NCBI GenBank assembly: GCA_001828855.1
Contig: MHZT01000047.1
Coordinates: 1-64,000 of the forward strand
Source of the DNA: Rhodobacterales bacterium RIFCSPHIGHO2_02_FULL_62_130
Lineage (GTDB): Bacteria > Pseudomonadota > Alphaproteobacteria > Rhodobacterales > Rhodobacteraceae
Direction of reading: 5' to 3'
DNA: 64,000 nucleotides
Shown: positions 1 through 64,000 of the stretch, piece by piece
Position numbering within the stretch: the stretch's first letter is position 1
How the letters are laid out: the number at the start of each line of letters is the position of its first letter
Made by a program: the position numbers and the translations under genes
Notes under the pieces: model-generated
The model's input: the letters and a program-made list of their open reading frames with translations, nothing else
Database searches by the model: none
Told to the model about the DNA's origin: nothing

Positions 1-73
1 CGCGCCTAGCCAGCGCCTTGTTGTAGTCATGCCAGTTCGTGGTGCGGTAGACGGAGGGCTTCGGTTTGCTCAT
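1..73 (-). CDS. IS5-family transposase, N-terminal 24 codons only (cut by window edge)
   Basis: Reading the minus strand from the ATG at 73-71 gives 24 residues that start MSKPKPSVYRTTNWHDYNKA. This is the characteristic N-terminus of IS5-family transposases of the IS903/IS1031 type, which continue into a DDE transposase domain. The frame is open to the window edge, so the catalytic part is not visible and I cannot say whether the gene is intact. The call rests on recognising the N-terminal motif and on the terminal inverted repeat about 50 bases upstream. Confidence 0.75.
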   Translation of the reverse strand, partial: MSKPKPSVYRTTNWHDYNKALARR

Positions 74-136
74 GCATCCCAGCTACCACGCTGCATTCAC
101 AGAGTGAATCCTCCATCCCATTTGCGCAACAAAGCC
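1..136 (-). mobile_element. IS5-family (IS903-like) insertion sequence, partial, runs off the left edge
   Basis: The element is read on the minus strand and ends at 136. From there the reverse strand begins GGCTTTGTTGCGCAAATG, which matches the IS903 terminal inverted repeat (recalled as GGCTTTGTTGAATAAATC) at 14 of 18 positions. About 60 bases further in comes the start of its transposase. The other end lies outside the window, so neither the total length nor the target duplication (expected 9 bp from 137) can be verified. A small palindrome, ATTCAC-AGA-GTGAAT (95-109), lies between the inverted repeat and the transposase start. Confidence 0.8.
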
Positions 137-278
137 GCTCTGGGTCTGAAACCTGTGGATGGAGGGCGAAACAACGCCCCTCTTTCGCCATAGCGGAGCA
201 GATCATGGTGACCGGCACACGATCAAGTTTGCCAATATCCAAAGTGGTCGAGCCACATCAACTGAACAACCTTGCTGA

Positions 279-488
279 CATCTGCGATCAGACGCCAGCA
301 AGGTAATCCTTTATTTTCAGTGCCTTGCAGCCTTTGCTATTTCAGGCATTTCCGGATTCGAACGAAATTCCCGGATTCTACAGCATCTGCGATCAGATGC
401 CAGCAAGGTAATCATTTATTTTCAGTGCCTTGCAGCCTTTGCTATTTTAGGCATTTCCGGATTCGAACGAAATTCCCGGATTCTACAT
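279..488. repeat. 105-bp tandem direct duplication (two copies)
   Basis: Copy 1 spans 279-383 and copy 2 spans 384-488. Both start CATCTGCGATCAGA and end CCCGGATTCTACA, and they differ at only about three positions. Each copy holds two near-identical boxes, TTCCGGATTC and TTCCCGGATTC, separated by GAACGAAA. The unit is a multiple of three, and a plus-strand frame reads through both copies, but I see no start signal or recognisable protein. The rest of 137-526, between the IS end and the nrdJ stop, contains no gene I can identify. Confidence 0.9.
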
Positions 489-526
489 CTGCAGGAACTT
501 TCGCCGAAGCGACAGCAACTCCCCCG

Positions 527-3500
527 TCAGCTGCACCCGCTCGTGCCGCCGCAGGTGTTGCACTTCATGCAGGTGCCGTTGCGGACGAGGGTGTAGTTGC
601 CGCATTCGCCGCAGGGGTCGCCTTCGTAGCCTTGCATCTTGGCCTTCACGCGGGCGTCCATGGTGACGGTGCCGGTGGCCAGCGCGGTTGTGCTGCCCCC
701 TCCGCCAAAGCTGGTTTCGGGGATCAGCATGTTCAAGGTGGACACAGGGTCGGTGCCGTTGGCAAGGGCGGTGGCGCCGATGCCACCTTGCAGCACCACC
801 AGTTCCGAGGGCAGGCGCTTGCGCAGATAGCCGGTCGAGCTGATCTGTTTCAGCACCTCAAGCCCGCGCGAGGCGGCCTGTTCGCTGACTTCCGAGAAGT
901 TGCGCTTGCCTTCGTTGTCGCCACGGCCAAGGTCGTCAAAAGCCGCTCCAGTGGGTTTGACATGCGCCAGGTCGGTGCGGTCAAGGTAGCTGATCGCCAG
1001 TTCGCGGAAGATGTAGTCAAGGATCGAGGTGGCGTTTTTCACCGAGTCGTTGCCCTGCACCATGCCTGCCGGTTCAAAGCGGGTAAAAGTGAAGGCCTCG
1101 ACAAATTCTTCCAACGGCACGCCGTATTGCAGGCCCACCGAAACCGCGATGGCGAAGTTGTTCATCATGGCGCGGAAGCCCGCACCTTCCTTGTGCATGT
1201 CGATGAAAATCTCGCCCAAGCGCCCGTCGCCATATTCGCCGGTGCGCAGGTAAACCTTGTGGCCGCCGACGATGGCCTTTTGGGTGTAACCCTTGCGACG
1301 TTCAGGCAGTTTTTCGCGGTTGGTGCGGATGATTTCCTTGTAAACGATCTTCTCGACGATCTTTTCGGCCAGAACGGCGGCCTTTTCCTGAGCGGAGCCG
1401 GTGGCGAGGATTTCTTCGGCCTCTTCATCGTCTTCAACCAAGGCCGAGGCCAAGGGCTGCGAGAGTTTCGAGCCGTCGCGGTAAAGCGCGTTGGCCTTGA
1501 TGCCCAGCGAATGCGACAGTTCATAAGCCGCCAAAGTTTCCGCGATGGTGGCGTTGTTGGGCATGTTGATGGTCTTGGAAATCGCGCCCGAGATGAAGGA
1601 CTGCGCTGCCGCCATCATGTGAATATGGCTTTCCACCGACAGGAAGCGTTTGCCGGTTTTCCCGCAGGGGTTGGCGCAATCGAACACCGAGTAGTGTTCC
1701 TTCTTCAGGAAGGGCGCGCCTTCCAGCGTCATGGTGCCGCAAACGTGGTCATTGGCGGCGTCGATCTGGGCTTTGGTAAAGCCAAGGTGGCGCAGCAGGT
1801 CAAAAGTGGGGTCGTTCAGCTTGGCTTCGGGGATGCCAAGGCTGCCTTTGCAGAAATCGACACCAAGCGTCCATTGGTTGAACACAAAGCGGATGTCGAA
1901 GGCCGAAGGCAGGGCGGCTTCGATCTTTTCCAATTCACGCGCGCCGAAACCGTGGCCGACCAGAGAGGTGGTGTTGATCGCGGGGCAGTTGCCGATGGAA
2001 CCATGGCCCACTGCATAGGCGACAATCTCGGCGGCTTGGGCAGTGGAATAGCCCAGTTTCTCAAGGGCTGCCGGAACCGACTGGTTGATGATCTTGAAGT
2101 AACCGCCGCCCGCAAGTTTCTTGAATTTCACAAGGGCAAAGTCCGGCTCGATGCCGGTGGTGTCGCAATCCATCACCAGACCGATGGTGCCAGTAGGGGC
2201 GATGACGGTGGTTTGTGCGTTGCGGAAACCATGGGCCTGCCCCAGCGTCAGCGCCTCGTCCCAAGCGGATTTCGCAAGGGTGACAAGGGTCTGGTCGGGG
2301 CAGTTGGCAGCGTCAAGCGCCACGGGGTTGACGTTGACGCCCTCATAGCCGCTGGTTTTGCCATAGGCGGCGGCGCGGTGGTTGCGGATCACGCGCAGCA
2401 TGTGCTGGGCGTTGCGGGCGTAACCCGAAAACGCGCCCAACTCGCGCGCCATCTCGGCGCTGGTCGCATAGGTCACGCCGGTCATCAGCGCGGTCAGCGC
2501 GCCGCACAGCGCGCGGCCTTCGGTCGAGTCGTAGCCAAAGCCCATGTTCATCAGAAGGCCGCCGATATTGGCATAGCCCAGACCAAGGGTGCGGAAATCA
2601 TAGGAAAGCTGCGCGATTTCCTGAGACGGGAACTGCGCCATCATCACCGAAATCTCCAGCGTCACCGTCCAGAGGCGGGTGGCGTGGATATAGCCGTCGG
2701 CGTCGAACTGGCCGTCCTTGTAGAAGGTCAGCAGGTTCATTGAGGCCAGATTGCAGGCGGTATCGTCAAGGAACATATATTCCGAGCAGGGGTTCGACCC
2801 GCGGATCGCGCCATCTTCGGGGCAGGTGTGCCACGCGTTGACGGTATCGTGGAACTGGATGCCCGGATCGGCGCAGGCCCATGCGGCATGGCCGACCTGA
2901 TCCCACAGCTCACGCGCCTTGACGGTCTTGGCGGTCTTGCCATCGGTGCGGCGGATCAGCGCCCAGTCGGCGTCGTCCTTGACCGCCTTCAGGAAGGCAT
3001 CGGTCACGCGGACCGAGTTGTTCGAATTCTGGCCGGAAACGGTGATATAGGCCTCGGAATCCCAGTCCACGTCATAGGTCGGGAATTCAATGCTGGTGAA
3101 GCCCTGCTTTGCGTATTGCAGGATGCGGTTGGTGTAGGTGTCGGGGATCATCGCCTTTTTGGCCGATCTGATCGCAGCCTTCAGCGCGGGGTTCTTCGAC
3201 GGATCAACCGAGTCTTCCGCCGAGCCATCCCATTGCCGGATCGCGGTGAACACCTCGTTCAGCTTCAACTCATGCGCCTTGGAGCCGGCCACCAAAGAGG
3301 CGACCTTTTGTTCCTCGATCACCTTCCAGTTGATGAAGGCTTCGACATCGGGGTGATCCATGTCGCAGATCACCATCTTGGCCGCGCGGCGCGTGGTGCC
3401 GCCCGACTTGATCGCGCCCGCCGCGCGGTCACCGATTTTGAGGAACCCCATCAGGCCGGACGACTTGCCGCCACCCGACAGCTTTTCGCCCTCACCACGC

Positions 3501-4213
3501 AAGGATGAAAAGTTGGTGCCGGTGCCGGAACCGTATTTGAACAGACGCGCTTCACGCACCCACAGGTCCATGATGCCGCCGTCGCCGACCAGATCATCCT
3601 TGACCGACTGGATAAAGCAGGCATGCGGCTGGGGGTGCTCATAGGCGCTGGTCGATTTGGTCAGAACGCCGGTGGCGTGATCGACGTAGTAATGGCCCTG
3701 CGAAGGGCCGTCGATGCCGTAAGCCCAGTGAAGGCCAGTGTTGAACCATTGCGGGCTGTTGGGGGCCGCCATCTGGCGGGCCAGCATGAAGCGCATCTCG
3801 TCGTAATAGGCGCGGGCGTCGGATTCGGTGGTGAAATAGCCACCCTTCCAGCCCCAATAGGCCCAAGCGCCTGCCAGACGGTCAAACACCTGCTTGGCGC
3901 TGGTTTCGCCCACGAAACGATCCTCGGGGGCCAGTTTCGCCAGCGCATCCTCATCGGGAACCGAGCGCCAGAGGAATTTCGGAACATCGCTTTCCTTCAG
4001 GCGGCGCAGGCGGGCGGGGATACCTGCCTTGCGGAAATATTTCTGCGCCAGAACGTCCGAAGCCACTTGGCTAAAGCCGTCCGGCACCTCGACCGCCTCA
4101 TTGCGGAACACGATCTTGCCATCGGGGTTGCGGATTTCCGAAGTGGTGGTGGTGAAGGCCATCGCCCCATAGGCACCGGTTTCTTCGGTGGTAAACTTAC
4201 GCTCGATTTTCAT
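527..4213 (-). CDS. nrdJ: Vitamin B12-dependent (class II) ribonucleoside-diphosphate reductase
   Basis: The 1228-residue enzyme makes deoxyribonucleotides using adenosylcobalamin as radical source. Visible motifs are the effector/substrate region with [11 protein letters not shown], the active-site stretch [20 protein letters not shown], the phosphate-binding [16 protein letters not shown], and a C-terminal Cys-rich tail ([10 protein letters not shown] and CMKCNTCGG) that resembles the redox/zinc tail of alphaproteobacterial NrdJ. I chose the ATG at 4213 ([10 protein letters not shown]) because GGGACAGGGCAG precedes it; the open frame extends 40 codons further without family similarity. The gene is monocistronic and divergent from fur. 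Length is normal and no disruption is seen, although an IS and a tandem repeat lie just past its 3' end. Confidence 0.95.
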
Positions 4214-4372
4214 CTGCCCTGTCCCATTTTTCGCGGCGAGGGTCTGATTGGCCCCGTCCGGCTGTCCCCTAATTTTGATGCACACAGCCCTGCCGGCCGC
4301 CCGCACCCCTGCAAGGGACGGGCGCTGCGCCAATTTCGGCGCGGCTTACGGATCAAGGTCTGCTGCCCGCGG

Positions 4373-4470
4373 ATACCAGATATTGTGGCCCCGCTTTGTG
4401 CTTCGTCAAACTGTCGCAAATCTTGGGGCGCGGCAACGGATTTTTTAACTTTATCCACTACATTTTGTGC
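4373..4470 (-). promoter_or_regulatory. Candidate nrdJ promoter with two NrdR-box-like sites
   Basis: The 527-bp gap between nrdJ and fur holds on the minus strand TTGACG (4406-4401), a 17-base spacer and ACAATA. The latter lies inside CCACAATATCTGGTAT (4388-4373), which matches the NrdR box consensus acaCwAtATaTwGtgt at about 12 of 16 positions. A second similar site, GCACAAAATGTAGTGG (4470-4455), lies upstream. The distance between them is about 82 bp rather than the usual 31-32, so the pair is not canonical. I see no cobalamin riboswitch core. The remainder, 4471-4740, shows nothing I can name. Confidence 0.35.
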
Positions 4471-4740
4471 TTGACCGGAAATCCGCCTCAAGGGCTGCGA
4501 TCACGCGGATGTGAGCGCGATTGCCCCGCACAGCAGTTCAGATTGCAGATGAAACAGGCGGGAAAATCTTGTCCGCGCGCAGACTTGGCGCAGGGTGCTT
4601 GGATCTTGCCTGAAGCCGATCCCACCCATGTGGCCCACCTGTCGCTCTGGCGAATCCCCGGCAGACTCCACCGGAATAGCTCTGGCAGCACGGGCCGCTT
4701 TCCCGTAAAGCCCGCGAAAGGAAAGGCGTTGGAGACAGCC

Positions 4741-5151
4741 ATGGCGGACATCATTGCGCGTTGCGAGGCCAAGGGCCTCCGGATGACCGATCAGCGTCGC
4801 GTCGTGGCGCGGGTGATCGGGGCTGCCGATGACCATCCCGATGTCGAAGAACTTTACGCGCGCTCGGCGCAGGTCGATCCCAAGATCTCGCTGGCGACGG
4901 TCTATCGCACCGTCAAGCTGTTCGAAGAGGCGGGGATTCTGGACAAGCTGGAATTTGGCGACGGGCGCGCACGCTATGAAGACGCCGAGCGCGATCATCA
5001 TGACCATCTGATTGACGTGAATACGGGGCAAGTGATTGAATTCATTGACCCTGAGATTGAGGAATTGCAGGAACGCATCGCGGCACGGCTGGGCTATCGG
5101 CTGATTGGCCACCGGCTTGAATTGCTGGGCGTTCCGGTCAAGAAGGGATAA
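4741..5151 (+). CDS. fur: Fur-family transcriptional regulator (Mur type)
   Basis: This 136-residue metal-dependent repressor has an N-terminal winged helix (LRMTDQRRVVARVIG, then SLATVYRTVKLFEEAG) and a metal-binding/dimerisation half with ERDHHDHLIDVNTGQVIEF. The CxxC zinc motifs of gammaproteobacterial Fur are absent. This is typical of alphaproteobacterial Fur/Mur proteins, which often respond to manganese. It is not Irr, because the HHH haem motif is missing. The start at 4741 (MADIIARCE) follows GGAGACAGCC; the frame is open for 115 codons upstream without similarity. It is followed three bases later by a DMT permease, so the two are probably cotranscribed. Confidence 0.88.
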   Translation: MADIIARCEAKGLRMTDQRRVVARVIGAADDHPDVEELYARSAQVDPKISLATVYRTVKLFEEAGILDKLEFGDGRARYEDAERDHHDHLIDVNTGQVIEFIDPEIEELQERIAARLGYRLIGHRLELLGVPVKKG

Positions 5152-5154
5152 GGC

Positions 5155-6066
5155 TTGGCCCCCAATACGCTCCGCGACCCCGACAACCTGCGCGGCATCT
5201 TTCTGATGCTGGTCTCGATGGCACTGTTTGCGGTTGAGGACATGTTCCTGAAAATGGCCTCGGCCAGCCTGCCGACGGGGCAGATCATCTTTGTGGCGGG
5301 ATTTTTGGGCGCGCCGGTGTTTGCGGTGATGGCGTGGCTGCAAGGCGCGCGCATCCTGACGCGGTTCGCGCTGCATCCGGCGGTTCTGCTGCGCGCGCTG
5401 GGCGAGATGGTGGGGACGTTTGGCTATATCCTTGCGCTGGCCACCGTGCCGCTTTCGACGATCTCTGCCGTCTTGCAGGCGATGCCCTTGGCGGTGACGA
5501 TGGGGGCGGCGCTGTTCATGCAGGAAAAGGTCGGCTGGCGGCGGTGGAGTGCGATTGCGGTAGGCTTTGCCGGGGTCATTCTGGTGATCCGTCCGGGGAT
5601 GGACGGGTTTCATCCGCAGGCGCTCTGGGGGCTATTGACGGTGGCGGGGCTTGCGCTGCGCGATCTCGCGGCGCGGGCGATCCCGCGCGCCTGTTCGGAT
5701 GCCCAGGTGTCGTGCTGGGGGCTGATGGCGGTGGCCCTGCTGGGGGTGCTGATGATGATCGGCGAAGGTGATGTGCGGGTTCCAACCTATTGGCAAAGCG
5801 CCATTCTTTTCGGCGCGCTGGCCTTTGGCACCGCCGGATACTGGGCGATCACCGCCGCCACCCGCACCGGTGAGGTGTCGGTTGTGGCCCCGTTCCGCTA
5901 TTCGCGTCTGATCTTTGCGATCCTGATCGGCACCTTTGTTTTTGCCGAAATTCCCGATGTCATCACCCTGTCAGGTGCTGCGCTTATCATCGGGTCAGGG
6001 CTATATTCCTTTGCCCGCGAGCGCGCCCGTAAACGCGCCCTTCCCATAACCGCCCCCGCGCGCTAA
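5155..6066 (+). CDS. DMT superfamily (EamA) permease
   Basis: A 303-residue inner-membrane protein with about ten hydrophobic helices arranged as two EamA repeats (roughly 12-140 and 155-290), as in drug/metabolite exporters. The start is a TTG at 5155. It lies three bases after the fur stop and is preceded by AGAAGGGA, which overlaps the end of fur, so translational coupling is likely. The substrate cannot be read from sequence. Two further EamA-type genes lie in the window (9985 and 52525), and the three are clearly different proteins. Confidence 0.8.
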   Translation: MAPNTLRDPDNLRGIFLMLVSMALFAVEDMFLKMASASLPTGQIIFVAGFLGAPVFAVMAWLQGARILTRFALHPAVLLRALGEMVGTFGYILALATVPLSTISAVLQAMPLAVTMGAALFMQEKVGWRRWSAIAVGFAGVILVIRPGMDGFHPQALWGLLTVAGLALRDLAARAIPRACSDAQVSCWGLMAVALLGVLMMIGEGDVRVPTYWQSAILFGALAFGTAGYWAITAATRTGEVSVVAPFRYSRLIFAILIGTFVFAEIPDVITLSGAALIIGSGLYSFARERARKRALPITAPAR

Positions 6067-7389
<1,323 letters not shown>

Positions 7390-7415
7390 CCTGCCAAAGG
7401 TTAACGACTGAAATC

Positions 7416-7448
7416 AACCACGCAGAGCGCAGGCTTTGCGTGGTTTTT
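7416..7448 (+). terminator. Rho-independent terminator after eno
   Basis: The stem AACCACGCA (7416-7424) pairs perfectly with TGCGTGGTT (7437-7445), and Ts follow. Confidence 0.85.
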
Positions 7449-7505
7449 CTGTAGTTTTTCCGTGGTCACAGCCGTGGGATGCCGCCGTTTCGGGCGATTG
7501 TTGCC

Positions 7506-8573
7506 CTAGCGCGCGGACAAAAGCCTTGCGGGGCGGAAATCGGCCAGAAGCGGGCTGTCACCCTGCCCCGTGATCTCGGCGGTCAGCGCCTCGGCAATGC
7601 CCGCGGCAAGGGTTACGCCGGAATGTGTCACCGCAAGACTTAGCCCCGCGCGCGCAAGTCCGACCACCGGCAATCCGTCACCGGGAACCGGACGATAACC
7701 GATGACATAGCGGTCAAGCGCAAGCTCGGCATTGAACAGGGCGCGCAGGCGGGAGAGCGTGGCGTCGATCAGGGCATGGGGGTCCGGCACGGTTTCGGTG
7801 GTATCGGCCTGATGGTTGGCTGCGGCAGGCGCAAGGATATGGCCCGCCGCATCCTGCCGGATTTCCTGATGTGGCGTCACGATGATGTGGTGCAGCCGCC
7901 ACGGCACCGGCTTGGTGTGCAGCAGAACGCCCGGACGGGTCAGCATCGGCAGATCAAGCCCCAAGGGCGTCAGAAGTGCGGGCGTCGCGGTGCCAGTGGC
8001 AAGGATGACGTGATCGGCGGCAAAAGGCCCGATGGCGGTACGGACGCCAGTGATCTGGCCGGATTTTTCGATCAGGCTTTTGACGAACAGGCCAGCGTGA
8101 ACCTTGGCCCCCGATGCCGAAAGCAAAGCGCGGGTCAGTGCGGCGGGTTCGACCGCGCCTTCGGTCGGAAAGCGCAAGGCCTGCGCAGGGGGCTGGGCAA
8201 GGCTTGGTTCAAGGGCGGCGACCTCTGCCCCCGTCAGCGCATCGACAGGATAGCCAAGGGCGGCAAGATCGGCGGCCTTGCGGGAAAGGCCTGCGCCCTC
8301 CTCCTCCCACCACAGGCAGCCTTGCCAGTTCGGGGCGGCTTCGGGCAGCAGGGCCGACTGCCGGTGCCATGCCTGCATCGAGGCCGCGCGCAGGCGGTGG
8401 TGGGCGGGGTTGGCGTAAAAGCTGGCGTTGATCCAGCCAAAGCTGCGGCCCGTGGCGGCGCTTGCGGGTTGGGTCGCCTCGAACACCGTCACCTCGGCCC
8501 CTGCGCGGGACAGATGGAAGGCCAGCGATGCACCGATGATCCCCGCACCCACGATGATGATCTTTTGCGCCAT
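7506..8573 (-). CDS. FAD-dependent oxidoreductase of the D-amino acid oxidase (DAO) family
   Basis: The 355-residue protein opens with a Rossmann FAD motif (VGAGIIGASLAFHLSRAG, glycines 9, 11 and 14, followed by VFEA). It has the C-terminal signature of glycine/D-amino acid oxidases (GYRPVPGDGLPVVGLA, then THSGVTLA). Such enzymes oxidise amines or imino acids with FAD, but the substrate cannot be assigned. The start at 8573 follows GGGAGG. It is transcribed away from a cupin gene 55 bp away, so the two probably have a divergent promoter region. Confidence 0.85.
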   Translation of the reverse strand: MAQKIIIVGAGIIGASLAFHLSRAGAEVTVFEATQPASAATGRSFGWINASFYANPAHHRLRAASMQAWHRQSALLPEAAPNWQGCLWWEEEGAGLSRKAADLAALGYPVDALTGAEVAALEPSLAQPPAQALRFPTEGAVEPAALTRALLSASGAKVHAGLFVKSLIEKSGQITGVRTAIGPFAADHVILATGTATPALLTPLGLDLPMLTRPGVLLHTKPVPWRLHHIIVTPHQEIRQDAAGHILAPAAANHQADTTETVPDPHALIDATLSRLRALFNAELALDRYVIGYRPVPGDGLPVVGLARAGLSLAVTHSGVTLAAGIAEALTAEITGQGDSPLLADFRPARLLSAR

Positions 8574-8628
8574 GGAACCTCCCGCCGGTTTCGGTCAGAC
8601 TGCCACGGGTTCAGACGCGGGGAAAGCC

Positions 8629-9048
8629 ATGTCAGCGGATAAGATCATCGCAAAGCTGGGATTGCAGCCGCATCCCGAGGGTGGCTGGTATCGCCAGACT
8701 TGGGTGGGGCCAATGGTGGCGGGCCGCGCGGTCGGAACGGCGATCCACTTCCTGCTGCGGGCCGGAGAGCGCAGCCATTGGCACCGTGTCGATGCGGATG
8801 AAATCTGGCTTTGGCATGCGGGCGCGCCCTTGGTGCTGTCTTTGGGGCAAAGCGTGGCGCGGGATCTGGTTTTGGGGCCGGATGTGCTGGGCGGGCAATC
8901 GCCGCAGCTTGTGGTGCCACAGGGCTGGTGGCAGGCGGCGCGGTCAACAGGGGACTGGACACTGGTTTCCTGCACGGTCTCGCCCGGTTTTCGCTTTGAA
9001 GGGTTTGAACTGGCAGAGGCAGGGTTTGACCTGCCAAGAGGGGAATGA
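8629..9048 (+). CDS. Cupin_5 (DUF985) domain protein
   Basis: A 139-residue small cupin. The N-terminal LQPHPEGGWYRQTW and the barrel segment SHWHRVDADEIWLWHAG are hallmarks of the DUF985/cupin_5 family (PF06172). The function of the family is not well established; some members resemble sugar epimerases structurally. The ATG at 8629 follows GGGGAAAG. Its stop overlaps the start of the desaturase gene at 9045, so the two are translated from one mRNA. Confidence 0.85.
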   Translation: MSADKIIAKLGLQPHPEGGWYRQTWVGPMVAGRAVGTAIHFLLRAGERSHWHRVDADEIWLWHAGAPLVLSLGQSVARDLVLGPDVLGGQSPQLVVPQGWWQAARSTGDWTLVSCTVSPGFRFEGFELAEAGFDLPRGE

Positions 9049-9932
9049 TGGATCACAAGGCCTTTGTCGCAGGGCTGTCCCCCGATCTGCGCGCCAAGCT
9101 GACCGCGAAATCCGATCAGGCGGGGCTGTGGCATCTGGCGGGGCATCTGGGCGCTATTCTGCTGCTGGCCGGGCTGATCGCGGCGCAGGTGCCGTTCTGG
9201 GGGATGCTGCTGCCAGTGCAGGGCGTGCTGATCGTGTTTCTGTTCACGCTGGAGCATGAGGCGACGCACAAGACGCCCTTTGCTTCGGAACGCCTGAATG
9301 AATGGGTCAGGCGGGGCTGCGGGGTTTTGCTGCTGCTGCCGTTTGAATGGTTCCGCTATTTCCACCTTGCCCATCACCGCTGGACCAATATCGAGGGGCG
9401 CGACCCCGAGCTGGAGGGGGCCAAGCCGGAAACCCTGCGGGCATGGCTTTGGCATGTGTCGGGCATCCCCTATTGGGTTGCCGGGGCGCGGCTGCTGGCG
9501 GCGCTGGTGATGGGCAGGGCCAAGGGGGATTACCTGCCCGCCAGCGCCCTGCCCCGCATTGTGGCCGAGGCGCGCTGGATGGCGCTTGGCTATGTGCTGG
9601 TGCTGGCCAGCCTGTTCGTCACGCCGCTGCTGTTCTGGGTCTGGCTGCTGCCGGTGGCCTTGGCCCAGCCGGTGCTGCGGCTATACCTGCTGGCCGAACA
9701 CGGCGACTGCCCACGCGTGGCGAATATGTTTGAAAACACCCGCACCACCTTTACCACCGCGCTGGTGCGGTTTCTGGCGTGGAATATGCCCTATCATGTT
9801 GAACATCACGTCTATCCGGCTGTTCCCTTCCACAACCTGCCTGCCCTGCACCATTTGATACGGGACGAATTGCGCGTGACCGCCAAGGGCTATGCCGCCT
9901 TCACCCGCGACTACCTGTCCAGAAGGTTGTAA
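9045..9932 (+). CDS. Fatty acid desaturase family protein
   Basis: The 295-residue membrane di-iron enzyme carries the three histidine boxes of the family: HEATH (71-75), HLAHH (106-110) and HVEHH (251-255), set between hydrophobic helices. It should introduce a double bond or hydroxyl into a lipid or carotenoid-like substrate at the inner membrane. The specific substrate cannot be told. The start overlaps the stop of the cupin gene (ATGATG at 9045; the second ATG at 9048 is equally possible). Confidence 0.85.
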   Translation: MMDHKAFVAGLSPDLRAKLTAKSDQAGLWHLAGHLGAILLLAGLIAAQVPFWGMLLPVQGVLIVFLFTLEHEATHKTPFASERLNEWVRRGCGVLLLLPFEWFRYFHLAHHRWTNIEGRDPELEGAKPETLRAWLWHVSGIPYWVAGARLLAALVMGRAKGDYLPASALPRIVAEARWMALGYVLVLASLFVTPLLFWVWLLPVALAQPVLRLYLLAEHGDCPRVANMFENTRTTFTTALVRFLAWNMPYHVEHHVYPAVPFHNLPALHHLIRDELRVTAKGYAAFTRDYLSRRL

Positions 9933-9984
9933 CCGTCACAAGTTCGTCGTGGAGCCTTGGCCTGTTTCTCGCTAACAGGTCAGC

Positions 9985-10881
9985 ATGAGCAATTCCCCCA
10001 AGAACGAAGACTCGCGCGCCGGCTTCGGCTATGCCCTGACCGCCTATCTGCTGTGGGGGGCGCTTCCGATCTTTATGAAGGCGGTGGCACATATCTCGCC
10101 CGCCGAGGTGATCGCGCATCGGGTGATCTGGTCGGTGCCGATTGCGGGGGCGGTCCTGATGTGGACGGGGCGGCTGGCCGATCTGAAGACCGCGCTGCGA
10201 ACCCCGCGCATGCTGGCGATGGGGGCTGCCACGGCGGCGCTGATCACGATCAACTGGGGAATCTATGTCTGGGCCATCGGCGCGGGACATGCCTTGGACA
10301 CGGCGCTGGGCTATTACATCAACCCGCTGTTCTCGGTGTTTCTGGGCGCGGTGCTGCTGGGAGAGCGGCTGTCACGCGCGCAAAAGCTGGCGATTGCGCT
10401 GGCGGCGCTGGCGGTAGGTGTGATGACGGTTGACGCAGGGCGACTGCCGCTGGCGGCGCTGGGGCTGACGGTGACATGGGGCTTTTATGCCTATCTGAAA
10501 AAGTCGCTGCCAATCGGGCCAAATCAGGGATTTTTTCTTGAGGTGCTGATCCTGCTTGTCCCCGCGCTGGGCTATGTCGGGTATCTGACCGCCACGGGAA
10601 CGGGGCATTTCATGGCGGGCGATACGCGGGACACGGTGCTGCTGGCAAGCTGCGGTCTGGTCACGGCGGTGCCGTTGATGATCTATGCCAATGGCGCGAA
10701 ACTGCTGCGGCTGTCGACCATCGGCATCATGCAATATATCTCGCCCACAATCATCTTCCTGATCGCGGTTTTTGTGTTCGGAGAACCCTTCGGCACAGCG
10801 CGGATGATTGCGTTTCCGATGATCTGGGCAGCGCTGGCGATCTATACGACCTCGCTGCTGCGGCAGGCGCGGACGAGGTGA
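9985..10881 (+). CDS. rarD: RarD-type EamA permease
   Basis: A 298-residue, ten-helix inner-membrane protein. The N-terminus (YLLWGALPIFMKAVAHISP, then EVIAHRVIWSVP) is distinctive for the RarD branch of the DMT superfamily, whose substrates remain unsettled (chloramphenicol-sensitivity protein in older naming). The start at 9985 follows a weak AGGT. The stop codon ends at 10881 and the convergent anmK stop begins at 10882, so the two genes meet with no spacer. Confidence 0.85.
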   Translation: MSNSPKNEDSRAGFGYALTAYLLWGALPIFMKAVAHISPAEVIAHRVIWSVPIAGAVLMWTGRLADLKTALRTPRMLAMGAATAALITINWGIYVWAIGAGHALDTALGYYINPLFSVFLGAVLLGERLSRAQKLAIALAALAVGVMTVDAGRLPLAALGLTVTWGFYAYLKKSLPIGPNQGFFLEVLILLVPALGYVGYLTATGTGHFMAGDTRDTVLLASCGLVTAVPLMIYANGAKLLRLSTIGIMQYISPTIIFLIAVFVFGEPFGTARMIAFPMIWAALAIYTTSLLRQARTR

Positions 10882-11982
10882 TCAGTCGCCGGGGCGGCTG
10901 ATCTGCCCGCCACCGACCGCCGCCATCACCCCTGTTGTCGTGGGGCCAGAGGTGGCAAGCCCGCGGGCAACGCGGACGGCCAGATAGGCAAAGGCCTGCG
11001 CCTCAAGCATATCCCCATCTAGTTCTGCATTTTCAATGGGTTCCACCGCGCAATTAAGGCGTTGCCTTAGTTGCGCCATCAAGGTTGCGTTGTGCCGCCC
11101 CCCACCTGCGACCAGCAAGCGATTGATCGGACTAGGGAAATGCTCGGCGCCCGTGGCGACGCAGGCGGCGGCGATGGCGGTCAGCGTGGCAGCAGCATCG
11201 GCTGCGGAAAGTTCGCGTATTGGATTAAGATAAGCTGTGAACTCATTGCGATCCAACGATTTTGGCGGAATCTTGTGGAAATAGGCGTGGGTCAGAAACT
11301 TCTGGACCGCCGCCTCATCAACAATGCCGGTCGCGGCGAATGCCCCGCCCTGATCCTGCGCCACGCCCTGCAGGCTGTGCATCAGATCATTGATCGGCGC
11401 ATTCGCGGGGCCGGTGTCAAAGGCCAGCAAAGCCCCCGCCATCGCAGGATCGGGAAGGGCTGGATCGACCCATGTCAGATTGCCCACCCCACCAAGGTTC
11501 AGGAAGGCCAAGGGCGCATCCGCCCCGATCCGGCGGGCGCAGGCGTGGTGATAGAACGGGGCCAAGGGCGCGCCCTGCCCGCCCATAGCCACATCGCTGC
11601 TGCGGAAATCCCACACGACCGGAACCCCCAAAACCTCGGCCAGAAGCGCACCGTTTCCGGCCTGATGCGTGCGCCCGTGGCCTGGATCATGCGCCAGCGT
11701 CTGACCGTGAAAGCCGATCAGATCGGCCCCCGAAAACCGCGACAACAGTTCGACATGCGCCAGTTCCACAACCTCGGCCGCCGCGGCCACGCCGGGATCG
11801 CCGGGCCAGAGGCCAAAACCGGCACGGATGGTGGCGGCCTCGGCCTCGGTATACGGGCGATAGGCGGAAGGGCCGAAATCAAGGATCGCATGGCCATCGG
11901 TCAGGATCATCGCGCCATCCACCCCGTCCAGCGAAGTGCCGGACATGGTGCCAAGCGCCCAGATCGGCCCCGTTTGACGCAT
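10882..11982 (-). CDS. anmK: Anhydro-N-acetylmuramic acid kinase
   Basis: A 366-residue cell-wall recycling enzyme. It phosphorylates and opens 1,6-anhydroMurNAc to give MurNAc-6-phosphate. The N-terminal phosphate loop [16 protein letters not shown] and the later [26 protein letters not shown] and [12 protein letters not shown] segments are typical. I place the start at the ATG at 11982 (MRQTGPIW) because AAGGGGAAG precedes it; a GTG seven codons upstream is less likely. The gene is divergent from tyrS. Confidence 0.93.
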
Positions 11983-12039
11983 CTTCCCCTTGGCCCCCTG
12001 CACCGCTATACCCCACCCATCTTAAAGCATGAGTGTGCC

Positions 12040-13290
12040 ATGACCTACCATCCAAAATCCGATTTCATGCGCGTGATGATGACCCGCGGCTTTCTGGCCG
12101 ATTGCACGGATTATCAGGCGCTCGACGAGGCTTTGGTCAAAGGCGTGGTGCCGGGCTATATCGGCTTTGATGCAACCGCAAAGTCGCTGCATGTGGGGTC
12201 GCTGATCCAGATCATGATGCTGCGCTGGTTGCAGAAATGCGGCGGCAAGCCGATCGTGCTGATGGGTGGCGGGACCACCAAGGTGGGCGATCCGTCTTTC
12301 CGCGCCGATGAGCGCCCGCTGCTGACCAACGCGCAGATCGACGACAATATCGCCGGGATCAAGCGGGCGTTTGCTCCTTACGTCACCTTTGGTGAGGGTG
12401 CGACCGATGCGATCATGGTCAACAATGCCGAATGGCTGGATGATCTTAACTACCTTGGCTTTTTGCGCGACATCGGGCGGCATTTCTCGGTCAACCGGAT
12501 GCTGTCGTTTGAATCGGTGAAGTCACGGTTGGACCGCGAGCAGTCACTGTCCTTCCTTGAATTCAACTACATGATCCTGCAAGCCTATGATTTCCTTGAA
12601 TTGAACCGCCGCTATGGCTGCCTTGTGCAGATGGGCGGATCGGATCAGTGGGGCAATATCGTCAACGGCGTCGATCTGACCCGCCGCGTGATCGACCACG
12701 AGGTGTACGGGCTGACCTCGCCGTTGCTGACCACCAGCGATGGCAAGAAGATGGGCAAATCGGCGAATGGCGCGGTCTGGCTGAACGCGGACCTGCTGTC
12801 GCCGTATGAGTTCTGGCAGTTCTGGCGCAACACCACCGACGCCGATGTGGGCCGGTTCCTGAAGCTTTATACCGAAATGCCGCTTGAGGAGTGCGACCGT
12901 CTGGGCGCACTGGCGGGGTCCGAGATCAACGCGGCCAAGATCGTGCTGGCCAATGCGGTCACCACCCTGCTGCACGGGGCCGAAGCGGCTGCCGCAGCCG
13001 AGGCCACGGCGCGCGAGGTGTTCGAAAAGGGCGGCGTGGGCGATGATCTGCCCACCGTGCATCTGGACCCTGCCGAGCTGGCCGAAGGGCTTGGCATCGT
13101 GCAGCTTTTCGTGCGCGCTGGCCTTGCGGCCTCGGGCAAGGATGCCAAGCGGCTTATTCAGGACGGTGGCGCCAAGGTGAACGATGACGTGGTGACCGAT
13201 GCCAGCCTGCGCTATGGCGCGGGCGATCTCGCCGAGCCGCTGAAGCTGACCGCAGGAAAGAAGCGGCACGCTTTGGTCACGTTGGGATAA
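12040..13290 (+). CDS. tyrS: Tyrosine--tRNA ligase
   Basis: This 416-residue class I synthetase charges tRNA-Tyr. HVGS (51-54) is the HIGH-type motif, DGKKMGKS is the KMSKS-type motif, and GGSDQWGN belongs to the tyrosine site. The last 60-70 residues form an S4 RNA-binding domain ([18 protein letters not shown]). The ATG at 12040 ([10 protein letters not shown]) begins the conserved part; the open frame runs far upstream only as antisense of anmK. Divergent from anmK with a 57-bp gap. Confidence 0.97.
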
Positions 13291-13296
13291 TGACAA

Positions 13297-13324
13297 AAGG
13301 GCAAGGCTATTGCGCCCTGCCCTT
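13297..13324 (+). terminator. Candidate terminator after tyrS
   Basis: The stem AAGGGCA (13297-13303) pairs with TGCCCTT (13318-13324). The T run is poor, so it may be only part of the adjoining repeat. Confidence 0.4.
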
Positions 13325-13400
13325 CATCTTGGCCTAAATACTCTGGGGGGAGCCTGTGTTTTCTGCAAGAAAACGCAGGCGCGGGGGGCTAGCCCCCCGC
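13320..13400 (-). repeat. Composite intergenic repeat, copy A (reverse orientation)
   Basis: Read on the minus strand, it consists of three parts. First is a 20-bp perfect palindrome, GCGGGGGGCTAGCCCCCCGC (13381-13400). Next is a TTTTCT-GCA-AGAAAA hairpin. Last is the conserved box AGAGTATTTAGGCCAAGATG, ending near 13322. Copies with the same box occur at about 15995, 18120, 22165, 48557 and 62700. Confidence 0.8.
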
Positions 13401-13412
13401 CCCTTATCCCGA

Positions 13413-13976
13413 TCACTCGGAAGCAGTCACTTTCGCCATTACATCAGGCTCGGTCACTTCGCCGTTGCCGCCTTCGCCGCGTTTGATTGCGTCGACTACT
13501 TCCATGCCGGAAATCACCTTGCCCACAACGGTATATTGACCGTTCAGGAAATCGCCCGGGGCGAACATGATGAAGAACTGGCTGTTGGCGGAATCGAGGT
13601 CTTGGGCGCGGGCCATGCCGACGATACCACGGTCAAAGCCTACGTCCGAAAACTCGGCTGGAAGGTTGGGCATGTCGGAACCGCCCATGCCTGCCATCGA
13701 GGTATCGCCACCGGCCTTGCCATATTGAACGTCGCCGGTTTGCGCCATGAAACCGTCGATGACGCGGTGGAACACGACGTTGTCATAGGAACCGGCCTTG
13801 GCCAGCGCTACGATCTGTTCGACATGCTTGGGGGCAACATCGGCGGCCAGATCAATCACGATCTGGCCATTGGCGGTGCCGGTTACGTCGATGACAAGGT
13901 TCGGACCCGGGCCGTCGCCTTCGGCAAAGGCGGGGGCTGCGGTCAGCAGCAGCGCGGCAAGGGCTTTACGCAACAT
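13413..13976 (-). CDS. Periplasmic peptidyl-prolyl cis-trans isomerase (cyclophilin)
   Basis: A 187-residue cyclophilin with a cleavable signal peptide (MLRKALAALLLTAAPAFA, residues 1-18) and a domain containing YDNVVFHRVIDGFMAQTGD and SANSQFFIMFA. It should assist proline isomerisation in periplasmic protein folding. Its start lies 11 bases inside the end of the upstream cyclophilin gene (13966-13976), so the pair is translationally coupled. Probably a paralogue of that gene with an added export signal. Confidence 0.93.
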   Translation of the reverse strand: MLRKALAALLLTAAPAFAEGDGPGPNLVIDVTGTANGQIVIDLAADVAPKHVEQIVALAKAGSYDNVVFHRVIDGFMAQTGDVQYGKAGGDTSMAGMGGSDMPNLPAEFSDVGFDRGIVGMARAQDLDSANSQFFIMFAPGDFLNGQYTVVGKVISGMEVVDAIKRGEGGNGEVTEPDVMAKVTASE

Positions 13977-14475
13977 CGGCAGCCACGCGCACGGTGATCA
14001 TGCGGTCGGGGTTGGCTGGCGGCTCGCCACGGGTGATCTTGTCCACATGTTCCATGCCGGAAATCACGCGACCATAGACCGTGTACTGACGGTTCAGGAA
14101 GTGGTTGTCCGAGAAGTTGATGAAGAACTGGCTGTTGGCCGAGTTCGGGTTCTGCGAACGGGCCGCGCCAATGGTGCCACGGTCATGCGGCAGGCCGGAA
14201 AACTCTGCCGGAAGGTCGGGCAGATCAGAACCGCCCGTGCCAGCGCGACGCAGGTTGAAGTTGTTTTCCATGTTGCCATTGGCGACATCGCCGGTCTGGG
14301 CCATGAAGCCTTCGATGACGCGGTGGAAGGCCACGTTGTCATAGGATTTGGCGCGGGCCAGCAGTTTCATCCGTTCGACATGCTTGGGGGCTACATCGGC
14401 CAGAAGCTCGATGACGACTTCGCCATCCTTCAGCGTCAGGATGATGGTGTTTTCTGGGTCTTTGATCTCGGCCAT
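13966..14475 (-). CDS. ppiB: Cytoplasmic peptidyl-prolyl cis-trans isomerase B (cyclophilin)
   Basis: A 169-residue cyclophilin without a signal peptide (starts MAEIKDPENTIILTLKDG). It has YDNVAFHRVIEGFMAQTGD and NSANSQFFINFSDN as active-site segments. It is the first gene of a two-cyclophilin operon that overlaps the secreted paralogue by 11 bases. The start at 14475 follows CCGGAGAG. Divergent from pgk. Confidence 0.94.
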   Translation of the reverse strand: MAEIKDPENTIILTLKDGEVVIELLADVAPKHVERMKLLARAKSYDNVAFHRVIEGFMAQTGDVANGNMENNFNLRRAGTGGSDLPDLPAEFSGLPHDRGTIGAARSQNPNSANSQFFINFSDNHFLNRQYTVYGRVISGMEHVDKITRGEPPANPDRMITVRVAADVA

Positions 14476-14598
14476 TGCCAGTCTCTCCGGTTTTTTCTGG
14501 GGCGGAAACTAGCTTGGGTGGGCGCGAAGGGAAAGGGCTAACGGTTGACGCGGGCGCGACTTGGGCGGAAACAGGGGAAAACAGCGATGGAGGCGATG

Positions 14599-15789
14599 AT
14601 GGCCTGGAAGACGATTGATGATCTGGGGCTGGCGGGCAAGGTTGTGCTGACGCGGGTGGATATCAACGTGCCGATGGAGGGTGGCGTGGTGACGGATGCC
14701 ACGCGGATCGAAAAGATCGCGCCGACGGTCGAGGATATTATCGCGCGGGGCGGCAAGGTTGTGCTGCTGGCGCATTTCGGGCGGCCCAAGGGCAAGGTGG
14801 TGGACGAGATGTCGCTGCGCCATGTGGTTGGGGCGGTGCAGGTGGCTTTGGGGCGCAAGGTGGTGTTCGGTGCCGATTGCGTCGGGCCGGTGGCGGCGGC
14901 AGCGATTGCGGCGGCGGGATCGGGTGACGTTGTGTTGCTGGAAAACACGCGGTTCCATGCGGGTGAGGAAAAGAATGATCCAGCGCTGGCTGCCGAGATG
15001 GCGGCTTTGGGCGATATTTACGTGAATGACGCGTTTTCGGCGGCGCATCGGGCGCATAGCTCGACCGAGGGGCTGGCGCGGTTGCTGCCTGCAGCGGCGG
15101 GGCGGTTGATGGAGGCCGAGTTGCGCGCACTTGAGGCGGCTTTGGGAACCCCGGAGCGGCCCGTGGTGGCGGTTGTGGGTGGGGCCAAGGTTTCGACCAA
15201 GCTGGATTTGCTGGGCAATCTGGTCAGCAAGGTCGATCATCTGGTGATCGGCGGCGGCATGGCCAATACTTTCCTTGTCGCCCAAGGCATCGAGGTTGGT
15301 AAATCCTTGGCCGAGCGGGATATGGCGGCGACGGCCTTGGAAATTCTGGCCAAGGCCAATGCGGCGGGATGCTCGATCCATCTGCCGGTGGATATTGTGA
15401 TCGCGCGTGAGTTCAAGGCGGGGGCTGCCAATGAAACCCTGCCGGTGGATGCCTGCCCTGCCGATGCGATGATTCTGGATGCGGGTCCGGCTACGGTGGC
15501 CAAGCTGCGGCTGGTGTTCGAGGCCAGCAAGACCTTGATCTGGAACGGGCCTTTGGGGGCCTTTGAAATCGAGCCGTTCAATGCCGCCACCAATGCGGCG
15601 GCCCGCGAGGCGGCGGATCTGACGCGGGCGGGCAAGCTGATCTCGGTTGCGGGGGGCGGCGATACGGTGGCTGCGCTGAATCAGGCCGGTGCGGCGGGGG
15701 ATTTCACCTTTATTTCCACCGCGGGCGGCGCGTTTCTGGAATGGATGGAGGGCAAGGAATTGCCCGGTGTGGCGGCGCTGCACGGCTGA
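14599..15789 (+). CDS. pgk: Phosphoglycerate kinase
   Basis: The 396-residue glycolytic kinase transfers phosphate between 1,3-bisphosphoglycerate and ADP. Visible are the substrate loop [41 protein letters not shown] and the nucleotide site [11 protein letters not shown]. The start MAWKTIDD at 14599 has GGAGG five bases upstream and matches family length; further ATGs at 14587 and 14596 are in frame. A terminator follows at 15813. Confidence 0.97.
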
Positions 15790-15812
15790 TCTGACGGCGG
15801 GTGATCTTGCGG

Positions 15813-15846
15813 CAGGGGCGGACCAAAGGGTCCGCCCCTGTTGCAT
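15813..15846 (+). terminator. Rho-independent terminator after pgk
   Basis: A perfect 12-bp stem CAGGGGCGGACC/GGTCCGCCCCTG with AAAG loop (15813-15840), then TTGCATTT. The rest of the 377-bp gap before the aldolase gene holds the two repeats listed next. Confidence 0.85.
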
Positions 15847-15886
15847 TTGAGCGCTTGCGCGCGCTTGGGGGGATCTGGGGGGCAGA

Positions 15887-15909
15887 GTCGGGGTGAACCC
15901 CGACCTACG
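15887..15909 (+). repeat. GTCGGGGT-type short hairpin repeat, copy 1
   Basis: The hairpin GTCGGGG-TGAA-CCCCGAC is followed by CTACG. Further copies lie at 22115-22137 and, within the nnr gene, at 56900-56923. Confidence 0.85.
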
Positions 15910-15994
15910 GAAGCGGCGGTTGCGGGCGTTGGAGGGCATCCACGACCGCAGGATAATGATCGGTTTCACGGGATCGATTCAACGATTGCGCGCG

Positions 15995-16064
15995 TGGGGG
16001 GCATCCTGCCCCCGTCAGCGGCCAGGGCCGCTGCCCCCCTGGGAGTATTTGGGCCAAGATGAAG
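15995..16064 (+). repeat. Composite intergenic repeat, copy B
   Basis: G/C-rich hairpins (GGGGGGCATCCTGCCCCC, then GCGGCCAGGGCCGC) are followed by CCCCCTGGGAGTATTTGGGC and CAAGATGAAG (box 16040-16064). Confidence 0.8.
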
Positions 16065-16166
16065 CGGAAAATGCGTGTGGGCTTGACCTGTTAGCGCCAA
16101 CAGGTTTGCATGGGCGCGCGTGGGGGCTTAATCCCCTTGGCAAAGCGATTGACCAAAGGAGCCATC

Positions 16167-17096
16167 ATGCGCGCGACCAAAGCTGTCCAGAAAATCCTGT
16201 CGAATTATGAGGGCGAGACCCCCGGCGTGAAGGCCAATCTGTGCCGCATGCTGATGGAGGGCAAGCTGGGCGGGACGGGCAAGATGATCATCCTGCCAGT
16301 GGATCAGGGCTTTGAACACGGGCCTGCGCGCAACTATGCGGTGAACCCCGAAGGCTATGACCCGCATTATCACTACAAGCTGGCGATTGATGCGGGGCTG
16401 AATGCTTTTGCCTCGCCCTTGGGGATGCTTGAAGCGGGGGCGGATACATTCGCGGGGCAGATCCCGACGATTCTGAAGGTGAACTCGGCCAACTCGCTGA
16501 TGTCTGAGACGGCGGGGAAGAATCAGGCGGTGACGGCGAGCGTGGATGATGCGTTGCGGCTGGGCTGTGCGGCCATCGGCTTTACGATCTATCCCGGGTC
16601 GGACATGCAGTTGGAAATGTATGAAGAAATCCGCGAGATGCGGAAAGAGGCAGCGGCCAAGGGTGTGGCGACCGTGATCTGGTCTTATCCGCGCGGTGAG
16701 GCGATCACCAAGGATGGCGAGACGGCGATTGACGTGGCGGCCTATGCCGCACAGATCGCGGCGCTGCTGGGTGCGCATATCATCAAGATCAAGCTTTCGA
16801 CGGATCATCTGATGCTGCCCGAGGCCAAGAAGGTCTATGAAAAGGAAAAGATCGACATCGCCACGCAGGCGGCGCGGGTGAAGCACTGCATGGATGCAAG
16901 CTTTGCCGGGCGGCGGATCGTGGTGTTCTCGGGCGGGGCGGCCAAGGGCGCGGATGCGGTCTATGACGATGCGCGCGCGATCCGCGACGGCGGCGGCAAT
17001 GGCTCGATCATCGGGCGCAACTCGTTCCAGCGCAAGCGCGAGGATGCTTTGGATATGTTGGCCAAGCTGGTCGAAATCTACAAGGGCCGCGCCTGA
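16167..17096 (+). CDS. Class I fructose-bisphosphate aldolase (DhnA type)
   Basis: A 309-residue aldolase that cleaves fructose-1,6-bisphosphate through a lysine Schiff base. Family features include the N-terminal ILPVDQGFEHGPARNY, the segment IIKIKLSTDHLMLPEA with the candidate lysine, and RIVVFSGGAAKGADAV as phosphate site. I chose the ATG at 16167 because AAAGGAGCC precedes it; the frame is open for 19 codons upstream. Its stop overlaps the start of the next gene (TGATG at 17094-17098). Confidence 0.9.
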   Translation: MRATKAVQKILSNYEGETPGVKANLCRMLMEGKLGGTGKMIILPVDQGFEHGPARNYAVNPEGYDPHYHYKLAIDAGLNAFASPLGMLEAGADTFAGQIPTILKVNSANSLMSETAGKNQAVTASVDDALRLGCAAIGFTIYPGSDMQLEMYEEIREMRKEAAAKGVATVIWSYPRGEAITKDGETAIDVAAYAAQIAALLGAHIIKIKLSTDHLMLPEAKKVYEKEKIDIATQAARVKHCMDASFAGRRIVVFSGGAAKGADAVYDDARAIRDGGGNGSIIGRNSFQRKREDALDMLAKLVEIYKGRA

Positions 17097-17659
17097 TGCG
17101 CTGGGCTGCGCTGGCGCTGGGGATCTGGGCCAGCGCGGCCGCAGCGCAGGAATTCGATCTGCCAGAGGGGTATCCGCCGCTTTTGGGCGGTGCCTCTGGC
17201 ACGTTGGGACAAAAGGCCGTGGCGTGGGAGTTTTTCGACTTTTCCATCGGTGCTTTCGATGCATCGGCCTGGGTGGATCAGGATTGGGAGACCAAGCTGA
17301 TCACCTTTCGTCTGATGGGGTATAGCCCCGGCCAGCCGGACGATATGCGCTTTCGTCTGCTGGTCGAGGCGAATTTCGGCACCAGCTTTCGCACCGGAAT
17401 GGCCGAAGTGCCGGTGCGGGTTTCGGTGCTGCGCGGCAAGGATACCGACGGGGCGCAGCTGAGTTCAGAGGGGCAACGCGCCGAGGTTGTGATCGAAACC
17501 ATCGGGCCGCAGCAGGAGAACAGCTATTTGCGCCATGTGACAGGCAGCGTCATGGCGCGGGTATGTCCGAAGGCGTGGCCGTTCAAATCCTGTCAGGACA
17601 TCGCGCTGCGGTTTGACACCGATGTGCAGATGGGCAGCGTGGTGGAAGTGACGCAATAG
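17096..17659 (+). CDS. Exported protein of unknown function
   Basis: A 187-residue protein with a likely signal peptide (MRWAALALGIWASAAAAQ) and a mature part rich in aromatic and beta-prone segments (WEFFDFSIGAFDASAWVDQ). Two cysteines (in MARVCPKAWP and KSCQDIAL) could form a disulfide. I recognise no domain. Its ATG overlaps the stop of the aldolase gene, so it is made from the same mRNA. This says more about coupling than about role. Confidence 0.75.
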   Translation: MRWAALALGIWASAAAAQEFDLPEGYPPLLGGASGTLGQKAVAWEFFDFSIGAFDASAWVDQDWETKLITFRLMGYSPGQPDDMRFRLLVEANFGTSFRTGMAEVPVRVSVLRGKDTDGAQLSSEGQRAEVVIETIGPQQENSYLRHVTGSVMARVCPKAWPFKSCQDIALRFDTDVQMGSVVEVTQ

Positions 17660-17803
17660 CCTGTGGCAGCGAGCGCTTTGTGAAACGGGCGGCCAAATGG
17701 GTGGCTTGGCTGTCGTTTTCCTGATTCACAGCCGGTAGAATATGTGCAAGACTGTGTGAACGAACTGCCCCCGCGCATGAGGGGCGGACGTTTGAGGCGC
17801 AGT

Positions 17804-18097
17804 ATGACCCAGACCCGTTCTTTTGGTGGCATGATCCTGTTCATGCTGGCTTTTATGCTTGCCAGCTATTTCACCTTTGCAGCGGTGCAGGGCGATTACG
17901 GTGTGTTCCGGCGGGTGCAGATCAATGCCGAGGCCGAGACCTTGCGGGTCGAGCGGGACCGTCTGGCGGCGGAACTGGCGCGGATGCAGAATCTGACGCA
18001 TCGGCTGTCGGATGATTATCTGGATATTGATCTGTTGGACCAGCAGGCGCGTGATGTGCTGGGCTATCTGCGCGCGGACGAGATCGTGATCCGCTAG
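17804..18097 (+). CDS. FtsB/DivIC-like septum formation initiator
   Basis: A 97-residue bitopic protein: a short cytoplasmic N-terminus, one membrane helix (GGMILFMLAFMLASYFTF, about 8-25), then a periplasmic coiled coil (AETLRVERDRLAAELARMQ) and a C-terminal DLLDQQARDVLGYL typical of FtsB/DivIC. It should act in the divisome with FtsL/FtsQ equivalents. The start at 17804 follows TTTGAGGCGC. It sits just before the pdh operon, as in many Rhodobacteraceae, but is separated from pdhA by a 263-bp gap with a repeat. Confidence 0.85.
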   Translation: MTQTRSFGGMILFMLAFMLASYFTFAAVQGDYGVFRRVQINAEAETLRVERDRLAAELARMQNLTHRLSDDYLDIDLLDQQARDVLGYLRADEIVIR

Positions 18098-18119
18098 CAT
18101 TAGCTTGCTGCATTGGCGC

Positions 18120-18203
18120 CGCAGGGGGTTTCACACCCCCTGGCTTGTGTTTTCCTGCAGAAAACACAAGCCTCCCCCGTGGAGTATTTGCGCCACGATG
18201 AAG
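18120..18203 (+). repeat. Composite intergenic repeat, copy C
   Basis: Contains CAGGGGGT-TTCAC-ACCCCCTG (18122-18142), then a perfect 13-bp hairpin GGCTTGTGTTTTC/GAAAACACAAGCC (18142-18172), then the box GGAGTATTTGCGCCACGATG (18181-18200). Confidence 0.85.
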
Positions 18204-18315
18204 CACAATTTTAATCAAATTTGATCGGTTCGTTGTGCCGGATGCAGGGCAGCCATGCGTGCGCTGCCCTGTCGAATTTTCTGTTTTGCGTTGTTTCTCC
18301 GATGATGTATAGATG

Positions 18316-18329
18316 GTTTAATACTAAAC
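18316..18329. promoter_or_regulatory. Inverted repeat upstream of pdhA, possible operator
   Basis: GTTTA-ATAC-TAAAC sits in an A/T-rich patch about 32 bp before the pdhA start. Its position suits a repressor or activator site. No regulator can be named. Confidence 0.3.
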
Positions 18330-18360
18330 TATATTCACGCCATGACGGGAGGATGCCACA

Positions 18361-19350
18361 TTGGCTGCGAAAAAAGCCCCAGAGAAATCAAACGTCTCGA
18401 AGGAGGAACTGATCAAGTTCTACCGCGAGATGCTGCTGATCCGCCGATTCGAGGAAAAGGCAGGGCAGCTTTACGGGATGGGCCTGATCGGGGGGTTCTG
18501 CCACCTGTACATCGGGCAAGAGGCGGTTGTGGTCGGGCTTGAGGCCTGCACCAAGGAAGGCGACAAGCGGATCACGTCCTATCGCGATCACGGGCATATG
18601 CTGGCGTGCGGCATGGAAGCCAATGGCGTGATGGCCGAGTTGACGGGCCGTTCGGGGGGCTATTCCAAAGGCAAGGGCGGCTCGATGCATATGTTCAGCC
18701 GCGAGAAGCATTTCTACGGCGGACATGGCATTGTGGGCGCGCAGGTGCCGCTTGGCGCGGGGCTGGCGCTGGCGGATAAATACAAGGGCAATGACAATGT
18801 GACCTTCGCCTATTTCGGTGATGGCGCGGCGAACCAGGGTCAGGTCTATGAGACCTATAACATGGCCGAGCTGTGGGCGCTTCCGGTGATTTTTGTCATT
18901 GAGAACAACCACTACGCCATGGGGACGTCGCAGGCGCGGTCGACGAAATCCGAGACGTTGTTCGGGCGCGGGTTGGCTTATGGCATCGCGGGCGAGCAGG
19001 TTGACGGCATGGACGTGCTGGCGGTGAAAGAGGCGGGGCAGAAGGCTGTCGCGCACTGCCGCGCGGGCAAGGGGCCGTATATCCTTGAGATGATGACCTA
19101 TCGCTATCGCGGCCACTCGATGTCGGACCCGGCGAAGTATCGGACCCGCGAGGAAGTGGAGAAGATGAAATCCGAGAAGGACGCCATCGAGCATGTGCGG
19201 GACCTGCTGCTGAATGCGGGCCTGTCCTCCGAGGACGAGTTGAAGGCCATCGACAAGTCGATCAAGGACGTGGTGAACGCTTCCGCTGAATTCGCCAAAG
19301 AAAGCCCGGAGCCTGCGTTGAGCGAGCTTTGGACTGATATTTACGCCTGA
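18361..19350 (+). CDS. pdhA: Pyruvate dehydrogenase E1 component, alpha subunit
   Basis: This 329-residue thiamine diphosphate-dependent subunit, with PdhB, decarboxylates pyruvate and passes the acetyl group to lipoyl E2. The TPP motif is GDGAANQGQVYETYN...ENN, and the phosphorylation-loop region reads YRYRGHSMSDPAKYRT. The start is a TTG at 18361 after GGGAGG; a nearby ATG at 18353 is out of frame. First gene of pdhABC, 12 bases before pdhB. Confidence 0.96.
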   Translation: MAAKKAPEKSNVSKEELIKFYREMLLIRRFEEKAGQLYGMGLIGGFCHLYIGQEAVVVGLEACTKEGDKRITSYRDHGHMLACGMEANGVMAELTGRSGGYSKGKGGSMHMFSREKHFYGGHGIVGAQVPLGAGLALADKYKGNDNVTFAYFGDGAANQGQVYETYNMAELWALPVIFVIENNHYAMGTSQARSTKSETLFGRGLAYGIAGEQVDGMDVLAVKEAGQKAVAHCRAGKGPYILEMMTYRYRGHSMSDPAKYRTREEVEKMKSEKDAIEHVRDLLLNAGLSSEDELKAIDKSIKDVVNASAEFAKESPEPALSELWTDIYA

Positions 19351-19362
19351 GGGGGGAAAACC

Positions 19363-20736
19363 ATGGCAGTTGAAGTTTTGATGCCGGCGCTTTCGCCCAC
19401 GATGGAAGAAGGCACGCTGGCGAAATGGCTGGTCAAAGAGGGTGATGTGGTCAAATCGGGCCAGATCATCGCGGAGATTGAGACCGACAAGGCGACGATG
19501 GAGTTTGAGGCAGTGGATGAGGGCATTGTGGGCCGGATTCTGGTTGCCGAAGGCTCGGCGGGTGTGAAGGTGAACACGCCGATCATGGTGCTGGTCGAGG
19601 CGGGTGAATCTGCGGATGCGGCCCCTGCCCCTGTGGCGGCAGTTGTCGCGGCGGCTCCGGTTGCGGTGGCAGCGCCGGTGGTGGCGGTTGCTGTTGCGGC
19701 AGCACCCGTGGCGGTGGTGTCAAAGGCCAGCCCCGATTGGGCGGCTGGCACGCCGATGAAGACCATGACCGTGCGGGAAGCCCTGCGCGAGGCTATGGCC
19801 GAGGAAATGCGCGCCAATCCGAATGTGATGCTGATGGGCGAGGAAGTGGGCGAATATCAGGGCGCTTACAAGATTTCCCAAGGTCTGCTGGACGAGTTCG
19901 GGCCGAAGCGCATCGTTGATACGCCGATCACCGAGATGGGCTTTACCGGCATTGCGGTGGGTGCTGCCTGGGGCGGCTTGAACCCGATTGTCGAGTTCAT
20001 GACTTTCAACTTCGCCATGCAGGCTATTGACCATATTCTGAACTCTGCCGCCAAGACCAACTACATGTCGGGCGGGCAGTTGGGTTGTCCGATTGTGTTC
20101 CGTGGGGCCAATGGTGCTGCGGCGCGGGTTGGGGCGCAGCATAGCCAAGATTATGCGGCATGGTATGCGGCGATTCCGGGGTTGCGGGTTGTGATGCCCT
20201 ATTCGGCTTCGGACGCCAAGGGATTGTTAAAGCAGGCAATTCGCGATCCGAACCCTGTGATCTTCCTTGAGAACGAGATCCTTTATGGCCGTTCCTTCGA
20301 GGTGCCGGATCTGCCCGATTTCACCATTCCCTTCGGCAAGGCCCGTGTCTGGCGCGAAGGGTCGGATGTGACTATCGTTTCCTTCGGGATCGGCATGACC
20401 TACGCGCTGGAAGCGGCTGATATTCTTGCAAAAGACGAGATTTCGGCGGAAGTGATCGACCTGCGCACGCTGCGCCCGATTGATTACGATACGGTTCTGG
20501 CCTCGGTCCAGAAGACCAACCGCTGTGTGACGGTGGAAGAGGGCTTCCCTGTGGGGTCGATCGGCGATCACCTTGCCAGCACGATCATGCAGCGGGCGTT
20601 CGATTATCTGGATGCTCCGGTGATCACCTGCACGGGCAAGGACGTGCCGATGCCCTATGCGGCGAACCTTGAGAAGCATGCGCTGGTGACGACCGCCGAA
20701 GTGGTCGCTGCCGTGAAATCCGTTTGCTACCGTTAA
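19363..20736 (+). CDS. pdhB: Pyruvate dehydrogenase E1 component, beta subunit with N-terminal lipoyl domain
   Basis: A 457-residue fusion. Residues 1-80 form a lipoyl domain (lysine in [15 protein letters not shown]), followed by an Ala/Val/Pro-rich linker (about 85-125) and the E1-beta transketolase-like part ([19 protein letters not shown] to the end). The lipoyl domain on E1-beta is characteristic of alphaproteobacterial PDH. The domain is very similar to that of PdhC even at DNA level. The start follows GAGGGGGGAAAACC. Confidence 0.96.
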
Positions 20737-20743
20737 GGGGGAA

Positions 20744-22039
20744 ATGATGGCTGTAGAAATTCTGATGCCGGCACTTTCTCCGACGATGGAGGAAGGCACA
20801 CTGGCGAAGTGGCTGGTCAAAGAGGGTGATGTGGTCAAATCCGGCCAGATCATTGCCGAGATCGAGACCGACAAGGCCACGATGGAGTTCGAGGCGGTGG
20901 ATGAAGGCAAGATTGGCCGGATTCTGGTGGCTGAAGGCACGGCGGGCGTGAAGGTGAACACGCCGATTGCGGTGCTGATCGAGGATGGCGAGGCGGCGGA
21001 TGCGGTGCCGGCGGCGGCCAAGGCTGTGGCCGTGGCGGCTCCGGTTGTAACGGCGGTCGCGGCTCCGGCAGCGGTTGTGGCAGCCAAACCGGCGGGGGCG
21101 CGGGTGTTCGCTTCGCCCTTGGCGCGGCGGATTGCCAAGGACAAGGGGCTTGATCTGGGAACGGTTCAAGGCTCGGGTCCGCATGGGCGGATCGTGCGGG
21201 CGGATGTGGAAGGGGTGCAGGCGGTTGCGGCAGTTGCTGTGGCGGTTGCAGCACCTGTTGCAATGGCTGCGCCTGCTGCGGTTTCGGCCCCTGTGGCGGC
21301 TATGGCTTCGGGTCCGTCGACGGATGTGGTGCTGAAAACCTATGCCGACCGGCCCTTTACCGAGGTCAAGCTGGACGGGATGCGCAAGACCATTGCTGCG
21401 CGCCTGACCGAAGCCAAGCAGACTGTGCCGCATTTCTACCTGCGCCGCGATATCGAGCTGGATGCGCTGATGGCGTTCCGCGCGCAACTGAACGCCAAGC
21501 TGGAGTCGCGGGGCGTGAAGCTGTCGGTGAACGACTTCATCATCAAGGCCTGTGCCTTGGCCTTGCAGCAGGTGCCAGCCGCGAATGCGGTCTGGGCTGG
21601 CGACCGTGTGTTGCAGTTCAAAAAATCCGATGTGGCCGTGGCCGTGGCGATTGAGGGCGGGCTGTTCACGCCCGTGCTGAAGGATGCCGAGGCGAAGTCT
21701 TTGTCTGCCTTGTCGGCAGAGATGAAAGATCTGGCCAAGCGTGCGCGGGATCGGAAACTGGCACCGCACGAGTATCAGGGCGGCAGCTTTGCGATCTCGA
21801 ACCTTGGGATGTTCGGCATTGATAACTTCGATGCCATCATCAACCCCCCGCATGCGGCTATTCTGGCAGTCGGGGCCGGAGTGCAGAAACCCATCGTCAA
21901 GGACGGCGCGGTGGTGATTGGCACGGTGATGTCGGTGACATTGTCGGTGGATCACCGTGTGATCGACGGGGCTTTGGGCGCGTTGCTGGTGAACGCGATC
22001 AAGGAGAACCTGGAAAACCCGTTGGCGATGCTGGCGTAA
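20744..22039 (+). CDS. pdhC: Dihydrolipoamide acetyltransferase (PDH E2)
   Basis: A 431-residue core subunit: one lipoyl domain (1-80, ETDKATMEF), an Ala/Val-rich linker, a peripheral-subunit-binding domain ([16 protein letters not shown]...GRIVRADV), a second linker, and the catalytic acetyltransferase domain ending with the active-site [13 protein letters not shown]. ATGs at 20744 and 20747 are both possible after AAGGGGGAA. No E3 (lpd) gene follows; a terminator ends the operon at 22058. Confidence 0.96.
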
Positions 22040-22057
22040 GGGTTTGGATTTGTAAGA

Positions 22058-22091
22058 AAGGCCCCCGTGGAGCGATCCGCGGGGGCTTTTT
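22058..22091 (+). terminator. Rho-independent terminator after pdhC
   Basis: The stem GCCCCCG (22061-22067) pairs with CGGGGGC (22080-22086), flanked by AAAG and TTTTT. Confidence 0.85.
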
Positions 22092-22114
22092 GGTTTTTGG
22101 CCTGTGAGAGGAGA

Positions 22115-22137
22115 GTCGGGGTGAACCCCGACCTACG
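22115..22137 (+). repeat. GTCGGGGT-type short hairpin repeat, copy 2
   Basis: Same 23 bases as the copy at 15887, here directly before a composite repeat copy. Confidence 0.85.
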
Positions 22138-22164
22138 GGCGGCGTGTTTTGTGGGGATGGTGTT

Positions 22165-22217
22165 GCGGGGGTTTCACACCCCCGCGCCCCCGTGGAGTAT
22201 TTCGGCCAAGATGAAGC
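22165..22217 (+). repeat. Composite intergenic repeat, copy D
   Basis: The hairpin GCGGGGG-TTTCACA-CCCCCGC is followed by the box GTGGAGTATTTCGGCCAAGA and TGAAG. Lies between the convergent pdhC and cysE ends. Confidence 0.85.
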
Positions 22218-22244
22218 CGAAAATTTCAGGCAAAGTTCAGAGGA

Positions 22245-23054
22245 TCAGAGTTCGCCGTTGATCAGTTGGTCCATGGTGACGGAAGGTTGGGCGCAGCCGG
22301 CCTCGCCCACGACGCGGGCGGGGACGCCGGCGACGGTGGTGTTGTGCGGCACGTTCTGCAACACGACCGACCCTGCAGCGATGCGCGAGCAGTGGCCGAC
22401 ATGGATATTGCCCAAAACCTTGGCCCCTGCCCCGATCATCACACCATTGCCGATTTTCGGGTGGCGGTCGCCGTCTTCCTTGCCGGTGCCGCCCAAGGTG
22501 ACGGAATGCAGCATCGAAACATTATCGCCCACAACGGCGGTTTCGCCGATCACGATGGAATGGGCGTGGTCGATCATGATGCCTTTGCCGACGCGGGCAG
22601 CGGGGTGGATATCGACGCCGAAGACCTCGGAGACGCGCATCTGCACGAAATATGCCATATCGCGGCGGTTGTTCTTCCAGAGCCAATGGCCGATGCGATA
22701 GGCCTGAATCGCCTGATAGCCCTTGAAGAACAGGATCGGCTGGATAAAGCGCAGGCAGGCCGGATCGCGGTCAAACACCGCTGTCACGTCGGCGCGGGCG
22801 GATTGCCCAAGTTCGGGATCGGATTCGTAAGCCTCATCCGCGATTTCGCGCAGGATCTGCTCGCTCATCTCGCCCGATGCGAGTTTGAGGGAAAAGCGGT
22901 AGGCCAAGGCGCGCTCCATCGTGGGATGGTGCAGCAGGCTGGAATGGACAAGGCCGCCCAGCAGAGGCTCGGCCCGGACCATGTCGAACGCCTCTTCGCG
23001 CACGCGGTTCCAGACCGGATCGAGTTTTGACAATTTGGGTTTTGCGTCGACCAT
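22245..23054 (-). CDS. cysE: Serine O-acetyltransferase
   Basis: This 269-residue enzyme acetylates serine as the first step of cysteine synthesis. The N-terminal helical part is followed by a left-handed beta-helix of hexapeptide repeats (from about 160: IDHAHSIVIGETAVVGDNVS, then LGGTGKEDGDRHPKIG). The start at 23054 (MVDAKPKLSK) follows GGAGGG. It lies just downstream of the GTA operon, a position I recall as conserved in Rhodobacterales, but has its own short leader. Confidence 0.95.
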   Translation of the reverse strand: MVDAKPKLSKLDPVWNRVREEAFDMVRAEPLLGGLVHSSLLHHPTMERALAYRFSLKLASGEMSEQILREIADEAYESDPELGQSARADVTAVFDRDPACLRFIQPILFFKGYQAIQAYRIGHWLWKNNRRDMAYFVQMRVSEVFGVDIHPAARVGKGIMIDHAHSIVIGETAVVGDNVSMLHSVTLGGTGKEDGDRHPKIGNGVMIGAGAKVLGNIHVGHCSRIAAGSVVLQNVPHNTTVAGVPARVVGEAGCAQPSVTMDQLINGEL

Positions 23055-23127
23055 GCTGCGGCCCTCCGGTTTGGCTGGAGGATAACATAAGGTCGCAGGG
23101 CCGCCCAGACCATGGCTGCGTGTCGAT

Positions 23128-23418
23128 TTATCGCGGGAACCGGGTGCGAAAGCGGGTCAGGGCGGCCAGAATCTCGGCCAATGCCGCAAGGTCGGGGCTG
23201 GCAGGATTTGGGGTGAAAGGGGGATGGGCGGCAAGGGCGCGGGCCATCAGACTGCCGTTTCCCCAAGCCGGATGCGGTTTGGCGTGCCGTTTCATGTAAT
23301 GATGGGCGGCATGGGCCTGATGGATCAGACGCTCGGCCAGTGCGGGGCGACCCGGGGCTGCAACGGCGGCAAGGGCTGCCGCCGCCGTGGTGATATCGCC
23401 GATCAGACAGCGCCGCAT
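23128..23418 (-). CDS. Small conserved protein at the end of the GTA operon
   Basis: The 96-residue protein is Ala/His-rich with a central HHYMKRHAKPHPAWGNGSLM. I believe similar short proteins follow gp15 in other Rhodobacterales GTA clusters (possibly DUF7742, from memory), but I know no function. Its ATG lies five bases after the gp15 stop, so it is probably cotranscribed with the GTA genes. No signal peptide or membrane helix is seen. Confidence 0.7.
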   Translation of the reverse strand: MRRCLIGDITTAAAALAAVAAPGRPALAERLIHQAHAAHHYMKRHAKPHPAWGNGSLMARALAAHPPFTPNPASPDLAALAEILAALTRFRTRFPR

Positions 23419-23423
23419 CGGGG

Positions 23424-26400
23424 TTAAAGCGTCACATCGATGCTGCGGAAGGGTCCGGCACCGAATCGTTGCGACAGTTGCGCGACCGACAGGGTGATGG
23501 GGCCGCTGGCGGTATCAGCGCTTTGCTGGGCTGCGGAATAGATCCAACTGGCCGAGGTGGTGGTGGTTTCGCGCAGCAGGGTGGCACCTTGCAGCACGCG
23601 GACGATATAGGCCTCGGCATCTTCGCCCAGTGGCACCTCGACCGATTGCCAGCTGTCACCATCGATCCGCGTGCGGCGGGTCCAGTTCAGGTGCAGATCG
23701 GCGTCGGCCTGTGTGGCGCGCAGATGGGCGACGGGATAGGGGCGCAGGCCGATGCCATCGAAGGACTCGACCAGATGCACGCCTTCCGGCGCATCATAGC
23801 CGCGATTGGCCGCGCCGATGCGGTAGTTCCGCACCAGACCGCGCGCCGCGGCGGGCAGATCGATCTGGGCAAGGGCGGCGGTCAGCAGAACAACGGTGCT
23901 GCCGATTGGCCATTCGGGTGGCATGATGCCATCCGATCCGGCCTGCCCGCGCAAACGCAGACTGAGTTCATAGGTCTTGGGGGCGACCAAAGTGGCGGTG
24001 GCGAATTGAAACACCTCCCACCCCGCGGCCGAGCCGTCGCCTATGGCTGCGACATTGGCCCCTGCCAACACCTGAAACGTCGTTGCCGATGACAGCGCTC
24101 CAGTTTCGACACGCACACGCAATGCCGCCCCGCGATCCCATAGGCCGGCAGGGGCTTGGGACAACGGGGTTTCGGTGATGCCGATTACGGCGGGGGCGGA
24201 AACCACCTTGTTCAGCGCATAGGAGTCGTCAGTGGCCGAGGCCCAGAGCGCCACCGAACCCGGCCAAGGCTGGGCCACGGCAGCGATGAAGGGCGCGTGC
24301 GGCACTTCGGCTCCGGTCAGCAAGGGCAGGTCCAGAAACACCGGATGCACCGGCGTGGGCGGAACATGGGGCGGCCATGTGCGGGCGGTGGAATTTGTCT
24401 CGGTCGGGCGATAGGGGGCCGGATCGATCCGCACGGCCTCGACCAGTTGCACGCCGGACTGCTCGATCCGGTCGATGCGATAGCGCTGATCCTCCAGCAT
24501 CACAACATCGCCCGCCCCCAATCCCAGTTGCGACGGTGGCAGCGCAAAGCGGGCAACATCGCGCGCCACCCGCGCCTCGGCCATCCAGCGTTCGGCGATG
24601 GTGGTGGCCTCGGCCTCGGTCAGCACCAGTGGCAATTCGCTTTGCGACACCACATCCCCCGCCTCATCGGGGAAGATCGCCTGTACCGTGGCCACGCTAA
24701 AATCGCCTTCGGATTCCAGATAGGTCAGGCGGACCCGACCGGGGGTTTCGATATGCGACAGGCGCGAGGTTTCCAGCACGCCGTCAATTTCAGAGCTGCG
24801 GGCAAGGCTGTCCGGCGAAACGGTGGTTGCGGCAAGGCCCGTGCGTTTCTTGAAGGCGACAGCGCCTTCGCGTTCGATGACTTCGACACCATGGGCGAGC
24901 ATCAAGGGTTGCAGGATTGCGCGGGCCGTAGCGATGTCATGGACGCCATAGCCGCGCACCAATCCCAAAGGTTCGGCAAAACCGAAGGGCGACAGGTCTG
25001 CGGTCTGGCAAACCTCGGCCATGACCGCCGCCAGTTGCTGACCCGAAGTGCGCCCGTTCAGCCAGTGACCTTTGTCATAATTCGCCGCATCGCCCCAGTT
25101 CTGGGTATTGCGCGGGAAATCCGGAAACGGCCGCGCATCCCAGGCCCAAGCCAGACTTTTGCCAAAATCGACCATGGGGGCTGCGTAAACCGGAGAGACG
25201 GGATTATTGGCAGGATCGGCCCAGTGTTCCGCCATGGCCTGAAAATAGACCAGTTGGATAAGGTCATCGCGATGACCGTCGGAATAGTTCGGCAGACCGG
25301 ATTCCGAGGATTTGAAGTCGAGGAACTTGTTGGGCTGGTTGGTGGCCTTGTCCAGCGCGGCACATCCGTATTCGATAAAACGGATCGGTTTGGAGGCGGG
25401 AACCCACGCGGTTGGCAGGGCGTCGCGCGCACCTGCGATGCGGTTGTGGTGCTGGTTCTGCCACCATCCGCGCAGGTCTTTGTAGCGGTAGACCCAAGGC
25501 TCGTCATAGGCGCCGTCGGTGATGGGCTTGCGAAGCTGCGCCGCCGCACCTTCGGGGCCGTCATAATACCAGTCAAACCCTTCGCCGCCCGCAATATTGG
25601 CGCGCAGATAGTCCTTGTTATGGATCGCTCCCCATGCGGCATCGGCATGGGTTTCACCGTCGCGCCAGTCTGACAGCGGCATGTAATTGTCGATGCCGAT
25701 CAGATCGATGGCGGGGTCGGCCCACAGAGGATCGAGGTGGAAATAGACGTTGTCGCCGGTGTGATAACCGAAATACTCGGTCCAGTCGGCGGCATAGGTG
25801 ATCTTGGTGCCAGCGCCCAGAATGGCCCGCACATCGGCGGCCAGCGCCCGCAGCGCGGCCACAGCCGGAAAGCTGTCGGCGGCGGCACGAATTTGCGTCA
25901 GGCCACGCAGTTCAGACCCGATGCAGAACGTATCCACCCCGCCTGCTGCCGCGCAAAGCTTGGCATAATGCAGCACAAAGCGGCGATAGCCCCAATCGGC
26001 AGGGCCGTTATAGCTGACGTCGGTGCCGGAGGCGGTAAAGTGCGAGGGCAGTGCCGCGCCGAAAAAGGCTGCAACCTCGGCTTCGGCGGCGGCGCTGCGG
26101 TCGGTGCTGCCCGGTCGCCCCGGAGCCTTGGCAAGCGTGATGCGCCCGCGCCACGGCAGATGCGGCTGTGTTGCATCGGAATAGGGATCAGGCAGGGTAT
26201 TGCCTGCGATTTGATCCATCAGGATAAAGGGGTAAAACGTCACTTCCTGGCCACCCGCGCGGATCGCCTGAATCGCCTCGACCACCGACTGATCGGCGGG
26301 CGTGCCACCATAGATCGGTTTTCCCTGATCTTGCGGCACAGTCGTAGCCGCCGCGCGCGCCATGCCACTGACCTTCCACGGCATGCCAACGCCATCATAC

Positions 26401-27314
26401 TGGGTCTGCTCGACCTTCGGTTTGATCTGGCAACTGCCGCAGCGCAGATCGCCGCCGAACCATGACACCACCAGAGACAGCCCCGCCACCGCTGGCAATT
26501 CATCCCGCAACTGGTTCAATGACACCAACAGATCGGCCTTTCCCGCCGCCGTGTTTACATTGGCGCTGCGGTTCACACCGGGACCATAGCTGTAATGCAC
26601 CGAGGTTGTGGCCAGCGCATATTCTCCGGTTCCGGGGATCAGGGCGACACCCGGAACGGTTTTGGCAAGATCGGGGAAGGCTGCAGCGGCCTCGCCCTGC
26701 GCCGGACGGATGACCTCGAAACTGAACTGCGGCACACGGTTGCCATAAGCGGCCAGATCGAGATCTTCGATCACCACATAGGCAGTGCCGCGATAGGCAG
26801 GGGCCAGACCTGCGCCTTCGACCGCCTCGATCTTGGGGTCGGGCAGTTGCGTCTCGTCACCATGGTAGACCCGCATGTTCAGGGTATCAGGCGAAACCTC
26901 GTTGCCATCGGCCCAGACACGGCCGACATGGGTGATCCTGCCTTCACACAGACCTATTGCCAGACTGATGCTATAGCTGAACTGGTTGCTGGCACCCCGT
27001 GGCGCGCCCTTGCTGCCTCCGGCACGGGTGACCTGTTCCTGAAAGCGGGTGGCCCAGATCACCTGCCCCGAAACGCGCACCCGCCCCCACAGACGCGGCA
27101 GTGCGGCGCCTTCGCTGGCCCCCATCAGGCGAAACCGTTCAACCCGGCCAACATCCACCGCGTCCGAGCCGTTGCCCATCACCCGCTGATCGATGACGCG
27201 GCCAAGGGTGGCACCCAAAGCGCGCCCGATCACCGCACCCGACAGACCCAAAAGCGTGCCACCAAAGCCGGCACCAAGGGCCGCACCTGCTGCCGAGAGC
27301 AAAATCGTCGCCAT
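23424..27314 (-). CDS. GTA gp15, multidomain baseplate/host-specificity protein
   Basis: The 1296-residue protein is the large hub/baseplate component of RcGTA-type particles. A glycine/alanine-rich hydrophobic N-terminus (AAGAALGAGFGGTLLGLSG) is followed by a tail-protein region. A TIM-barrel-like glycosidase domain comes next, at about 430-760 (FCIGSELRGLT, ADWTEYFGYH, IDNYMPLSDWRD, EYGCAALDKATNQPNKF). The remainder is a phage-tail domain. It should contact and perhaps penetrate the recipient envelope. It is intact and is the last structural gene of the cluster, followed closely by the small gene at 23418. Confidence 0.92.
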   Translation of the reverse strand: MATILLSAAGAALGAGFGGTLLGLSGAVIGRALGATLGRVIDQRVMGNGSDAVDVGRVERFRLMGASEGAALPRLWGRVRVSGQVIWATRFQEQVTRAGGSKGAPRGASNQFSYSISLAIGLCEGRITHVGRVWADGNEVSPDTLNMRVYHGDETQLPDPKIEAVEGAGLAPAYRGTAYVVIEDLDLAAYGNRVPQFSFEVIRPAQGEAAAAFPDLAKTVPGVALIPGTGEYALATTSVHYSYGPGVNRSANVNTAAGKADLLVSLNQLRDELPAVAGLSLVVSWFGGDLRCGSCQIKPKVEQTQYDGVGMPWKVSGMARAAATTVPQDQGKPIYGGTPADQSVVEAIQAIRAGGQEVTFYPFILMDQIAGNTLPDPYSDATQPHLPWRGRITLAKAPGRPGSTDRSAAAEAEVAAFFGAALPSHFTASGTDVSYNGPADWGYRRFVLHYAKLCAAAGGVDTFCIGSELRGLTQIRAAADSFPAVAALRALAADVRAILGAGTKITYAADWTEYFGYHTGDNVYFHLDPLWADPAIDLIGIDNYMPLSDWRDGETHADAAWGAIHNKDYLRANIAGGEGFDWYYDGPEGAAAQLRKPITDGAYDEPWVYRYKDLRGWWQNQHHNRIAGARDALPTAWVPASKPIRFIEYGCAALDKATNQPNKFLDFKSSESGLPNYSDGHRDDLIQLVYFQAMAEHWADPANNPVSPVYAAPMVDFGKSLAWAWDARPFPDFPRNTQNWGDAANYDKGHWLNGRTSGQQLAAVMAEVCQTADLSPFGFAEPLGLVRGYGVHDIATARAILQPLMLAHGVEVIEREGAVAFKKRTGLAATTVSPDSLARSSEIDGVLETSRLSHIETPGRVRLTYLESEGDFSVATVQAIFPDEAGDVVSQSELPLVLTEAEATTIAERWMAEARVARDVARFALPPSQLGLGAGDVVMLEDQRYRIDRIEQSGVQLVEAVRIDPAPYRPTETNSTARTWPPHVPPTPVHPVFLDLPLLTGAEVPHAPFIAAVAQPWPGSVALWASATDDSYALNKVVSAPAVIGITETPLSQAPAGLWDRGAALRVRVETGALSSATTFQVLAGANVAAIGDGSAAGWEVFQFATATLVAPKTYELSLRLRGQAGSDGIMPPEWPIGSTVVLLTAALAQIDLPAAARGLVRNYRIGAANRGYDAPEGVHLVESFDGIGLRPYPVAHLRATQADADLHLNWTRRTRIDGDSWQSVEVPLGEDAEAYIVRVLQGATLLRETTTTSASWIYSAAQQSADTASGPITLSVAQLSQRFGAGPFRSIDVTL

Positions 27315-27317
27315 GGC

Positions 27318-27773
27318 CTAAGCTCCTTCAGAAATTGAAAATCGGGCAGGAAAAGAAAAACGCGCGACAATCTTGCGGCGCCACGGCGCAGCCAGCGCAC
27401 TTTCGATAACGCCGTGACCGGTGTAGGCATGGATGAAAGCAGGCGCGGCAAGCGACGACACGATGCCCAGATGCTTGGCCACGCAGCCCGAACGCATCCG
27501 AAAAAGCAGCACATCGCCAAGGGCTTCGTCGGCCATATCCTTGGCAATCAACCAGCGATCCGCCGCCCGCCATAGACCTTCATCGCCCGATGGTTCGGAC
27601 CAATCGGCGCTATAGGCGGGAACATCCTGCGGTTCCTGCCCCAAGACCTCGCGCCAGACCCCGCGCAACAGACCCAGACAATCGGTCCCTACCCCGCGCA
27701 AGCTGCCTTGATGCAGATAGGGTGTGCCAAGCCAGCCGCGCGCAGTTGCCACAATGGTCAAGGGCTGGTTCAT
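27318..27773 (-). CDS. GTA gp14, NlpC/P60 cell-wall peptidase
   Basis: A 151-residue NlpC/P60-fold peptidase of phage tails. Cys32 in GTDCLGLLRG and His101 in AKHLGIVS are the visible catalytic residues. In RcGTA the homologue is thought to help cross the recipient peptidoglycan. It overlaps gp13 by four bases (27770-27773) and lies three bases upstream of gp15. Confidence 0.92.
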   Translation of the reverse strand: MNQPLTIVATARGWLGTPYLHQGSLRGVGTDCLGLLRGVWREVLGQEPQDVPAYSADWSEPSGDEGLWRAADRWLIAKDMADEALGDVLLFRMRSGCVAKHLGIVSSLAAPAFIHAYTGHGVIESALAAPWRRKIVARFSFPARFSISEGA

Positions 27774-28669
27774 CCGTGTGCGCCCCCCGACAGGCTGCCA
27801 CCATCATTGGCGCGCGCGCTCACCGGATATGAGGCCAGCCAATCTTCGCCCGGAATATGGGGAAAGCCGCGAAAGTTGGCGAAATTGGCAAATTTGCTGC
27901 GGCAGGTTTCGGCACGGCGGTCACAGCCTGCCTCAAGCCGAAGCTGATCGCCAATGGCGATCTGGGTGCCAAAGCCCTGCCAAAGCTCGATCATGCGGTC
28001 ATGTCCGATGGCGCGATCGGCCTTGACCATCTGCACCAGACCCGCCGCGCGACCGCTCAGGACGGTCAGCCGGCCACGCTCGAACCAGTGATCGGCAAGC
28101 GCCATATCTGCGGCAATCCGCAGCCGCCCCATCGGATCAACCCCGACCAGCGCACCTTCACTCCGGTAGCCCGCCGTGCCAAGATCAAAGCCGCAGGCCC
28201 GATCGCCCAGCACCGCCGCGCAGCCCGCCTGATAGGCCCGCCCGCGCGGTTGGTTCAGCCGGTCGGTCAACCCGCGCAATTCGACGCGAAACGCCCCGCC
28301 CGCCCGTATCACCTCGCCGAAATTGCCGCGAAACTGCTCGATCCGCTGGTCAACATCGGCCCAGTTCACCAGCCAAGAGCGCACCTCGGCCGCATCAAAG
28401 CGGCCCGAGAACAGATCGTCCTCGGTCACCGATACATCCGACAGCGCCCCGATGGCTTCGGTATTGTCCACCGAAAGGCCGGTGGTTTGCTGCACCGCCT
28501 TTGCAGTCATGCCAGTGGCGGCGCGAAAGGCCTGGCCGTCAAATGCCAGATCCTGATCATGGTCGGTAAAGCCAAAGGCCATGCCATCCTTGCGCTGCAC
28601 CAGCCACGCACGGCAAACGGTGGTCGCGCCTGTGCCAAGATGGTCCAGCAAGTCTTGCCGCGCGGTCAT
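27770..28669 (-). CDS. GTA gp13, DUF2163 tail protein
   Basis: The 299-residue protein of the TIGR02218/DUF2163 family starts MTARQDLLDHLGTGATTVCR and contains WLVQRKDGMAFGFTDHDQDL. It carries C-terminal cysteines (CDRRAETCRSKFANFANF, resembling an iron-sulfur-type cluster motif seen in tail hub proteins). It is part of the distal tail/hub. It overlaps gp14 and gp12 by four bases each. Confidence 0.92.
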   Translation of the reverse strand: MTARQDLLDHLGTGATTVCRAWLVQRKDGMAFGFTDHDQDLAFDGQAFRAATGMTAKAVQQTTGLSVDNTEAIGALSDVSVTEDDLFSGRFDAAEVRSWLVNWADVDQRIEQFRGNFGEVIRAGGAFRVELRGLTDRLNQPRGRAYQAGCAAVLGDRACGFDLGTAGYRSEGALVGVDPMGRLRIAADMALADHWFERGRLTVLSGRAAGLVQMVKADRAIGHDRMIELWQGFGTQIAIGDQLRLEAGCDRRAETCRSKFANFANFRGFPHIPGEDWLASYPVSARANDGGSLSGGAHG

Positions 28670-29298
28670 AGACGCACCTCCACCACCGGCACATTCGGCA
28701 CCTCACCCGCCTTGAACGAGGCCATCGAGGTGTGAATCCGGTCGGTGTCAAAGCGCACCGGCACGTCAAATTCAAACCCCGCCGTGACGATCACGCCAAT
28801 GTCGGGCGGCGACACAAATGTGACGACGCCGGTATCGATATCGACGCCGAACTCCAGCCCATCGACCTTGGGATCATGGGCCAAGGCCACCAGCACCGTG
28901 CCTGCCACCGCTTTGGCAATCGGGCGCCGATAGCTTGCCTCGCCGGATTGATAGAGCTTGGACAGCTTGAAGGCACGACTCACGCCGTCGCCGACCCCGA
29001 TACGCTGATCCAGCGCCGAGACGGTTTGCGACGGCTTGCAGGACCGGAAATCCGCCCAATCCTTCCAGCGAAAAGCATGCAACTGTCCGCGCCGCGCCTC
29101 GAAAAACGCGATCAGCGCGTCGACATCATCAAGGCTCCGCAGCCCCATCCCCGCATCATAGCGGCGGCGCGAATGTTCCCACGGGGTGTTGCGCTCCTCA
29201 AAGCCGTTGGCCAGCGTGACCACCTCGGTCTGCCGTTCGGGTCCGCCAAGCGCGCCGAAAGACAGGTTGGTGGGAAATCTAATCTCGTGAAATGCCAT
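28666..29298 (-). CDS. GTA gp12, DUF2460 distal tail protein
   Basis: A 210-residue protein with the family opening MAFHEIRFPTNLSFGALGGP and the conserved RRRYDAGMGLRSLDDVDALI, AFRWKDWADF and FDTDRIHTSMASFKAGEVPN segments of DUF2460 (TIGR02217). The family forms the distal tail ring. It overlaps gp13 by four bases and follows gp11 by nine. Confidence 0.93.
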   Translation of the reverse strand: MAFHEIRFPTNLSFGALGGPERQTEVVTLANGFEERNTPWEHSRRRYDAGMGLRSLDDVDALIAFFEARRGQLHAFRWKDWADFRSCKPSQTVSALDQRIGVGDGVSRAFKLSKLYQSGEASYRRPIAKAVAGTVLVALAHDPKVDGLEFGVDIDTGVVTFVSPPDIGVIVTAGFEFDVPVRFDTDRIHTSMASFKAGEVPNVPVVEVRL

Positions 29299-29307
29299 CT
29301 GCCTGCC

Positions 29308-29961
29308 TCATTTATTGCGTTGACCGCGCGCCAACATGCGCGAGGCTTGCGCCGCGATCTGGCTTTGCGAGCGTTGAAAGCCTGCCACATCGGGGGTCTG
29401 GATGTTCATCACCACCGTCACGGGCCGCGCGCCGCCGCTGGCCTGCACGCCCAGACGGCCATCGGGACCGCGCGCCAGTGGCATGATCGCCTCTGGCCCC
29501 GCCTCGCCCATCAGGCCACGCCCGTTTCGCATGGCAAAGCCCGTGGGCTGGGCCACCACGCCGCCCTTGGCAAAGGGCATCACCCGTCCTTGGGCGAAAC
29601 TGCCGCCCTTTTCGAACGGCATGATCCCCGACAGAAGGCTGTTGATCCCCTCGGCCAGAAAGCCGCCGACCGCGTTGTGAACCGGCTTCATGGCGATGCC
29701 ATAAACCGTGTCGATCATGGTGGTGGCCACGCCCTTCAGCGCGTCCGACAGCTTCATGCCGTCAAACACCAGCCCGTCGAAGGCACGGCGCAACCCACCG
29801 CTGATGCCGTTCGACAACACCCCCACCTCGCGCCCCGTAAAGACAAGCGAGTCCTTCATCTTGACCAACTCGCCATCAAACGCCGCGACCATCGAGGCGG
29901 TGCCGCCCAATGTCGCCTCCAAAGCGGCGATCTGGTCTTGCAGTTCTTCAATCTCGGCCAT
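29308..29961 (-). CDS. GTA gp11, short tape-measure protein
   Basis: The 217-residue protein has an N-terminal coiled coil (EIEELQDQIAALEATLG), a central amphipathic/hydrophobic part, and glycine-rich MPFEKGGSFAQGRVMPFAKG and LMGEAGPEAIMPLARGPDGR, which mark the C-terminus of many tape-measure proteins. It is short, matching the short GTA tail. It overlaps gp10.1 by 14 bases. Confidence 0.9.
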   Translation of the reverse strand: MAEIEELQDQIAALEATLGGTASMVAAFDGELVKMKDSLVFTGREVGVLSNGISGGLRRAFDGLVFDGMKLSDALKGVATTMIDTVYGIAMKPVHNAVGGFLAEGINSLLSGIMPFEKGGSFAQGRVMPFAKGGVVAQPTGFAMRNGRGLMGEAGPEAIMPLARGPDGRLGVQASGGARPVTVVMNIQTPDVAGFQRSQSQIAAQASRMLARGQRNK

Positions 29962-30157
29962 CTGCGCCGCCTTTCTTGTGATCGGGAAATGCTGCGGCCA
30001 GATCCTCCAGCCGCGCGCGGGTCAGGGGCGGGGATGCGCCCTCAAGGCCCAGCAGGATCTGCAATTCCACCGGCGTCAGCCGCCAGAACGCCGCCGGGGA
30101 AAGCTGCAACTGGCCAAGCCCTGCCCGCAACAGGCCCGGCCAGTCGATCCGCTTCAT
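29948..30157 (-). CDS. GTA small tail-assembly chaperone-like protein (gp10.1)
   Basis: The 69-residue protein of the TIGR02216 type has the sequence IDWPGLLRAGLGQLQLSPAA followed by FWRLTPVELQILLG. Its position between gp10 and the tape-measure gene matches the tail-chaperone slot of phages. Overlaps gp10 by four bases and gp11 by 14. Confidence 0.88.
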   Translation of the reverse strand: MKRIDWPGLLRAGLGQLQLSPAAFWRLTPVELQILLGLEGASPPLTRARLEDLAAAFPDHKKGGADGRD

Positions 30158-30477
30158 CCGTGCTCCGGCAGGGAAAACGCGCGTGCCAGCAGTTCGGCTG
30201 CCGCGCGTGCAGCCCCAATCGGCCCGCCCCCCACCTCAACCGTGCGCAGATCGACCGCCGTGCCCTGCCAGCCGCCCCCGCGCAACCCCGCCACCAGCAG
30301 CGCCAGCACGTCGCGGGTTGAAAACCGCTGCGCCTCGAACCGTTCGACCAGATCAATCAGCGATCCGGTCTCCAGCGCCACCTCCAGCTCGGCCAGCGCG
30401 CCAAGGGTCAGCTTGGCCACATGGCGCTGGCCATCCAGCCAGACCGCCACTTCGCCCGCATAGGGGTTCGCCATCAC
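30154..30477 (-). CDS. GTA gp10, tail-chaperone-like GTA family protein
   Basis: A 107-residue protein starting MANPYAGEVAVWLDGQRHVA with KLTLGALAELEVALETGSL. These match the phage tail-assembly chaperone family found in GTAs (PF11836, recalled). It probably works with gp10.1 on tail assembly. ATGA overlaps join it to gp9 and gp10.1. Confidence 0.88.
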   Translation of the reverse strand: MMANPYAGEVAVWLDGQRHVAKLTLGALAELEVALETGSLIDLVERFEAQRFSTRDVLALLVAGLRGGGWQGTAVDLRTVEVGGGPIGAARAAAELLARAFSLPEHG

Positions 30478-30890
30478 AGCGCCGTAAATGTCAGCGCACC
30501 CGCCGAGGCCAGCGACATCTCATAGGTCGCCTCGCCGTTATGGCTGCCCGCATATTCGATCGCGGTGATCTGGAACGCCCCCTGCACCACGCCAAAGCTG
30601 GGGATAATCACCTGAAAATCCGGCATTTCGGCGTCGAAAAAGATCTGCCGCGCGCGCTCGTCGGTGTTGGCATCGCGGAACACGCCGGACCCCGAAATCG
30701 AGGCGGTCTTGACCCCTGCCCCCGCCAGCAACTCGCGCCAGCCCCCCGCGCTTTCCAGCGAGGTCACATCGACCGTCTCGGCGTTGAAACTGATCCGCGT
30801 GGCGCGCAGGCCCGCCACCGTCACAAACTGCCCGTCGCCCACCAGATCAACCTTGATCAGCAGGTCTTTGCCATTCTGCACAGCCATCAT
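30474..30890 (-). CDS. GTA gp9, major tail (tube) protein
   Basis: The 138-residue protein of the TP901-1 major tail family has the segments AVQNGKDLLIKVDL, DVTSLESAGGWRELLAGAGV and EMPDFQVIIPSFGVVQGAFQ. It forms the tail tube. Tandem ATGs at 30890 and 30887 follow CGGAGACGG. Stop overlaps the gp10 start. Confidence 0.92.
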   Translation of the reverse strand: MMAVQNGKDLLIKVDLVGDGQFVTVAGLRATRISFNAETVDVTSLESAGGWRELLAGAGVKTASISGSGVFRDANTDERARQIFFDAEMPDFQVIIPSFGVVQGAFQITAIEYAGSHNGEATYEMSLASAGALTFTAL

Positions 30891-30908
30891 CCGTCTCCGT
30901 TTGAAAGG

Positions 30909-31307
30909 TTAAAGCTCGATCCGCGCGCGGAAGCCCATATCGATCCGCCGCACGTCACCCTGATCGATCCGCCGCGCCACGGCCCGTTGGAATTGCAGCG
31001 ACACCAGCGTGCCGGTGGTCAGCGTCAGCGAAGCCCCCGCCAGCGCATCCGACACCGAAGCCGCGATGGTCTTGGCCGACAGGAATCCCGTGGCATCCGA
31101 AATCACCGAGACGTCAAAGCGATGCTCCGCCCCCGCGCCTGATTTGTCAGACTGGTCAGTGACCACCTCGGGGCCGATCAGCACAAAGCTGCCAAGACTG
31201 GTCCCCGCCGGAATCGCATCGACAATGCTAACTCCTGCCAAAGCGGGAAAGCCCGTCAACCGATGGTAAACCGCCGCCTGCAAGGCGGCTGCTGCGCCGT
31301 AGCTCAT
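30909..31307 (-). CDS. GTA gp8, DUF3168 tail terminator-like protein
   Basis: A 132-residue protein of the DUF3168 family (SYGAAAALQAAVYHRLTG, HRFDVSVISDATGFLSAK, RIDMGFRARIEL). Homologues act at the head-tail junction/tail terminator. It overlaps gp7 by four bases; gp9 follows 18 bases later. Confidence 0.9.
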   Translation of the reverse strand: MSYGAAAALQAAVYHRLTGFPALAGVSIVDAIPAGTSLGSFVLIGPEVVTDQSDKSGAGAEHRFDVSVISDATGFLSAKTIAASVSDALAGASLTLTTGTLVSLQFQRAVARRIDQGDVRRIDMGFRARIEL

Positions 31308-31642
31308 GCCGGAACCTCCTCGCGCACGAAACAGGTCAGGAACTGGCCGCGTGGATCGGCCTCGGTCACCGCCAGAATGGTGAAGATGCGCGCACCCTCA
31401 CAGAAGCGTTGTGCCGGTTTGGGGCGCGAGATGGCTCCGACCGCCGCACCCCGCACGGTTATGCGATGCTGAACGGTCGAGGTGCTGATTTCCTCCCCCG
31501 CCGTCTCCCGCCCCGTGCCGGATTTCACTTCGGCCCACAGGGTGCCAAGCGCGACCCAGACCACTGAAAACCCGCCTGCCCCATCGGCCACGCGGTTGGC
31601 CTGCTCCAGCACCAGCGCGCGGTTGAGATCGGGCGCGTTCAT
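31304..31642 (-). CDS. GTA gp7, head closure protein
   Basis: A 112-residue SPP1-gp16-type head-closure adaptor (LNRALVLEQANRVADGAGGF, LWAEVKSGTGRE, SQHRITVRGAA-like core). I use the ATG at 31642 (MNAPDLNRAL), which overlaps the gp6 stop as ATGA. The frame extends 12 codons further into gp6 but the overlap pattern of the operon favours 31642. Confidence 0.88.
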   Translation of the reverse strand: MNAPDLNRALVLEQANRVADGAGGFSVVWVALGTLWAEVKSGTGRETAGEEISTSTVQHRITVRGAAVGAISRPKPAQRFCEGARIFTILAVTEADPRGQFLTCFVREEVPA

Positions 31643-32241
31643 GCTGCACCTCCGCCCAGAACCCGCACCGTGCGCCATTTCTCGATCAGCGCCTGCACCG
31701 TCACCGGCAGGCCAAAGCTGCGCTGGCCCGCGTCCAGCCGACGTTCATAGAACTCGGCCGCCAGCAGCAGCACCGCCTGCGCCAGATCGGGCGGCACCGC
31801 CGACCACACCGCACCGAAACCGGCGTCAAAGACGATCTCCACCCGACCATCGGACGGAACGGCGGGCAACAGCATCCCCACCGCCGCCAGCTTGGGCCGC
31901 TGCGTGTCCGGCACCAACCGATAACGCGCAGGGACCACCACCGTCGGCACCCCCAGCGCATCCAGCAGCGTCACCGACACCAGCGCCGACACAGGGGCCA
32001 CCGGCAGCGCCTGCTCAGACGGGCCACGCCAATCCTGCAAGGTCAGCAAAAACTGCCGCGCCAGCAGCACCTTGCCGATCCGCGCCTCGATCGCAGCCAT
32101 CGCCGCGCGCAGATAGCTTTCCACCAGCGCATCCTGCATTCCGTCATCCGCAAACCCGCTGCCAAGCCGCAGATGGTCCTTCAGCGCCTGCAGCGGCAGC
32201 GCGGCCCCTGAAACCGTGGTCTGTTCCGTCAACATCATCAT
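31639..32241 (-). CDS. GTA gp6, head-tail connector protein
   Basis: A 200-residue connector of the phiE125 gp8/HK97 gp6 type (TIGR02215): LKDHLRLGSGFADDGMQD, ARIGKVLLARQFLLTLQDWR, and RVEIVFDAGFGAVWSAVPPD. Three tandem ATGs (32241, 32238, 32235) follow TTTGGAG, so the exact start is open by two codons. Confidence 0.9.
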   Translation of the reverse strand: MMMLTEQTTVSGAALPLQALKDHLRLGSGFADDGMQDALVESYLRAAMAAIEARIGKVLLARQFLLTLQDWRGPSEQALPVAPVSALVSVTLLDALGVPTVVVPARYRLVPDTQRPKLAAVGMLLPAVPSDGRVEIVFDAGFGAVWSAVPPDLAQAVLLLAAEFYERRLDAGQRSFGLPVTVQALIEKWRTVRVLGGGAA

Positions 32242-32374
32242 GTCACTCCAAACCCCCGCTTGGACGTTGAACGCGCGCCCCGTGCCGCTTGAACGGAGGG
32301 GAGCAGCTGGACGGCACGGAAAACCCGGCGCGCGTTCACGGTCCGGCCTGATCGGGCCGGACGATCACAAGGGC

Positions 32375-33574
32375 TTAGGACACCGCGATTTTCAGCAGCT
32401 TGATCGCGGCAAAGTCGGTCACATCACCGCCCACGCGTTTCGACGCATAGAACAGCACGTTGGGTTTGGCCGAGAACGGGTCGCGCAGGATGCGCAGATC
32501 GGGGCGTTCCGCGATGGTGTAGGCCGATTTGAAATCGCCAAAGGCCACCGCATAGGCATTGGCGGCGATGTCGGGCATGTCCTCGCAGATCAGCACCGGA
32601 TAGCCCATCAGCCGCGCCGGTTCCGCTGCGGCCAGCCCGTCCGACCACATGAAGCGGCCATCGGCATCCTTCATTTTCCGCACCGCTCCCGCAGTTTTCG
32701 AGTTCATGATGAAACTCGCATTGGCGCGATAATCCGCCCCCAGCGCATAGATCAGGCTGATGATGCAATCGACCGAATTGGTCGGCGCGAAATCCGCCGC
32801 AGCCCCCGTCGGCACATAGCCGATCTCACCCCAACCCCACGCGGCATTGGCGACTTTCGGCGGCAGCAGGATGCCCTTGGGCTTGTCCACACCATCGCCG
32901 TTGATAAAGGCCGAAGCCTCGGCGCGGATGAATCGGGTGGCGATCTTGGAGGAAAGCCAGCCTTCCACGTCAAAGGCGCTGTCATCCAGCAGCCGCTGGC
33001 TGGCCTTCGGCATAGCCGACAATTCATGCAGCTTGATCGAGATGCGCTCCACGGTGGGGGTTGCGGTCTCGGACTGCGCAGCAACTTCCGTGGCCCAGCC
33101 CGACCCCACCTCGGACCGGTCGATCAGCACATCGAACGAGGTCGCTTCCACCTGCACCACATTGGCAATCGCCCGCAAGCTGGAGGTCGAGACCAGCATC
33201 GAGCGGATGGTGTCCGCCGTCTGCGGGTCAACCAGATAGCCGCCATCAGCGGCCACGGCGGTGGACATGGCCTTGCCTTCCAGCACAAGCCCGCGCAACC
33301 CGTCATCATCCCCCGACCGCAGATAGGCACCAAAGGCCTTCTTGTGCGGCACATCCAACTCGGCCTGGGCCGAAAGGGCCGGGCGGGAGTAGGTCATCTG
33401 TTTGCGATCCAGCATGGTCAAACGCTCTTCCTGTTGTTGCAGCGATTTCTTCACTTCGTCCTGAAAGCCACTGAAGGCATTCATAAATCCGGTCATCGCG
33501 GATTTCACTTCCGCACCCGGATGCAGGGCCGTATCAGGCAATGCGCCATCGGCCCGAGCCTTAGTCTCGGTCAT
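32375..33574 (-). CDS. GTA gp5, HK97-fold major capsid protein
   Basis: The 399-residue capsid precursor has an N-terminal coiled-coil delta domain (FQDEVKKSLQQQEERLTMLD, about 30-55). The mature HK97 fold begins near GLVLEGKAMSTAVAADGGYL and continues with QRLLDDSAFDVEGWLSSKIA, MGYPVLICEDMPD and YTIAERPDLRILRDPFS. The delta domain is probably removed by gp4. A 133-bp gap separates it from gp6, one of the few gaps in the operon. Confidence 0.94.
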   Translation of the reverse strand: MTETKARADGALPDTALHPGAEVKSAMTGFMNAFSGFQDEVKKSLQQQEERLTMLDRKQMTYSRPALSAQAELDVPHKKAFGAYLRSGDDDGLRGLVLEGKAMSTAVAADGGYLVDPQTADTIRSMLVSTSSLRAIANVVQVEATSFDVLIDRSEVGSGWATEVAAQSETATPTVERISIKLHELSAMPKASQRLLDDSAFDVEGWLSSKIATRFIRAEASAFINGDGVDKPKGILLPPKVANAAWGWGEIGYVPTGAAADFAPTNSVDCIISLIYALGADYRANASFIMNSKTAGAVRKMKDADGRFMWSDGLAAAEPARLMGYPVLICEDMPDIAANAYAVAFGDFKSAYTIAERPDLRILRDPFSAKPNVLFYASKRVGGDVTDFAAIKLLKIAVS

Positions 33575-33609
33575 CTTGATTTCCTTCGGTTTGGTCGTGA
33601 AAGGCCGCG

Positions 33610-34173
33610 CTACCTGCGTTCGGCCATCGAACGGCGCGCGTCGTCAAAGACCTGCGCCATGCTGCGCCAGAAGTCGGCGTCTGGCGCATCGCCCTTGGCC
33701 GAAACCCGCGCTTCGGGAAGCATCGGGAAGGTGACAAGCGACACCTCCCAAAGCTCCAGTTCCGACAAAAGTCGCTGGCCCTTGCCGTCACGTTCTGACC
33801 TGACGGTGCGATAGCCGATCGACAGCCCGTCAATCGCCCCCGCCGTCAGCAGGGCCGCAGCCTCGCGGCCTTTTTCCACTTCGGTCAGGATACGGCCCTT
33901 GACCCAAAGGCCGGTGGCATCCTCGCGCACCTCGTCCCAGACGCCGATGGGCTGGGCCGGATCATGCTGCCACAGCATTTTCACGGCGCGCCCAGCCCCT
34001 GCCAACCGCTTCAAACTGGCGGCATAGGCGCCCTTTTGCACCACATCGCCACCCTGATCGCGTTTGCCGAACAGGCTGGCATAGCCCGCCACCACGCGCC
34101 CCTCGGTCAGCACCAACCCCGCTTCGGGCTGTTGGTATTTCCGTTCCGGCGCGCCCTGCATCAATCCGTTCAT
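33610..34173 (-). CDS. GTA gp4, HK97 prohead protease
   Basis: A 187-residue prohead protease with VVAGYASLFGKRDQGGDVVQ, catalytic His70 in MLWQHDPAQPIG and Ser118 in AIDGLSIGYRT. It should cleave the gp5 delta domain during head maturation. Lies three bases after the 82-residue gene and 35 before gp5. Confidence 0.93.
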   Translation of the reverse strand: MNGLMQGAPERKYQQPEAGLVLTEGRVVAGYASLFGKRDQGGDVVQKGAYAASLKRLAGAGRAVKMLWQHDPAQPIGVWDEVREDATGLWVKGRILTEVEKGREAAALLTAGAIDGLSIGYRTVRSERDGKGQRLLSELELWEVSLVTFPMLPEARVSAKGDAPDADFWRSMAQVFDDARRSMAERR

Positions 34174-34176
34174 CGC

Positions 34177-34425
34177 TTACCTCACTGCCGCCTGCATCAA
34201 AGCCTCGGCCATCTGCGCCAGCAGAAAGGCCGCAACCCCGTAAACGCCCACCCAGATCCGCCGCTCCAGCCGCTCCAGCACGGCGTCAATCTGGCCAAGC
34301 CGGTAATCCAGCGCCGCCCAACGCTCTAGGGCCACTCGCTCATTCGCCTCGATCCGCGCTGCCGCGGCATCAAAACTGTCGTAAAGAAAGCGCGAGCCTT
34401 CGGACGGTTTGCGCGGCGGGGTCAT
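34177..34425 (-). CDS. GTA head-formation small membrane-like protein (rcc01685 type)
   Basis: An 82-residue protein: a charged N-terminus, a predicted coiled coil (AAAARIEANERVALERWAAL) and a C-terminal hydrophobic helix (IWVGVYGVAAFLLAQMAEAL). It matches the small gene between portal and protease in RcGTA (gp3.5/rcc01685), annotated as head formation protein. It overlaps the portal stop by four bases. Confidence 0.88.
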   Translation of the reverse strand: MTPPRKPSEGSRFLYDSFDAAAARIEANERVALERWAALDYRLGQIDAVLERLERRIWVGVYGVAAFLLAQMAEALMQAAVR

Positions 34426-35600
34426 TCATCCTCCGCCAGTCGCGGCAGGCCCAGAAGCATCCGCTTTTCGGCAGGCGTCAGGAATTCCGCCGCCCCAACC
34501 CGCGCCCATTGCTGGTCACGTTCAACCGCCAGCGCGGGTATCTGGTCCAGATCGGGGCGCAATTCCACCACCTCGCCAGTAAAGCCCGACAGCCAATGCG
34601 AAATCCCCGCCGTCACCCGCGCCACCAAGGGCAGCACGGTCAGCCGGTAAAACGCGCGGTTGGCCTCTTGGTAATTGGCATAGGTCGCGTCGCCCGTGAT
34701 CCCCATCAGCATCGGCGGCACACCAAAAGCGATGGCAATCTCGCGCCCCGCCGCCTCTTTGGTCTTCTGGAATTCCATATCCGAGGGGCTGAACCCCATC
34801 GGTTTCCAGTCCAGCCCCCCCTCCAGCAGCATCGGACGGCCTGCATTGCGCGCGCCCTGATGATGCGTCTCCATTTCCGACACCAGCCGGTCATATTGAT
34901 CGGAGGAAAGCTGCGCTTGCCCGTCCGAGCCTTTGTAGACAATCGCCCCCGAAGGCCGCGCGGCATTGTCCAGAAGCGCCTTCGACCAGGCAGACGCGCT
35001 GGTATGCACGTCAATCGCCACCGCCGCCGCCTGCAAAGGCGAAAATCCGTAATGGTCATCCGCCGGATGGAAGGTCTTGATATGGCAGATCGGCTGGGCC
35101 TCGGCCGTCATCGCAAAGCGGTGCGTCCGCCCGCCCACCGAGTAATCATACCCCACCGGCCAGCCATCCGCGCCCGGCACCAAAGACATCCGGTCGGACC
35201 GCAGCACGTGCAATTCCCCCGGCAGTTTGTCCAGTCCCGGCACCGCCTCGACATAGGCATTGCCCGACAGCAGCAGATGGCCGTAAAGCGCCTCGAACAG
35301 CTCGGCCCGCCCCTGCGCGCCGTTCGGGCGACGGATCAAGTCCAGCACGGGATGCTGGTCATAGCGGCGCTCGTGGTCTTGCAGGATCAAGGGTAAGGCG
35401 GCGGCGGCCTCGGAAATCAGCTTGACCGCGCGAAAGCCCATCGGATTGCCCTGAAAGCCGGTTTTCGACAGCGACACCGCATCGCGCGGGCTCCACGCCA
35501 CGCGGCCAGAGCTGCCCCACGCCACCACGCGCCCCGTGGCCGAGGCCTTCTTTTCGGGGATATCCACCACCGGCGTGCGTTTCAGGAAATCGAAAACCAT
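34422..35600 (-). CDS. GTA gp3, HK97-type portal protein
   Basis: The 392-residue portal has WSPRDAVSLSKTGFQGNPMG, ALYGHLLLSGNAYVEAVPG, WSKALLDNAARPSGAIVYKG and GVPPMLMGITGDATYANYQE. It forms the head vertex ring through which DNA enters. I chose the ATG at 35600 (MVFDFLKR) preceded by GGAG. The frame is open 36 codons upstream without similarity. 138 bp separate it from the terminase. Confidence 0.93.
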   Translation of the reverse strand: MVFDFLKRTPVVDIPEKKASATGRVVAWGSSGRVAWSPRDAVSLSKTGFQGNPMGFRAVKLISEAAAALPLILQDHERRYDQHPVLDLIRRPNGAQGRAELFEALYGHLLLSGNAYVEAVPGLDKLPGELHVLRSDRMSLVPGADGWPVGYDYSVGGRTHRFAMTAEAQPICHIKTFHPADDHYGFSPLQAAAVAIDVHTSASAWSKALLDNAARPSGAIVYKGSDGQAQLSSDQYDRLVSEMETHHQGARNAGRPMLLEGGLDWKPMGFSPSDMEFQKTKEAAGREIAIAFGVPPMLMGITGDATYANYQEANRAFYRLTVLPLVARVTAGISHWLSGFTGEVVELRPDLDQIPALAVERDQQWARVGAAEFLTPAEKRMLLGLPRLAEDE

Positions 35601-35738
35601 CTCGGAAAGCTCCTTGTTCGTCCGCTGCCCCGTGCCATCCCCCGTTACGGGTTTCTGCGCGTCTGGAAGCCTTTCTAGGGAAGAAACCTTTAAGAAGCGC
35701 TGGACCACCGCGCGCCGATCACTGCTGCGCGCAACGGG

Positions 35739-37082
35739 CTAGAGCGTGCGAACCTGCGGCGCGCGCCAGCTTTCGGAAGGTTCCACAATCAGATCGGTCA
35801 GCGCCCAGACCAGCGCATCCACGCGGTCGGGGCTGCCCTTGCCCAGATAGCCCTGCGCCGTCATCTGGCACATCTGCTGTTCCAGCGCGCCAAGATGCCG
35901 CAGATGCGCTACCCGCCCCTGTTCATAAAGCGCCGCCACAGGTTCCGCGCGCACCGCCTTGGCCCGTGTCGCCCGCACCGCGCGGAACGGCACCAAGGGA
36001 TCAATCTGCCGGATCACGCCTTCCACCAGATCGCCGCCCTGATTGACCTCTGCCACCAGCCGGTCGGCCTTGTGCCGCTCCATCGCGGCAATCGCGGCCT
36101 TAGCCCATTGCTGCGGCGAAGCCCCCGTCACACTTGCATCCTCCAGCACCACCGCGCGCCAGTTCTGGGGTGGCCCGTCGGTGATCGCCCCCACCACCAC
36201 GATGCCACATTCATCCGATTTGCCATGCCCCGTGACAGGCGGGTCCACCGCCACCACGATGCGCCTGCAAACCGGTGCCGCCTCCAGCCGCCCCGCCTCA
36301 AGCTGCGCCGTGGTCCAGAGCGCGCCTTGCACATCTTCAACCAGCAGCCCCTCCAACTCCTGCATCCCCTGCCGCGTTCCGGCATAGCGCGCCTTCACCT
36401 CCTCAAGGAATGAGGCCGCAAGATAGGCGCGGTTGGCATCCGTGGGCGCGTGGGTCATCACGGTCGAGGGGTTTTTCAGGATCGTCTTCAGCACCCCCAC
36501 ATTCTGCGGCGTGGTCGTCACCACCTGACGCGGGTTTTCCCCAAGACGCAGCGCGAATTGCAGCATGTCCCACGTCTCTTCGGCTTTCGGCCACTTGGCC
36601 AATTCATCCACCCAAGCCGCGTCAAACTGCGGCCCGCGCAAAGACGCCGGATCATGTGCCGAAAACACCTGCGCAATCGCGCCATTGGGCCAGATCAGCC
36701 GCTTGCGCGTGGCCTCCCAAGCGGGGCGGCGATCGGGCGGAGAGCAGGCCAAAATCCCGCTGTCGCCAAAGATCATCACCTCGCGCACCTGCTCAATCGT
36801 CTCGCCCACCAAGGCCACGCGCCGCGACCGCCCCGCATCGACCGGCCCCGCGCCTTCCACCTCGGCGCGTACCCATTCCGAACCGGCGCGGGTTTTCCCC
36901 GCCCCGCGCCCGCCCATGATCACCCATGTTTTCCACGCGCCTTCGGGCGGCAGTTGATGCGCCAGCGCCCAGAATTCAAACATCCATGGCAGCGCCGCCA
37001 GCGCGTTTTCCGACAGCCCGCCCAGAAATTCGTCAACCGCCGTTTGCGTCGCGCAGGCGAGCCAGTCTGCGCCCGATCTCAT
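35739..37082 (-). CDS. GTA gp2, terminase large subunit
   Basis: A packaging ATPase/nuclease. With the start at 37082 (MRSGADWLAC) it has 447 residues, with Walker A GGRGAGKT at 57-64, Walker B FDAAWVDEL, the coupling motif TTPQN and a nuclease domain with VVAVDPPVTG and RLVAEVNQGGD. No clear ribosome site precedes 37082, and the frame is open to 37166 with overlap into gp1, so the start is uncertain. In GTAs it packages about headful fragments of host DNA without sequence specificity. Confidence 0.92.
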   Translation of the reverse strand: MRSGADWLACATQTAVDEFLGGLSENALAALPWMFEFWALAHQLPPEGAWKTWVIMGGRGAGKTRAGSEWVRAEVEGAGPVDAGRSRRVALVGETIEQVREVMIFGDSGILACSPPDRRPAWEATRKRLIWPNGAIAQVFSAHDPASLRGPQFDAAWVDELAKWPKAEETWDMLQFALRLGENPRQVVTTTPQNVGVLKTILKNPSTVMTHAPTDANRAYLAASFLEEVKARYAGTRQGMQELEGLLVEDVQGALWTTAQLEAGRLEAAPVCRRIVVAVDPPVTGHGKSDECGIVVVGAITDGPPQNWRAVVLEDASVTGASPQQWAKAAIAAMERHKADRLVAEVNQGGDLVEGVIRQIDPLVPFRAVRATRAKAVRAEPVAALYEQGRVAHLRHLGALEQQMCQMTAQGYLGKGSPDRVDALVWALTDLIVEPSESWRAPQVRTL

Positions 37083-37356
37083 CGCGCGCGGCGTGTAGGT
37101 CAAGCTGGCCGGTTCCGACAGTCCCGGCAACCTGTTTGCGGAGTTTATCAAGTTTCGCCCTTTCATCCATGACCAGAAAGAATGCCGCCTTCAGGTCGCG
37201 CACCGAAGCCTGTGCCGACCTGACCTCTTCGAACCGCCCCGCCTTGATCGCATTGACCGCAAGGACCAGTTCTTCGGCTGTCTGGGTATAAAGTTGATGT
37301 GTTTCCGCCAGAAGATCGACTGGCGGACTGTCTCCGATAGAGAACGTAATCGTCAT
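37033..37356 (-). CDS. GTA gp1, small terminase
   Basis: The 107-residue helical protein (MTITFSIGDS..., AETHQLYTQTAEELVLAVNA, VMDERAKLDKLRKQVAGTV) occupies the first position of the cluster. In R. capsulatus gp1 has been shown to be the small terminase. The ATG at 37356 is chosen; a GTG at 37371 is also possible, and neither has a strong ribosome site. It overlaps the 5' part of the large terminase gene by about 50 bases. Confidence 0.85.
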   Translation of the reverse strand: MTITFSIGDSPPVDLLAETHQLYTQTAEELVLAVNAIKAGRFEEVRSAQASVRDLKAAFFLVMDERAKLDKLRKQVAGTVGTGQLDLHAARDEIGRRLARLRDANGG

Positions 37357-37401
37357 GCTTGGCTGACCCACCTCTCATGCTGCCCCCGCACAAGAGAAAT
37401 G

Positions 37402-37433
37402 AAAAAGCGGCGTCAGGTTGCCCTGCGCCGCTT
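37402..37433 (-). terminator. Strong intrinsic terminator between mltG and the GTA operon
   Basis: On the minus strand AAGCGGCG-CAGG, loop GCAA, CCTG-A-CGCCGCTT is followed by TTTTT. It lies about 100 nt after the mltG stop and 45 nt before gp1, inside the region where a GTA promoter would be expected. Confidence 0.8.
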
Positions 37434-37458
37434 GCCCACTTCTTCCAGCATGTCACAA

Positions 37459-37501
37459 CCAATAGGCCGGACCGCGCGTAAAGTCAAATCTTGCCAATAG
37501 G
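37459..37501 (-). promoter_or_regulatory. Candidate GTA operon promoter with CCTATTGG direct repeats
   Basis: On the minus strand the octamer CCTATTGG occurs at 37501-37494 and again at 37466-37459, 35 bp apart. TTGACT (37487-37482) is followed by a 17-base spacer and TATTGG (37464-37459). The arrangement suits an activator-dependent promoter for gp1. The assignment is inferred from position. Confidence 0.35.
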
Positions 37502-37535
37502 TTAGCGGAACGCCGCCTTAACCTTCCAGCAAGGA

Positions 37536-38714
37536 TTACTCGCTTTGCACGCCGGTCGCTGCGTCTTGGCCCCGTTGCGCCTCGATCTCGCGCCACTTCG
37601 CGACGTTCTCGTTGTGCTGGGCCAAAGTCTCGGCAAAGGCATGGCCGCCCGATCCGTCGGCCACGAAATAGAGATAGGCCGTGGTGTCGGGGTTCAGCGC
37701 GGCCTCGATGCTAAGACGCCCCGGATTGGCGATGGGTGTCGGCGGCAACCCGTCGATCACATAGGTGTTCCACGGCGTTTCGCGCTTCAACTCGCTTTGG
37801 CGCAGGCCACGGCCCAGAATGCCCTCGCCCTTGGTCAGCCCGTAAATCACCGTGGGGTCAGTTTGCAGCCGCATGCTGTTCCGCAAACGGTTGATGAACA
37901 CACTGGCCACCTGCTTGCGCTCTTCGGGGATGCCGGTTTCCTTTTCGACAATCGAGGCCATGATCAGCGCTTCTTCGGGCGTCTCATAGGGCAGACCCTC
38001 ATCCCGACCGGCCCAAAGCTCGGCCAGAACCGCGGTCTGCCGCGCTGTCATCTCGGTCAGCAAGGCCCCGCGATCACTGCCTTTTTCGACCTCATAACTG
38101 TCCGGTGACAGCGTGCCTTCGGGCGGCACCGTTTCAAGCGCCCCGTCAAGGAAATCGGCGCGCTTCAAGGCATCCACCACCATCCAGCTTGTCACACCTT
38201 CCGCCAAAGTCACCCGCCAGCGCATATCGGGCGCTTGGGCAACATCGACATAGGCCGCAGGCGCAGCCTCGGTCGCCGGATCGAACTTGACCACCTCGAC
38301 ATAGCGGTTCGTCGCCGGATCAAGCTCGCGCAGGATCACATCCGCCCCCGCGATGCCGATGCGGAAATTCACCTCGCGCCCGCAGGTCGATTGCCCGCCC
38401 GCCGTGACCACGGCCAGAACCTCCCCCATCGAGGCTTTGGGGGGCAACAGATAGCTGCCGAACTTCAATCCGGTGCCTTTGTCGGAATAATCCGCGCCAA
38501 TGCGGAAAATCCGTGCGTCCGAAACCGCGCCCTGCTCCTCAAGCGCACGGCTGACATGACTCAGGCTTGCACCCTTTTCCACCCGAAAGCAGATCGCCTC
38601 GGCCAGTGGCCCCGGTCCGGTATAAACCTGTCGCCCCCAGGCCAGCAGGCCCGACACAACCACCAAAACCACGATGAACAGCGTCAGCGCGTTCGAGGCG
38701 ACAGCTTTCCACAT
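37536..38714 (-). CDS. mltG: Endolytic murein transglycosylase MltG
   Basis: A 392-residue inner-membrane protein with one N-terminal helix (NALTLFIVVLVVVSGLLAWG) and a periplasmic YceG-like domain. It carries the catalytic IMASIVEKETGIPEERKQVA and VFINRLRNSMRLQTDPTVIY, and a C-terminal GLPPTPIANPG. It cleaves nascent glycan strands and sets their length. Its ATG shares one base with the fabF stop, so the two are coupled. Confidence 0.94.
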   Translation of the reverse strand: MWKAVASNALTLFIVVLVVVSGLLAWGRQVYTGPGPLAEAICFRVEKGASLSHVSRALEEQGAVSDARIFRIGADYSDKGTGLKFGSYLLPPKASMGEVLAVVTAGGQSTCGREVNFRIGIAGADVILRELDPATNRYVEVVKFDPATEAAPAAYVDVAQAPDMRWRVTLAEGVTSWMVVDALKRADFLDGALETVPPEGTLSPDSYEVEKGSDRGALLTEMTARQTAVLAELWAGRDEGLPYETPEEALIMASIVEKETGIPEERKQVASVFINRLRNSMRLQTDPTVIYGLTKGEGILGRGLRQSELKRETPWNTYVIDGLPPTPIANPGRLSIEAALNPDTTAYLYFVADGSGGHAFAETLAQHNENVAKWREIEAQRGQDAATGVQSE

Positions 38715-39976
38715 CAGGCGCGCACCTTGCCCAGCACAAGGCTGGCATTGGTGCCGCCGAACCCGAACGAGTTCGACAGGGCCACGTCGATCTTGCGCTT
38801 GACCGCCTTGTTCGGGGCCAGATCCAGCTTCGGCGTCACCGCCGGATTATCAAGGTTGATCGTGGGCGGTGCCACCTGATCACGGATCGCCAGCACACAG
38901 AAGATCGCCTCGACAGCGCCCGCAGCCCCCAGCAAATGCCCAATCGACGATTTCGTCGAAGACATCGTGGCCGAGGCCGCCGCATCCCCCATCAACCGCT
39001 CAACCGCGCCAAGTTCAATCGTATCGGCCATGGTCGAGGTGCCATGCGCGTTGATGTAATCCACATCCGCAGGCGTCAGCCCTGCCCGCTTCAGCGCCGC
39101 CTGCATCGAACGGAACCCGCCATCCCCATCTTCGGACGGTGCCGTTATGTGATAGGCATCACCCGACAATCCATAGCCCAGCACCTCGGCGTAAATCTTG
39201 GCCCCGCGCGCCTTGGCGTGTTCGTATTCTTCCAGAACCACCACACCCGCGCCTTCGCCCATCACGAACCCGTCGCGGTCAGCGTCATAGGGGCGGCTGG
39301 CCTTGGCCGGATCATCGGCGCGCTTGGTCGACAGCGCCTTGCAGGCGTTGAAACCGGCAATGCCGATTTCGCTGATCGGCGCTTCGGCCCCGCCTGCCAC
39401 CATCACATCGGCATCGCCCCACATGATCAACCGCGCGGCATCGCCAATGGCATGGGCACCCGTCGAACAGGCGGTCACAACCGCATGGTTCGGCCCCTTG
39501 AAGCCGAAGCGGATCGAAACCTGACCCGAGATCAGGTTGATCAGGCTGCCCGGAATAAAGAACGGCGAAACCCGCTTTGGCCCCTTTTCCTTGATCAGCA
39601 CAGCGGTTTCCGCAATCGTGGTCAACCCGCCGATGCCGGAACCGATCATCACGCCGGTGCGCAGCTTGCCCTCTTCGTCAGGCGCATCCCAGCCCGCATC
39701 GCGCACGGCCTGCACGGCGGCGGTCATGCCGTAAAGGATGAAATCATCGACCTTGCGACGGTCCTTCGGCTCCATCCAGTCATCGGGGTTGAAGGTGCCG
39801 TTGGTCCCGTCCCCATAAGGAATCTCGCAAGCATATTGCGTGATGACATTGCTGGAATCAAAGCGAGTGATGGTCCCCGCCCCCGATTGCCCGTCCAACA
39901 GACGGCTCCAGGTTTCCTCGACACCGCATGCCAGCGGCGTGACCATACCCAGACCAGTGATGACTACTCGACGCAT
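38714..39976 (-). CDS. fabF: 3-oxoacyl-[acyl-carrier-protein] synthase II
   Basis: A 420-residue condensing enzyme that elongates acyl-ACP with malonyl-ACP. The catalytic set is Cys170 (VVTACSTGAH), His311 (INAHGTSTMAD), Lys342 and His347 (TKSSIGHLLGAAGA). I use the ATG at 39976 (MRRVVITGLG); 59 further codons upstream are open but unrelated. Cotranscribed with mltG. Its usual neighbour acpP is 7.4 kb away here. Confidence 0.97.
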   Translation of the reverse strand: MRRVVITGLGMVTPLACGVEETWSRLLDGQSGAGTITRFDSSNVITQYACEIPYGDGTNGTFNPDDWMEPKDRRKVDDFILYGMTAAVQAVRDAGWDAPDEEGKLRTGVMIGSGIGGLTTIAETAVLIKEKGPKRVSPFFIPGSLINLISGQVSIRFGFKGPNHAVVTACSTGAHAIGDAARLIMWGDADVMVAGGAEAPISEIGIAGFNACKALSTKRADDPAKASRPYDADRDGFVMGEGAGVVVLEEYEHAKARGAKIYAEVLGYGLSGDAYHITAPSEDGDGGFRSMQAALKRAGLTPADVDYINAHGTSTMADTIELGAVERLMGDAAASATMSSTKSSIGHLLGAAGAVEAIFCVLAIRDQVAPPTINLDNPAVTPKLDLAPNKAVKRKIDVALSNSFGFGGTNASLVLGKVRA

Positions 39977-40125
39977 GCGCGCACTCCTCAGACGTTCTGC
40001 ACTGCTTTTCCGCGTGATACACGCCCAAGCCCGCCCGCGCAACAACCGCCCACGGCTGCGGTGATGCAATGCCGATGCGTCCACACACGATTTTCTCTTG
40101 ACGAAATGCCGCAGAGGCCCAAGTA

Positions 40126-40147
40126 GTGAATGAACATTCATTCTCAC
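40126..40147. promoter_or_regulatory. Probable TetR operator upstream of the RND operon
   Basis: AATGAA-CA-TTCATT lies within the wider imperfect inverted repeat GTGAATGAACATTCATTC...TCAC. TGAATG/CATTCA palindromes are typical TetR-family operators. It overlaps the first in-frame GTG at 40126, which favours the later start for the regulator. Confidence 0.55.
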
Positions 40148-40155
40148 GGCCATCC

Positions 40156-40785
40156 ATGCAATCTGCCCAGCCCCAAAACCCCGACCATGACCACCGCACC
40201 GCCGAGATTCTGGCCAGCGTGCGGACCGCCTTTGCCGAAAAAGGTTTTGACGGTGCCTCGATGCAGGATCTTGCCCGCGCGGCGGGGATGAGCGTGGGGA
40301 ACTTCTACCGCTACTTCCCGTCCAAGGCCGATATCGTCGCGCAACTGATCGCCCATGATCTGAGGCAGATGGAGCAGGATTTCCAAACCGCGATGGCCTC
40401 GCCCGATCCGCTGCAAGCCCTGCGGGATCAGGTGCGCGACCGTGTGACCCAGCATCAATCCTGCAACGACGGCCAGCTTTGGGCCGAAATCACCGCCGTC
40501 GCCCTGCGGAAACCGGAAATCGGCACCGCCTGCCTGCATATGGAAACCGCCGTTTCCCACTATCTGACGCAGGCCTTTGCCGTGGTGACAGGGCTTTCAG
40601 CCGAACAGACTCAGGCCCGCTTTGCCGCCCATGCCACCTTCATCGTGCTGCTGGTGAAATCCGCCGCGATGATGGCCCCGCAACAAGATCAGGCCCGCAG
40701 CGATCTGAATGCGCTGATCCTGCGTACAATAGATCAAACGCTGGACGAAATCGCCAGCGCCACCCTACACGCCCCGAAAGGTTGA
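40156..40785 (+). CDS. TetR/AcrR family transcriptional regulator
   Basis: A 209-residue regulator with an N-terminal helix-turn-helix (AEILASVRTAFAEKGFDGAS, then MQDLARAAGMSVGNFYRYFP) and a ligand-binding C-terminal half. It most likely represses the adjacent RND operon through the palindrome at 40126-40147. The ATG at 40156 lies just past that palindrome; a GTG at 40126 is in frame. Three bases separate it from the adaptor gene. Confidence 0.88.
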   Translation: MQSAQPQNPDHDHRTAEILASVRTAFAEKGFDGASMQDLARAAGMSVGNFYRYFPSKADIVAQLIAHDLRQMEQDFQTAMASPDPLQALRDQVRDRVTQHQSCNDGQLWAEITAVALRKPEIGTACLHMETAVSHYLTQAFAVVTGLSAEQTQARFAAHATFIVLLVKSAAMMAPQQDQARSDLNALILRTIDQTLDEIASATLHAPKG

Positions 40786-40788
40786 CCG

Positions 40789-41970
40789 ATGCACCGCGCA
40801 TCCTTGTTCTTGCCCCTTGCCCTTGTCGGCCTTTGCCTGACCACGCCCCTTGCCCATAGCGAAACCGCGCCCGCCGAAACCGCAGCGCCGGTTCTGCCCG
40901 CCATCACCGTGTCAACCGTCGGCACCCGCCTGATGCGCGACCGCGTGATTGCTTCGGGCATGATCGCGCCGGTCGAACAGGTGTCCGTGTCACCCTTGGT
41001 CGAAGGCCAGCCGATCGACGCACTTCTGGCCGATGTCGGCGATACGGTCAGCGCAGGCCAAGTGCTGGCCCGCCTGTCGCGCAGCACGCTGGATCTGCAA
41101 CAAAGCCAGCTTGCGGCATCGCTGGCCTCGGCCCGCGCCGTGATCGCCCAAGCCGAAGCCCAACTGATCGAGGCGCAATCCTCCTCGGATGAGGCCGCCC
41201 GCGTCGCCACCCGCACCGCCGCCCTGCGCGCCCAAGGCACCGCATCGCAAGCCGCCGCCGATCAGGCACTTGCCGCCGCCACCTCGGCCACCGCCCGCGT
41301 CACCGTCGCCGCGCAATCGCTGGAAGCCGCCCGCGCGCAACTGGCCAATGTCGAGGCGCAGCAGGCCAACCTTGCCCTGCAACTGACCCGCACCGAGGTC
41401 AAAGCCCCCTTCGCCGGTGAAATCATTGCTCGCAATGCCCAGCTTGGCGCCATCGCCACCGCCGCAGGCCAGCCGATGTTCGTGCTGATCCGCGACTCTG
41501 CGCTGGAACTGCGCGCCGATGTGGCCGAATCCGATCTGACGCGCCTTGCCGTGGGCCAAACCGCCAGCCTCACCCTTGCCGGCAGCACCTCCCCCCTTAC
41601 GGGCAGCGTCCGTCTGGTCGAGCCCAGCATCGACGCCGCCACCCGCCTAGCCCGCGCCCGCATCAGCATCGATGACGCGGCCCAGATCCGCTCGGGCATG
41701 TTTGTCGAGGCCGAGATTCTCGTGGCCGAACGCCAATCCGTCGCCATCCCCGTCACCGCTGTCGGCGCAGGATCAGAAGGGGCCACCGTGATGAAAGTCA
41801 CCAACGGCACCGTCACCCGCACCCCCGTCACTCTTGGCATCCGCGATGGCGGCTGGGTCGAGGTGCTGGCAGGCCTGTCCGAAGGCGATAGCGTTGTCAC
41901 CAAAGCCGGATCTTTCGTGCGCGATGGCGATCATATCAATCCGGTCGCAGCCGACCTTGGCACCAACTGA
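40789..41970 (+). CDS. RND efflux periplasmic adaptor subunit
   Basis: A 393-residue membrane-fusion protein: signal peptide (HRASLFLPLALVGLCLTTPL), barrel-sandwich/lipoyl halves (VSVSPLVEGQPIDALLADVG and EVKAPFAGEIIARNAQLGAI) flanking a helical hairpin (about 95-190), then beta-barrel and membrane-proximal domains. It links the inner-membrane pump to an outer-membrane channel. It lies in an operon with TetR and the pump; no outer-membrane factor gene is present here. Confidence 0.92.
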   Translation: MHRASLFLPLALVGLCLTTPLAHSETAPAETAAPVLPAITVSTVGTRLMRDRVIASGMIAPVEQVSVSPLVEGQPIDALLADVGDTVSAGQVLARLSRSTLDLQQSQLAASLASARAVIAQAEAQLIEAQSSSDEAARVATRTAALRAQGTASQAAADQALAAATSATARVTVAAQSLEAARAQLANVEAQQANLALQLTRTEVKAPFAGEIIARNAQLGAIATAAGQPMFVLIRDSALELRADVAESDLTRLAVGQTASLTLAGSTSPLTGSVRLVEPSIDAATRLARARISIDDAAQIRSGMFVEAEILVAERQSVAIPVTAVGAGSEGATVMKVTNGTVTRTPVTLGIRDGGWVEVLAGLSEGDSVVTKAGSFVRDGDHINPVAADLGTN

Positions 41971-41982
41971 AGGGCATAGCAG

Positions 41983-44900
41983 ATGAACTTCTCCGCTTGG
42001 GCGATCCGAAACCCGATTGCACCGATCCTTGGCTTTGTCGTGCTGTTGTTCTTGGGATGGCAGTCCTTCAACGCCCTGCCGATCACCCGCTTTCCCAATA
42101 TCGACGTGCCGCTGGTGGCCGTCACCGTCGCCCAACCGGGCGCTGCCCCTGCGGAACTTGAAAGCCAGGTTACCAAACAGATAGAGGATGCCGTGGCAGG
42201 CATCACCGGCGTCAAGAACGTGATTTCCACCGTCAATGAAGGCATGTCCACCACCGCCATCGAATTCCGCATGGAAATCCCCACCGACAAGGCGGTGCAA
42301 GAGGTCAAGGACGCCATCGACGCCGTGCGCGGCGATCTTCCCGGCGGCATCGAAGCCCCCATCGTCAGCCGCATCGACGTCGAAGGTCAGGCGATCATGT
42401 CCTTTGCCGTGTCGGCCCCCGATATGACGATGGACCAACTGTCGTGGTTCGTCGATGACGTGATCAAATCCGAACTGCAAGGTCGCCCCGGCGTGGGCCG
42501 CGTTGACCGCTACGGCGGGGCCGACCGCGAGATCCGCATCGAGCTTGATCCGGTCAAGCTGAACAGCTTTGGCATCACCGCCAGCGCCGTGAACCAGCAG
42601 TTGCGCGGCACCAACGCCAACCTCGGCTCTGGCCGCTCTGAAATTGGCGCGGGCGAGCAGGCCATCCGCACCATCGGCGACAGCAGCGATGTCGCCCGCC
42701 TTGCCGCCACCACCATCGCGCTGCCCTCTGGCCGCCATGTCGTGCTGTCCGATCTTGGCCAAGTCATCGACACCTATGAGGAACTCCGGTCTTTCGCGCG
42801 CCTGAACGGCGATCAGGTGGTCAGCTTTGGCGTCTTCCGTGCCAAAGGTGCCTCCGAAGTATCCGTGGCCGAAACCGTCAACGCCACCCTTGACCAGATC
42901 CGCGCCGATCACCCTCAGGTTGCCATCGACCTTGTGGATGAAACGGTGTTCTACACCTATGGCAACTACGAAGCCGCCCTGCACACACTGCTAGAGGGCG
43001 CTATTCTGGCCGTGCTGGTGGTGCTGGCCTTCCTGAAGAACTGGCGCGCCACGCTGATCACCGCCGTCGCCCTGCCCCTGTCGGCGATCCCGACATTCTG
43101 GGTGATGGACCTGCTGGGCTTTTCGCTCAACCTTGTCAGCTTCTTGGCCATTACGCTGGCCACCGGCATCCTTGTCGATGACGCGATTGTGGAAATTGAA
43201 AACATCGCCCGCCATATCCGCATGGGCAAATCCCCCTACCGCGCCTCGATTGATGCCGCTGATGAGATCGGTCTGGCGGTGATTGCCACCACCTTCACCA
43301 TCATCGCGGTGTTTGTGCCGGTGTCCTTCATGGCCGGAATCCCCGGCCAGTATTTCCGACAATTCGGCCTGACCGTCGCCATCGCCGTGATGTTTTCCTT
43401 GCTGGTCGCCCGCCTTATCACGCCAATGATGGCCGCTTACCTGATGTCCACCAAGGACGCAGGCACCGAGGAAGGCCATTCCGACGGCCCGATCATGCGG
43501 ACCTATCTGCGCTTTGTCCGCTTTACCTCGTCCACCTACCAACTTACCCCGCGCATCCGCTTTCCCTTCTATTACGTCACCCTGCTGGCCGCGATTGGCG
43601 TGCTGATCGTGTCGATCTTCTTCATGCTGAAAGTTCCCGGCAGCTTCCTGCCGCCCGAAGACGTCAGCCGCATCTCGATTTCCGTCGAACTGCCCCCCGG
43701 TGCCACGCTGGACGAAACCGACCGCACCACCAAACAGATGGTCGAGGTGATCAAGGACATCGACGGCATCGCCAATGTCTTTGTGTTGGGCGGCACTTCG
43801 CCCACAGGCGATCTGGACGTGCGCCGCGCCGCGGTCACGGTCTTGCTGGATAAACTGGACCACTCGCTGCTGCTTAAACTCTCCACCGTCGGCCAGAAAA
43901 TCCCGCTTCTGGGTGCGCTGGTGCCTTCGGTGGAAAACACTGGCCGCCTTGTGCCGCAAAACGAAATCGAGGCCGAGATCTTCCGCCGCCTGACCGTGGT
44001 TCCCGACATTCGCGCCTTCAAACTGAACGACCGGGGCGAGCGTGACCTCACCTTCTCGGTGCTGGCCGATACCGAGGCCGATCTGAATCTGGCCGTCGCC
44101 CGTCTGGAAGAAGCCCTTTCCGGCGATCCCGCCCTTGCCAACGTCGCCTCGGAAGGCGCGCTGCCGCGTCCCGAAATCCAGATCACCCCCCGCAAGGCCG
44201 AGGCCGCGCGTCTGGGCGTCACCACCGCCAGCATCGCCGAAATCGTCCGTGTCGCTACCATCGGCGATGTCGATGCGGCCTTGGCCAAAGTCTCGCTGGA
44301 CAACCGCCAGATCCCCGTGCGGGTGCGCCTGAACTCGGCCACCCGCGAAGACCTGACCCGCATCGCTGCCCTGCGCATCCCCACCGCCACCGCCACCGGC
44401 ACCACCGTGCCGCTGTCCTCGGTGGCCGACATCGCCATCGCCGAAGGCCCCTCGGTGGTCAAACGCCTGAACCGCGAACGCCGCGCCACCATCGGCGCGA
44501 ACCTGCCCGTGGGTGTTGCCCTTGGCACGGCATCTGCCCGCTTCAAGGAAATCGCGGCCTCGGTCGATATGCCCCGCACCGCGCGGCTTGAGGAATCCGG
44601 CGACGCCGAAATTCAGGCCGAACTGTTCTCCAGTTTCGGCAAGGCGATGATCCTTGGCCTGATGCTGGTGCTGACCGTGCTGATCCTGCTGTTCGGCTCG
44701 GTGATCCAGCCCTTCACCATCCTGCTCTCCCTCCCCCTTGCCATCGGCGGGGTGGCTGCCGCCCTGATCCTGACCAACGCCGCGCTGTCGATGCCGGTGC
44801 TGATTGGCATCCTGATGCTGATGGGCATCGTGACCAAGAACGCCATCCTGCTGATCGACTTCGCCATTGAAATGCGCGCCCGTGGTTTCAGCCGCGTGCA

Positions 44901-45324
44901 GGCGGTGATCGAGGCTGGCCACAAACGCGCGCAGCCCATCGTAATGACCTCGATCGCGATGTCTGCGGGCATGCTGCCCTCGGCTTTGGGCGTGGGCGAA
45001 GGCGGATCGTTCCGCGCACCGATGGCCACCGCCGTGATCGGCGGCATCATCGTGTCGACCATGCTCAGCCTTGTGATCGTGCCAGCCTTCTACCTGATCA
45101 TGGATGACCTGTCGCGCCTGCTGGGCTGGCTGTTCAAGGGCATCATCGGCCAGAAAGAGGCCGAACCCGACGTGCCGGACGCCGCCACCTTGGCCGCGCG
45201 CCTGACCGCCCTTGAAACAAGCCAAGACGCCCGCCTTGGCCTGCTGGCTGCCGCGCAAACCGATCTGCGCGACCGCCTTTCCGATCTGGAACCCAAGCCC
45301 GCCAAGGGCATGGCCGCAGAATGA
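41983..45324 (+). CDS. RND efflux transporter, inner-membrane pump
   Basis: A 1113-residue AcrB/HAE1-type pump. It starts NFSAWAIRNPIAPILGFVVL, has two large periplasmic loops and twelve helices, and contains LATGILVDDAIVEIEN with the proton-relay aspartates in the fourth helix and LMGIVTKNAILLIDFAIEMR near helix ten. Residues 1070 onward are a coiled-coil tail (LAARLTALETSQDARLGLLA), longer than usual. It exports hydrophobic compounds by proton antiport; the substrate is unknown. Confidence 0.94.
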   Translation: MNFSAWAIRNPIAPILGFVVLLFLGWQSFNALPITRFPNIDVPLVAVTVAQPGAAPAELESQVTKQIEDAVAGITGVKNVISTVNEGMSTTAIEFRMEIPTDKAVQEVKDAIDAVRGDLPGGIEAPIVSRIDVEGQAIMSFAVSAPDMTMDQLSWFVDDVIKSELQGRPGVGRVDRYGGADREIRIELDPVKLNSFGITASAVNQQLRGTNANLGSGRSEIGAGEQAIRTIGDSSDVARLAATTIALPSGRHVVLSDLGQVIDTYEELRSFARLNGDQVVSFGVFRAKGASEVSVAETVNATLDQIRADHPQVAIDLVDETVFYTYGNYEAALHTLLEGAILAVLVVLAFLKNWRATLITAVALPLSAIPTFWVMDLLGFSLNLVSFLAITLATGILVDDAIVEIENIARHIRMGKSPYRASIDAADEIGLAVIATTFTIIAVFVPVSFMAGIPGQYFRQFGLTVAIAVMFSLLVARLITPMMAAYLMSTKDAGTEEGHSDGPIMRTYLRFVRFTSSTYQLTPRIRFPFYYVTLLAAIGVLIVSIFFMLKVPGSFLPPEDVSRISISVELPPGATLDETDRTTKQMVEVIKDIDGIANVFVLGGTSPTGDLDVRRAAVTVLLDKLDHSLLLKLSTVGQKIPLLGALVPSVENTGRLVPQNEIEAEIFRRLTVVPDIRAFKLNDRGERDLTFSVLADTEADLNLAVARLEEALSGDPALANVASEGALPRPEIQITPRKAEAARLGVTTASIAEIVRVATIGDVDAALAKVSLDNRQIPVRVRLNSATREDLTRIAALRIPTATATGTTVPLSSVADIAIAEGPSVVKRLNRERRATIGANLPVGVALGTASARFKEIAASVDMPRTARLEESGDAEIQAELFSSFGKAMILGLMLVLTVLILLFGSVIQPFTILLSLPLAIGGVAAALILTNAALSMPVLIGILMLMGIVTKNAILLIDFAIEMRARGFSRVQAVIEAGHKRAQPIVMTSIAMSAGMLPSALGVGEGGSFRAPMATAVIGGIIVSTMLSLVIVPAFYLIMDDLSRLLGWLFKGIIGQKEAEPDVPDAATLAARLTALETSQDARLGLLAAAQTDLRDRLSDLEPKPAKGMAAE

Positions 45325-45352
45325 CAAAGGGGGGCGCAACGCCCCCCTTTTC

Positions 45353-46312
45353 TTATCCCCGCTTCACGCCCTGCGGCACCTTCGGCAACACACACAGCAT
45401 CTCGTATAGCAGGTTCGCCCCGATCAGCGCGGTATTGCCCGACGGATCATAGGGCGGTGACACTTCAACCAGATCGCCGCCCACAAGGTTCAGCCCCGCA
45501 CAGCCGCGCACAATCTCCAACCCCTGCCAGATCGTCAGCCCCCCCGGCTCAACCGTCCCCGTCCCCGGCGCAAAGGCAGGGTCCAGACTGTCAATGTCAT
45601 AGCTAAGGTAAACCGGAGCATCCCCGATCTGCGCCCTGATCTTCTCCATCAAAGGCACCAGCGACTTGTGCCAGCACTCCTCGGCCTGCACCACTGTCCA
45701 GCCCTTCTCGCGGCCCCAATCGAAATCGTCAGGACTATAGCCCGTACCGCGCAAGCCGATCTGGAACACCTTGTCATTGATCAGACAGCCATCCTCCCAG
45801 GCGCGGCGGAACGGGCAGCCATGCGCGACCTTCTCGCCGAACATGGTGTCGTTGATGTCCGCATGGGCATCGACATGGATCAAGGCCACCGGCCCGTGCC
45901 GCTTCTTGATCGCCCGCAAGATCGGCCATGTCAGCGTATGATCGCCCCCCAGCGTCAGCGGGATCACCCCATGCGCCAGCACCCCGTCATAATAGTCGGT
46001 GATAATGTCCACCGACTTTTTCAGATCAAAGGTGTTGATCGGCACATCGCCAATATCGGCCACCTGCAAATGCTCGAACGGAGCCGCCCCCGTCGCCATA
46101 TTATAGGGTCGCAGCATCCGCGATTCGTCTCGGATCTGGCGCGGCCCGTGCCGCGTGCCGGAGCGGTTCGAGGTGCCAATATCCATCGGAATCCCGATAA
46201 AGGCCACATCCAGCCCCTCTGCCGTGGCTTGCGTCGGCAGACGCATCATCGTCGCAGGCCCGCCAAACCGCGCCATCTCGTTGCCGCCCAAGGGCTGATT
46301 GAACTTGCTCAT
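45353..46312 (-). CDS. Ureohydrolase (agmatinase/guanidinobutyrase-like)
   Basis: The 319-residue manganese enzyme of the arginase family has all metal ligands in place: His125 (GGDHT), Asp148, His150 and Asp152 (VDAHAD), Asp238 and Asp240 (SYDIDSLDPAFAPGTGT). It hydrolyses a guanidino compound to urea. NDTMFGEKVAHGCPFRRAWE suggests agmatinase or guanidinobutyrase rather than arginase, but the substrate is not certain. The start overlaps the upstream paralogue by four bases. Confidence 0.88.
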   Translation of the reverse strand: MSKFNQPLGGNEMARFGGPATMMRLPTQATAEGLDVAFIGIPMDIGTSNRSGTRHGPRQIRDESRMLRPYNMATGAAPFEHLQVADIGDVPINTFDLKKSVDIITDYYDGVLAHGVIPLTLGGDHTLTWPILRAIKKRHGPVALIHVDAHADINDTMFGEKVAHGCPFRRAWEDGCLINDKVFQIGLRGTGYSPDDFDWGREKGWTVVQAEECWHKSLVPLMEKIRAQIGDAPVYLSYDIDSLDPAFAPGTGTVEPGGLTIWQGLEIVRGCAGLNLVGGDLVEVSPPYDPSGNTALIGANLLYEMLCVLPKVPQGVKRG

Positions 46313-47262
46313 GCTTTCCCCGCCTGTTCCGCCACCATCCCGATCACACCGGCCAGCAATTGCGCCGCCACCAATGCGCCCTGCCCATCCATATCGCGGG
46401 CAGGCATGAATTCCACCATGTCAAAGGCCACGATCCGCGCTTTGGCCGCAACACCCGCAATCAATTCAAACACCTGCCAATAGCCCAATCCCCCCGCCGT
46501 CCGCCCGATCACCGCTGGCATCACGGCAGGATCAAACGCATCCACATCCAGACAGATCACCACCTGCGCCCCGTCAGGAATCAGCGACAAAGCCCGCCCG
46601 ATCCCCGCCGATGCCACCTCGCGCGCAGGCACAAACTGCACCCCCGCCGCCAGCGCCGCCGCATGATCCTCTGGCCGCGCCGAGCCGATGCCGCGCTGCC
46701 CGACCTGAATGATCCGCTCCACATGCGCCATTTCAGACCCCCGCCGCATGGTCGAGGACAACCCCCAGCGCTCGCCCCCGACATCATCGCGCCAATCAAT
46801 ATGCGCGTCGATCTGAAGGATGGTCAGCGGTCCCCGTGACTCCAAAGCCTGCAACATCGGGATCGGCAGGGAATCATCGCCGCCCAGCAGGATCGGCACC
46901 GCCCCCGCCGCCACAATCTGTCCCACCGCAGCGCGCAAGCTGTCACGGTTGCCCGCCGCATCGCCCTCGGATACCGCCAGATCGCCCGCATCCAGCACCA
47001 CAGCACCTTGCGCCAAAACCCGCGCACCGCGATCAAAATTCATATGCCCGGTCGAGGCCGCATAGGCCGCCCCGCCCGCCCGGATCGCCGCAGCGCCCCC
47101 CGCACAGTAGAACCCGACCGACGGGTAAGGCGTGCAGCCATCCGCGCCCAGAATCACGGCATCGGCCTTCACCGCGGCCAGATCCCCCGCCGCAGGCAGA
47201 CCCATGAAGGTTGCAGCCGCCCCCGCCCCGAACATCGTCCCCAAACTCGCGCCAGCCATCAC
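46309..47262 (-). CDS. Arginase-family ureohydrolase with altered metal site
   Basis: The 317-residue paralogue has the arginase fold signatures DAHID (152-156) and CLDVDAFDPAVMPA (Asp239, Asp241). At the first metal-ligand position, however, GGDDS (Asp130) replaces the usual GGDHS. The ERWGLSSTMRRGSEMAHV segment marks a subfamily I recall as annotated only 'agmatinase family'. It is the first gene of the two-ureohydrolase operon. Start 47262 or the next codon. Substrate unknown. Confidence 0.82.
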   Translation of the reverse strand: MMAGASLGTMFGAGAAATFMGLPAAGDLAAVKADAVILGADGCTPYPSVGFYCAGGAAAIRAGGAAYAASTGHMNFDRGARVLAQGAVVLDAGDLAVSEGDAAGNRDSLRAAVGQIVAAGAVPILLGGDDSLPIPMLQALESRGPLTILQIDAHIDWRDDVGGERWGLSSTMRRGSEMAHVERIIQVGQRGIGSARPEDHAAALAAGVQFVPAREVASAGIGRALSLIPDGAQVVICLDVDAFDPAVMPAVIGRTAGGLGYWQVFELIAGVAAKARIVAFDMVEFMPARDMDGQGALVAAQLLAGVIGMVAEQAGKA

Positions 47263-47370
47263 CGCACCCCCCTGTTTTTCCGCATCAGAACAGGCGCAAA
47301 TTTCCCCCGCAAGGCCAGAAACGAAAAAGGCACCCCGAAGGGTGCCATTCCGTCAATCCTGTGAAAAGGA

Positions 47371-47604
47371 TCAAGCAGCCGAGGTGATGAACTTCACAGC
47401 ATCGCCAAAGGTTTGGATGGTTTCAGCCGCATCATCCGGGATCTCGATGCCGAACTCTTCTTCGAAAGCCATCACCAGCTCGACGGTGTCAAGGCTGTCA
47501 GCGCCCAGATCGTCGATGAACGAGGCATTCTCGGTCACTTTTTCAGCTTCGACGCCCAGATGCTCGACGACGATCTTCTTCACACGATCAGCGATGTCGC
47601 TCAT
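47371..47604 (-). CDS. acpP: Acyl carrier protein
   Basis: A 77-residue carrier with the 4'-phosphopantetheine serine at position 37 in [20 protein letters not shown]. It shuttles acyl chains between the fatty acid synthesis enzymes. It is 175 bp after fabG and separated from fabF by ureohydrolase and efflux genes. Confidence 0.97.
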
Positions 47605-47779
47605 GTCACTTCCTCATTACGTTGCGGGTTTTTCCCGGTCTGCTGTCCCTGCCCCGAAAGGCGCTCTTCCCCGCTTTGGCAGGGCAACCAAAGCCTTTCG
47701 ACCTTGGGTAATTCCTGCGCGCCTATAGCAAGGCCAAGCCGCTATGGCAAACGCTTTCCCGTATCTGCGGCTCACGCCG

Positions 47780-48517
47780 TCAGATCATCGCCATGCCGCC
47801 ATTGACGTGCAGCGTGGCGCCGGTGACATAACCCGCCTCGGGGCTAGCCAGATACAGCACTGCCGCCGCGATCTCGCTTGCCTCGCCCATCCGCCCGGCA
47901 GGCACCGCCGTCAGGATCTTGGCCTTCTGCTCGTCGTTCAGCTTGTCGGTCATGGCGGTGGTGATAAAGCCGGGTGCCACACAGTTCACCGTGATATTGC
48001 GGCTCGCAACTTCCGCCGCGAGGGATTTCGACATCCCCACCATGCCCGCCTTGGACGCCGCATAGTTGCCCTGCCCCGGATTGCCCGTCGCGCCAACGAC
48101 CGAACTGATATTCACAATCCGCCCCCAACGCGCTTTCATCATCCCACGCAGCACAGCGCGGCACAGCCGGAAGGTCGAGGTCAGGTTGACATCAATCACC
48201 GATTGCCACTCGTCATCAGACATCCGCATAAACAGGTTATCGCGCGTGATACCCGCGTTGTTCACCAACACATCCACCGCCCCCATCGCCGCAATCGCGG
48301 CCTTGGGCAAAGCCTCCACCGCATCGCGGTCCGACAGATTGCAGGGCAACACATGCGCCCGCCCGCCCAACTCGGCGGCCAAAGCCTCCAAAGGCTCCAC
48401 CCGCGTCCCCGAAAGCGCCACAACCGCCCCCGCCTTGTGCAAGGCCCGCGCGATCTCCGCCCCGATCCCGCCCGAAGCGCCCGTCACCAGCGCCGATTTC
48501 CCCGTCAGATCAAACAT
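47780..48517 (-). CDS. fabG: 3-oxoacyl-[acyl-carrier-protein] reductase
   Basis: The 245-residue short-chain dehydrogenase reduces 3-oxoacyl-ACP with NADPH. Motifs: TGASGGIG (12-19), NNAG, catalytic Ser139 (NISSVVG), Tyr152 and Lys156 (YAASK). I use the ATG at 48517 (MFDLTGKSAL), preceded by AGAGGTGAGGCG; the frame is open 13 codons upstream. Confidence 0.96.
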   Translation of the reverse strand: MFDLTGKSALVTGASGGIGAEIARALHKAGAVVALSGTRVEPLEALAAELGGRAHVLPCNLSDRDAVEALPKAAIAAMGAVDVLVNNAGITRDNLFMRMSDDEWQSVIDVNLTSTFRLCRAVLRGMMKARWGRIVNISSVVGATGNPGQGNYAASKAGMVGMSKSLAAEVASRNITVNCVAPGFITTAMTDKLNDEQKAKILTAVPAGRMGEASEIAAAVLYLASPEAGYVTGATLHVNGGMAMI

Positions 48518-48556
48518 CGCCTCACCTCTTTCGGACAGGCACCGCACCGGCCCCAT

Positions 48557-48627
48557 CCCCTTTGCATAAATATCCCACGGGGGGAGCGGCCTTGGCCGCG
48601 CGGGGGTGTGAAACCCCCGTCCCGCAC
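48557..48627 (-). repeat. Composite intergenic repeat, copy E (reverse orientation)
   Basis: Minus strand: CGGGGGT-TTCACAC-CCCCG hairpin, GCGGCCAAGGCCGC palindrome, then GTGGGATATTTATGCAAAGG box. Lies between fabD and fabG. Confidence 0.75.
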
Positions 48628-48660
48628 CTCCCGCACCCCCGCCGCCGCAAACCGCGCGCC

Positions 48661-48684
48661 AAAATTTTTCGGACGAAAAATTTT
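48661..48684. terminator. AAAATTTTTCG hairpin, copy 1
   Basis: A perfect 11-bp inverted repeat AAAATTTTTCG/CGAAAAATTTT around GA. It would give a T-rich hairpin in either direction, so it may act as a bidirectional terminator between fabD and fabG. A second copy lies at 62676. Confidence 0.6.
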
Positions 48685-48701
48685 AGCCCTCCGCAGCAGC
48701 C

Positions 48702-49631
48702 TTATCCCTTCGCCGCAAGCACATCCTCGGGCGCACCGACCGCGCGCGTCACAGCCCCCGCAGAAATGCGCTTGATCATCCCCGACAAAGCCTTGCCCGC
48801 ACCGATCTCCCAGAACTCGGTCACGCCCGCGCCCGCCATCCACAACACGGATTCGCGCCAGCGCACCGATCCGGTGACCTGCGCCACCAACAAGGCGCGG
48901 ATGCGGTCGGGTTCGGTCACGGCCTCGGCCCGCACGTTCACCACCACCGGCACTTTCGGAGCATGGATCACCACCCCTGCCAAAGCCTCGGCCATCACCG
49001 CCGCCGCAGGCTGCATCAGCGCACAATGGAAAGGCGCGCTCACCGGCAGCAACAGCGCGCGCTTGGCCCCCTTGGCCTTGGCGATCTCCAAGGCCCGCTC
49101 GACCGCGCCCCGATGCCCCGAAACCACAACCTGCGCCGGATCATTGTCATTGGCGGCCTGACAGACCTCGCCCTGCGCGGCTTCGGCGGCCACTTCCGTT
49201 GCCTGCTCGAAATTCAACCCCAACAGCGCTGCCATCGCGCCCACGCCCACCGGCACCGCCTCCTGCATCGCCTGCCCGCGGATACGCAACAACCGCGCTG
49301 CATCGGCAAGCCCGATTGCCCCGGCGGCACAGAGCGCGGAGTATTCGCCAAGGCTATGCCCGGCCACAAAAGCCGCGTGATCGATCCCGACCCCTTCAAC
49401 CTCCAGCGCCCGCAAGGCTGCAATCGAGGTGGCCATCAACGCAGGCTGGGCGTTCTTGGTCAGGGTCAGGTCTTCGATGGTCCCCTCCCAGATCAGTGCC
49501 GACAGCTTTTCGCCCAAAGCCTCGTCCACCTCGTCAAACACGGCGCGCGCCGCAGGGTAAGCCTCGGCCAAGGCACGGCCCATCCCGATGGTCTGCGCCC
49601 CTTGGCCCGGAAATACGAATGCGCGGCTCAT
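48702..49631 (-). CDS. fabD: Malonyl CoA-acyl carrier protein transacylase
   Basis: A 309-residue enzyme that loads malonyl groups onto ACP. N-terminal FVFPGQGAQTIGMG, nucleophile Ser93 in GHSLGEYSAL, and His202 in SAPFHCALM. First gene of the fabD-fabG-acpP series, although the repeat-filled 184-bp gap before fabG may separate transcription units. Confidence 0.96.
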   Translation of the reverse strand: MSRAFVFPGQGAQTIGMGRALAEAYPAARAVFDEVDEALGEKLSALIWEGTIEDLTLTKNAQPALMATSIAALRALEVEGVGIDHAAFVAGHSLGEYSALCAAGAIGLADAARLLRIRGQAMQEAVPVGVGAMAALLGLNFEQATEVAAEAAQGEVCQAANDNDPAQVVVSGHRGAVERALEIAKAKGAKRALLLPVSAPFHCALMQPAAAVMAEALAGVVIHAPKVPVVVNVRAEAVTEPDRIRALLVAQVTGSVRWRESVLWMAGAGVTEFWEIGAGKALSGMIKRISAGAVTRAVGAPEDVLAAKG

Positions 49632-49810
49632 GCTATCCTCCTGCTGGCTGCCTTTGGCTTACCGCGAAGCCCTGCGCGCTGCAATCGGTCTTGGCCTTGA
49701 CCGGATTGCCACCCGTCGCCAAAAGTCATATCCTGACGGGACCGCCATCTTGCACCATGTGGCAACATCCGCTTGATCTGACCGACAGATGCAGCGCCCC
49801 ACCTGTTCCC

Positions 49811-49838
49811 TTGCATCCCCGCGCGCTTTCTGTATAAG
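49811..49838 (+). promoter_or_regulatory. Candidate rpsF promoter
   Basis: TTGCAT (49811-49816), 16-base spacer, TATAAG (49833-49838) in the 315-bp gap between fabD and rpsF. Predicted start of transcription falls near 49845, just before the leader hairpin. Confidence 0.5.
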
Positions 49839-49845
49839 GCCGCAT

Positions 49846-49898
49846 CTTTCCGCATTTCCATGAACCGGCGCAGGCTCTCGTGGACGGGCCGCGGAAAG
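49846..49898 (+). ncRNA. Structured rpsF leader, possible S6:S18 autoregulatory element
   Basis: CTTTCCGC (49846-49853) pairs perfectly with GCGGAAAG (49891-49898), and inside it CCATGA pairs with TCGTGG around a loop containing ACCGGC. Many bacteria have an S6:S18-binding leader with an ACCG-containing loop before rpsF. The match here is by eye only. Confidence 0.4.
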
Positions 49899-49946
49899 TG
49901 TTTGCCCGTCCTATGAAATGCGCCACAGTGATAGAACGGAGCTTTC

Positions 49947-50399
49947 ATGCCGCTTTACGAGCATGTCATGATTGCGCGTCAGGATCTTTCCAACGCGCAA
50001 GCCGAAGGCCTTATCGAACACTTCTCCGCAGTTATCGCAGACAACGGCGGCAAGATCGTCGAAAGCGAATACTGGGGCGTCAAGACGATGGCCTACAAGA
50101 TCAACAAGAACCGCAAAGGCCACTATGCCCTGCTGAAATCCGATGCTCCGGCAGCGGCTGTGCAGGAAATGGAACGCCTGATGCGCCTGCATGACGACGT
50201 CATGCGCGTGCTGACGATCAAGGTTGACACCCATGCAGATGGCCCCTCGGTCCAGATGCAAAAGCGTGACGACCGTGAGCGTGGCGACCGTCCGGAAGGT
50301 GGCTTTGGCGGTGAACGCCGCGAGCGTCCGTCCTTCGGCGGCGACCGTGGTGATCGTGGTGGCGACCGTGGTGGTGACCGCGGCGGCTTCCGTCGTTGA
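49947..50399 (+). CDS. rpsF: 30S ribosomal protein S6
   Basis: A 150-residue protein. Residues 1-95 are the S6 domain ([40 protein letters not shown]). The tail (about 105-150) is charged and repetitive ([20 protein letters not shown]), longer than in E. coli. It binds S18 in the 30S platform. The start at 49947 follows ACGGAGC. First gene of rpsF-rpsR-rplI. Confidence 0.97.
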
Positions 50400-50421
50400 T
50401 CTGAGAAAAGGACCATAACCC

Positions 50422-50649
50422 ATGGCGAACAAACCGTTTTTCCGCCGCCGCAAGGTTTGCCCCTTCTCGGGCGACAATGCTCCGGCGATCGACTACAAAG
50501 ACACCCGTCTGCTGCAGCGCTACATCTCCGAGCGTGGCAAGATCGTCCCGTCGCGCATCACCGCAGTCTCGGCCAAGAAGCAACGTGAACTGGCGCAAGC
50601 CATCAAGCGCGCCCGCTTCCTCGCCCTGCTGCCCTATGCCGTGAAATAA
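50422..50649 (+). CDS. rpsR: 30S ribosomal protein S18
   Basis: The 75-residue partner of S6: [20 protein letters not shown] and [20 protein letters not shown] match the family throughout. It is 22 bases after rpsF and 12 before rplI. Confidence 0.97.
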
Positions 50650-50661
50650 GGAGCACCAGAT

Positions 50662-51237
50662 ATGCAAGTGATCCTTCTTCAGCGCGTGGCCAAGCTTGGC
50701 CAGATGGGCGAAGTCGTCAACGTCAAGGACGGCTACGCACGCAACTTCCTTCTGCCGCAAGGCAAGGCTCTGCGCGCCAATGACTCGAACATCAAGTCGT
50801 TCGAGGCCAAGAAAGCCCAACTCGAAGCCACCAACCTCGAAACCCGCAAGGAAGCCGAAGTTGTGGGCGCCAAACTGGATGGCCAGACCTTTGTCATCAT
50901 CCGTTCGGCCTCTGATTCGGGCGCTTTGTACGGTTCGGTAACGACCCGTGACGCTTCCGACGCCGCAACCGCTGACGGCTTCACCGTGAACCGTTCGCAG
51001 ATCGTGCTTGACCGCCCGATCAAGGAACTGGGCCTTCACACCGTTTCCGTGGTCCTGCACCCGGAAGTGACCGTGAAGTTCCGCCTGAACGTCGCACGCT
51101 CGGTTGAAGAAGCCGAACTGCAGGCTTCGGGCAAGTCGATCCAGGAACTCGCCGCCGAAGCCGAAGCCGAGGCCGAATTCGAAATCGCGAACCTCTTCGA
51201 CGAAATGGGCGCAGCCCAGGACGGCGAAGACCTCTGA
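50662..51237 (+). CDS. rplI: 50S ribosomal protein L9
   Basis: A 191-residue protein with the N-terminal signature [20 protein letters not shown]...[13 protein letters not shown], a connecting helix and a C-terminal domain. The last 30 residues are acidic ([20 protein letters not shown]), a tail common in Rhodobacteraceae. The operon ends at a strong terminator. Confidence 0.97.
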
Positions 51238-51260
51238 TCCCAACCGGATCGGACAGATTG

Positions 51261-51292
51261 AACCGCGCCTTGGCAACAAGGCGCGGTTTTTT
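51261..51292 (+). terminator. Rho-independent terminator after rplI
   Basis: A perfect 12-bp stem AACCGCGCCTTG/CAAGGCGCGGTT with GCAA loop (51261-51288), followed by TTTT. Confidence 0.92.
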
Positions 51293-51350
51293 CATGGGTT
51301 GCATTGTGTGGCTGCCGAATTGGCATTCACCCAATCCCGCACCTTGCGGC

Positions 51351-51383
51351 TATGTACTACAAAAAATCTCCGTGTAGTACATA
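51351..51383. promoter_or_regulatory. Large inverted repeat 1 upstream of the nucleotidyltransferase gene
   Basis: TATGTACTAC, 13-base spacer, GTAGTACATA. Perfect 10-bp arms. A second copy lies 64 bp downstream. Confidence 0.8.
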
Positions 51384-51394
51384 AGATGAAATTC

Positions 51395-51448
51395 TTGACG
51401 CCGCGCTCCCGGATCATGTACTACAACGCATACTCAATGTAGTACATG
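51395..51448. promoter_or_regulatory. Promoter candidate overlapped by inverted repeat 2
   Basis: TTGACG (51395-51400) could be a -35. The -10 would lie at about 51417-51424 inside the second inverted repeat: CATGTACTAC (51415-51424), 14-base spacer, GTAGTACATG (51439-51448). The repeat ends two bases before the start codon at 51451, so a protein bound there, or the RNA hairpin, would control expression. Confidence 0.55.
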
Positions 51449-51450
51449 AC

Positions 51451-52467
51451 ATGACAGAACATCACAGCGCCATCTCGCACGCCGCCTATCACGACTTGCT
51501 GCGTGCCTTGCAAGACGAACAAGCCTCTGAAATCAAAGGCACACCCCGTTTGGAAAAACGCGATGGCCGTCTTTATTGGTATGACATGTTCCGCATTGGC
51601 AGCGACGTCCGCAAACGCTACCTTGGCGAAGACACGCCCGAACTGGCGGACCGGATCTCGCGCCACAAAGCCCTTGCCGAGGCCAGCGCCGACCGCGCCG
51701 CTGAACGCACGCGCCTGATCCGCATCTTGCGCGCCGAAGGGTTCCAGCAGACCGACGCCACCACTGGCTCCCTTCTAACTGCTATGGCAAAATCAGGCAC
51801 CTTCCGGCTTGGCGGTACCATCGTCGGCACCCATGCCTTCCGGCTTTATGAGGGCGAGCTTGGTATCCGGTTCCGCTTGGCCGACATCCTCCAAACCGAC
51901 GATCTCGACATCGCCCAGTTCGAACGCCTGTCGCTTGCGGTGGCGGATCAGGTCGAAACATCTTTGCAAAACACCTTCCAGTCCCTTGATTTCGAACCGC
52001 TTCCCGCGCCCTTCACCAAATCCGTCTGGCGCTGGCGGCAAAGCCGGTCGAACGCGCTGATCGAATTCCTCACCCCCTCCTTCCGCGCCGAGGAAGACAT
52101 CCGCGACCTGCCCGCGCTTGGGGTGTCAGCCCAATCCCTGCATTACCTGAACTACCTGCTGGCCCAGCCGATCAAGGCGGCGGTGCTCTACCGATCAGGT
52201 GTGCTGGTGCAAATCCCCCAGCCAGAACGCTATGCCATCCACAAGCTGATTGTGGCCGACCGGCGCCGTGGCGGCCCCGACCAGATCAAATCCCGCAAGG
52301 ACCGCGCGCAGGCCGCCTTCCTGATCCGCGCCTTGGCCGAGGATCGCCCGGACGAGCTGCGCGAGGCCCATGAGGATGCCCGCGCCCGTGGCCCGCGCTG
52401 GGGCGAACGCATCGACAGCAGCCTGAAGCGGATGCCGGAAACGGCGGCCCTTCTCGCCGCGCTCTGA
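51451..52467 (+). CDS. GSU2403-type nucleotidyltransferase-fold protein
   Basis: The 338-residue protein resembles the NTP_transf_8 (GSU2403) family. RLGGTIVGTHAFRLYEGELG (119-138) looks like the GG/S nucleotidyltransferase turn, and TDDLDIA (149-155) like the acidic metal pair. The C-terminal half (PIKAAVLYRSGVLVQIPQPE, then RYAIHKLIVADRR) is conserved in the family. The biochemical role is unknown; some related fold members are toxin-antitoxin nucleotidyltransferases, which I do not claim here. No ribosome site is obvious before 51451. It stands alone behind two inverted repeats. Confidence 0.75.
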   Translation: MTEHHSAISHAAYHDLLRALQDEQASEIKGTPRLEKRDGRLYWYDMFRIGSDVRKRYLGEDTPELADRISRHKALAEASADRAAERTRLIRILRAEGFQQTDATTGSLLTAMAKSGTFRLGGTIVGTHAFRLYEGELGIRFRLADILQTDDLDIAQFERLSLAVADQVETSLQNTFQSLDFEPLPAPFTKSVWRWRQSRSNALIEFLTPSFRAEEDIRDLPALGVSAQSLHYLNYLLAQPIKAAVLYRSGVLVQIPQPERYAIHKLIVADRRRGGPDQIKSRKDRAQAAFLIRALAEDRPDELREAHEDARARGPRWGERIDSSLKRMPETAALLAAL

Positions 52468-52524
52468 CCGCGCGCTGTCGCAAACCGGACAGCCACGCGC
52501 CCGCCCGCCCCTTACCTTCCGCCC

Positions 52525-53451
52525 ATGACCCAGCACAAAACCGGCATCGGCATCGCCTATCTTATTGCAGGCATCAGCGTCTTTTCCGTTCAGGATCTGA
52601 TCCTTAAGTTTATATCGGGCGGCTACCCGCTCTATCAGGCCATGTTGATCCGGGGGCTGACCTCGATCCCGTTCCTGCTGGTTTTCGCGCATTTTGACGG
52701 CGGCATCCGCAGCCTGTTCACCGCCGGACTGCCCCGCATGATCCTGCGCGGCGGGGTGATGTTCGTGGCCTATTTCAGCTTTTACATCGCCCTCGCGGGC
52801 CTGCCCCTGCCCACCACCGTGGCCCTTTATTATTCCGGCCCGTTGTTCATCACCGTGCTGTCGGTATTTTTCCTGAATGAAAAAGTCGGCCTGATTTCAT
52901 GGATCGCCGTTCTGGCAGGCTTTGTCGGCGTGCTGATCATGGTGCGCCCCGGATCGGACCTGTTCGACTGGGCCGCCCTGCTGCCGATCCTGTCGGGTCT
53001 GACCTATGGCATGGCGATGATCGCCGCCCGCCGCATGGGCGTGCGTGAAACCGCCACCGCCCTTGCTTTCTGGGGCAACAATGTCTTCCTGACCTGCGCC
53101 GCCCTGATGGCGCTGTATTACGCCGACGGCAGCCACATCGTCGAGACCCACCCCAGCCTCGCCTTCCTGACCCGTGGCTGGATCACCCCCTACCCGCATG
53201 ACCTGATCCTGATGATGACCTGCGGCGTGGTCGCGGCCCTTGGGCTGTGGCTGCTGACCCAAGCCTACCGGATTGCCGCAGCCTCGACCGTGGCACCCTT
53301 TGAATATATGGGCCTGATCTGGTCGGTGCTGTGGGGCTGGATTTTCTGGCGCGACTGGCCTGACGCCCAAGGCTGGCTTGGCATCGGGGTCATCGCAGGC
53401 GCAGGCATTTTCGTACTGCTGCGCGAAAGCCGTCAGCCCAAATCGGGATAA
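52525..53451 (+). CDS. DMT superfamily (EamA) permease
   Basis: A 308-residue ten-helix inner-membrane protein with two EamA repeats (IAYLIAGISVFSVQDLILKF at the start, AASTVAPFEYMGLIWSVLWG near the end). The fold matches small-molecule exporters; substrate unknown. No clear ribosome site precedes the ATG at 52525. Its 3' end overlaps the convergent gene at 53433 by 19 bases. Confidence 0.82.
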   Translation: MTQHKTGIGIAYLIAGISVFSVQDLILKFISGGYPLYQAMLIRGLTSIPFLLVFAHFDGGIRSLFTAGLPRMILRGGVMFVAYFSFYIALAGLPLPTTVALYYSGPLFITVLSVFFLNEKVGLISWIAVLAGFVGVLIMVRPGSDLFDWAALLPILSGLTYGMAMIAARRMGVRETATALAFWGNNVFLTCAALMALYYADGSHIVETHPSLAFLTRGWITPYPHDLILMMTCGVVAALGLWLLTQAYRIAAASTVAPFEYMGLIWSVLWGWIFWRDWPDAQGWLGIGVIAGAGIFVLLRESRQPKSG

Positions 53452-54179
53452 CGCGCCCGCAGCGCCGCGACATGCGCCACCAAGGCCGGCGATTTGCCCC
53501 AATGATACAGCAAATCCGCCCAACGAACCGGCGCGAAAGCCACCGTATCGCCCGCCACCAGCTTGGCGAAATCGGCCACCTCGCGGCGGTGCTTGGCGAT
53601 TTTCTTCGCATCCACCGGCTTGCCATTGGCCCAAGCCTTTGGCTCTGCATAGAGATACACCAGAACCGCCCCCGTCGCCCGCTTTTCGGCGCGGGTGTAG
53701 ATGGCATAGGCGTCCTTGATCAGTTGCACCGCGTCCAGCGTTTCAAATCCGATCTTGCCCTCGACCATATCATCGCGCAACTGGGTGAAGCGCCCCAGCT
53801 TTTCGCGCCACACCGGACGGTCATAAATCTCGGCAAAGCCGTTGGCCTTCATCGGGCGGAACGGCTCATAGCGTTTGGCCTCGATTCCGATCAGCGTGGT
53901 GTGGGTCTCGATCGCCACATCCAGCCACGGGTGCCGTCCGTCCGACCACGGAAACCGCATCTCGGATTCCAAAGTCACGGATGTCACCTGCCCCGCAGGC
54001 ACCCCCGGCAAGGGCGGCAGCACATGCGCGCGGTTCAGAAACCAGCCAAAGGCATTCGCCACCAACGAAGCCGACGATTCCGGCCCGTCGAATTTCCCCG
54101 TCCGCACCTCATGCCCCGGAGAGCGTTTCAGGCATTCCATGATCCCGTCAACGGGCAGATCAGGCAGAAATTCCGGCAT
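53433..54179 (-). CDS. PD-(D/E)XK-like nuclease-fold protein
   Basis: A 248-residue protein of unknown role. Residues 71-102 hold a plausible PD-(D/E)XK core: ESEMRFPW (Glu71/Glu73), LDVAIE (Asp87), then GIEAKRYEPF (Glu100, Lys102). This spacing resembles restriction-type and PGN_0703-like endonucleases. No methylase or partner gene is adjacent, so a restriction function is not supported by context. It is convergent with the permease and overlaps its end. Confidence 0.6.
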   Translation of the reverse strand: MPEFLPDLPVDGIMECLKRSPGHEVRTGKFDGPESSASLVANAFGWFLNRAHVLPPLPGVPAGQVTSVTLESEMRFPWSDGRHPWLDVAIETHTTLIGIEAKRYEPFRPMKANGFAEIYDRPVWREKLGRFTQLRDDMVEGKIGFETLDAVQLIKDAYAIYTRAEKRATGAVLVYLYAEPKAWANGKPVDAKKIAKHRREVADFAKLVAGDTVAFAPVRWADLLYHWGKSPALVAHVAALRARYPDLG

Positions 54180-54202
54180 GTCAGCCCCCTCGGGTCAGAA
54201 TG

Positions 54203-54231
54203 AAAAGGCCGCCCCCCGAAGGGAGCGGCCC
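54203..54231 (-). terminator. Rho-independent terminator after tig
   Basis: On the minus strand GGGCCGCTCCC, TTCG loop, GGGGGCGGCC, followed by TTTT. Confidence 0.85.
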
Positions 54232-54254
54232 TGTTTCTTGCAGCAGATACGGCC

Positions 54255-55589
54255 TTAAAGCTCGTCCAGCGCCTCGACGGCTTTCTGCAGGTCTTCTTTC
54301 GACACGTCCTTGTCGGTGACTTTCGCACCGGCCACAATGTGATCGACAACCTTGTCTTCGAAGATCGGCGCGCGCAGTTGCTGTTGCATCTGCGGGTTCT
54401 TCTGCACGAACTCGAAATAGGCGCGTTCCTGGCCCGGATACTGACGCGCCTGCGCCAGCACAGCTTGGGTCATTTCGGCGTCGGTCACAGTGATCTCGGC
54501 TTTGCGGCCCACTTCGGCCAGAACCAGACCCAGACGCACGCGACGCTCGGCCAGTTTCTTGTGTTCTTCGGTGGTTTCGACCGAGCCGTGGTTGTGATCG
54601 TGAACCTCGGGGTTTTCTTCGTGCCACAGTTGATGCGCGATCTGTGCTGCTTCGGCGTCAACCAAAGCCGAGGGCAGATCGAACTTCACCAGACCATCCA
54701 GTTGGTCCAGCAAAGCGCGCTTCAGCACGGCGCGCGCCGCACCTTTGTATTCGGCCTCAAGGCGTTCAGAGATCTGCCCCTTCAGGGCTGCCAGATCTTC
54801 GGCGCCGTATTTCTTGGCCAACTCGTCGTCCAACTCGGCCGGAACCGGCTTTTTCAGCGCTTTGACAGTGCAAGCGAAGACAGCCGCTTTGCCTGCCAGA
54901 TGTGCCGCGCCATAGGCCTCGGGGAAGGTCACGTTGACAGACACTTCGTCGCCAACAGCCGCGCCGACCAGTTGTGCCTCAAAGCCCGGAATGAACGAGT
55001 TCGAGCCGAGAACCAGCGGGTAATCCTCACCCGAACCGCCCTCGAACAGCTCACCATCGACCGAACCTTTGAAGTCGATCGTCACTTGGTCGCCGTCCTT
55101 GGCCTTGGCACCCTTCTTCTTGTCGGTGAAGGATTGTGCGGTGGCAGCCAGATTCTTCAGCGCTTCTTCAACCGAAGCCTCGTCGGCCTTGACCGACAGA
55201 CGGTCCAGCGTGACTTGCGAAGCGTCCAGTTCCGGGATCGGCGGCAGGGCTTCGTAGGTCATGGTGACAACAACGTCCTGACCTTCTTTCCAGGTCTCGC
55301 CGTCCACCATCTTGACCTCGGGCTGCAAGGCCGGACGGTCGCCCGAAGCGTCGAAATGCGACTTCATCGCACCGTCGATCGCGTCTTGCATGGCATCGCC
55401 CAACAGGCGCGGGCCGAACTGCTTTTTCAGGATTGCCAGCGGCACCTTGCCCTTGCGGAAACCCTTGATTTCGACCTCGGGCTGCGCCTCAAGGAGTTTT
55501 TCCTGAACTTTAGCGTCCAGCTCGGCTGCCGTCACCGTGATGGTGTAGGCGCGCTTCAAGCCGTCTTTCAGGGTTTCGGTGACCTGCAT
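54255..55589 (-). CDS. tig: Trigger factor
   Basis: The 444-residue ribosome-bound chaperone has an N-terminal ribosome-binding domain ([20 protein letters not shown]), a central FKBP-type isomerase ([20 protein letters not shown], about 160-245) and a helical C-terminal arm. I chose the ATG at 55589 ([10 protein letters not shown]), preceded by ACGAGGAA; the frame is open back through the tRNA gene. It stands alone, without clpP-clpX here. Confidence 0.96.
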
Positions 55590-55611
55590 TTCCTCGTCCT
55601 TCTCATCCATC

Positions 55612-55696
55612 TGGTGCGGGTGGAGGGACTTGAACCCCCACGCCTTGCGGCGCCAGAACCTAAATCTGGTGCGTCTGCCAATTTCGCCACACCCGC
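55612..55696 (-). tRNA. tRNA-Leu (anticodon TAG)
   Basis: Minus strand from 55696: GCGGGTGTGGCGAAATTGGC (acceptor and D arm), anticodon stem CCAGA-TTTAGGT-TCTGG giving anticodon TAG, a variable arm with GCGCC...GGCGT, the T arm GGGGGTTCAAGTCCCTC, and an acceptor 3' strand CACCCGC followed by ACCA. The 3' CCA is encoded. The long variable arm fits a class II leucine tRNA. Confidence 0.95.
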
Positions 55697-55922
55697 ATAT
55701 ATCGAAGCAAAACCCCACCGCCCGCCCGAAGGCCGGTGGCAGCGCCTTGCAAATCCGCGCCCTTCTAACAAAGCCCGCCACAGGATGCGAGAGGAAAAAG
55801 CGTGCAGTCCAAGCATGGGCAAGGATTCAGGCCGGAACGTCGAAAAGTCTAGGCAGTCACGGAATCTTGCCTTAGGTGTAAGTCAAAACGAGCAGATAAC
55901 AAAAAACGAACAGGAATTCCCG

Positions 55923-56404
55923 ATGTCGCAAGCGGCACCTGGGCTTGGATTGGCAACAGGGACCAGTCCGGCATATCCATATGGGTATGGCTGCGCCACA
56001 GGCACAGCCATTCTGACCCTGCAGGGCGCTTTGCCCGTCGAATATCTTTGCGCCGGTGACCGGATCATCACCCGCAACGGCGTGCGAAGCTTGTCGCACA
56101 TCTCAATGCACCTGCAGCGCAATGTGCGGGCGGTGCGGATTATGTCCGACAGTCTCGGGGTCGGCAAACCCGCCGATGATGTGCTTGTCGCTGCGGATCA
56201 GCCGATCCTGATCCGTGATTGGCGCGCAAAAGCCCTGTTTGGTGCGGCGCAAGCCATGGTTCCAGCTTCCCGCCTTATTGACGGGACTTATATCAGGGCC
56301 GAGACAGTGGCAGAACTGCGCCTTTTCGCCCTGCATTTTGACGCGCCCGCCGTGATCTTTGCAGGCGGTCTCGAACTTGCCTGCCAGCCCGCCCTGATTC
56401 CGGC

Positions 56405-56408
<4 letters not shown>
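55923..56408 (+). CDS. Hint-domain (Hedgehog/intein) protein
   Basis: A 161-residue protein with a Hint_2-like core: CATGTAILTLQGALPVEYLC, AGDRIITRNGVRSLSHI, VLVAADQPILIRDWRAKALF. Stand-alone Hint proteins are common in Rhodobacteraceae, and their function is unclear. The start at 55923 follows AGGAA; the open frame far upstream is antisense to tig. It lies just past tRNA-Leu and overlaps the convergent nnr stop by four bases. 55697-55922 holds nothing I can name. Confidence 0.75.
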
Positions 56409-58444
<2,036 letters not shown>

Positions 58445-58498
58445 GACCTGAACACCGGCAGCACCCCTGCCGAAACGAAACCCTAACCGAAAGGCAGC

Positions 58499-59911
58499 AT
58501 GATGAGCGCGATTGCAAAAGCTCTGAAACTGATCAAGGACGAGGAAATCGAATACGTCGACGTTCGTTTCACCGATCCCAAAGGCAAACTTCAGCACGTG
58601 ACGCTGGTGTCGGATCTGGTTGACGAAGACTGGTTCGAAGAAGGCTTCATGTTCGACGGCTCGTCGATCGCAGGCTGGAAGTCCATTGATCAGTCCGACA
58701 TGAAACTGATCCCCGATGCGGAATCGGTCTATCTGGACCCCTTCTACGCCGAGAAAACCCTCTGCGTGCATTGCAACGTGGTCGAGCCGGACACCGGCGA
58801 AGCCTATGACCGTTGCCCGCGCCAGACCGCTCTCAAGGCCGAAGCCTACCTGAAATCCTCGGGCATCGGCGACGCAGCCTATTTCGGTCCCGAAGCTGAA
58901 TTCTTCATCTTCGACGACGTGCGCTATTCCGTGACCCCGCAGAAAGTGTCCTATCAACTGGACGCCGAAGCAGCCTCTTGGAACACCGACACCGTGTTCG
59001 AAGGCGGCAACTCGGGCCACCGCGCGGCGCACAAGGGCGGCTACTTCCCGGTCAACCCGATCGACGAAGCCCAAGACCTGCGCGGCGAAATGCTGTCCAC
59101 CATGAAGCGCATGGGCATCAAGGTTGACAAGCATCACCACGAAGTCGCCACCTGCCAGCACGAACTGGGCATGATTTTCGGCGGGCTGGTCCAGCAGGCC
59201 GACAACATCCAGAAATACAAATACGTGATCCACAACGTGGCCCACGCCTATGGCAAGACCGTGACCTTCATGCCCAAACCCATGAAGGGTGACAACGGCT
59301 CGGGGATGCACGTCAACATGTCGATCTGGAAAGACGGCAAGCCGCTGTTCGCAGGCGACAAATACGCTGACCTGTCGCAAGAGGCCCTGTGGTTCATCGG
59401 CGGCATCATCAAACATGCCAAAGCCCTGAACGCCCTGACGAACCCCTCGACCAACAGCTACAAGCGCCTGATCCCCGGCTTTGAAGCTCCGGTTCTGCTG
59501 GCCTATTCGGCCCGCAACCGCTCGGGTGCAGTCCGTATTCCGTGGACCGAATCGCCGAAAGCCAAGCGCGTCGAAGCCCGTTTCCCCGATCCGTCGGCGA
59601 ACCCCTATCTGGCTTTCGCGGCGCTGATGATGGCCGGCCTTGACGGCATCAAGAACAAGATCGATCCGGGTCCGGCATCGGACAAGGACCTTTACGATCT
59701 GCCGCCCGAAGAACTGGCCGAAATCCCGACCGTCTGCGGCAGCTTGCGTGAGGCGCTTGAGGCTTTGGAAGCCAACCATGACTTCCTGCTGTCGGGCGAC
59801 GTGTTCACCAAAGACCAGCTTCAAAGCTACATGGCGCTGAAGTGGGAAGAGGTTTACGCCTACGAGCACACGCCGCACCCGATCGAGTATCTGATGTATT
59901 ACTCCTGCTGA
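58499..59911 (+). CDS. glnA: Glutamine synthetase type I
   Basis: A 470-residue GSI enzyme that makes glutamine from glutamate and ammonium. Visible segments are FDGSSIAGWKSIDQSDMKL, FGPEAEFFIFDDV, GDNGSGMHVNMSIWKDGKPL, NRSGAVRIPW and the adenylylation site DLYDLPPEE. The start is at 58499 or 58502 (ATGATG) after AAAGGCAGC. It is in an operon with glnB and followed by a terminator. Confidence 0.97.
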   Translation: MMSAIAKALKLIKDEEIEYVDVRFTDPKGKLQHVTLVSDLVDEDWFEEGFMFDGSSIAGWKSIDQSDMKLIPDAESVYLDPFYAEKTLCVHCNVVEPDTGEAYDRCPRQTALKAEAYLKSSGIGDAAYFGPEAEFFIFDDVRYSVTPQKVSYQLDAEAASWNTDTVFEGGNSGHRAAHKGGYFPVNPIDEAQDLRGEMLSTMKRMGIKVDKHHHEVATCQHELGMIFGGLVQQADNIQKYKYVIHNVAHAYGKTVTFMPKPMKGDNGSGMHVNMSIWKDGKPLFAGDKYADLSQEALWFIGGIIKHAKALNALTNPSTNSYKRLIPGFEAPVLLAYSARNRSGAVRIPWTESPKAKRVEARFPDPSANPYLAFAALMMAGLDGIKNKIDPGPASDKDLYDLPPEELAEIPTVCGSLREALEALEANHDFLLSGDVFTKDQLQSYMALKWEEVYAYEHTPHPIEYLMYYSC

Positions 59912-59932
59912 TCGGTCCAACCGATCCGTTGC

Positions 59933-59964
59933 AAAGGCCGCCCCCGTGGGCGGCCTTTCGCATT
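59933..59964 (+). terminator. Rho-independent terminator after glnA
   Basis: Stem AAAGGCCGCCC/GGGCGGCCTTT (59933-59958), then CGCATTT. The rest of the 332-bp gap to 60244 shows only one weak CtrA-like motif, TTAA-N7-TAAA (60158-60172). Confidence 0.85.
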
Positions 59965-60243
59965 TATGGCCAATTGATCCCCGCGCGGGACAAATCCTGC
60001 CCTGTGCAGCACCGCGAAAATCGGCGGGGCAACCACAGTCCCTTGTGCAAATAGACCATGAGTACCACCGCTGATTGCACGAACCGGCCCCATTTGGCGG
60101 CAATCGCGCGTTCCTTACCGTTTTAACAATGTGGCAGAAACGCAGCACAACCTGTGGTTAAAATCTTCTAAACGCCACACTCGTTTCCAGATGTCAGCAC
60201 AATTGCACGCAAAGGTAGTTCCAATCGAAGAAGGAGAGCTGCC

Positions 60244-61221
60244 ATGTTGGATGCCCCGTTCAGTACGATTGCTCAGCTTGTGTTTGCTGACCCCCAACCG
60301 CTGAACTTCGCCCGCGTCGTGGGCGATCTTCACACCGTGCTGTCGCGCTTTCGCGGGACCAATTTGCGAATCGAATGGGATTGCGAAGACATCGCCCTGT
60401 TCGATCTGCCCGAGGCGCGCATCGTTCTGGGGTGGAATGACCAACCCGGCAAGGGCTATTCTGCCTGTCTGACGGTCTCCGTCGGCCCTCTGCCGTCCGC
60501 CCCCCCCGCAACCGTTGAAACCGGCGGACATGAAAACATGTGCAGCCGCCTGATCGAGCGTCTGCAATCGCGCTTTCCGGCAACGGCAATCCTGTGGCAC
60601 CAGACCGATCAGCCGGTGGGTGCTGACCTTCTGGACGCATTGGTTGAAAAACTGCCCGCTCTGATGGAGCTGTTTCCGTTTCAGGAACCGGCATGGATGG
60701 CCGATGCCATCACCGAACCCTCCGCGTTCCCACCCTCGCCCCTGCGCAGCAAAGCCGAGGATGCCAAGGCCAAGGCCGAGGAAGCCAAGGATCAGGATAT
60801 CAAGGCCGAAGCAACAGCGCAAGTGCGCCCCGAAGCCCCACCACCCCTCCCCCCGCGTGAGGCAAACCAGCGCCCCGCGCGCCATGCCCGCGCCCGCCTT
60901 CGTGCCAAGATCGCCAATGACCGCCCGCACCTGCCACGCCTTCGCAATGCCGAACTGGCACGCATCCGGGCCGCGCTTTACGATCCGGTCGAAGCCGATC
61001 TGCCGCAAATGAACATGCCGCAGATACGGCTTGCCAGCCACGCGATGAATGCCACGCTGATCATGGTCTGGCTGCCACTTGGGGCTGCGGTGATGACCTA
61101 TGGCTTGCTGAAGGGCGATGACATTCACCTCTCGGCGCGGCTGTTGGTGGCGACCGGCACCATTGTCGGACTGGCACATTCTCCGCTTGGACAGACGGTT
61201 GCGGCCATGGCGGGGGTCTGA
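60244..61221 (+). CDS. Membrane-anchored protein of unknown function
   Basis: A 325-residue protein in three parts. An N-terminal globular region (1-150; LNFARVVGDLHTVLSRFRGT) is followed by a charged, Pro-rich linker with a coiled-coil-like KAEDAKAKAEEAKDQDIKAE (170-190). At the C-terminus are two hydrophobic helices (about 268-288 and 297-315). I recognise no named domain. The start at 60244 (MLDAPFSTIA) follows AAGGAGAG. It lies alone between glnA and dddP. The cytoplasmic N-terminus and C-terminal anchor are inferences. Confidence 0.7.
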   Translation: MLDAPFSTIAQLVFADPQPLNFARVVGDLHTVLSRFRGTNLRIEWDCEDIALFDLPEARIVLGWNDQPGKGYSACLTVSVGPLPSAPPATVETGGHENMCSRLIERLQSRFPATAILWHQTDQPVGADLLDALVEKLPALMELFPFQEPAWMADAITEPSAFPPSPLRSKAEDAKAKAEEAKDQDIKAEATAQVRPEAPPPLPPREANQRPARHARARLRAKIANDRPHLPRLRNAELARIRAALYDPVEADLPQMNMPQIRLASHAMNATLIMVWLPLGAAVMTYGLLKGDDIHLSARLLVATGTIVGLAHSPLGQTVAAMAGV

Positions 61222-61319
61222 TCCCCGCCTGCGCGTACCCCACAAAACCGACACCGCCCGTCGCCCTTGGGCAAGCCTGCCCGCCCCTTGCGTCCAAACT
61301 GGCGTAAAGGGAGCCAAGC

Positions 61320-62663
61320 ATGACCCAAACCTACGCCGAGCGCCGCAAGATCGACCCCAGCCGTGGCGACCGCCTTGGCGACGGCACCCCGAACGACAAT
61401 GACCGCGTTGAAATCGGCCCGACCCAGCTTGCCTTTGCCGAATGGCAAGCGGCAGGCCTTGCGCTGCCCGATCTGGCGGCGATGCGCGAATTTCGCTGGA
61501 AACGGCTGGTCGCCAGCCTGAACGCCCGCGATTATGGCGGCATCCTGATGTTTGATCCGCTGAACATCCGCTACGCCACCGACACCACCAACATGCAGCT
61601 TTGGAACAGCCACAACCCGTTCCGCGCCTGCCTGATCTGCGCCGATGGCCATATGGTGATCTGGGAATACAAACAGGCGCCCTTCCTTGTCACCTTCAAC
61701 CCCTTGGTCAAGGAATTGCGATCCGGTGCGTCGTTCTTCTACAATGTCTGCGGCGACAAGGTGGCCGAAGACGCCACCTCTTTCGCAAGGCAGGTGGACG
61801 AGGTGATGCGCGCCCATGCCGGAACCAACCGCCGCCTTGCCGTCGATAAAATCATGATCAACGGGTTGCGTGCGCTGGAACGGGCGGGGTTTCAGGTGAT
61901 GGAGGGCGAGGAACTCACCGAACGCACCCGCGCCATCAAGGGGCCGGACGAGATTCTGGCGATGAAATGCGCCCACCACGCTTGTGAGACTGCCATAGCC
62001 GAGATGGAGGCCGCCACCCGCACCGGCGTCCCGCTGGGCGGCATGTCCGAAGACGACATCTGGGCCGAACTCCACAAAGGCAATATCCGCCGCGGCGGCG
62101 AATGGATCGAAACCCGCCTGCTGGCATCAGGCCCGCGCACGAACCCGTGGTTTCAGGAATGTGGCCCCCGCATCGTGCAGAACAATGAAATCGTCGCCTT
62201 CGACACCGATCTGATCGGCGCTTACGGCATCTGCATCGACATCAGCCGGACATGGTGGGTGGGCGACGCGCGCCCGACCAACGCGATGGTCTCTGCAATG
62301 CACCACGCCCGCGACCATATCAGCACCAACATGGCCATGCTGAAACCCGGCGTGACCATCCGCGAACTGACCTTCGGCGGCCATCAGCTTGAGGATCAGT
62401 ATTGGAAGCAGAAATACTCCTGCAAGATGCACGGGGTCGGGCTTTGCGATGAATGGCCCTTCGTCCCCTACCCCGACGCCCATGTCGAGGGCGCCTTCGA
62501 TGTCGCCCTTGAACCCGGCATGGTGCTATGTGTCGAGGCTTTGGTCAGCCCCGAAGGCGGGGATTTCTCGATCAAGCTGGAGGATCAGGTGCTGATCACC
62601 GAAACCGGCTTCGAGAACCTGACGAAATACCCCTTCGACCCCGCCCTGATGGGGACCGCCTGA
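61320..62663 (+). CDS. dddP: DMSP lyase DddP
   Basis: A 447-residue member of the M24 creatinase/prolidase-like fold that cleaves dimethylsulfoniopropionate to dimethyl sulfide and acrylate. The sequence follows roseobacter DddP from end to end (KIDPSRG, EIGPTQLAF, ATDTTNMQLWNSHNPFRA, FQECGPRI, HGVGLCDEWP). The metal-site residues fall at the same numbers known for characterised DddP: Asp295, Asp297, Asp307, His371, Glu406, Glu421. It stands alone, without acrylate genes nearby. A plain Xaa-Pro peptidase is less likely given these matches. Confidence 0.88.
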   Translation: MTQTYAERRKIDPSRGDRLGDGTPNDNDRVEIGPTQLAFAEWQAAGLALPDLAAMREFRWKRLVASLNARDYGGILMFDPLNIRYATDTTNMQLWNSHNPFRACLICADGHMVIWEYKQAPFLVTFNPLVKELRSGASFFYNVCGDKVAEDATSFARQVDEVMRAHAGTNRRLAVDKIMINGLRALERAGFQVMEGEELTERTRAIKGPDEILAMKCAHHACETAIAEMEAATRTGVPLGGMSEDDIWAELHKGNIRRGGEWIETRLLASGPRTNPWFQECGPRIVQNNEIVAFDTDLIGAYGICIDISRTWWVGDARPTNAMVSAMHHARDHISTNMAMLKPGVTIRELTFGGHQLEDQYWKQKYSCKMHGVGLCDEWPFVPYPDAHVEGAFDVALEPGMVLCVEALVSPEGGDFSIKLEDQVLITETGFENLTKYPFDPALMGTA

Positions 62664-62675
62664 CGGGTCTGGCCA

Positions 62676-62699
62676 AAAATTTTTCGTCCGAAAAATTTT
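62676..62699. terminator. AAAATTTTTCG hairpin, copy 2 (after dddP)
   Basis: An 11-bp inverted repeat AAAATTTTTCG/CGAAAAATTTT around TC, 13 bases after the dddP stop; likely terminator. Same element as at 48661. Confidence 0.7.
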
Positions 62700-62765
62700 A
62701 GGGGGGGCTGGCCCCCCCTCGCCTTTCAGGCTCACCCCCTCAGGATATTTAGGCAAAGGGGATCA
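62700..62765 (+). repeat. Composite intergenic repeat, copy F
   Basis: GGGGGG-CTGG-CCCCCC hairpin, then CACCCCCTCAGGATATTTAG and GCAAAGGGGA, related to copy E. Confidence 0.75.
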
Positions 62766-62846
62766 GGGGAAGGGGTTTGGGTTGCGCTGGGGCAGCGGCG
62801 GGGCTAAGGGGGCCGCGACCCCTTGTTTTGCTGAAAGGCCGCATCC

Positions 62847-64000
62847 ATGATCCCGCGCTATTCCCGTCCCGAAATGGTGGCTTTGTGGTCGCCCGAGACC
62901 AAGTTCCGCATCTGGTTCGAGATCGAGGCCCATGCCTGTGACGCGCAGGCCGCGATTGGCGTGATCCCGAAGGCAAATGCCGAAGCGGTGTGGCGCGCCA
63001 AGGACGTCAACTTTGACGTGGCGCGGATTGACGAGATCGAGGCTGTCACCAAGCATGACGTGATCGCCTTTCTGACCCATCTGGCCGAGCATATCGGATC
63101 GGACGATGCGCGCTTTGTGCATCAGGGCATGACCTCGTCGGACGTGCTGGACACCACCTTCAACATCCAGCTTGTGCGGGCGGCGGATCTTTTGCTGGCG
63201 GGGCTGGACCGCGTTCTGGCCGCGCTGAAAACCCGCGCCTTCGAGCATAAGGACACGGTTCGTATCGGCCGCAGCCATGGCATCCATGCCGAACCCACCA
63301 CGATGGGCCTGACCTTCGCGCGATTCTATGCCGAGATGGCGCGCAACCGCAGCCGTCTGGTCAATGCCCGCGCCGAGGTGGCAACAGGCGCGATTTCGGG
63401 TGCTGTCGGCACTTTCGCCAACATTGACCCCTCGGTCGAAGAGCATGTCTGCGCCCAGCTTGGCCTGACGCCGGAACCGATCAGCACCCAAGTCATCCCG
63501 CGCGACCGTCATGCGATGTTCTTCGCCACTTTGGGCCTGATTGCATCCAGCATTGAAAACGTGGCCATCGAGATCCGCCACATGCAGCGCACCGAAGTGC
63601 TTGAGGCGGAAGAGTTTTTCAGCCCCGGCCAGAAGGGCAGCTCGGCCATGCCGCACAAGCGCAATCCGGTGCTGACCGAAAACCTGACCGGTCTTGCACG
63701 GCTGGTGCGGATGTCGGTGGTGCCTGCGCTGGAGAACGTGGCGCTGTGGCATGAGCGGGACATCAGCCATTCGTCCGTGGAACGTGCGATCGGGCCGGAT
63801 ACCACGATCACGCTGGATTTCGCCTTGCACCGTCTGGCGGGCGTGGTTGAAAAGCTGGTGATCTATCCGCAGAACATGCTGAACAATATGAACAAGTTCA
63901 AAGGCTTGGTCATGTCGCAACGCGTGCTTCTGGCGCTGACGCAGGCCGGTGTCAGCCGCGAGGACAGCTATCGCTTGGTGCAACGCAACGCCATGCGGGT
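62847..64000 (+). CDS. purB: Adenylosuccinate lyase, 3' end beyond the window
   Basis: The first 384 codons of a purine-synthesis lyase that splits SAICAR and adenylosuccinate. It starts MIPRYSRPEMVALWSPETKF, includes HQGMTSSDVLDT and GRSHGIHAEPTTMGLTFARF, and has the fumarase-family signature SSAMPHKRNP. The frame is open to position 64000 with no stop, so the gene continues beyond the edge (usual length about 435). The start at 62847 follows GAAAGG. Confidence 0.95.
   Translation, partial: MIPRYSRPEMVALWSPETKFRIWFEIEAHACDAQAAIGVIPKANAEAVWRAKDVNFDVARIDEIEAVTKHDVIAFLTHLAEHIGSDDARFVHQGMTSSDVLDTTFNIQLVRAADLLLAGLDRVLAALKTRAFEHKDTVRIGRSHGIHAEPTTMGLTFARFYAEMARNRSRLVNARAEVATGAISGAVGTFANIDPSVEEHVCAQLGLTPEPISTQVIPRDRHAMFFATLGLIASSIENVAIEIRHMQRTEVLEAEEFFSPGQKGSSAMPHKRNPVLTENLTGLARLVRMSVVPALENVALWHERDISHSSVERAIGPDTTITLDFALHRLAGVVEKLVIYPQNMLNNMNKFKGLVMSQRVLLALTQAGVSREDSYRLVQRNAMR

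Follow-up and report, generated by a model that had tools for sequence, protein, structure and literature searches.

The window analyzed here, a stretch of 64,000 nucleotides, carries a series of phage-type head and tail genes, which raises the question of whether this Rhodobacteraceae genome holds the head-tail cluster of a gene transfer agent (GTA) of the RcGTA type, a prophage, or a GTA cluster whose function was lost recently. GTAs of this type are virus-like particles that carry random fragments of host DNA from cell to cell. On the minus strand, we identified an ordered head-tail cluster of 17 genes (g1 to g15 plus g3.5 and g10.1) that starts at 37356 (the ATG of g1) and stops at 23424 (the end of g15). 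It is followed by an additional gene, g16, and bounded by mltG and cysE:

38714-40153: fabF, before mltG (TIGR03150 above cut-off)
37536-38714, minus strand: mltG/yceG, upstream boundary (YceG; MltG TIGR00247 above cut-off)
37033-37356, minus strand: g1, GTA-type small terminase, 107 aa (53% identity to R. capsulatus over 107 aa; directly before g2)
35739-37166, minus strand: g2, large terminase (Terminase_6N and 6C)
34422-35600, minus strand: g3, portal (Phage_portal, 1.4e-85, profile run on the longer frame)
34177-34425, minus strand: g3.5 (synteny and 38% identity to R. capsulatus)
33610-34173, minus strand: g4, prohead protease (Peptidase_S78)
32375-33574, minus strand: g5, major capsid protein (Phage_capsid, 1.4e-89; 72% identity to R. 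capsulatus)
31639-32241, minus strand: g6, head-tail adaptor (Phage_connect_1; phrog_442)
31304-31642, minus strand: g7, stopper (PDB 6tba "Stopper protein Rcc01689", 1.1e-35)
30909-31307, minus strand: g8, tail terminator (Tail_completion_gp17; phrog_176)
30474-30890, minus strand: g9, tail tube (Phage_tail_2, 8.3e-50)
30154-30477, minus strand: g10, GTA-gp10 (Phage_TAC_11, PF11836)
29948-30157, minus strand: g10.1, tail assembly chaperone (PF09550)
29308-29961, minus strand: g11, short tape measure, 217 aa (tape-measure PHROGs; 61% identity to R. capsulatus)
28666-29298, minus strand: g12, DUF2460 protein, which we take to be the distal tail protein (PF09343, 1.6e-84)
27770-28669, minus strand: g13, baseplate hub (PF09931, PF09356)
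27318-27773, minus strand: g14, NlpC/P60 cell-wall peptidase (PF00877, just above cut-off)
23424-27314, minus strand: g15, "megatron" baseplate protein (GTA_TIM, Phage-tail_3, Rcc01698_C; PDB 6tba/6teh over 1290 aa)
23128-23418, minus strand: g16 (DUF7742), rcc01699 homolog by place (PF24891; 47% identity over 93 aa to the R. capsulatus ORF in the equivalent position)
22245-23054, minus strand: cysE, serine acetyltransferase, downstream boundary (SATase_N)

Each of the 17 cluster genes is an uninterrupted frame from start to stop, and for 15 of the proteins a Pfam, PHROG or PDB search gave a match at E <= 1e-3, with the PDB matches of g7 and g15 being to RcGTA chains. The two exceptions, g1 (no match in Pfam, PHROGs, PDB or NCBIfam) and g3.5 (none in Pfam or PHROGs), match R. 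capsulatus genes in the same place at the identities listed above. The place and length of g1 fit the description in an excerpt of PMC6854486, and our Pfam search of this protein gave no HTH match. The possibility that these are chance open frames was ruled out, because the longest run without a stop was 607 codons (mean 312) when the strand was simulated 100 times with a second-order Markov model, as compared to 1296 codons for g15, and because of the family matches. A preliminary description of the locus had placed all genes from gp1 to gp15, with gp3.5 and gp10.1, in order and without frameshifts, and our analysis of open frames, protein families, PDB entries and R. capsulatus synteny agrees on both points. 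Its span of 23128 to 37356 is correct at the g1 start, but 23128 is the end of g16 and not of g15. The same description had the genes joined by ATGA overlaps, which holds at fewer than half of the junctions. When the g7 start is set at 31642, the point where its PDB match begins, and the g3 start at the ATG at 35600, within an open frame that extends to a GTG at 35708, there are four-base start/stop overlaps at 7 of 16 junctions (six ATGA and one GTGA, at g9/g10); the other nine are a 134-base overlap at g1/g2, a 14-base overlap at g10.1/g11 and seven gaps of 3 to 138 bases.

This gene set and order are those of RcGTA, whose head-tail cluster is defined as 17 genes in an excerpt of PMC6821227. 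R. capsulatus DSM 1710 contains all 17, arranged identically and flanked by mltG upstream and by g16 and cysE downstream, and has the same fabF-mltG order before the cluster. In an excerpt of PMC9552610, the gene downstream of R. capsulatus g16 is named cysE1 and overlaps g16 by 59 bp, whereas the two genes are 73 bases apart here. We retrieved 558 related loci through g5, so that loci without a capsid gene are absent from this set. Among the best 80 of these 558, which are cellular loci, g5 is 68-90% identical to that of the window, all 17 genes are present at >= 80% coverage in 55, and gene order is identical in all 55. The nearest named relatives by g5 identity among the same 80 are Cypionkella and Pseudorhodobacter, whose clusters (L023, L025, L026 and L044) have 17 genes that are 58-93% identical, a g16 that is 50-57% identical, and mltG, fabF and cysE in place; sequence divergence is the sole difference that we observed. 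From these data, we conclude that this Rhodobacteraceae genome very likely carries the head-tail cluster of a GTA of the RcGTA type, located on the chromosome and inherited vertically. The locus is ordinary for its bacterial family, one more well-preserved member of a well-known kind, and its value is comparative.

As PHROGs searches gave family matches for 14 of the 17 proteins (all except g1, g3.5 and g10.1), we asked if the cluster could instead be a resident prophage, or the remnant of one, related to RcGTA-like phages. The R. capsulatus phages RcKai and RcKvothe do share a g15-type GTA TIM-barrel protein that is 42% identical, but they differ from this locus in being phage records of ~41 kb with lower identity. 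No phage record reached >= 60% identity to g5 (0 of 545) or g15 (0 of 144), in contrast to the range of g5 identities in cellular relatives. In addition, neither the ORF list nor Pfam and PHROGs profile searches contained an integrase, replication or repressor/lysogeny gene between mltG and cysE, a space that is occupied by the head-tail genes and g16 only. The GC content of the 17 genes (0.59-0.70) spans the values of fabF, mltG and cysE next to the cluster (0.62-0.63), and the position of the cluster in R. capsulatus and its conserved order among the 55 complete loci also argue against a prophage. Given the missing integration, replication and repressor genes and the low identity to phages, we rejected this explanation as extremely improbable.

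A second alternative to an RcGTA-type GTA in working order is that the cluster is one whose function was lost recently in this strain, being either unexpressed or transfer-deficient from missing accessory parts. Such losses are suggested by its relatives: congener G003, and probably also G011, of 14 congeners searched, carry cluster deletions and retain gafA and holin homologs, the G003 holin-family match contains one in-frame TAG, and the cluster of chromosome QY30 (L081) is heavily deleted. An intact cluster is therefore not automatic, as at least one and probably two of the 14 congeners carry deletions there. The head-spike genes considered below, which were not found in this genome, are also in line with a loss. 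However, the 17 frames of the window contain no stop or frameshift, and its putative catalytic residues are invariant in 56 sequences (the window and the 55 complete loci; the remaining 25 of the 80 each had one or more of the 17 genes missing or covered at <80%, with many being short contigs and L081 having real deletions). In g2 these are GGRGAGKT (85-92), which we take to be the Walker A motif, D187/E188 and the presumably catalytic acidic residues D308/E373/D447/D450; in g4 they are H70 and S118, and in g14 C32/H101/H115. In g1, eight residues are invariant in the 56 sequences. The window has at most four changes at otherwise invariant sites, and its rank of 35 of 56 indicates no excess of such changes.

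We observed pairwise dN/dS medians of 0.195-0.242 in 117 gene-pair comparisons with seven relatives. These were hand-picked among the most similar of the 80 loci and, as L022, L028-L030 and L085 were passed over, do not correspond strictly to the top seven by g5; gene pairs at <80% coverage, such as g15 in L024 and L032, were also set aside. Thus, both the intact putative catalytic residues of protease, peptidase and terminase and the selection that had been proposed for this locus hold up, the latter as purifying selection across related genomes, with dN/dS of ~0.2 and not near one. The cluster is under weaker constraint than its housekeeping neighbors, and the weakest constraint is on g1 (0.34-0.63), although its overlap with g2 depresses dS. 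Values of dS were 0.46-1.71 and partly saturated, and since these comparisons cover long branches, a very recent loss of expression would be invisible to them. Considering also the regulator, lysis and tail-fiber genes described next, we regard recent loss of function as quite unlikely.

The preliminary description had proposed a search elsewhere in the genome for gafA, holin/endolysin, tail-fiber and ghsA/ghsB genes, and we found homologs of all but ghsA and ghsB. A gafA gene (C46) encodes a protein with HTH_38 and DUF6456 domains that is 64% identical to R. capsulatus GafA over residues 29-390. This gene lies between guaA and lipA (TIGR00510 above cut-off, 86% to R. capsulatus lipA), with other reading frames interposed, and has an rcc01866-like neighbor (60% over 91 aa), and the R. 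capsulatus gafA locus likewise includes this neighbor and a nearby lipA; synteny of gafA with lipA/guaA is reported in an excerpt of PMC6363796. An endolysin (NF040573 above cut-off, 64% identical to R. capsulatus) and a holin (GTA_holin_3TM, 60% identical) are located downstream of argC (TIGR01850), separated from it by a single gene, an arrangement shared with R. capsulatus. A tail-fiber homolog (C3) is 54% identical over its N-terminal 210 aa to an R. capsulatus protein that we equated with Rcc00171, given that R. capsulatus has no other DUF2793 gene and that the 371 aa of this protein agree with the length in PMC7296036. Among 14 control genomes, the holin family was found in none, and DUF6456 and DUF2793 were each found in one, Caulobacter vibrioides, which is published as a GTA producer (excerpt of PMC9632790).

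By analogy with RcGTA, we infer that this cluster would be transcribed and give rise to particles that package random DNA and transfer genes. GafA, probably under the control of CtrA and quorum sensing, would turn on the operon in a few cells, and the terminase, whose small subunit would have no sequence-specific DNA-binding domain, would fill small heads with random host DNA. The cell would then be lysed by the endolysin/holin pair, which is encoded at a separate locus, and DNA would be delivered by the tail fibers and the g15 baseplate, with g14 cutting the cell wall.

RcGTA of R. capsulatus has head spikes, whereas a base or fiber gene for them was undetected here. The GhsA family NF048002 had no match in this genome; the search did detect it in R. 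capsulatus DSM 1710 and in two of the 10 congeners that it covered. For GhsB, the query RcapMu58, which is close to Rcc01080, gave no match in this genome and one weak match (30%) in G004, but this half of the search is weak because the query also gave none in R. capsulatus DSM 1710. Neither genome had a match to a peptide pattern representing the N-terminus of GhsB, which is hence uninformative. As a GhsA homolog, RcapNL_0008 was rejected since it had no PDB match to RcGTA, and RcapNL_00029 is the correct one. An excerpt of PMC10218006 reports low-frequency gene transfer by spike-less particles, which also speaks against a loss of function; spikes are reported to aid transfer without being obligatory.

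Within one genus, some clusters are thus intact and others partly deleted, and head-spike genes are present in some genomes and missing from others, so that selection on the particle and its parts could be measured at this level. One speculative reading, which we consider unlikely, is that this RcGTA has no spikes and depends on two long modular DUF2793 fibers, with the choice of recipient having moved from capsule-binding head spikes to exchangeable fibers. If so, GTAs that are intact, carry spikes, lack them or are partly deleted would form a natural series within the genus, in which the upkeep of the cluster could be tested. The C3 fiber is 679 aa in length, compared to 371 in R. capsulatus; its residues 364-452 align again to residues 121-210 of the R. 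capsulatus fiber, the C-terminal parts of the two have no meaningful alignment, and, unlike R. capsulatus, this genome encodes a second DUF2793 protein of ~594 aa.

The gene transfer agent (GTA) cluster noticed in the preliminary description is correctly recognised and ordinary in kind. In two papers, clusters of this type are described as widespread in Alphaproteobacteria and well conserved in Rhodobacterales, where they are described as being under purifying selection (PMC9836097, PMC6821227). The window contains the following arrangement.

37356 to 23424, minus strand: g1, g2, g3, g3.5, g4-g10, g10.1 and g11-g15, in sequence
23128-23418, minus strand: DUF7742 gene (g16), next after g15
Downstream of g16: cysE, flank of the cluster
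Upstream of g1: mltG and fabF, flank of the cluster

All frames from g1 to g15, small genes included, are open, and four-base start/stop overlaps occur at 7 of 16 junctions when the start of g7 is taken as 31642, the first position aligned to the RcGTA stopper chain. Of the operon limits proposed earlier (23128-37356), the start of g1 holds, but 23128 lies beyond the end of g15 (23424) and is the end of g16, because the DUF7742 gene occupies that interval.

Searches of Pfam, PHROGs and PDB assigned 15 of the 17 genes to head, connector, tail or packaging functions, including g7 (PDB match 'Stopper protein Rcc01689') and g15, which aligned to the RcGTA baseplate protein of 6tba/6teh across 1290 residues. 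Neither g1 nor g3.5 had a family match in these databases; R. capsulatus DSM 1710 has counterparts of all 17 genes, these two included, in the same order within the mltG-cysE interval. The DUF7742 gene and cysE of the window sit at the places of R. capsulatus rcc01699 (g16) and cysE1, and one study reports cotranscription of g16 with RcGTA and a requirement for cysE1 in optimal DNA receipt (PMC9552610). By homology, the cluster encodes an RcGTA-type agent, and the working cycle predicted for it is that of RcGTA. GTAs of the Cypionkella/Pseudorhodobacter group seem unstudied within the literature searched, since searches with either genus name gave next to nothing.

We scanned genome contigs with g5 and kept the best 80 of 558 relatives. 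All 17 genes were present on one strand at a coverage of at least 80% in 55 of these 80 loci, with identical gene order in all 55. Among the other 25, many are short contigs and at least one is genuinely degraded: an eroded RcGTA cluster in the QY30 chromosome record, which serves as a natural decayed control. This locus (L081, 9327-17250) has many deletions and only pieces of many genes, with the capsid gene still full length.

In pairwise comparisons with seven similar relatives (16-17 genes per genome), per-genome median dN/dS was 0.195-0.242, not near one, the value that the preliminary description had set against a functional particle. The only value above 0.4 among g1-g15 was that of g1 (0.34-0.63), which overlaps g2; g16 gave 0.29-0.42. 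As the flanking fabF, mltG and cysE gave 0.06-0.21, purifying selection on the cluster is clear, though weaker than on its housekeeping neighbours. Values for g1-g15 among three Cypionkella/Pseudorhodobacter loci themselves (L023, L025 and L044) were 0.02-0.21, lower than those of the window against relatives. In g2, Walker A (85-92), D187, E188 and acidic residues were invariant across 56 sequences, as were H70 and S118 of g4 and C32, H101 and H115 of g14; we take these residues to have the expected, putative catalytic roles. At positions that are otherwise invariant, the window did not stand out for its number of changes (rank 35 of 56).

Within the genus, a capsid gene at least 85% identical to g5 was found in 12 of 15 genomes searched, source genome included, and is split across two contigs in one of the 12; none at this threshold was found in G001 (75% complete). 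In G003 (99% complete; L159 12690-13807), the locus retains g1, residues 1-248 of g2 and a piece of g16, and the rest of g2 through g15 is gone; this arrangement is seen on two contigs, which may reflect assembly redundancy. In G011 (89% complete; L161 14762-19000), the portal gene g3 is fused in frame to the tail tube gene g9 and g3.5-g8 are missing, as judged from a single contig in an assembly of lower completeness. Both genomes retain gafA and holin homologues, the holin-family match of G003 carrying one in-frame TAG. Although assembly artefact could still account for either deletion, these contigs as assembled show that the cluster can apparently be lost in the genus, and such losses in congeners would make its intactness in the window more informative. 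The mltG-g1 interval of G003 (L159 8784-12690) and G011 (L161 11023-14762) is about 3.7-3.9 kb, compared with less than 200 bases in the window, and encodes a protein of roughly 290 aa with PAAR-like repeats and a HELVH motif, which we presume could be a secreted effector.

The regulator and lysis genes sought at the suggestion of the preliminary description are present on other contigs of the source genome. The gafA homologue is on contig C46; its product combines an N-terminal HTH with DUF6456 and shares 64% identity with the R. capsulatus counterpart. It is flanked by guaA and, on the opposite side, lipA, with further reading frames in between, a setting that matches what has been published for gafA (PMC6363796). 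An adjoining divergent DUF6477 gene shares 60% identity over 91 aa with the neighbour of R. capsulatus gafA, presumably rcc01866, a number deduced from place. Contig C34 encodes a GH108 endolysin (NF040573, above cut-off) beside a GTA_holin_3TM holin; a single gene separates the pair from argC upstream, an arrangement shared with R. capsulatus. Among 14 control genomes, DUF6456 and DUF2793 each matched one (Caulobacter vibrioides) and the holin family none.

Tail-fibre homologues, also proposed for a search, are represented by two DUF2793 proteins, one of 679 aa on C3 and one of about 594 aa on C36, close to the contig end. R. capsulatus DSM 1710 has a sole DUF2793 protein, with 371 residues, the length given for tail fibre Rcc00171 in PMC7296036. 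This protein is 54% identical to the N-terminal 210 residues of the C3 fibre, and its matches to the C36 protein are two short segments (47% over 93 aa and 39% over 75 aa). On C36 (L149 8524-14239), the fibre-like gene is followed by an amidase gene and, near the contig end, two frames of much lower GC3; this region is perhaps a mobile insertion. The head-spike genes ghsA/B, in contrast to the other genes sought, were not found in the source genome: the base family NF048002 had matches in R. capsulatus DSM 1710 and, among 10 congeners searched, in 2, and the spike-fibre query, which found nothing in R. capsulatus DSM 1710 either, had a single weak match, in G004. Gene transfer by spike-less particles is reported to occur, at low frequency (PMC10218006).

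Two more distant capsid homologues in the genome (G000:C34:90339-91316, 32%; G000:C47:121852-122733, 29%), one of them on the same contig as the window, are both probably prophages. Elsewhere in the window, a tRNA-Leu gene (55612-55696, minus strand) lies inside a long open frame (54339-56408, plus strand) whose sole Pfam match is a C-terminal Hint_2, and that gene probably starts further downstream than the frame does. Beyond fabF, 40789-45324 (plus strand) encodes an HlyD-type membrane-fusion protein and an AcrB-type RND pump.
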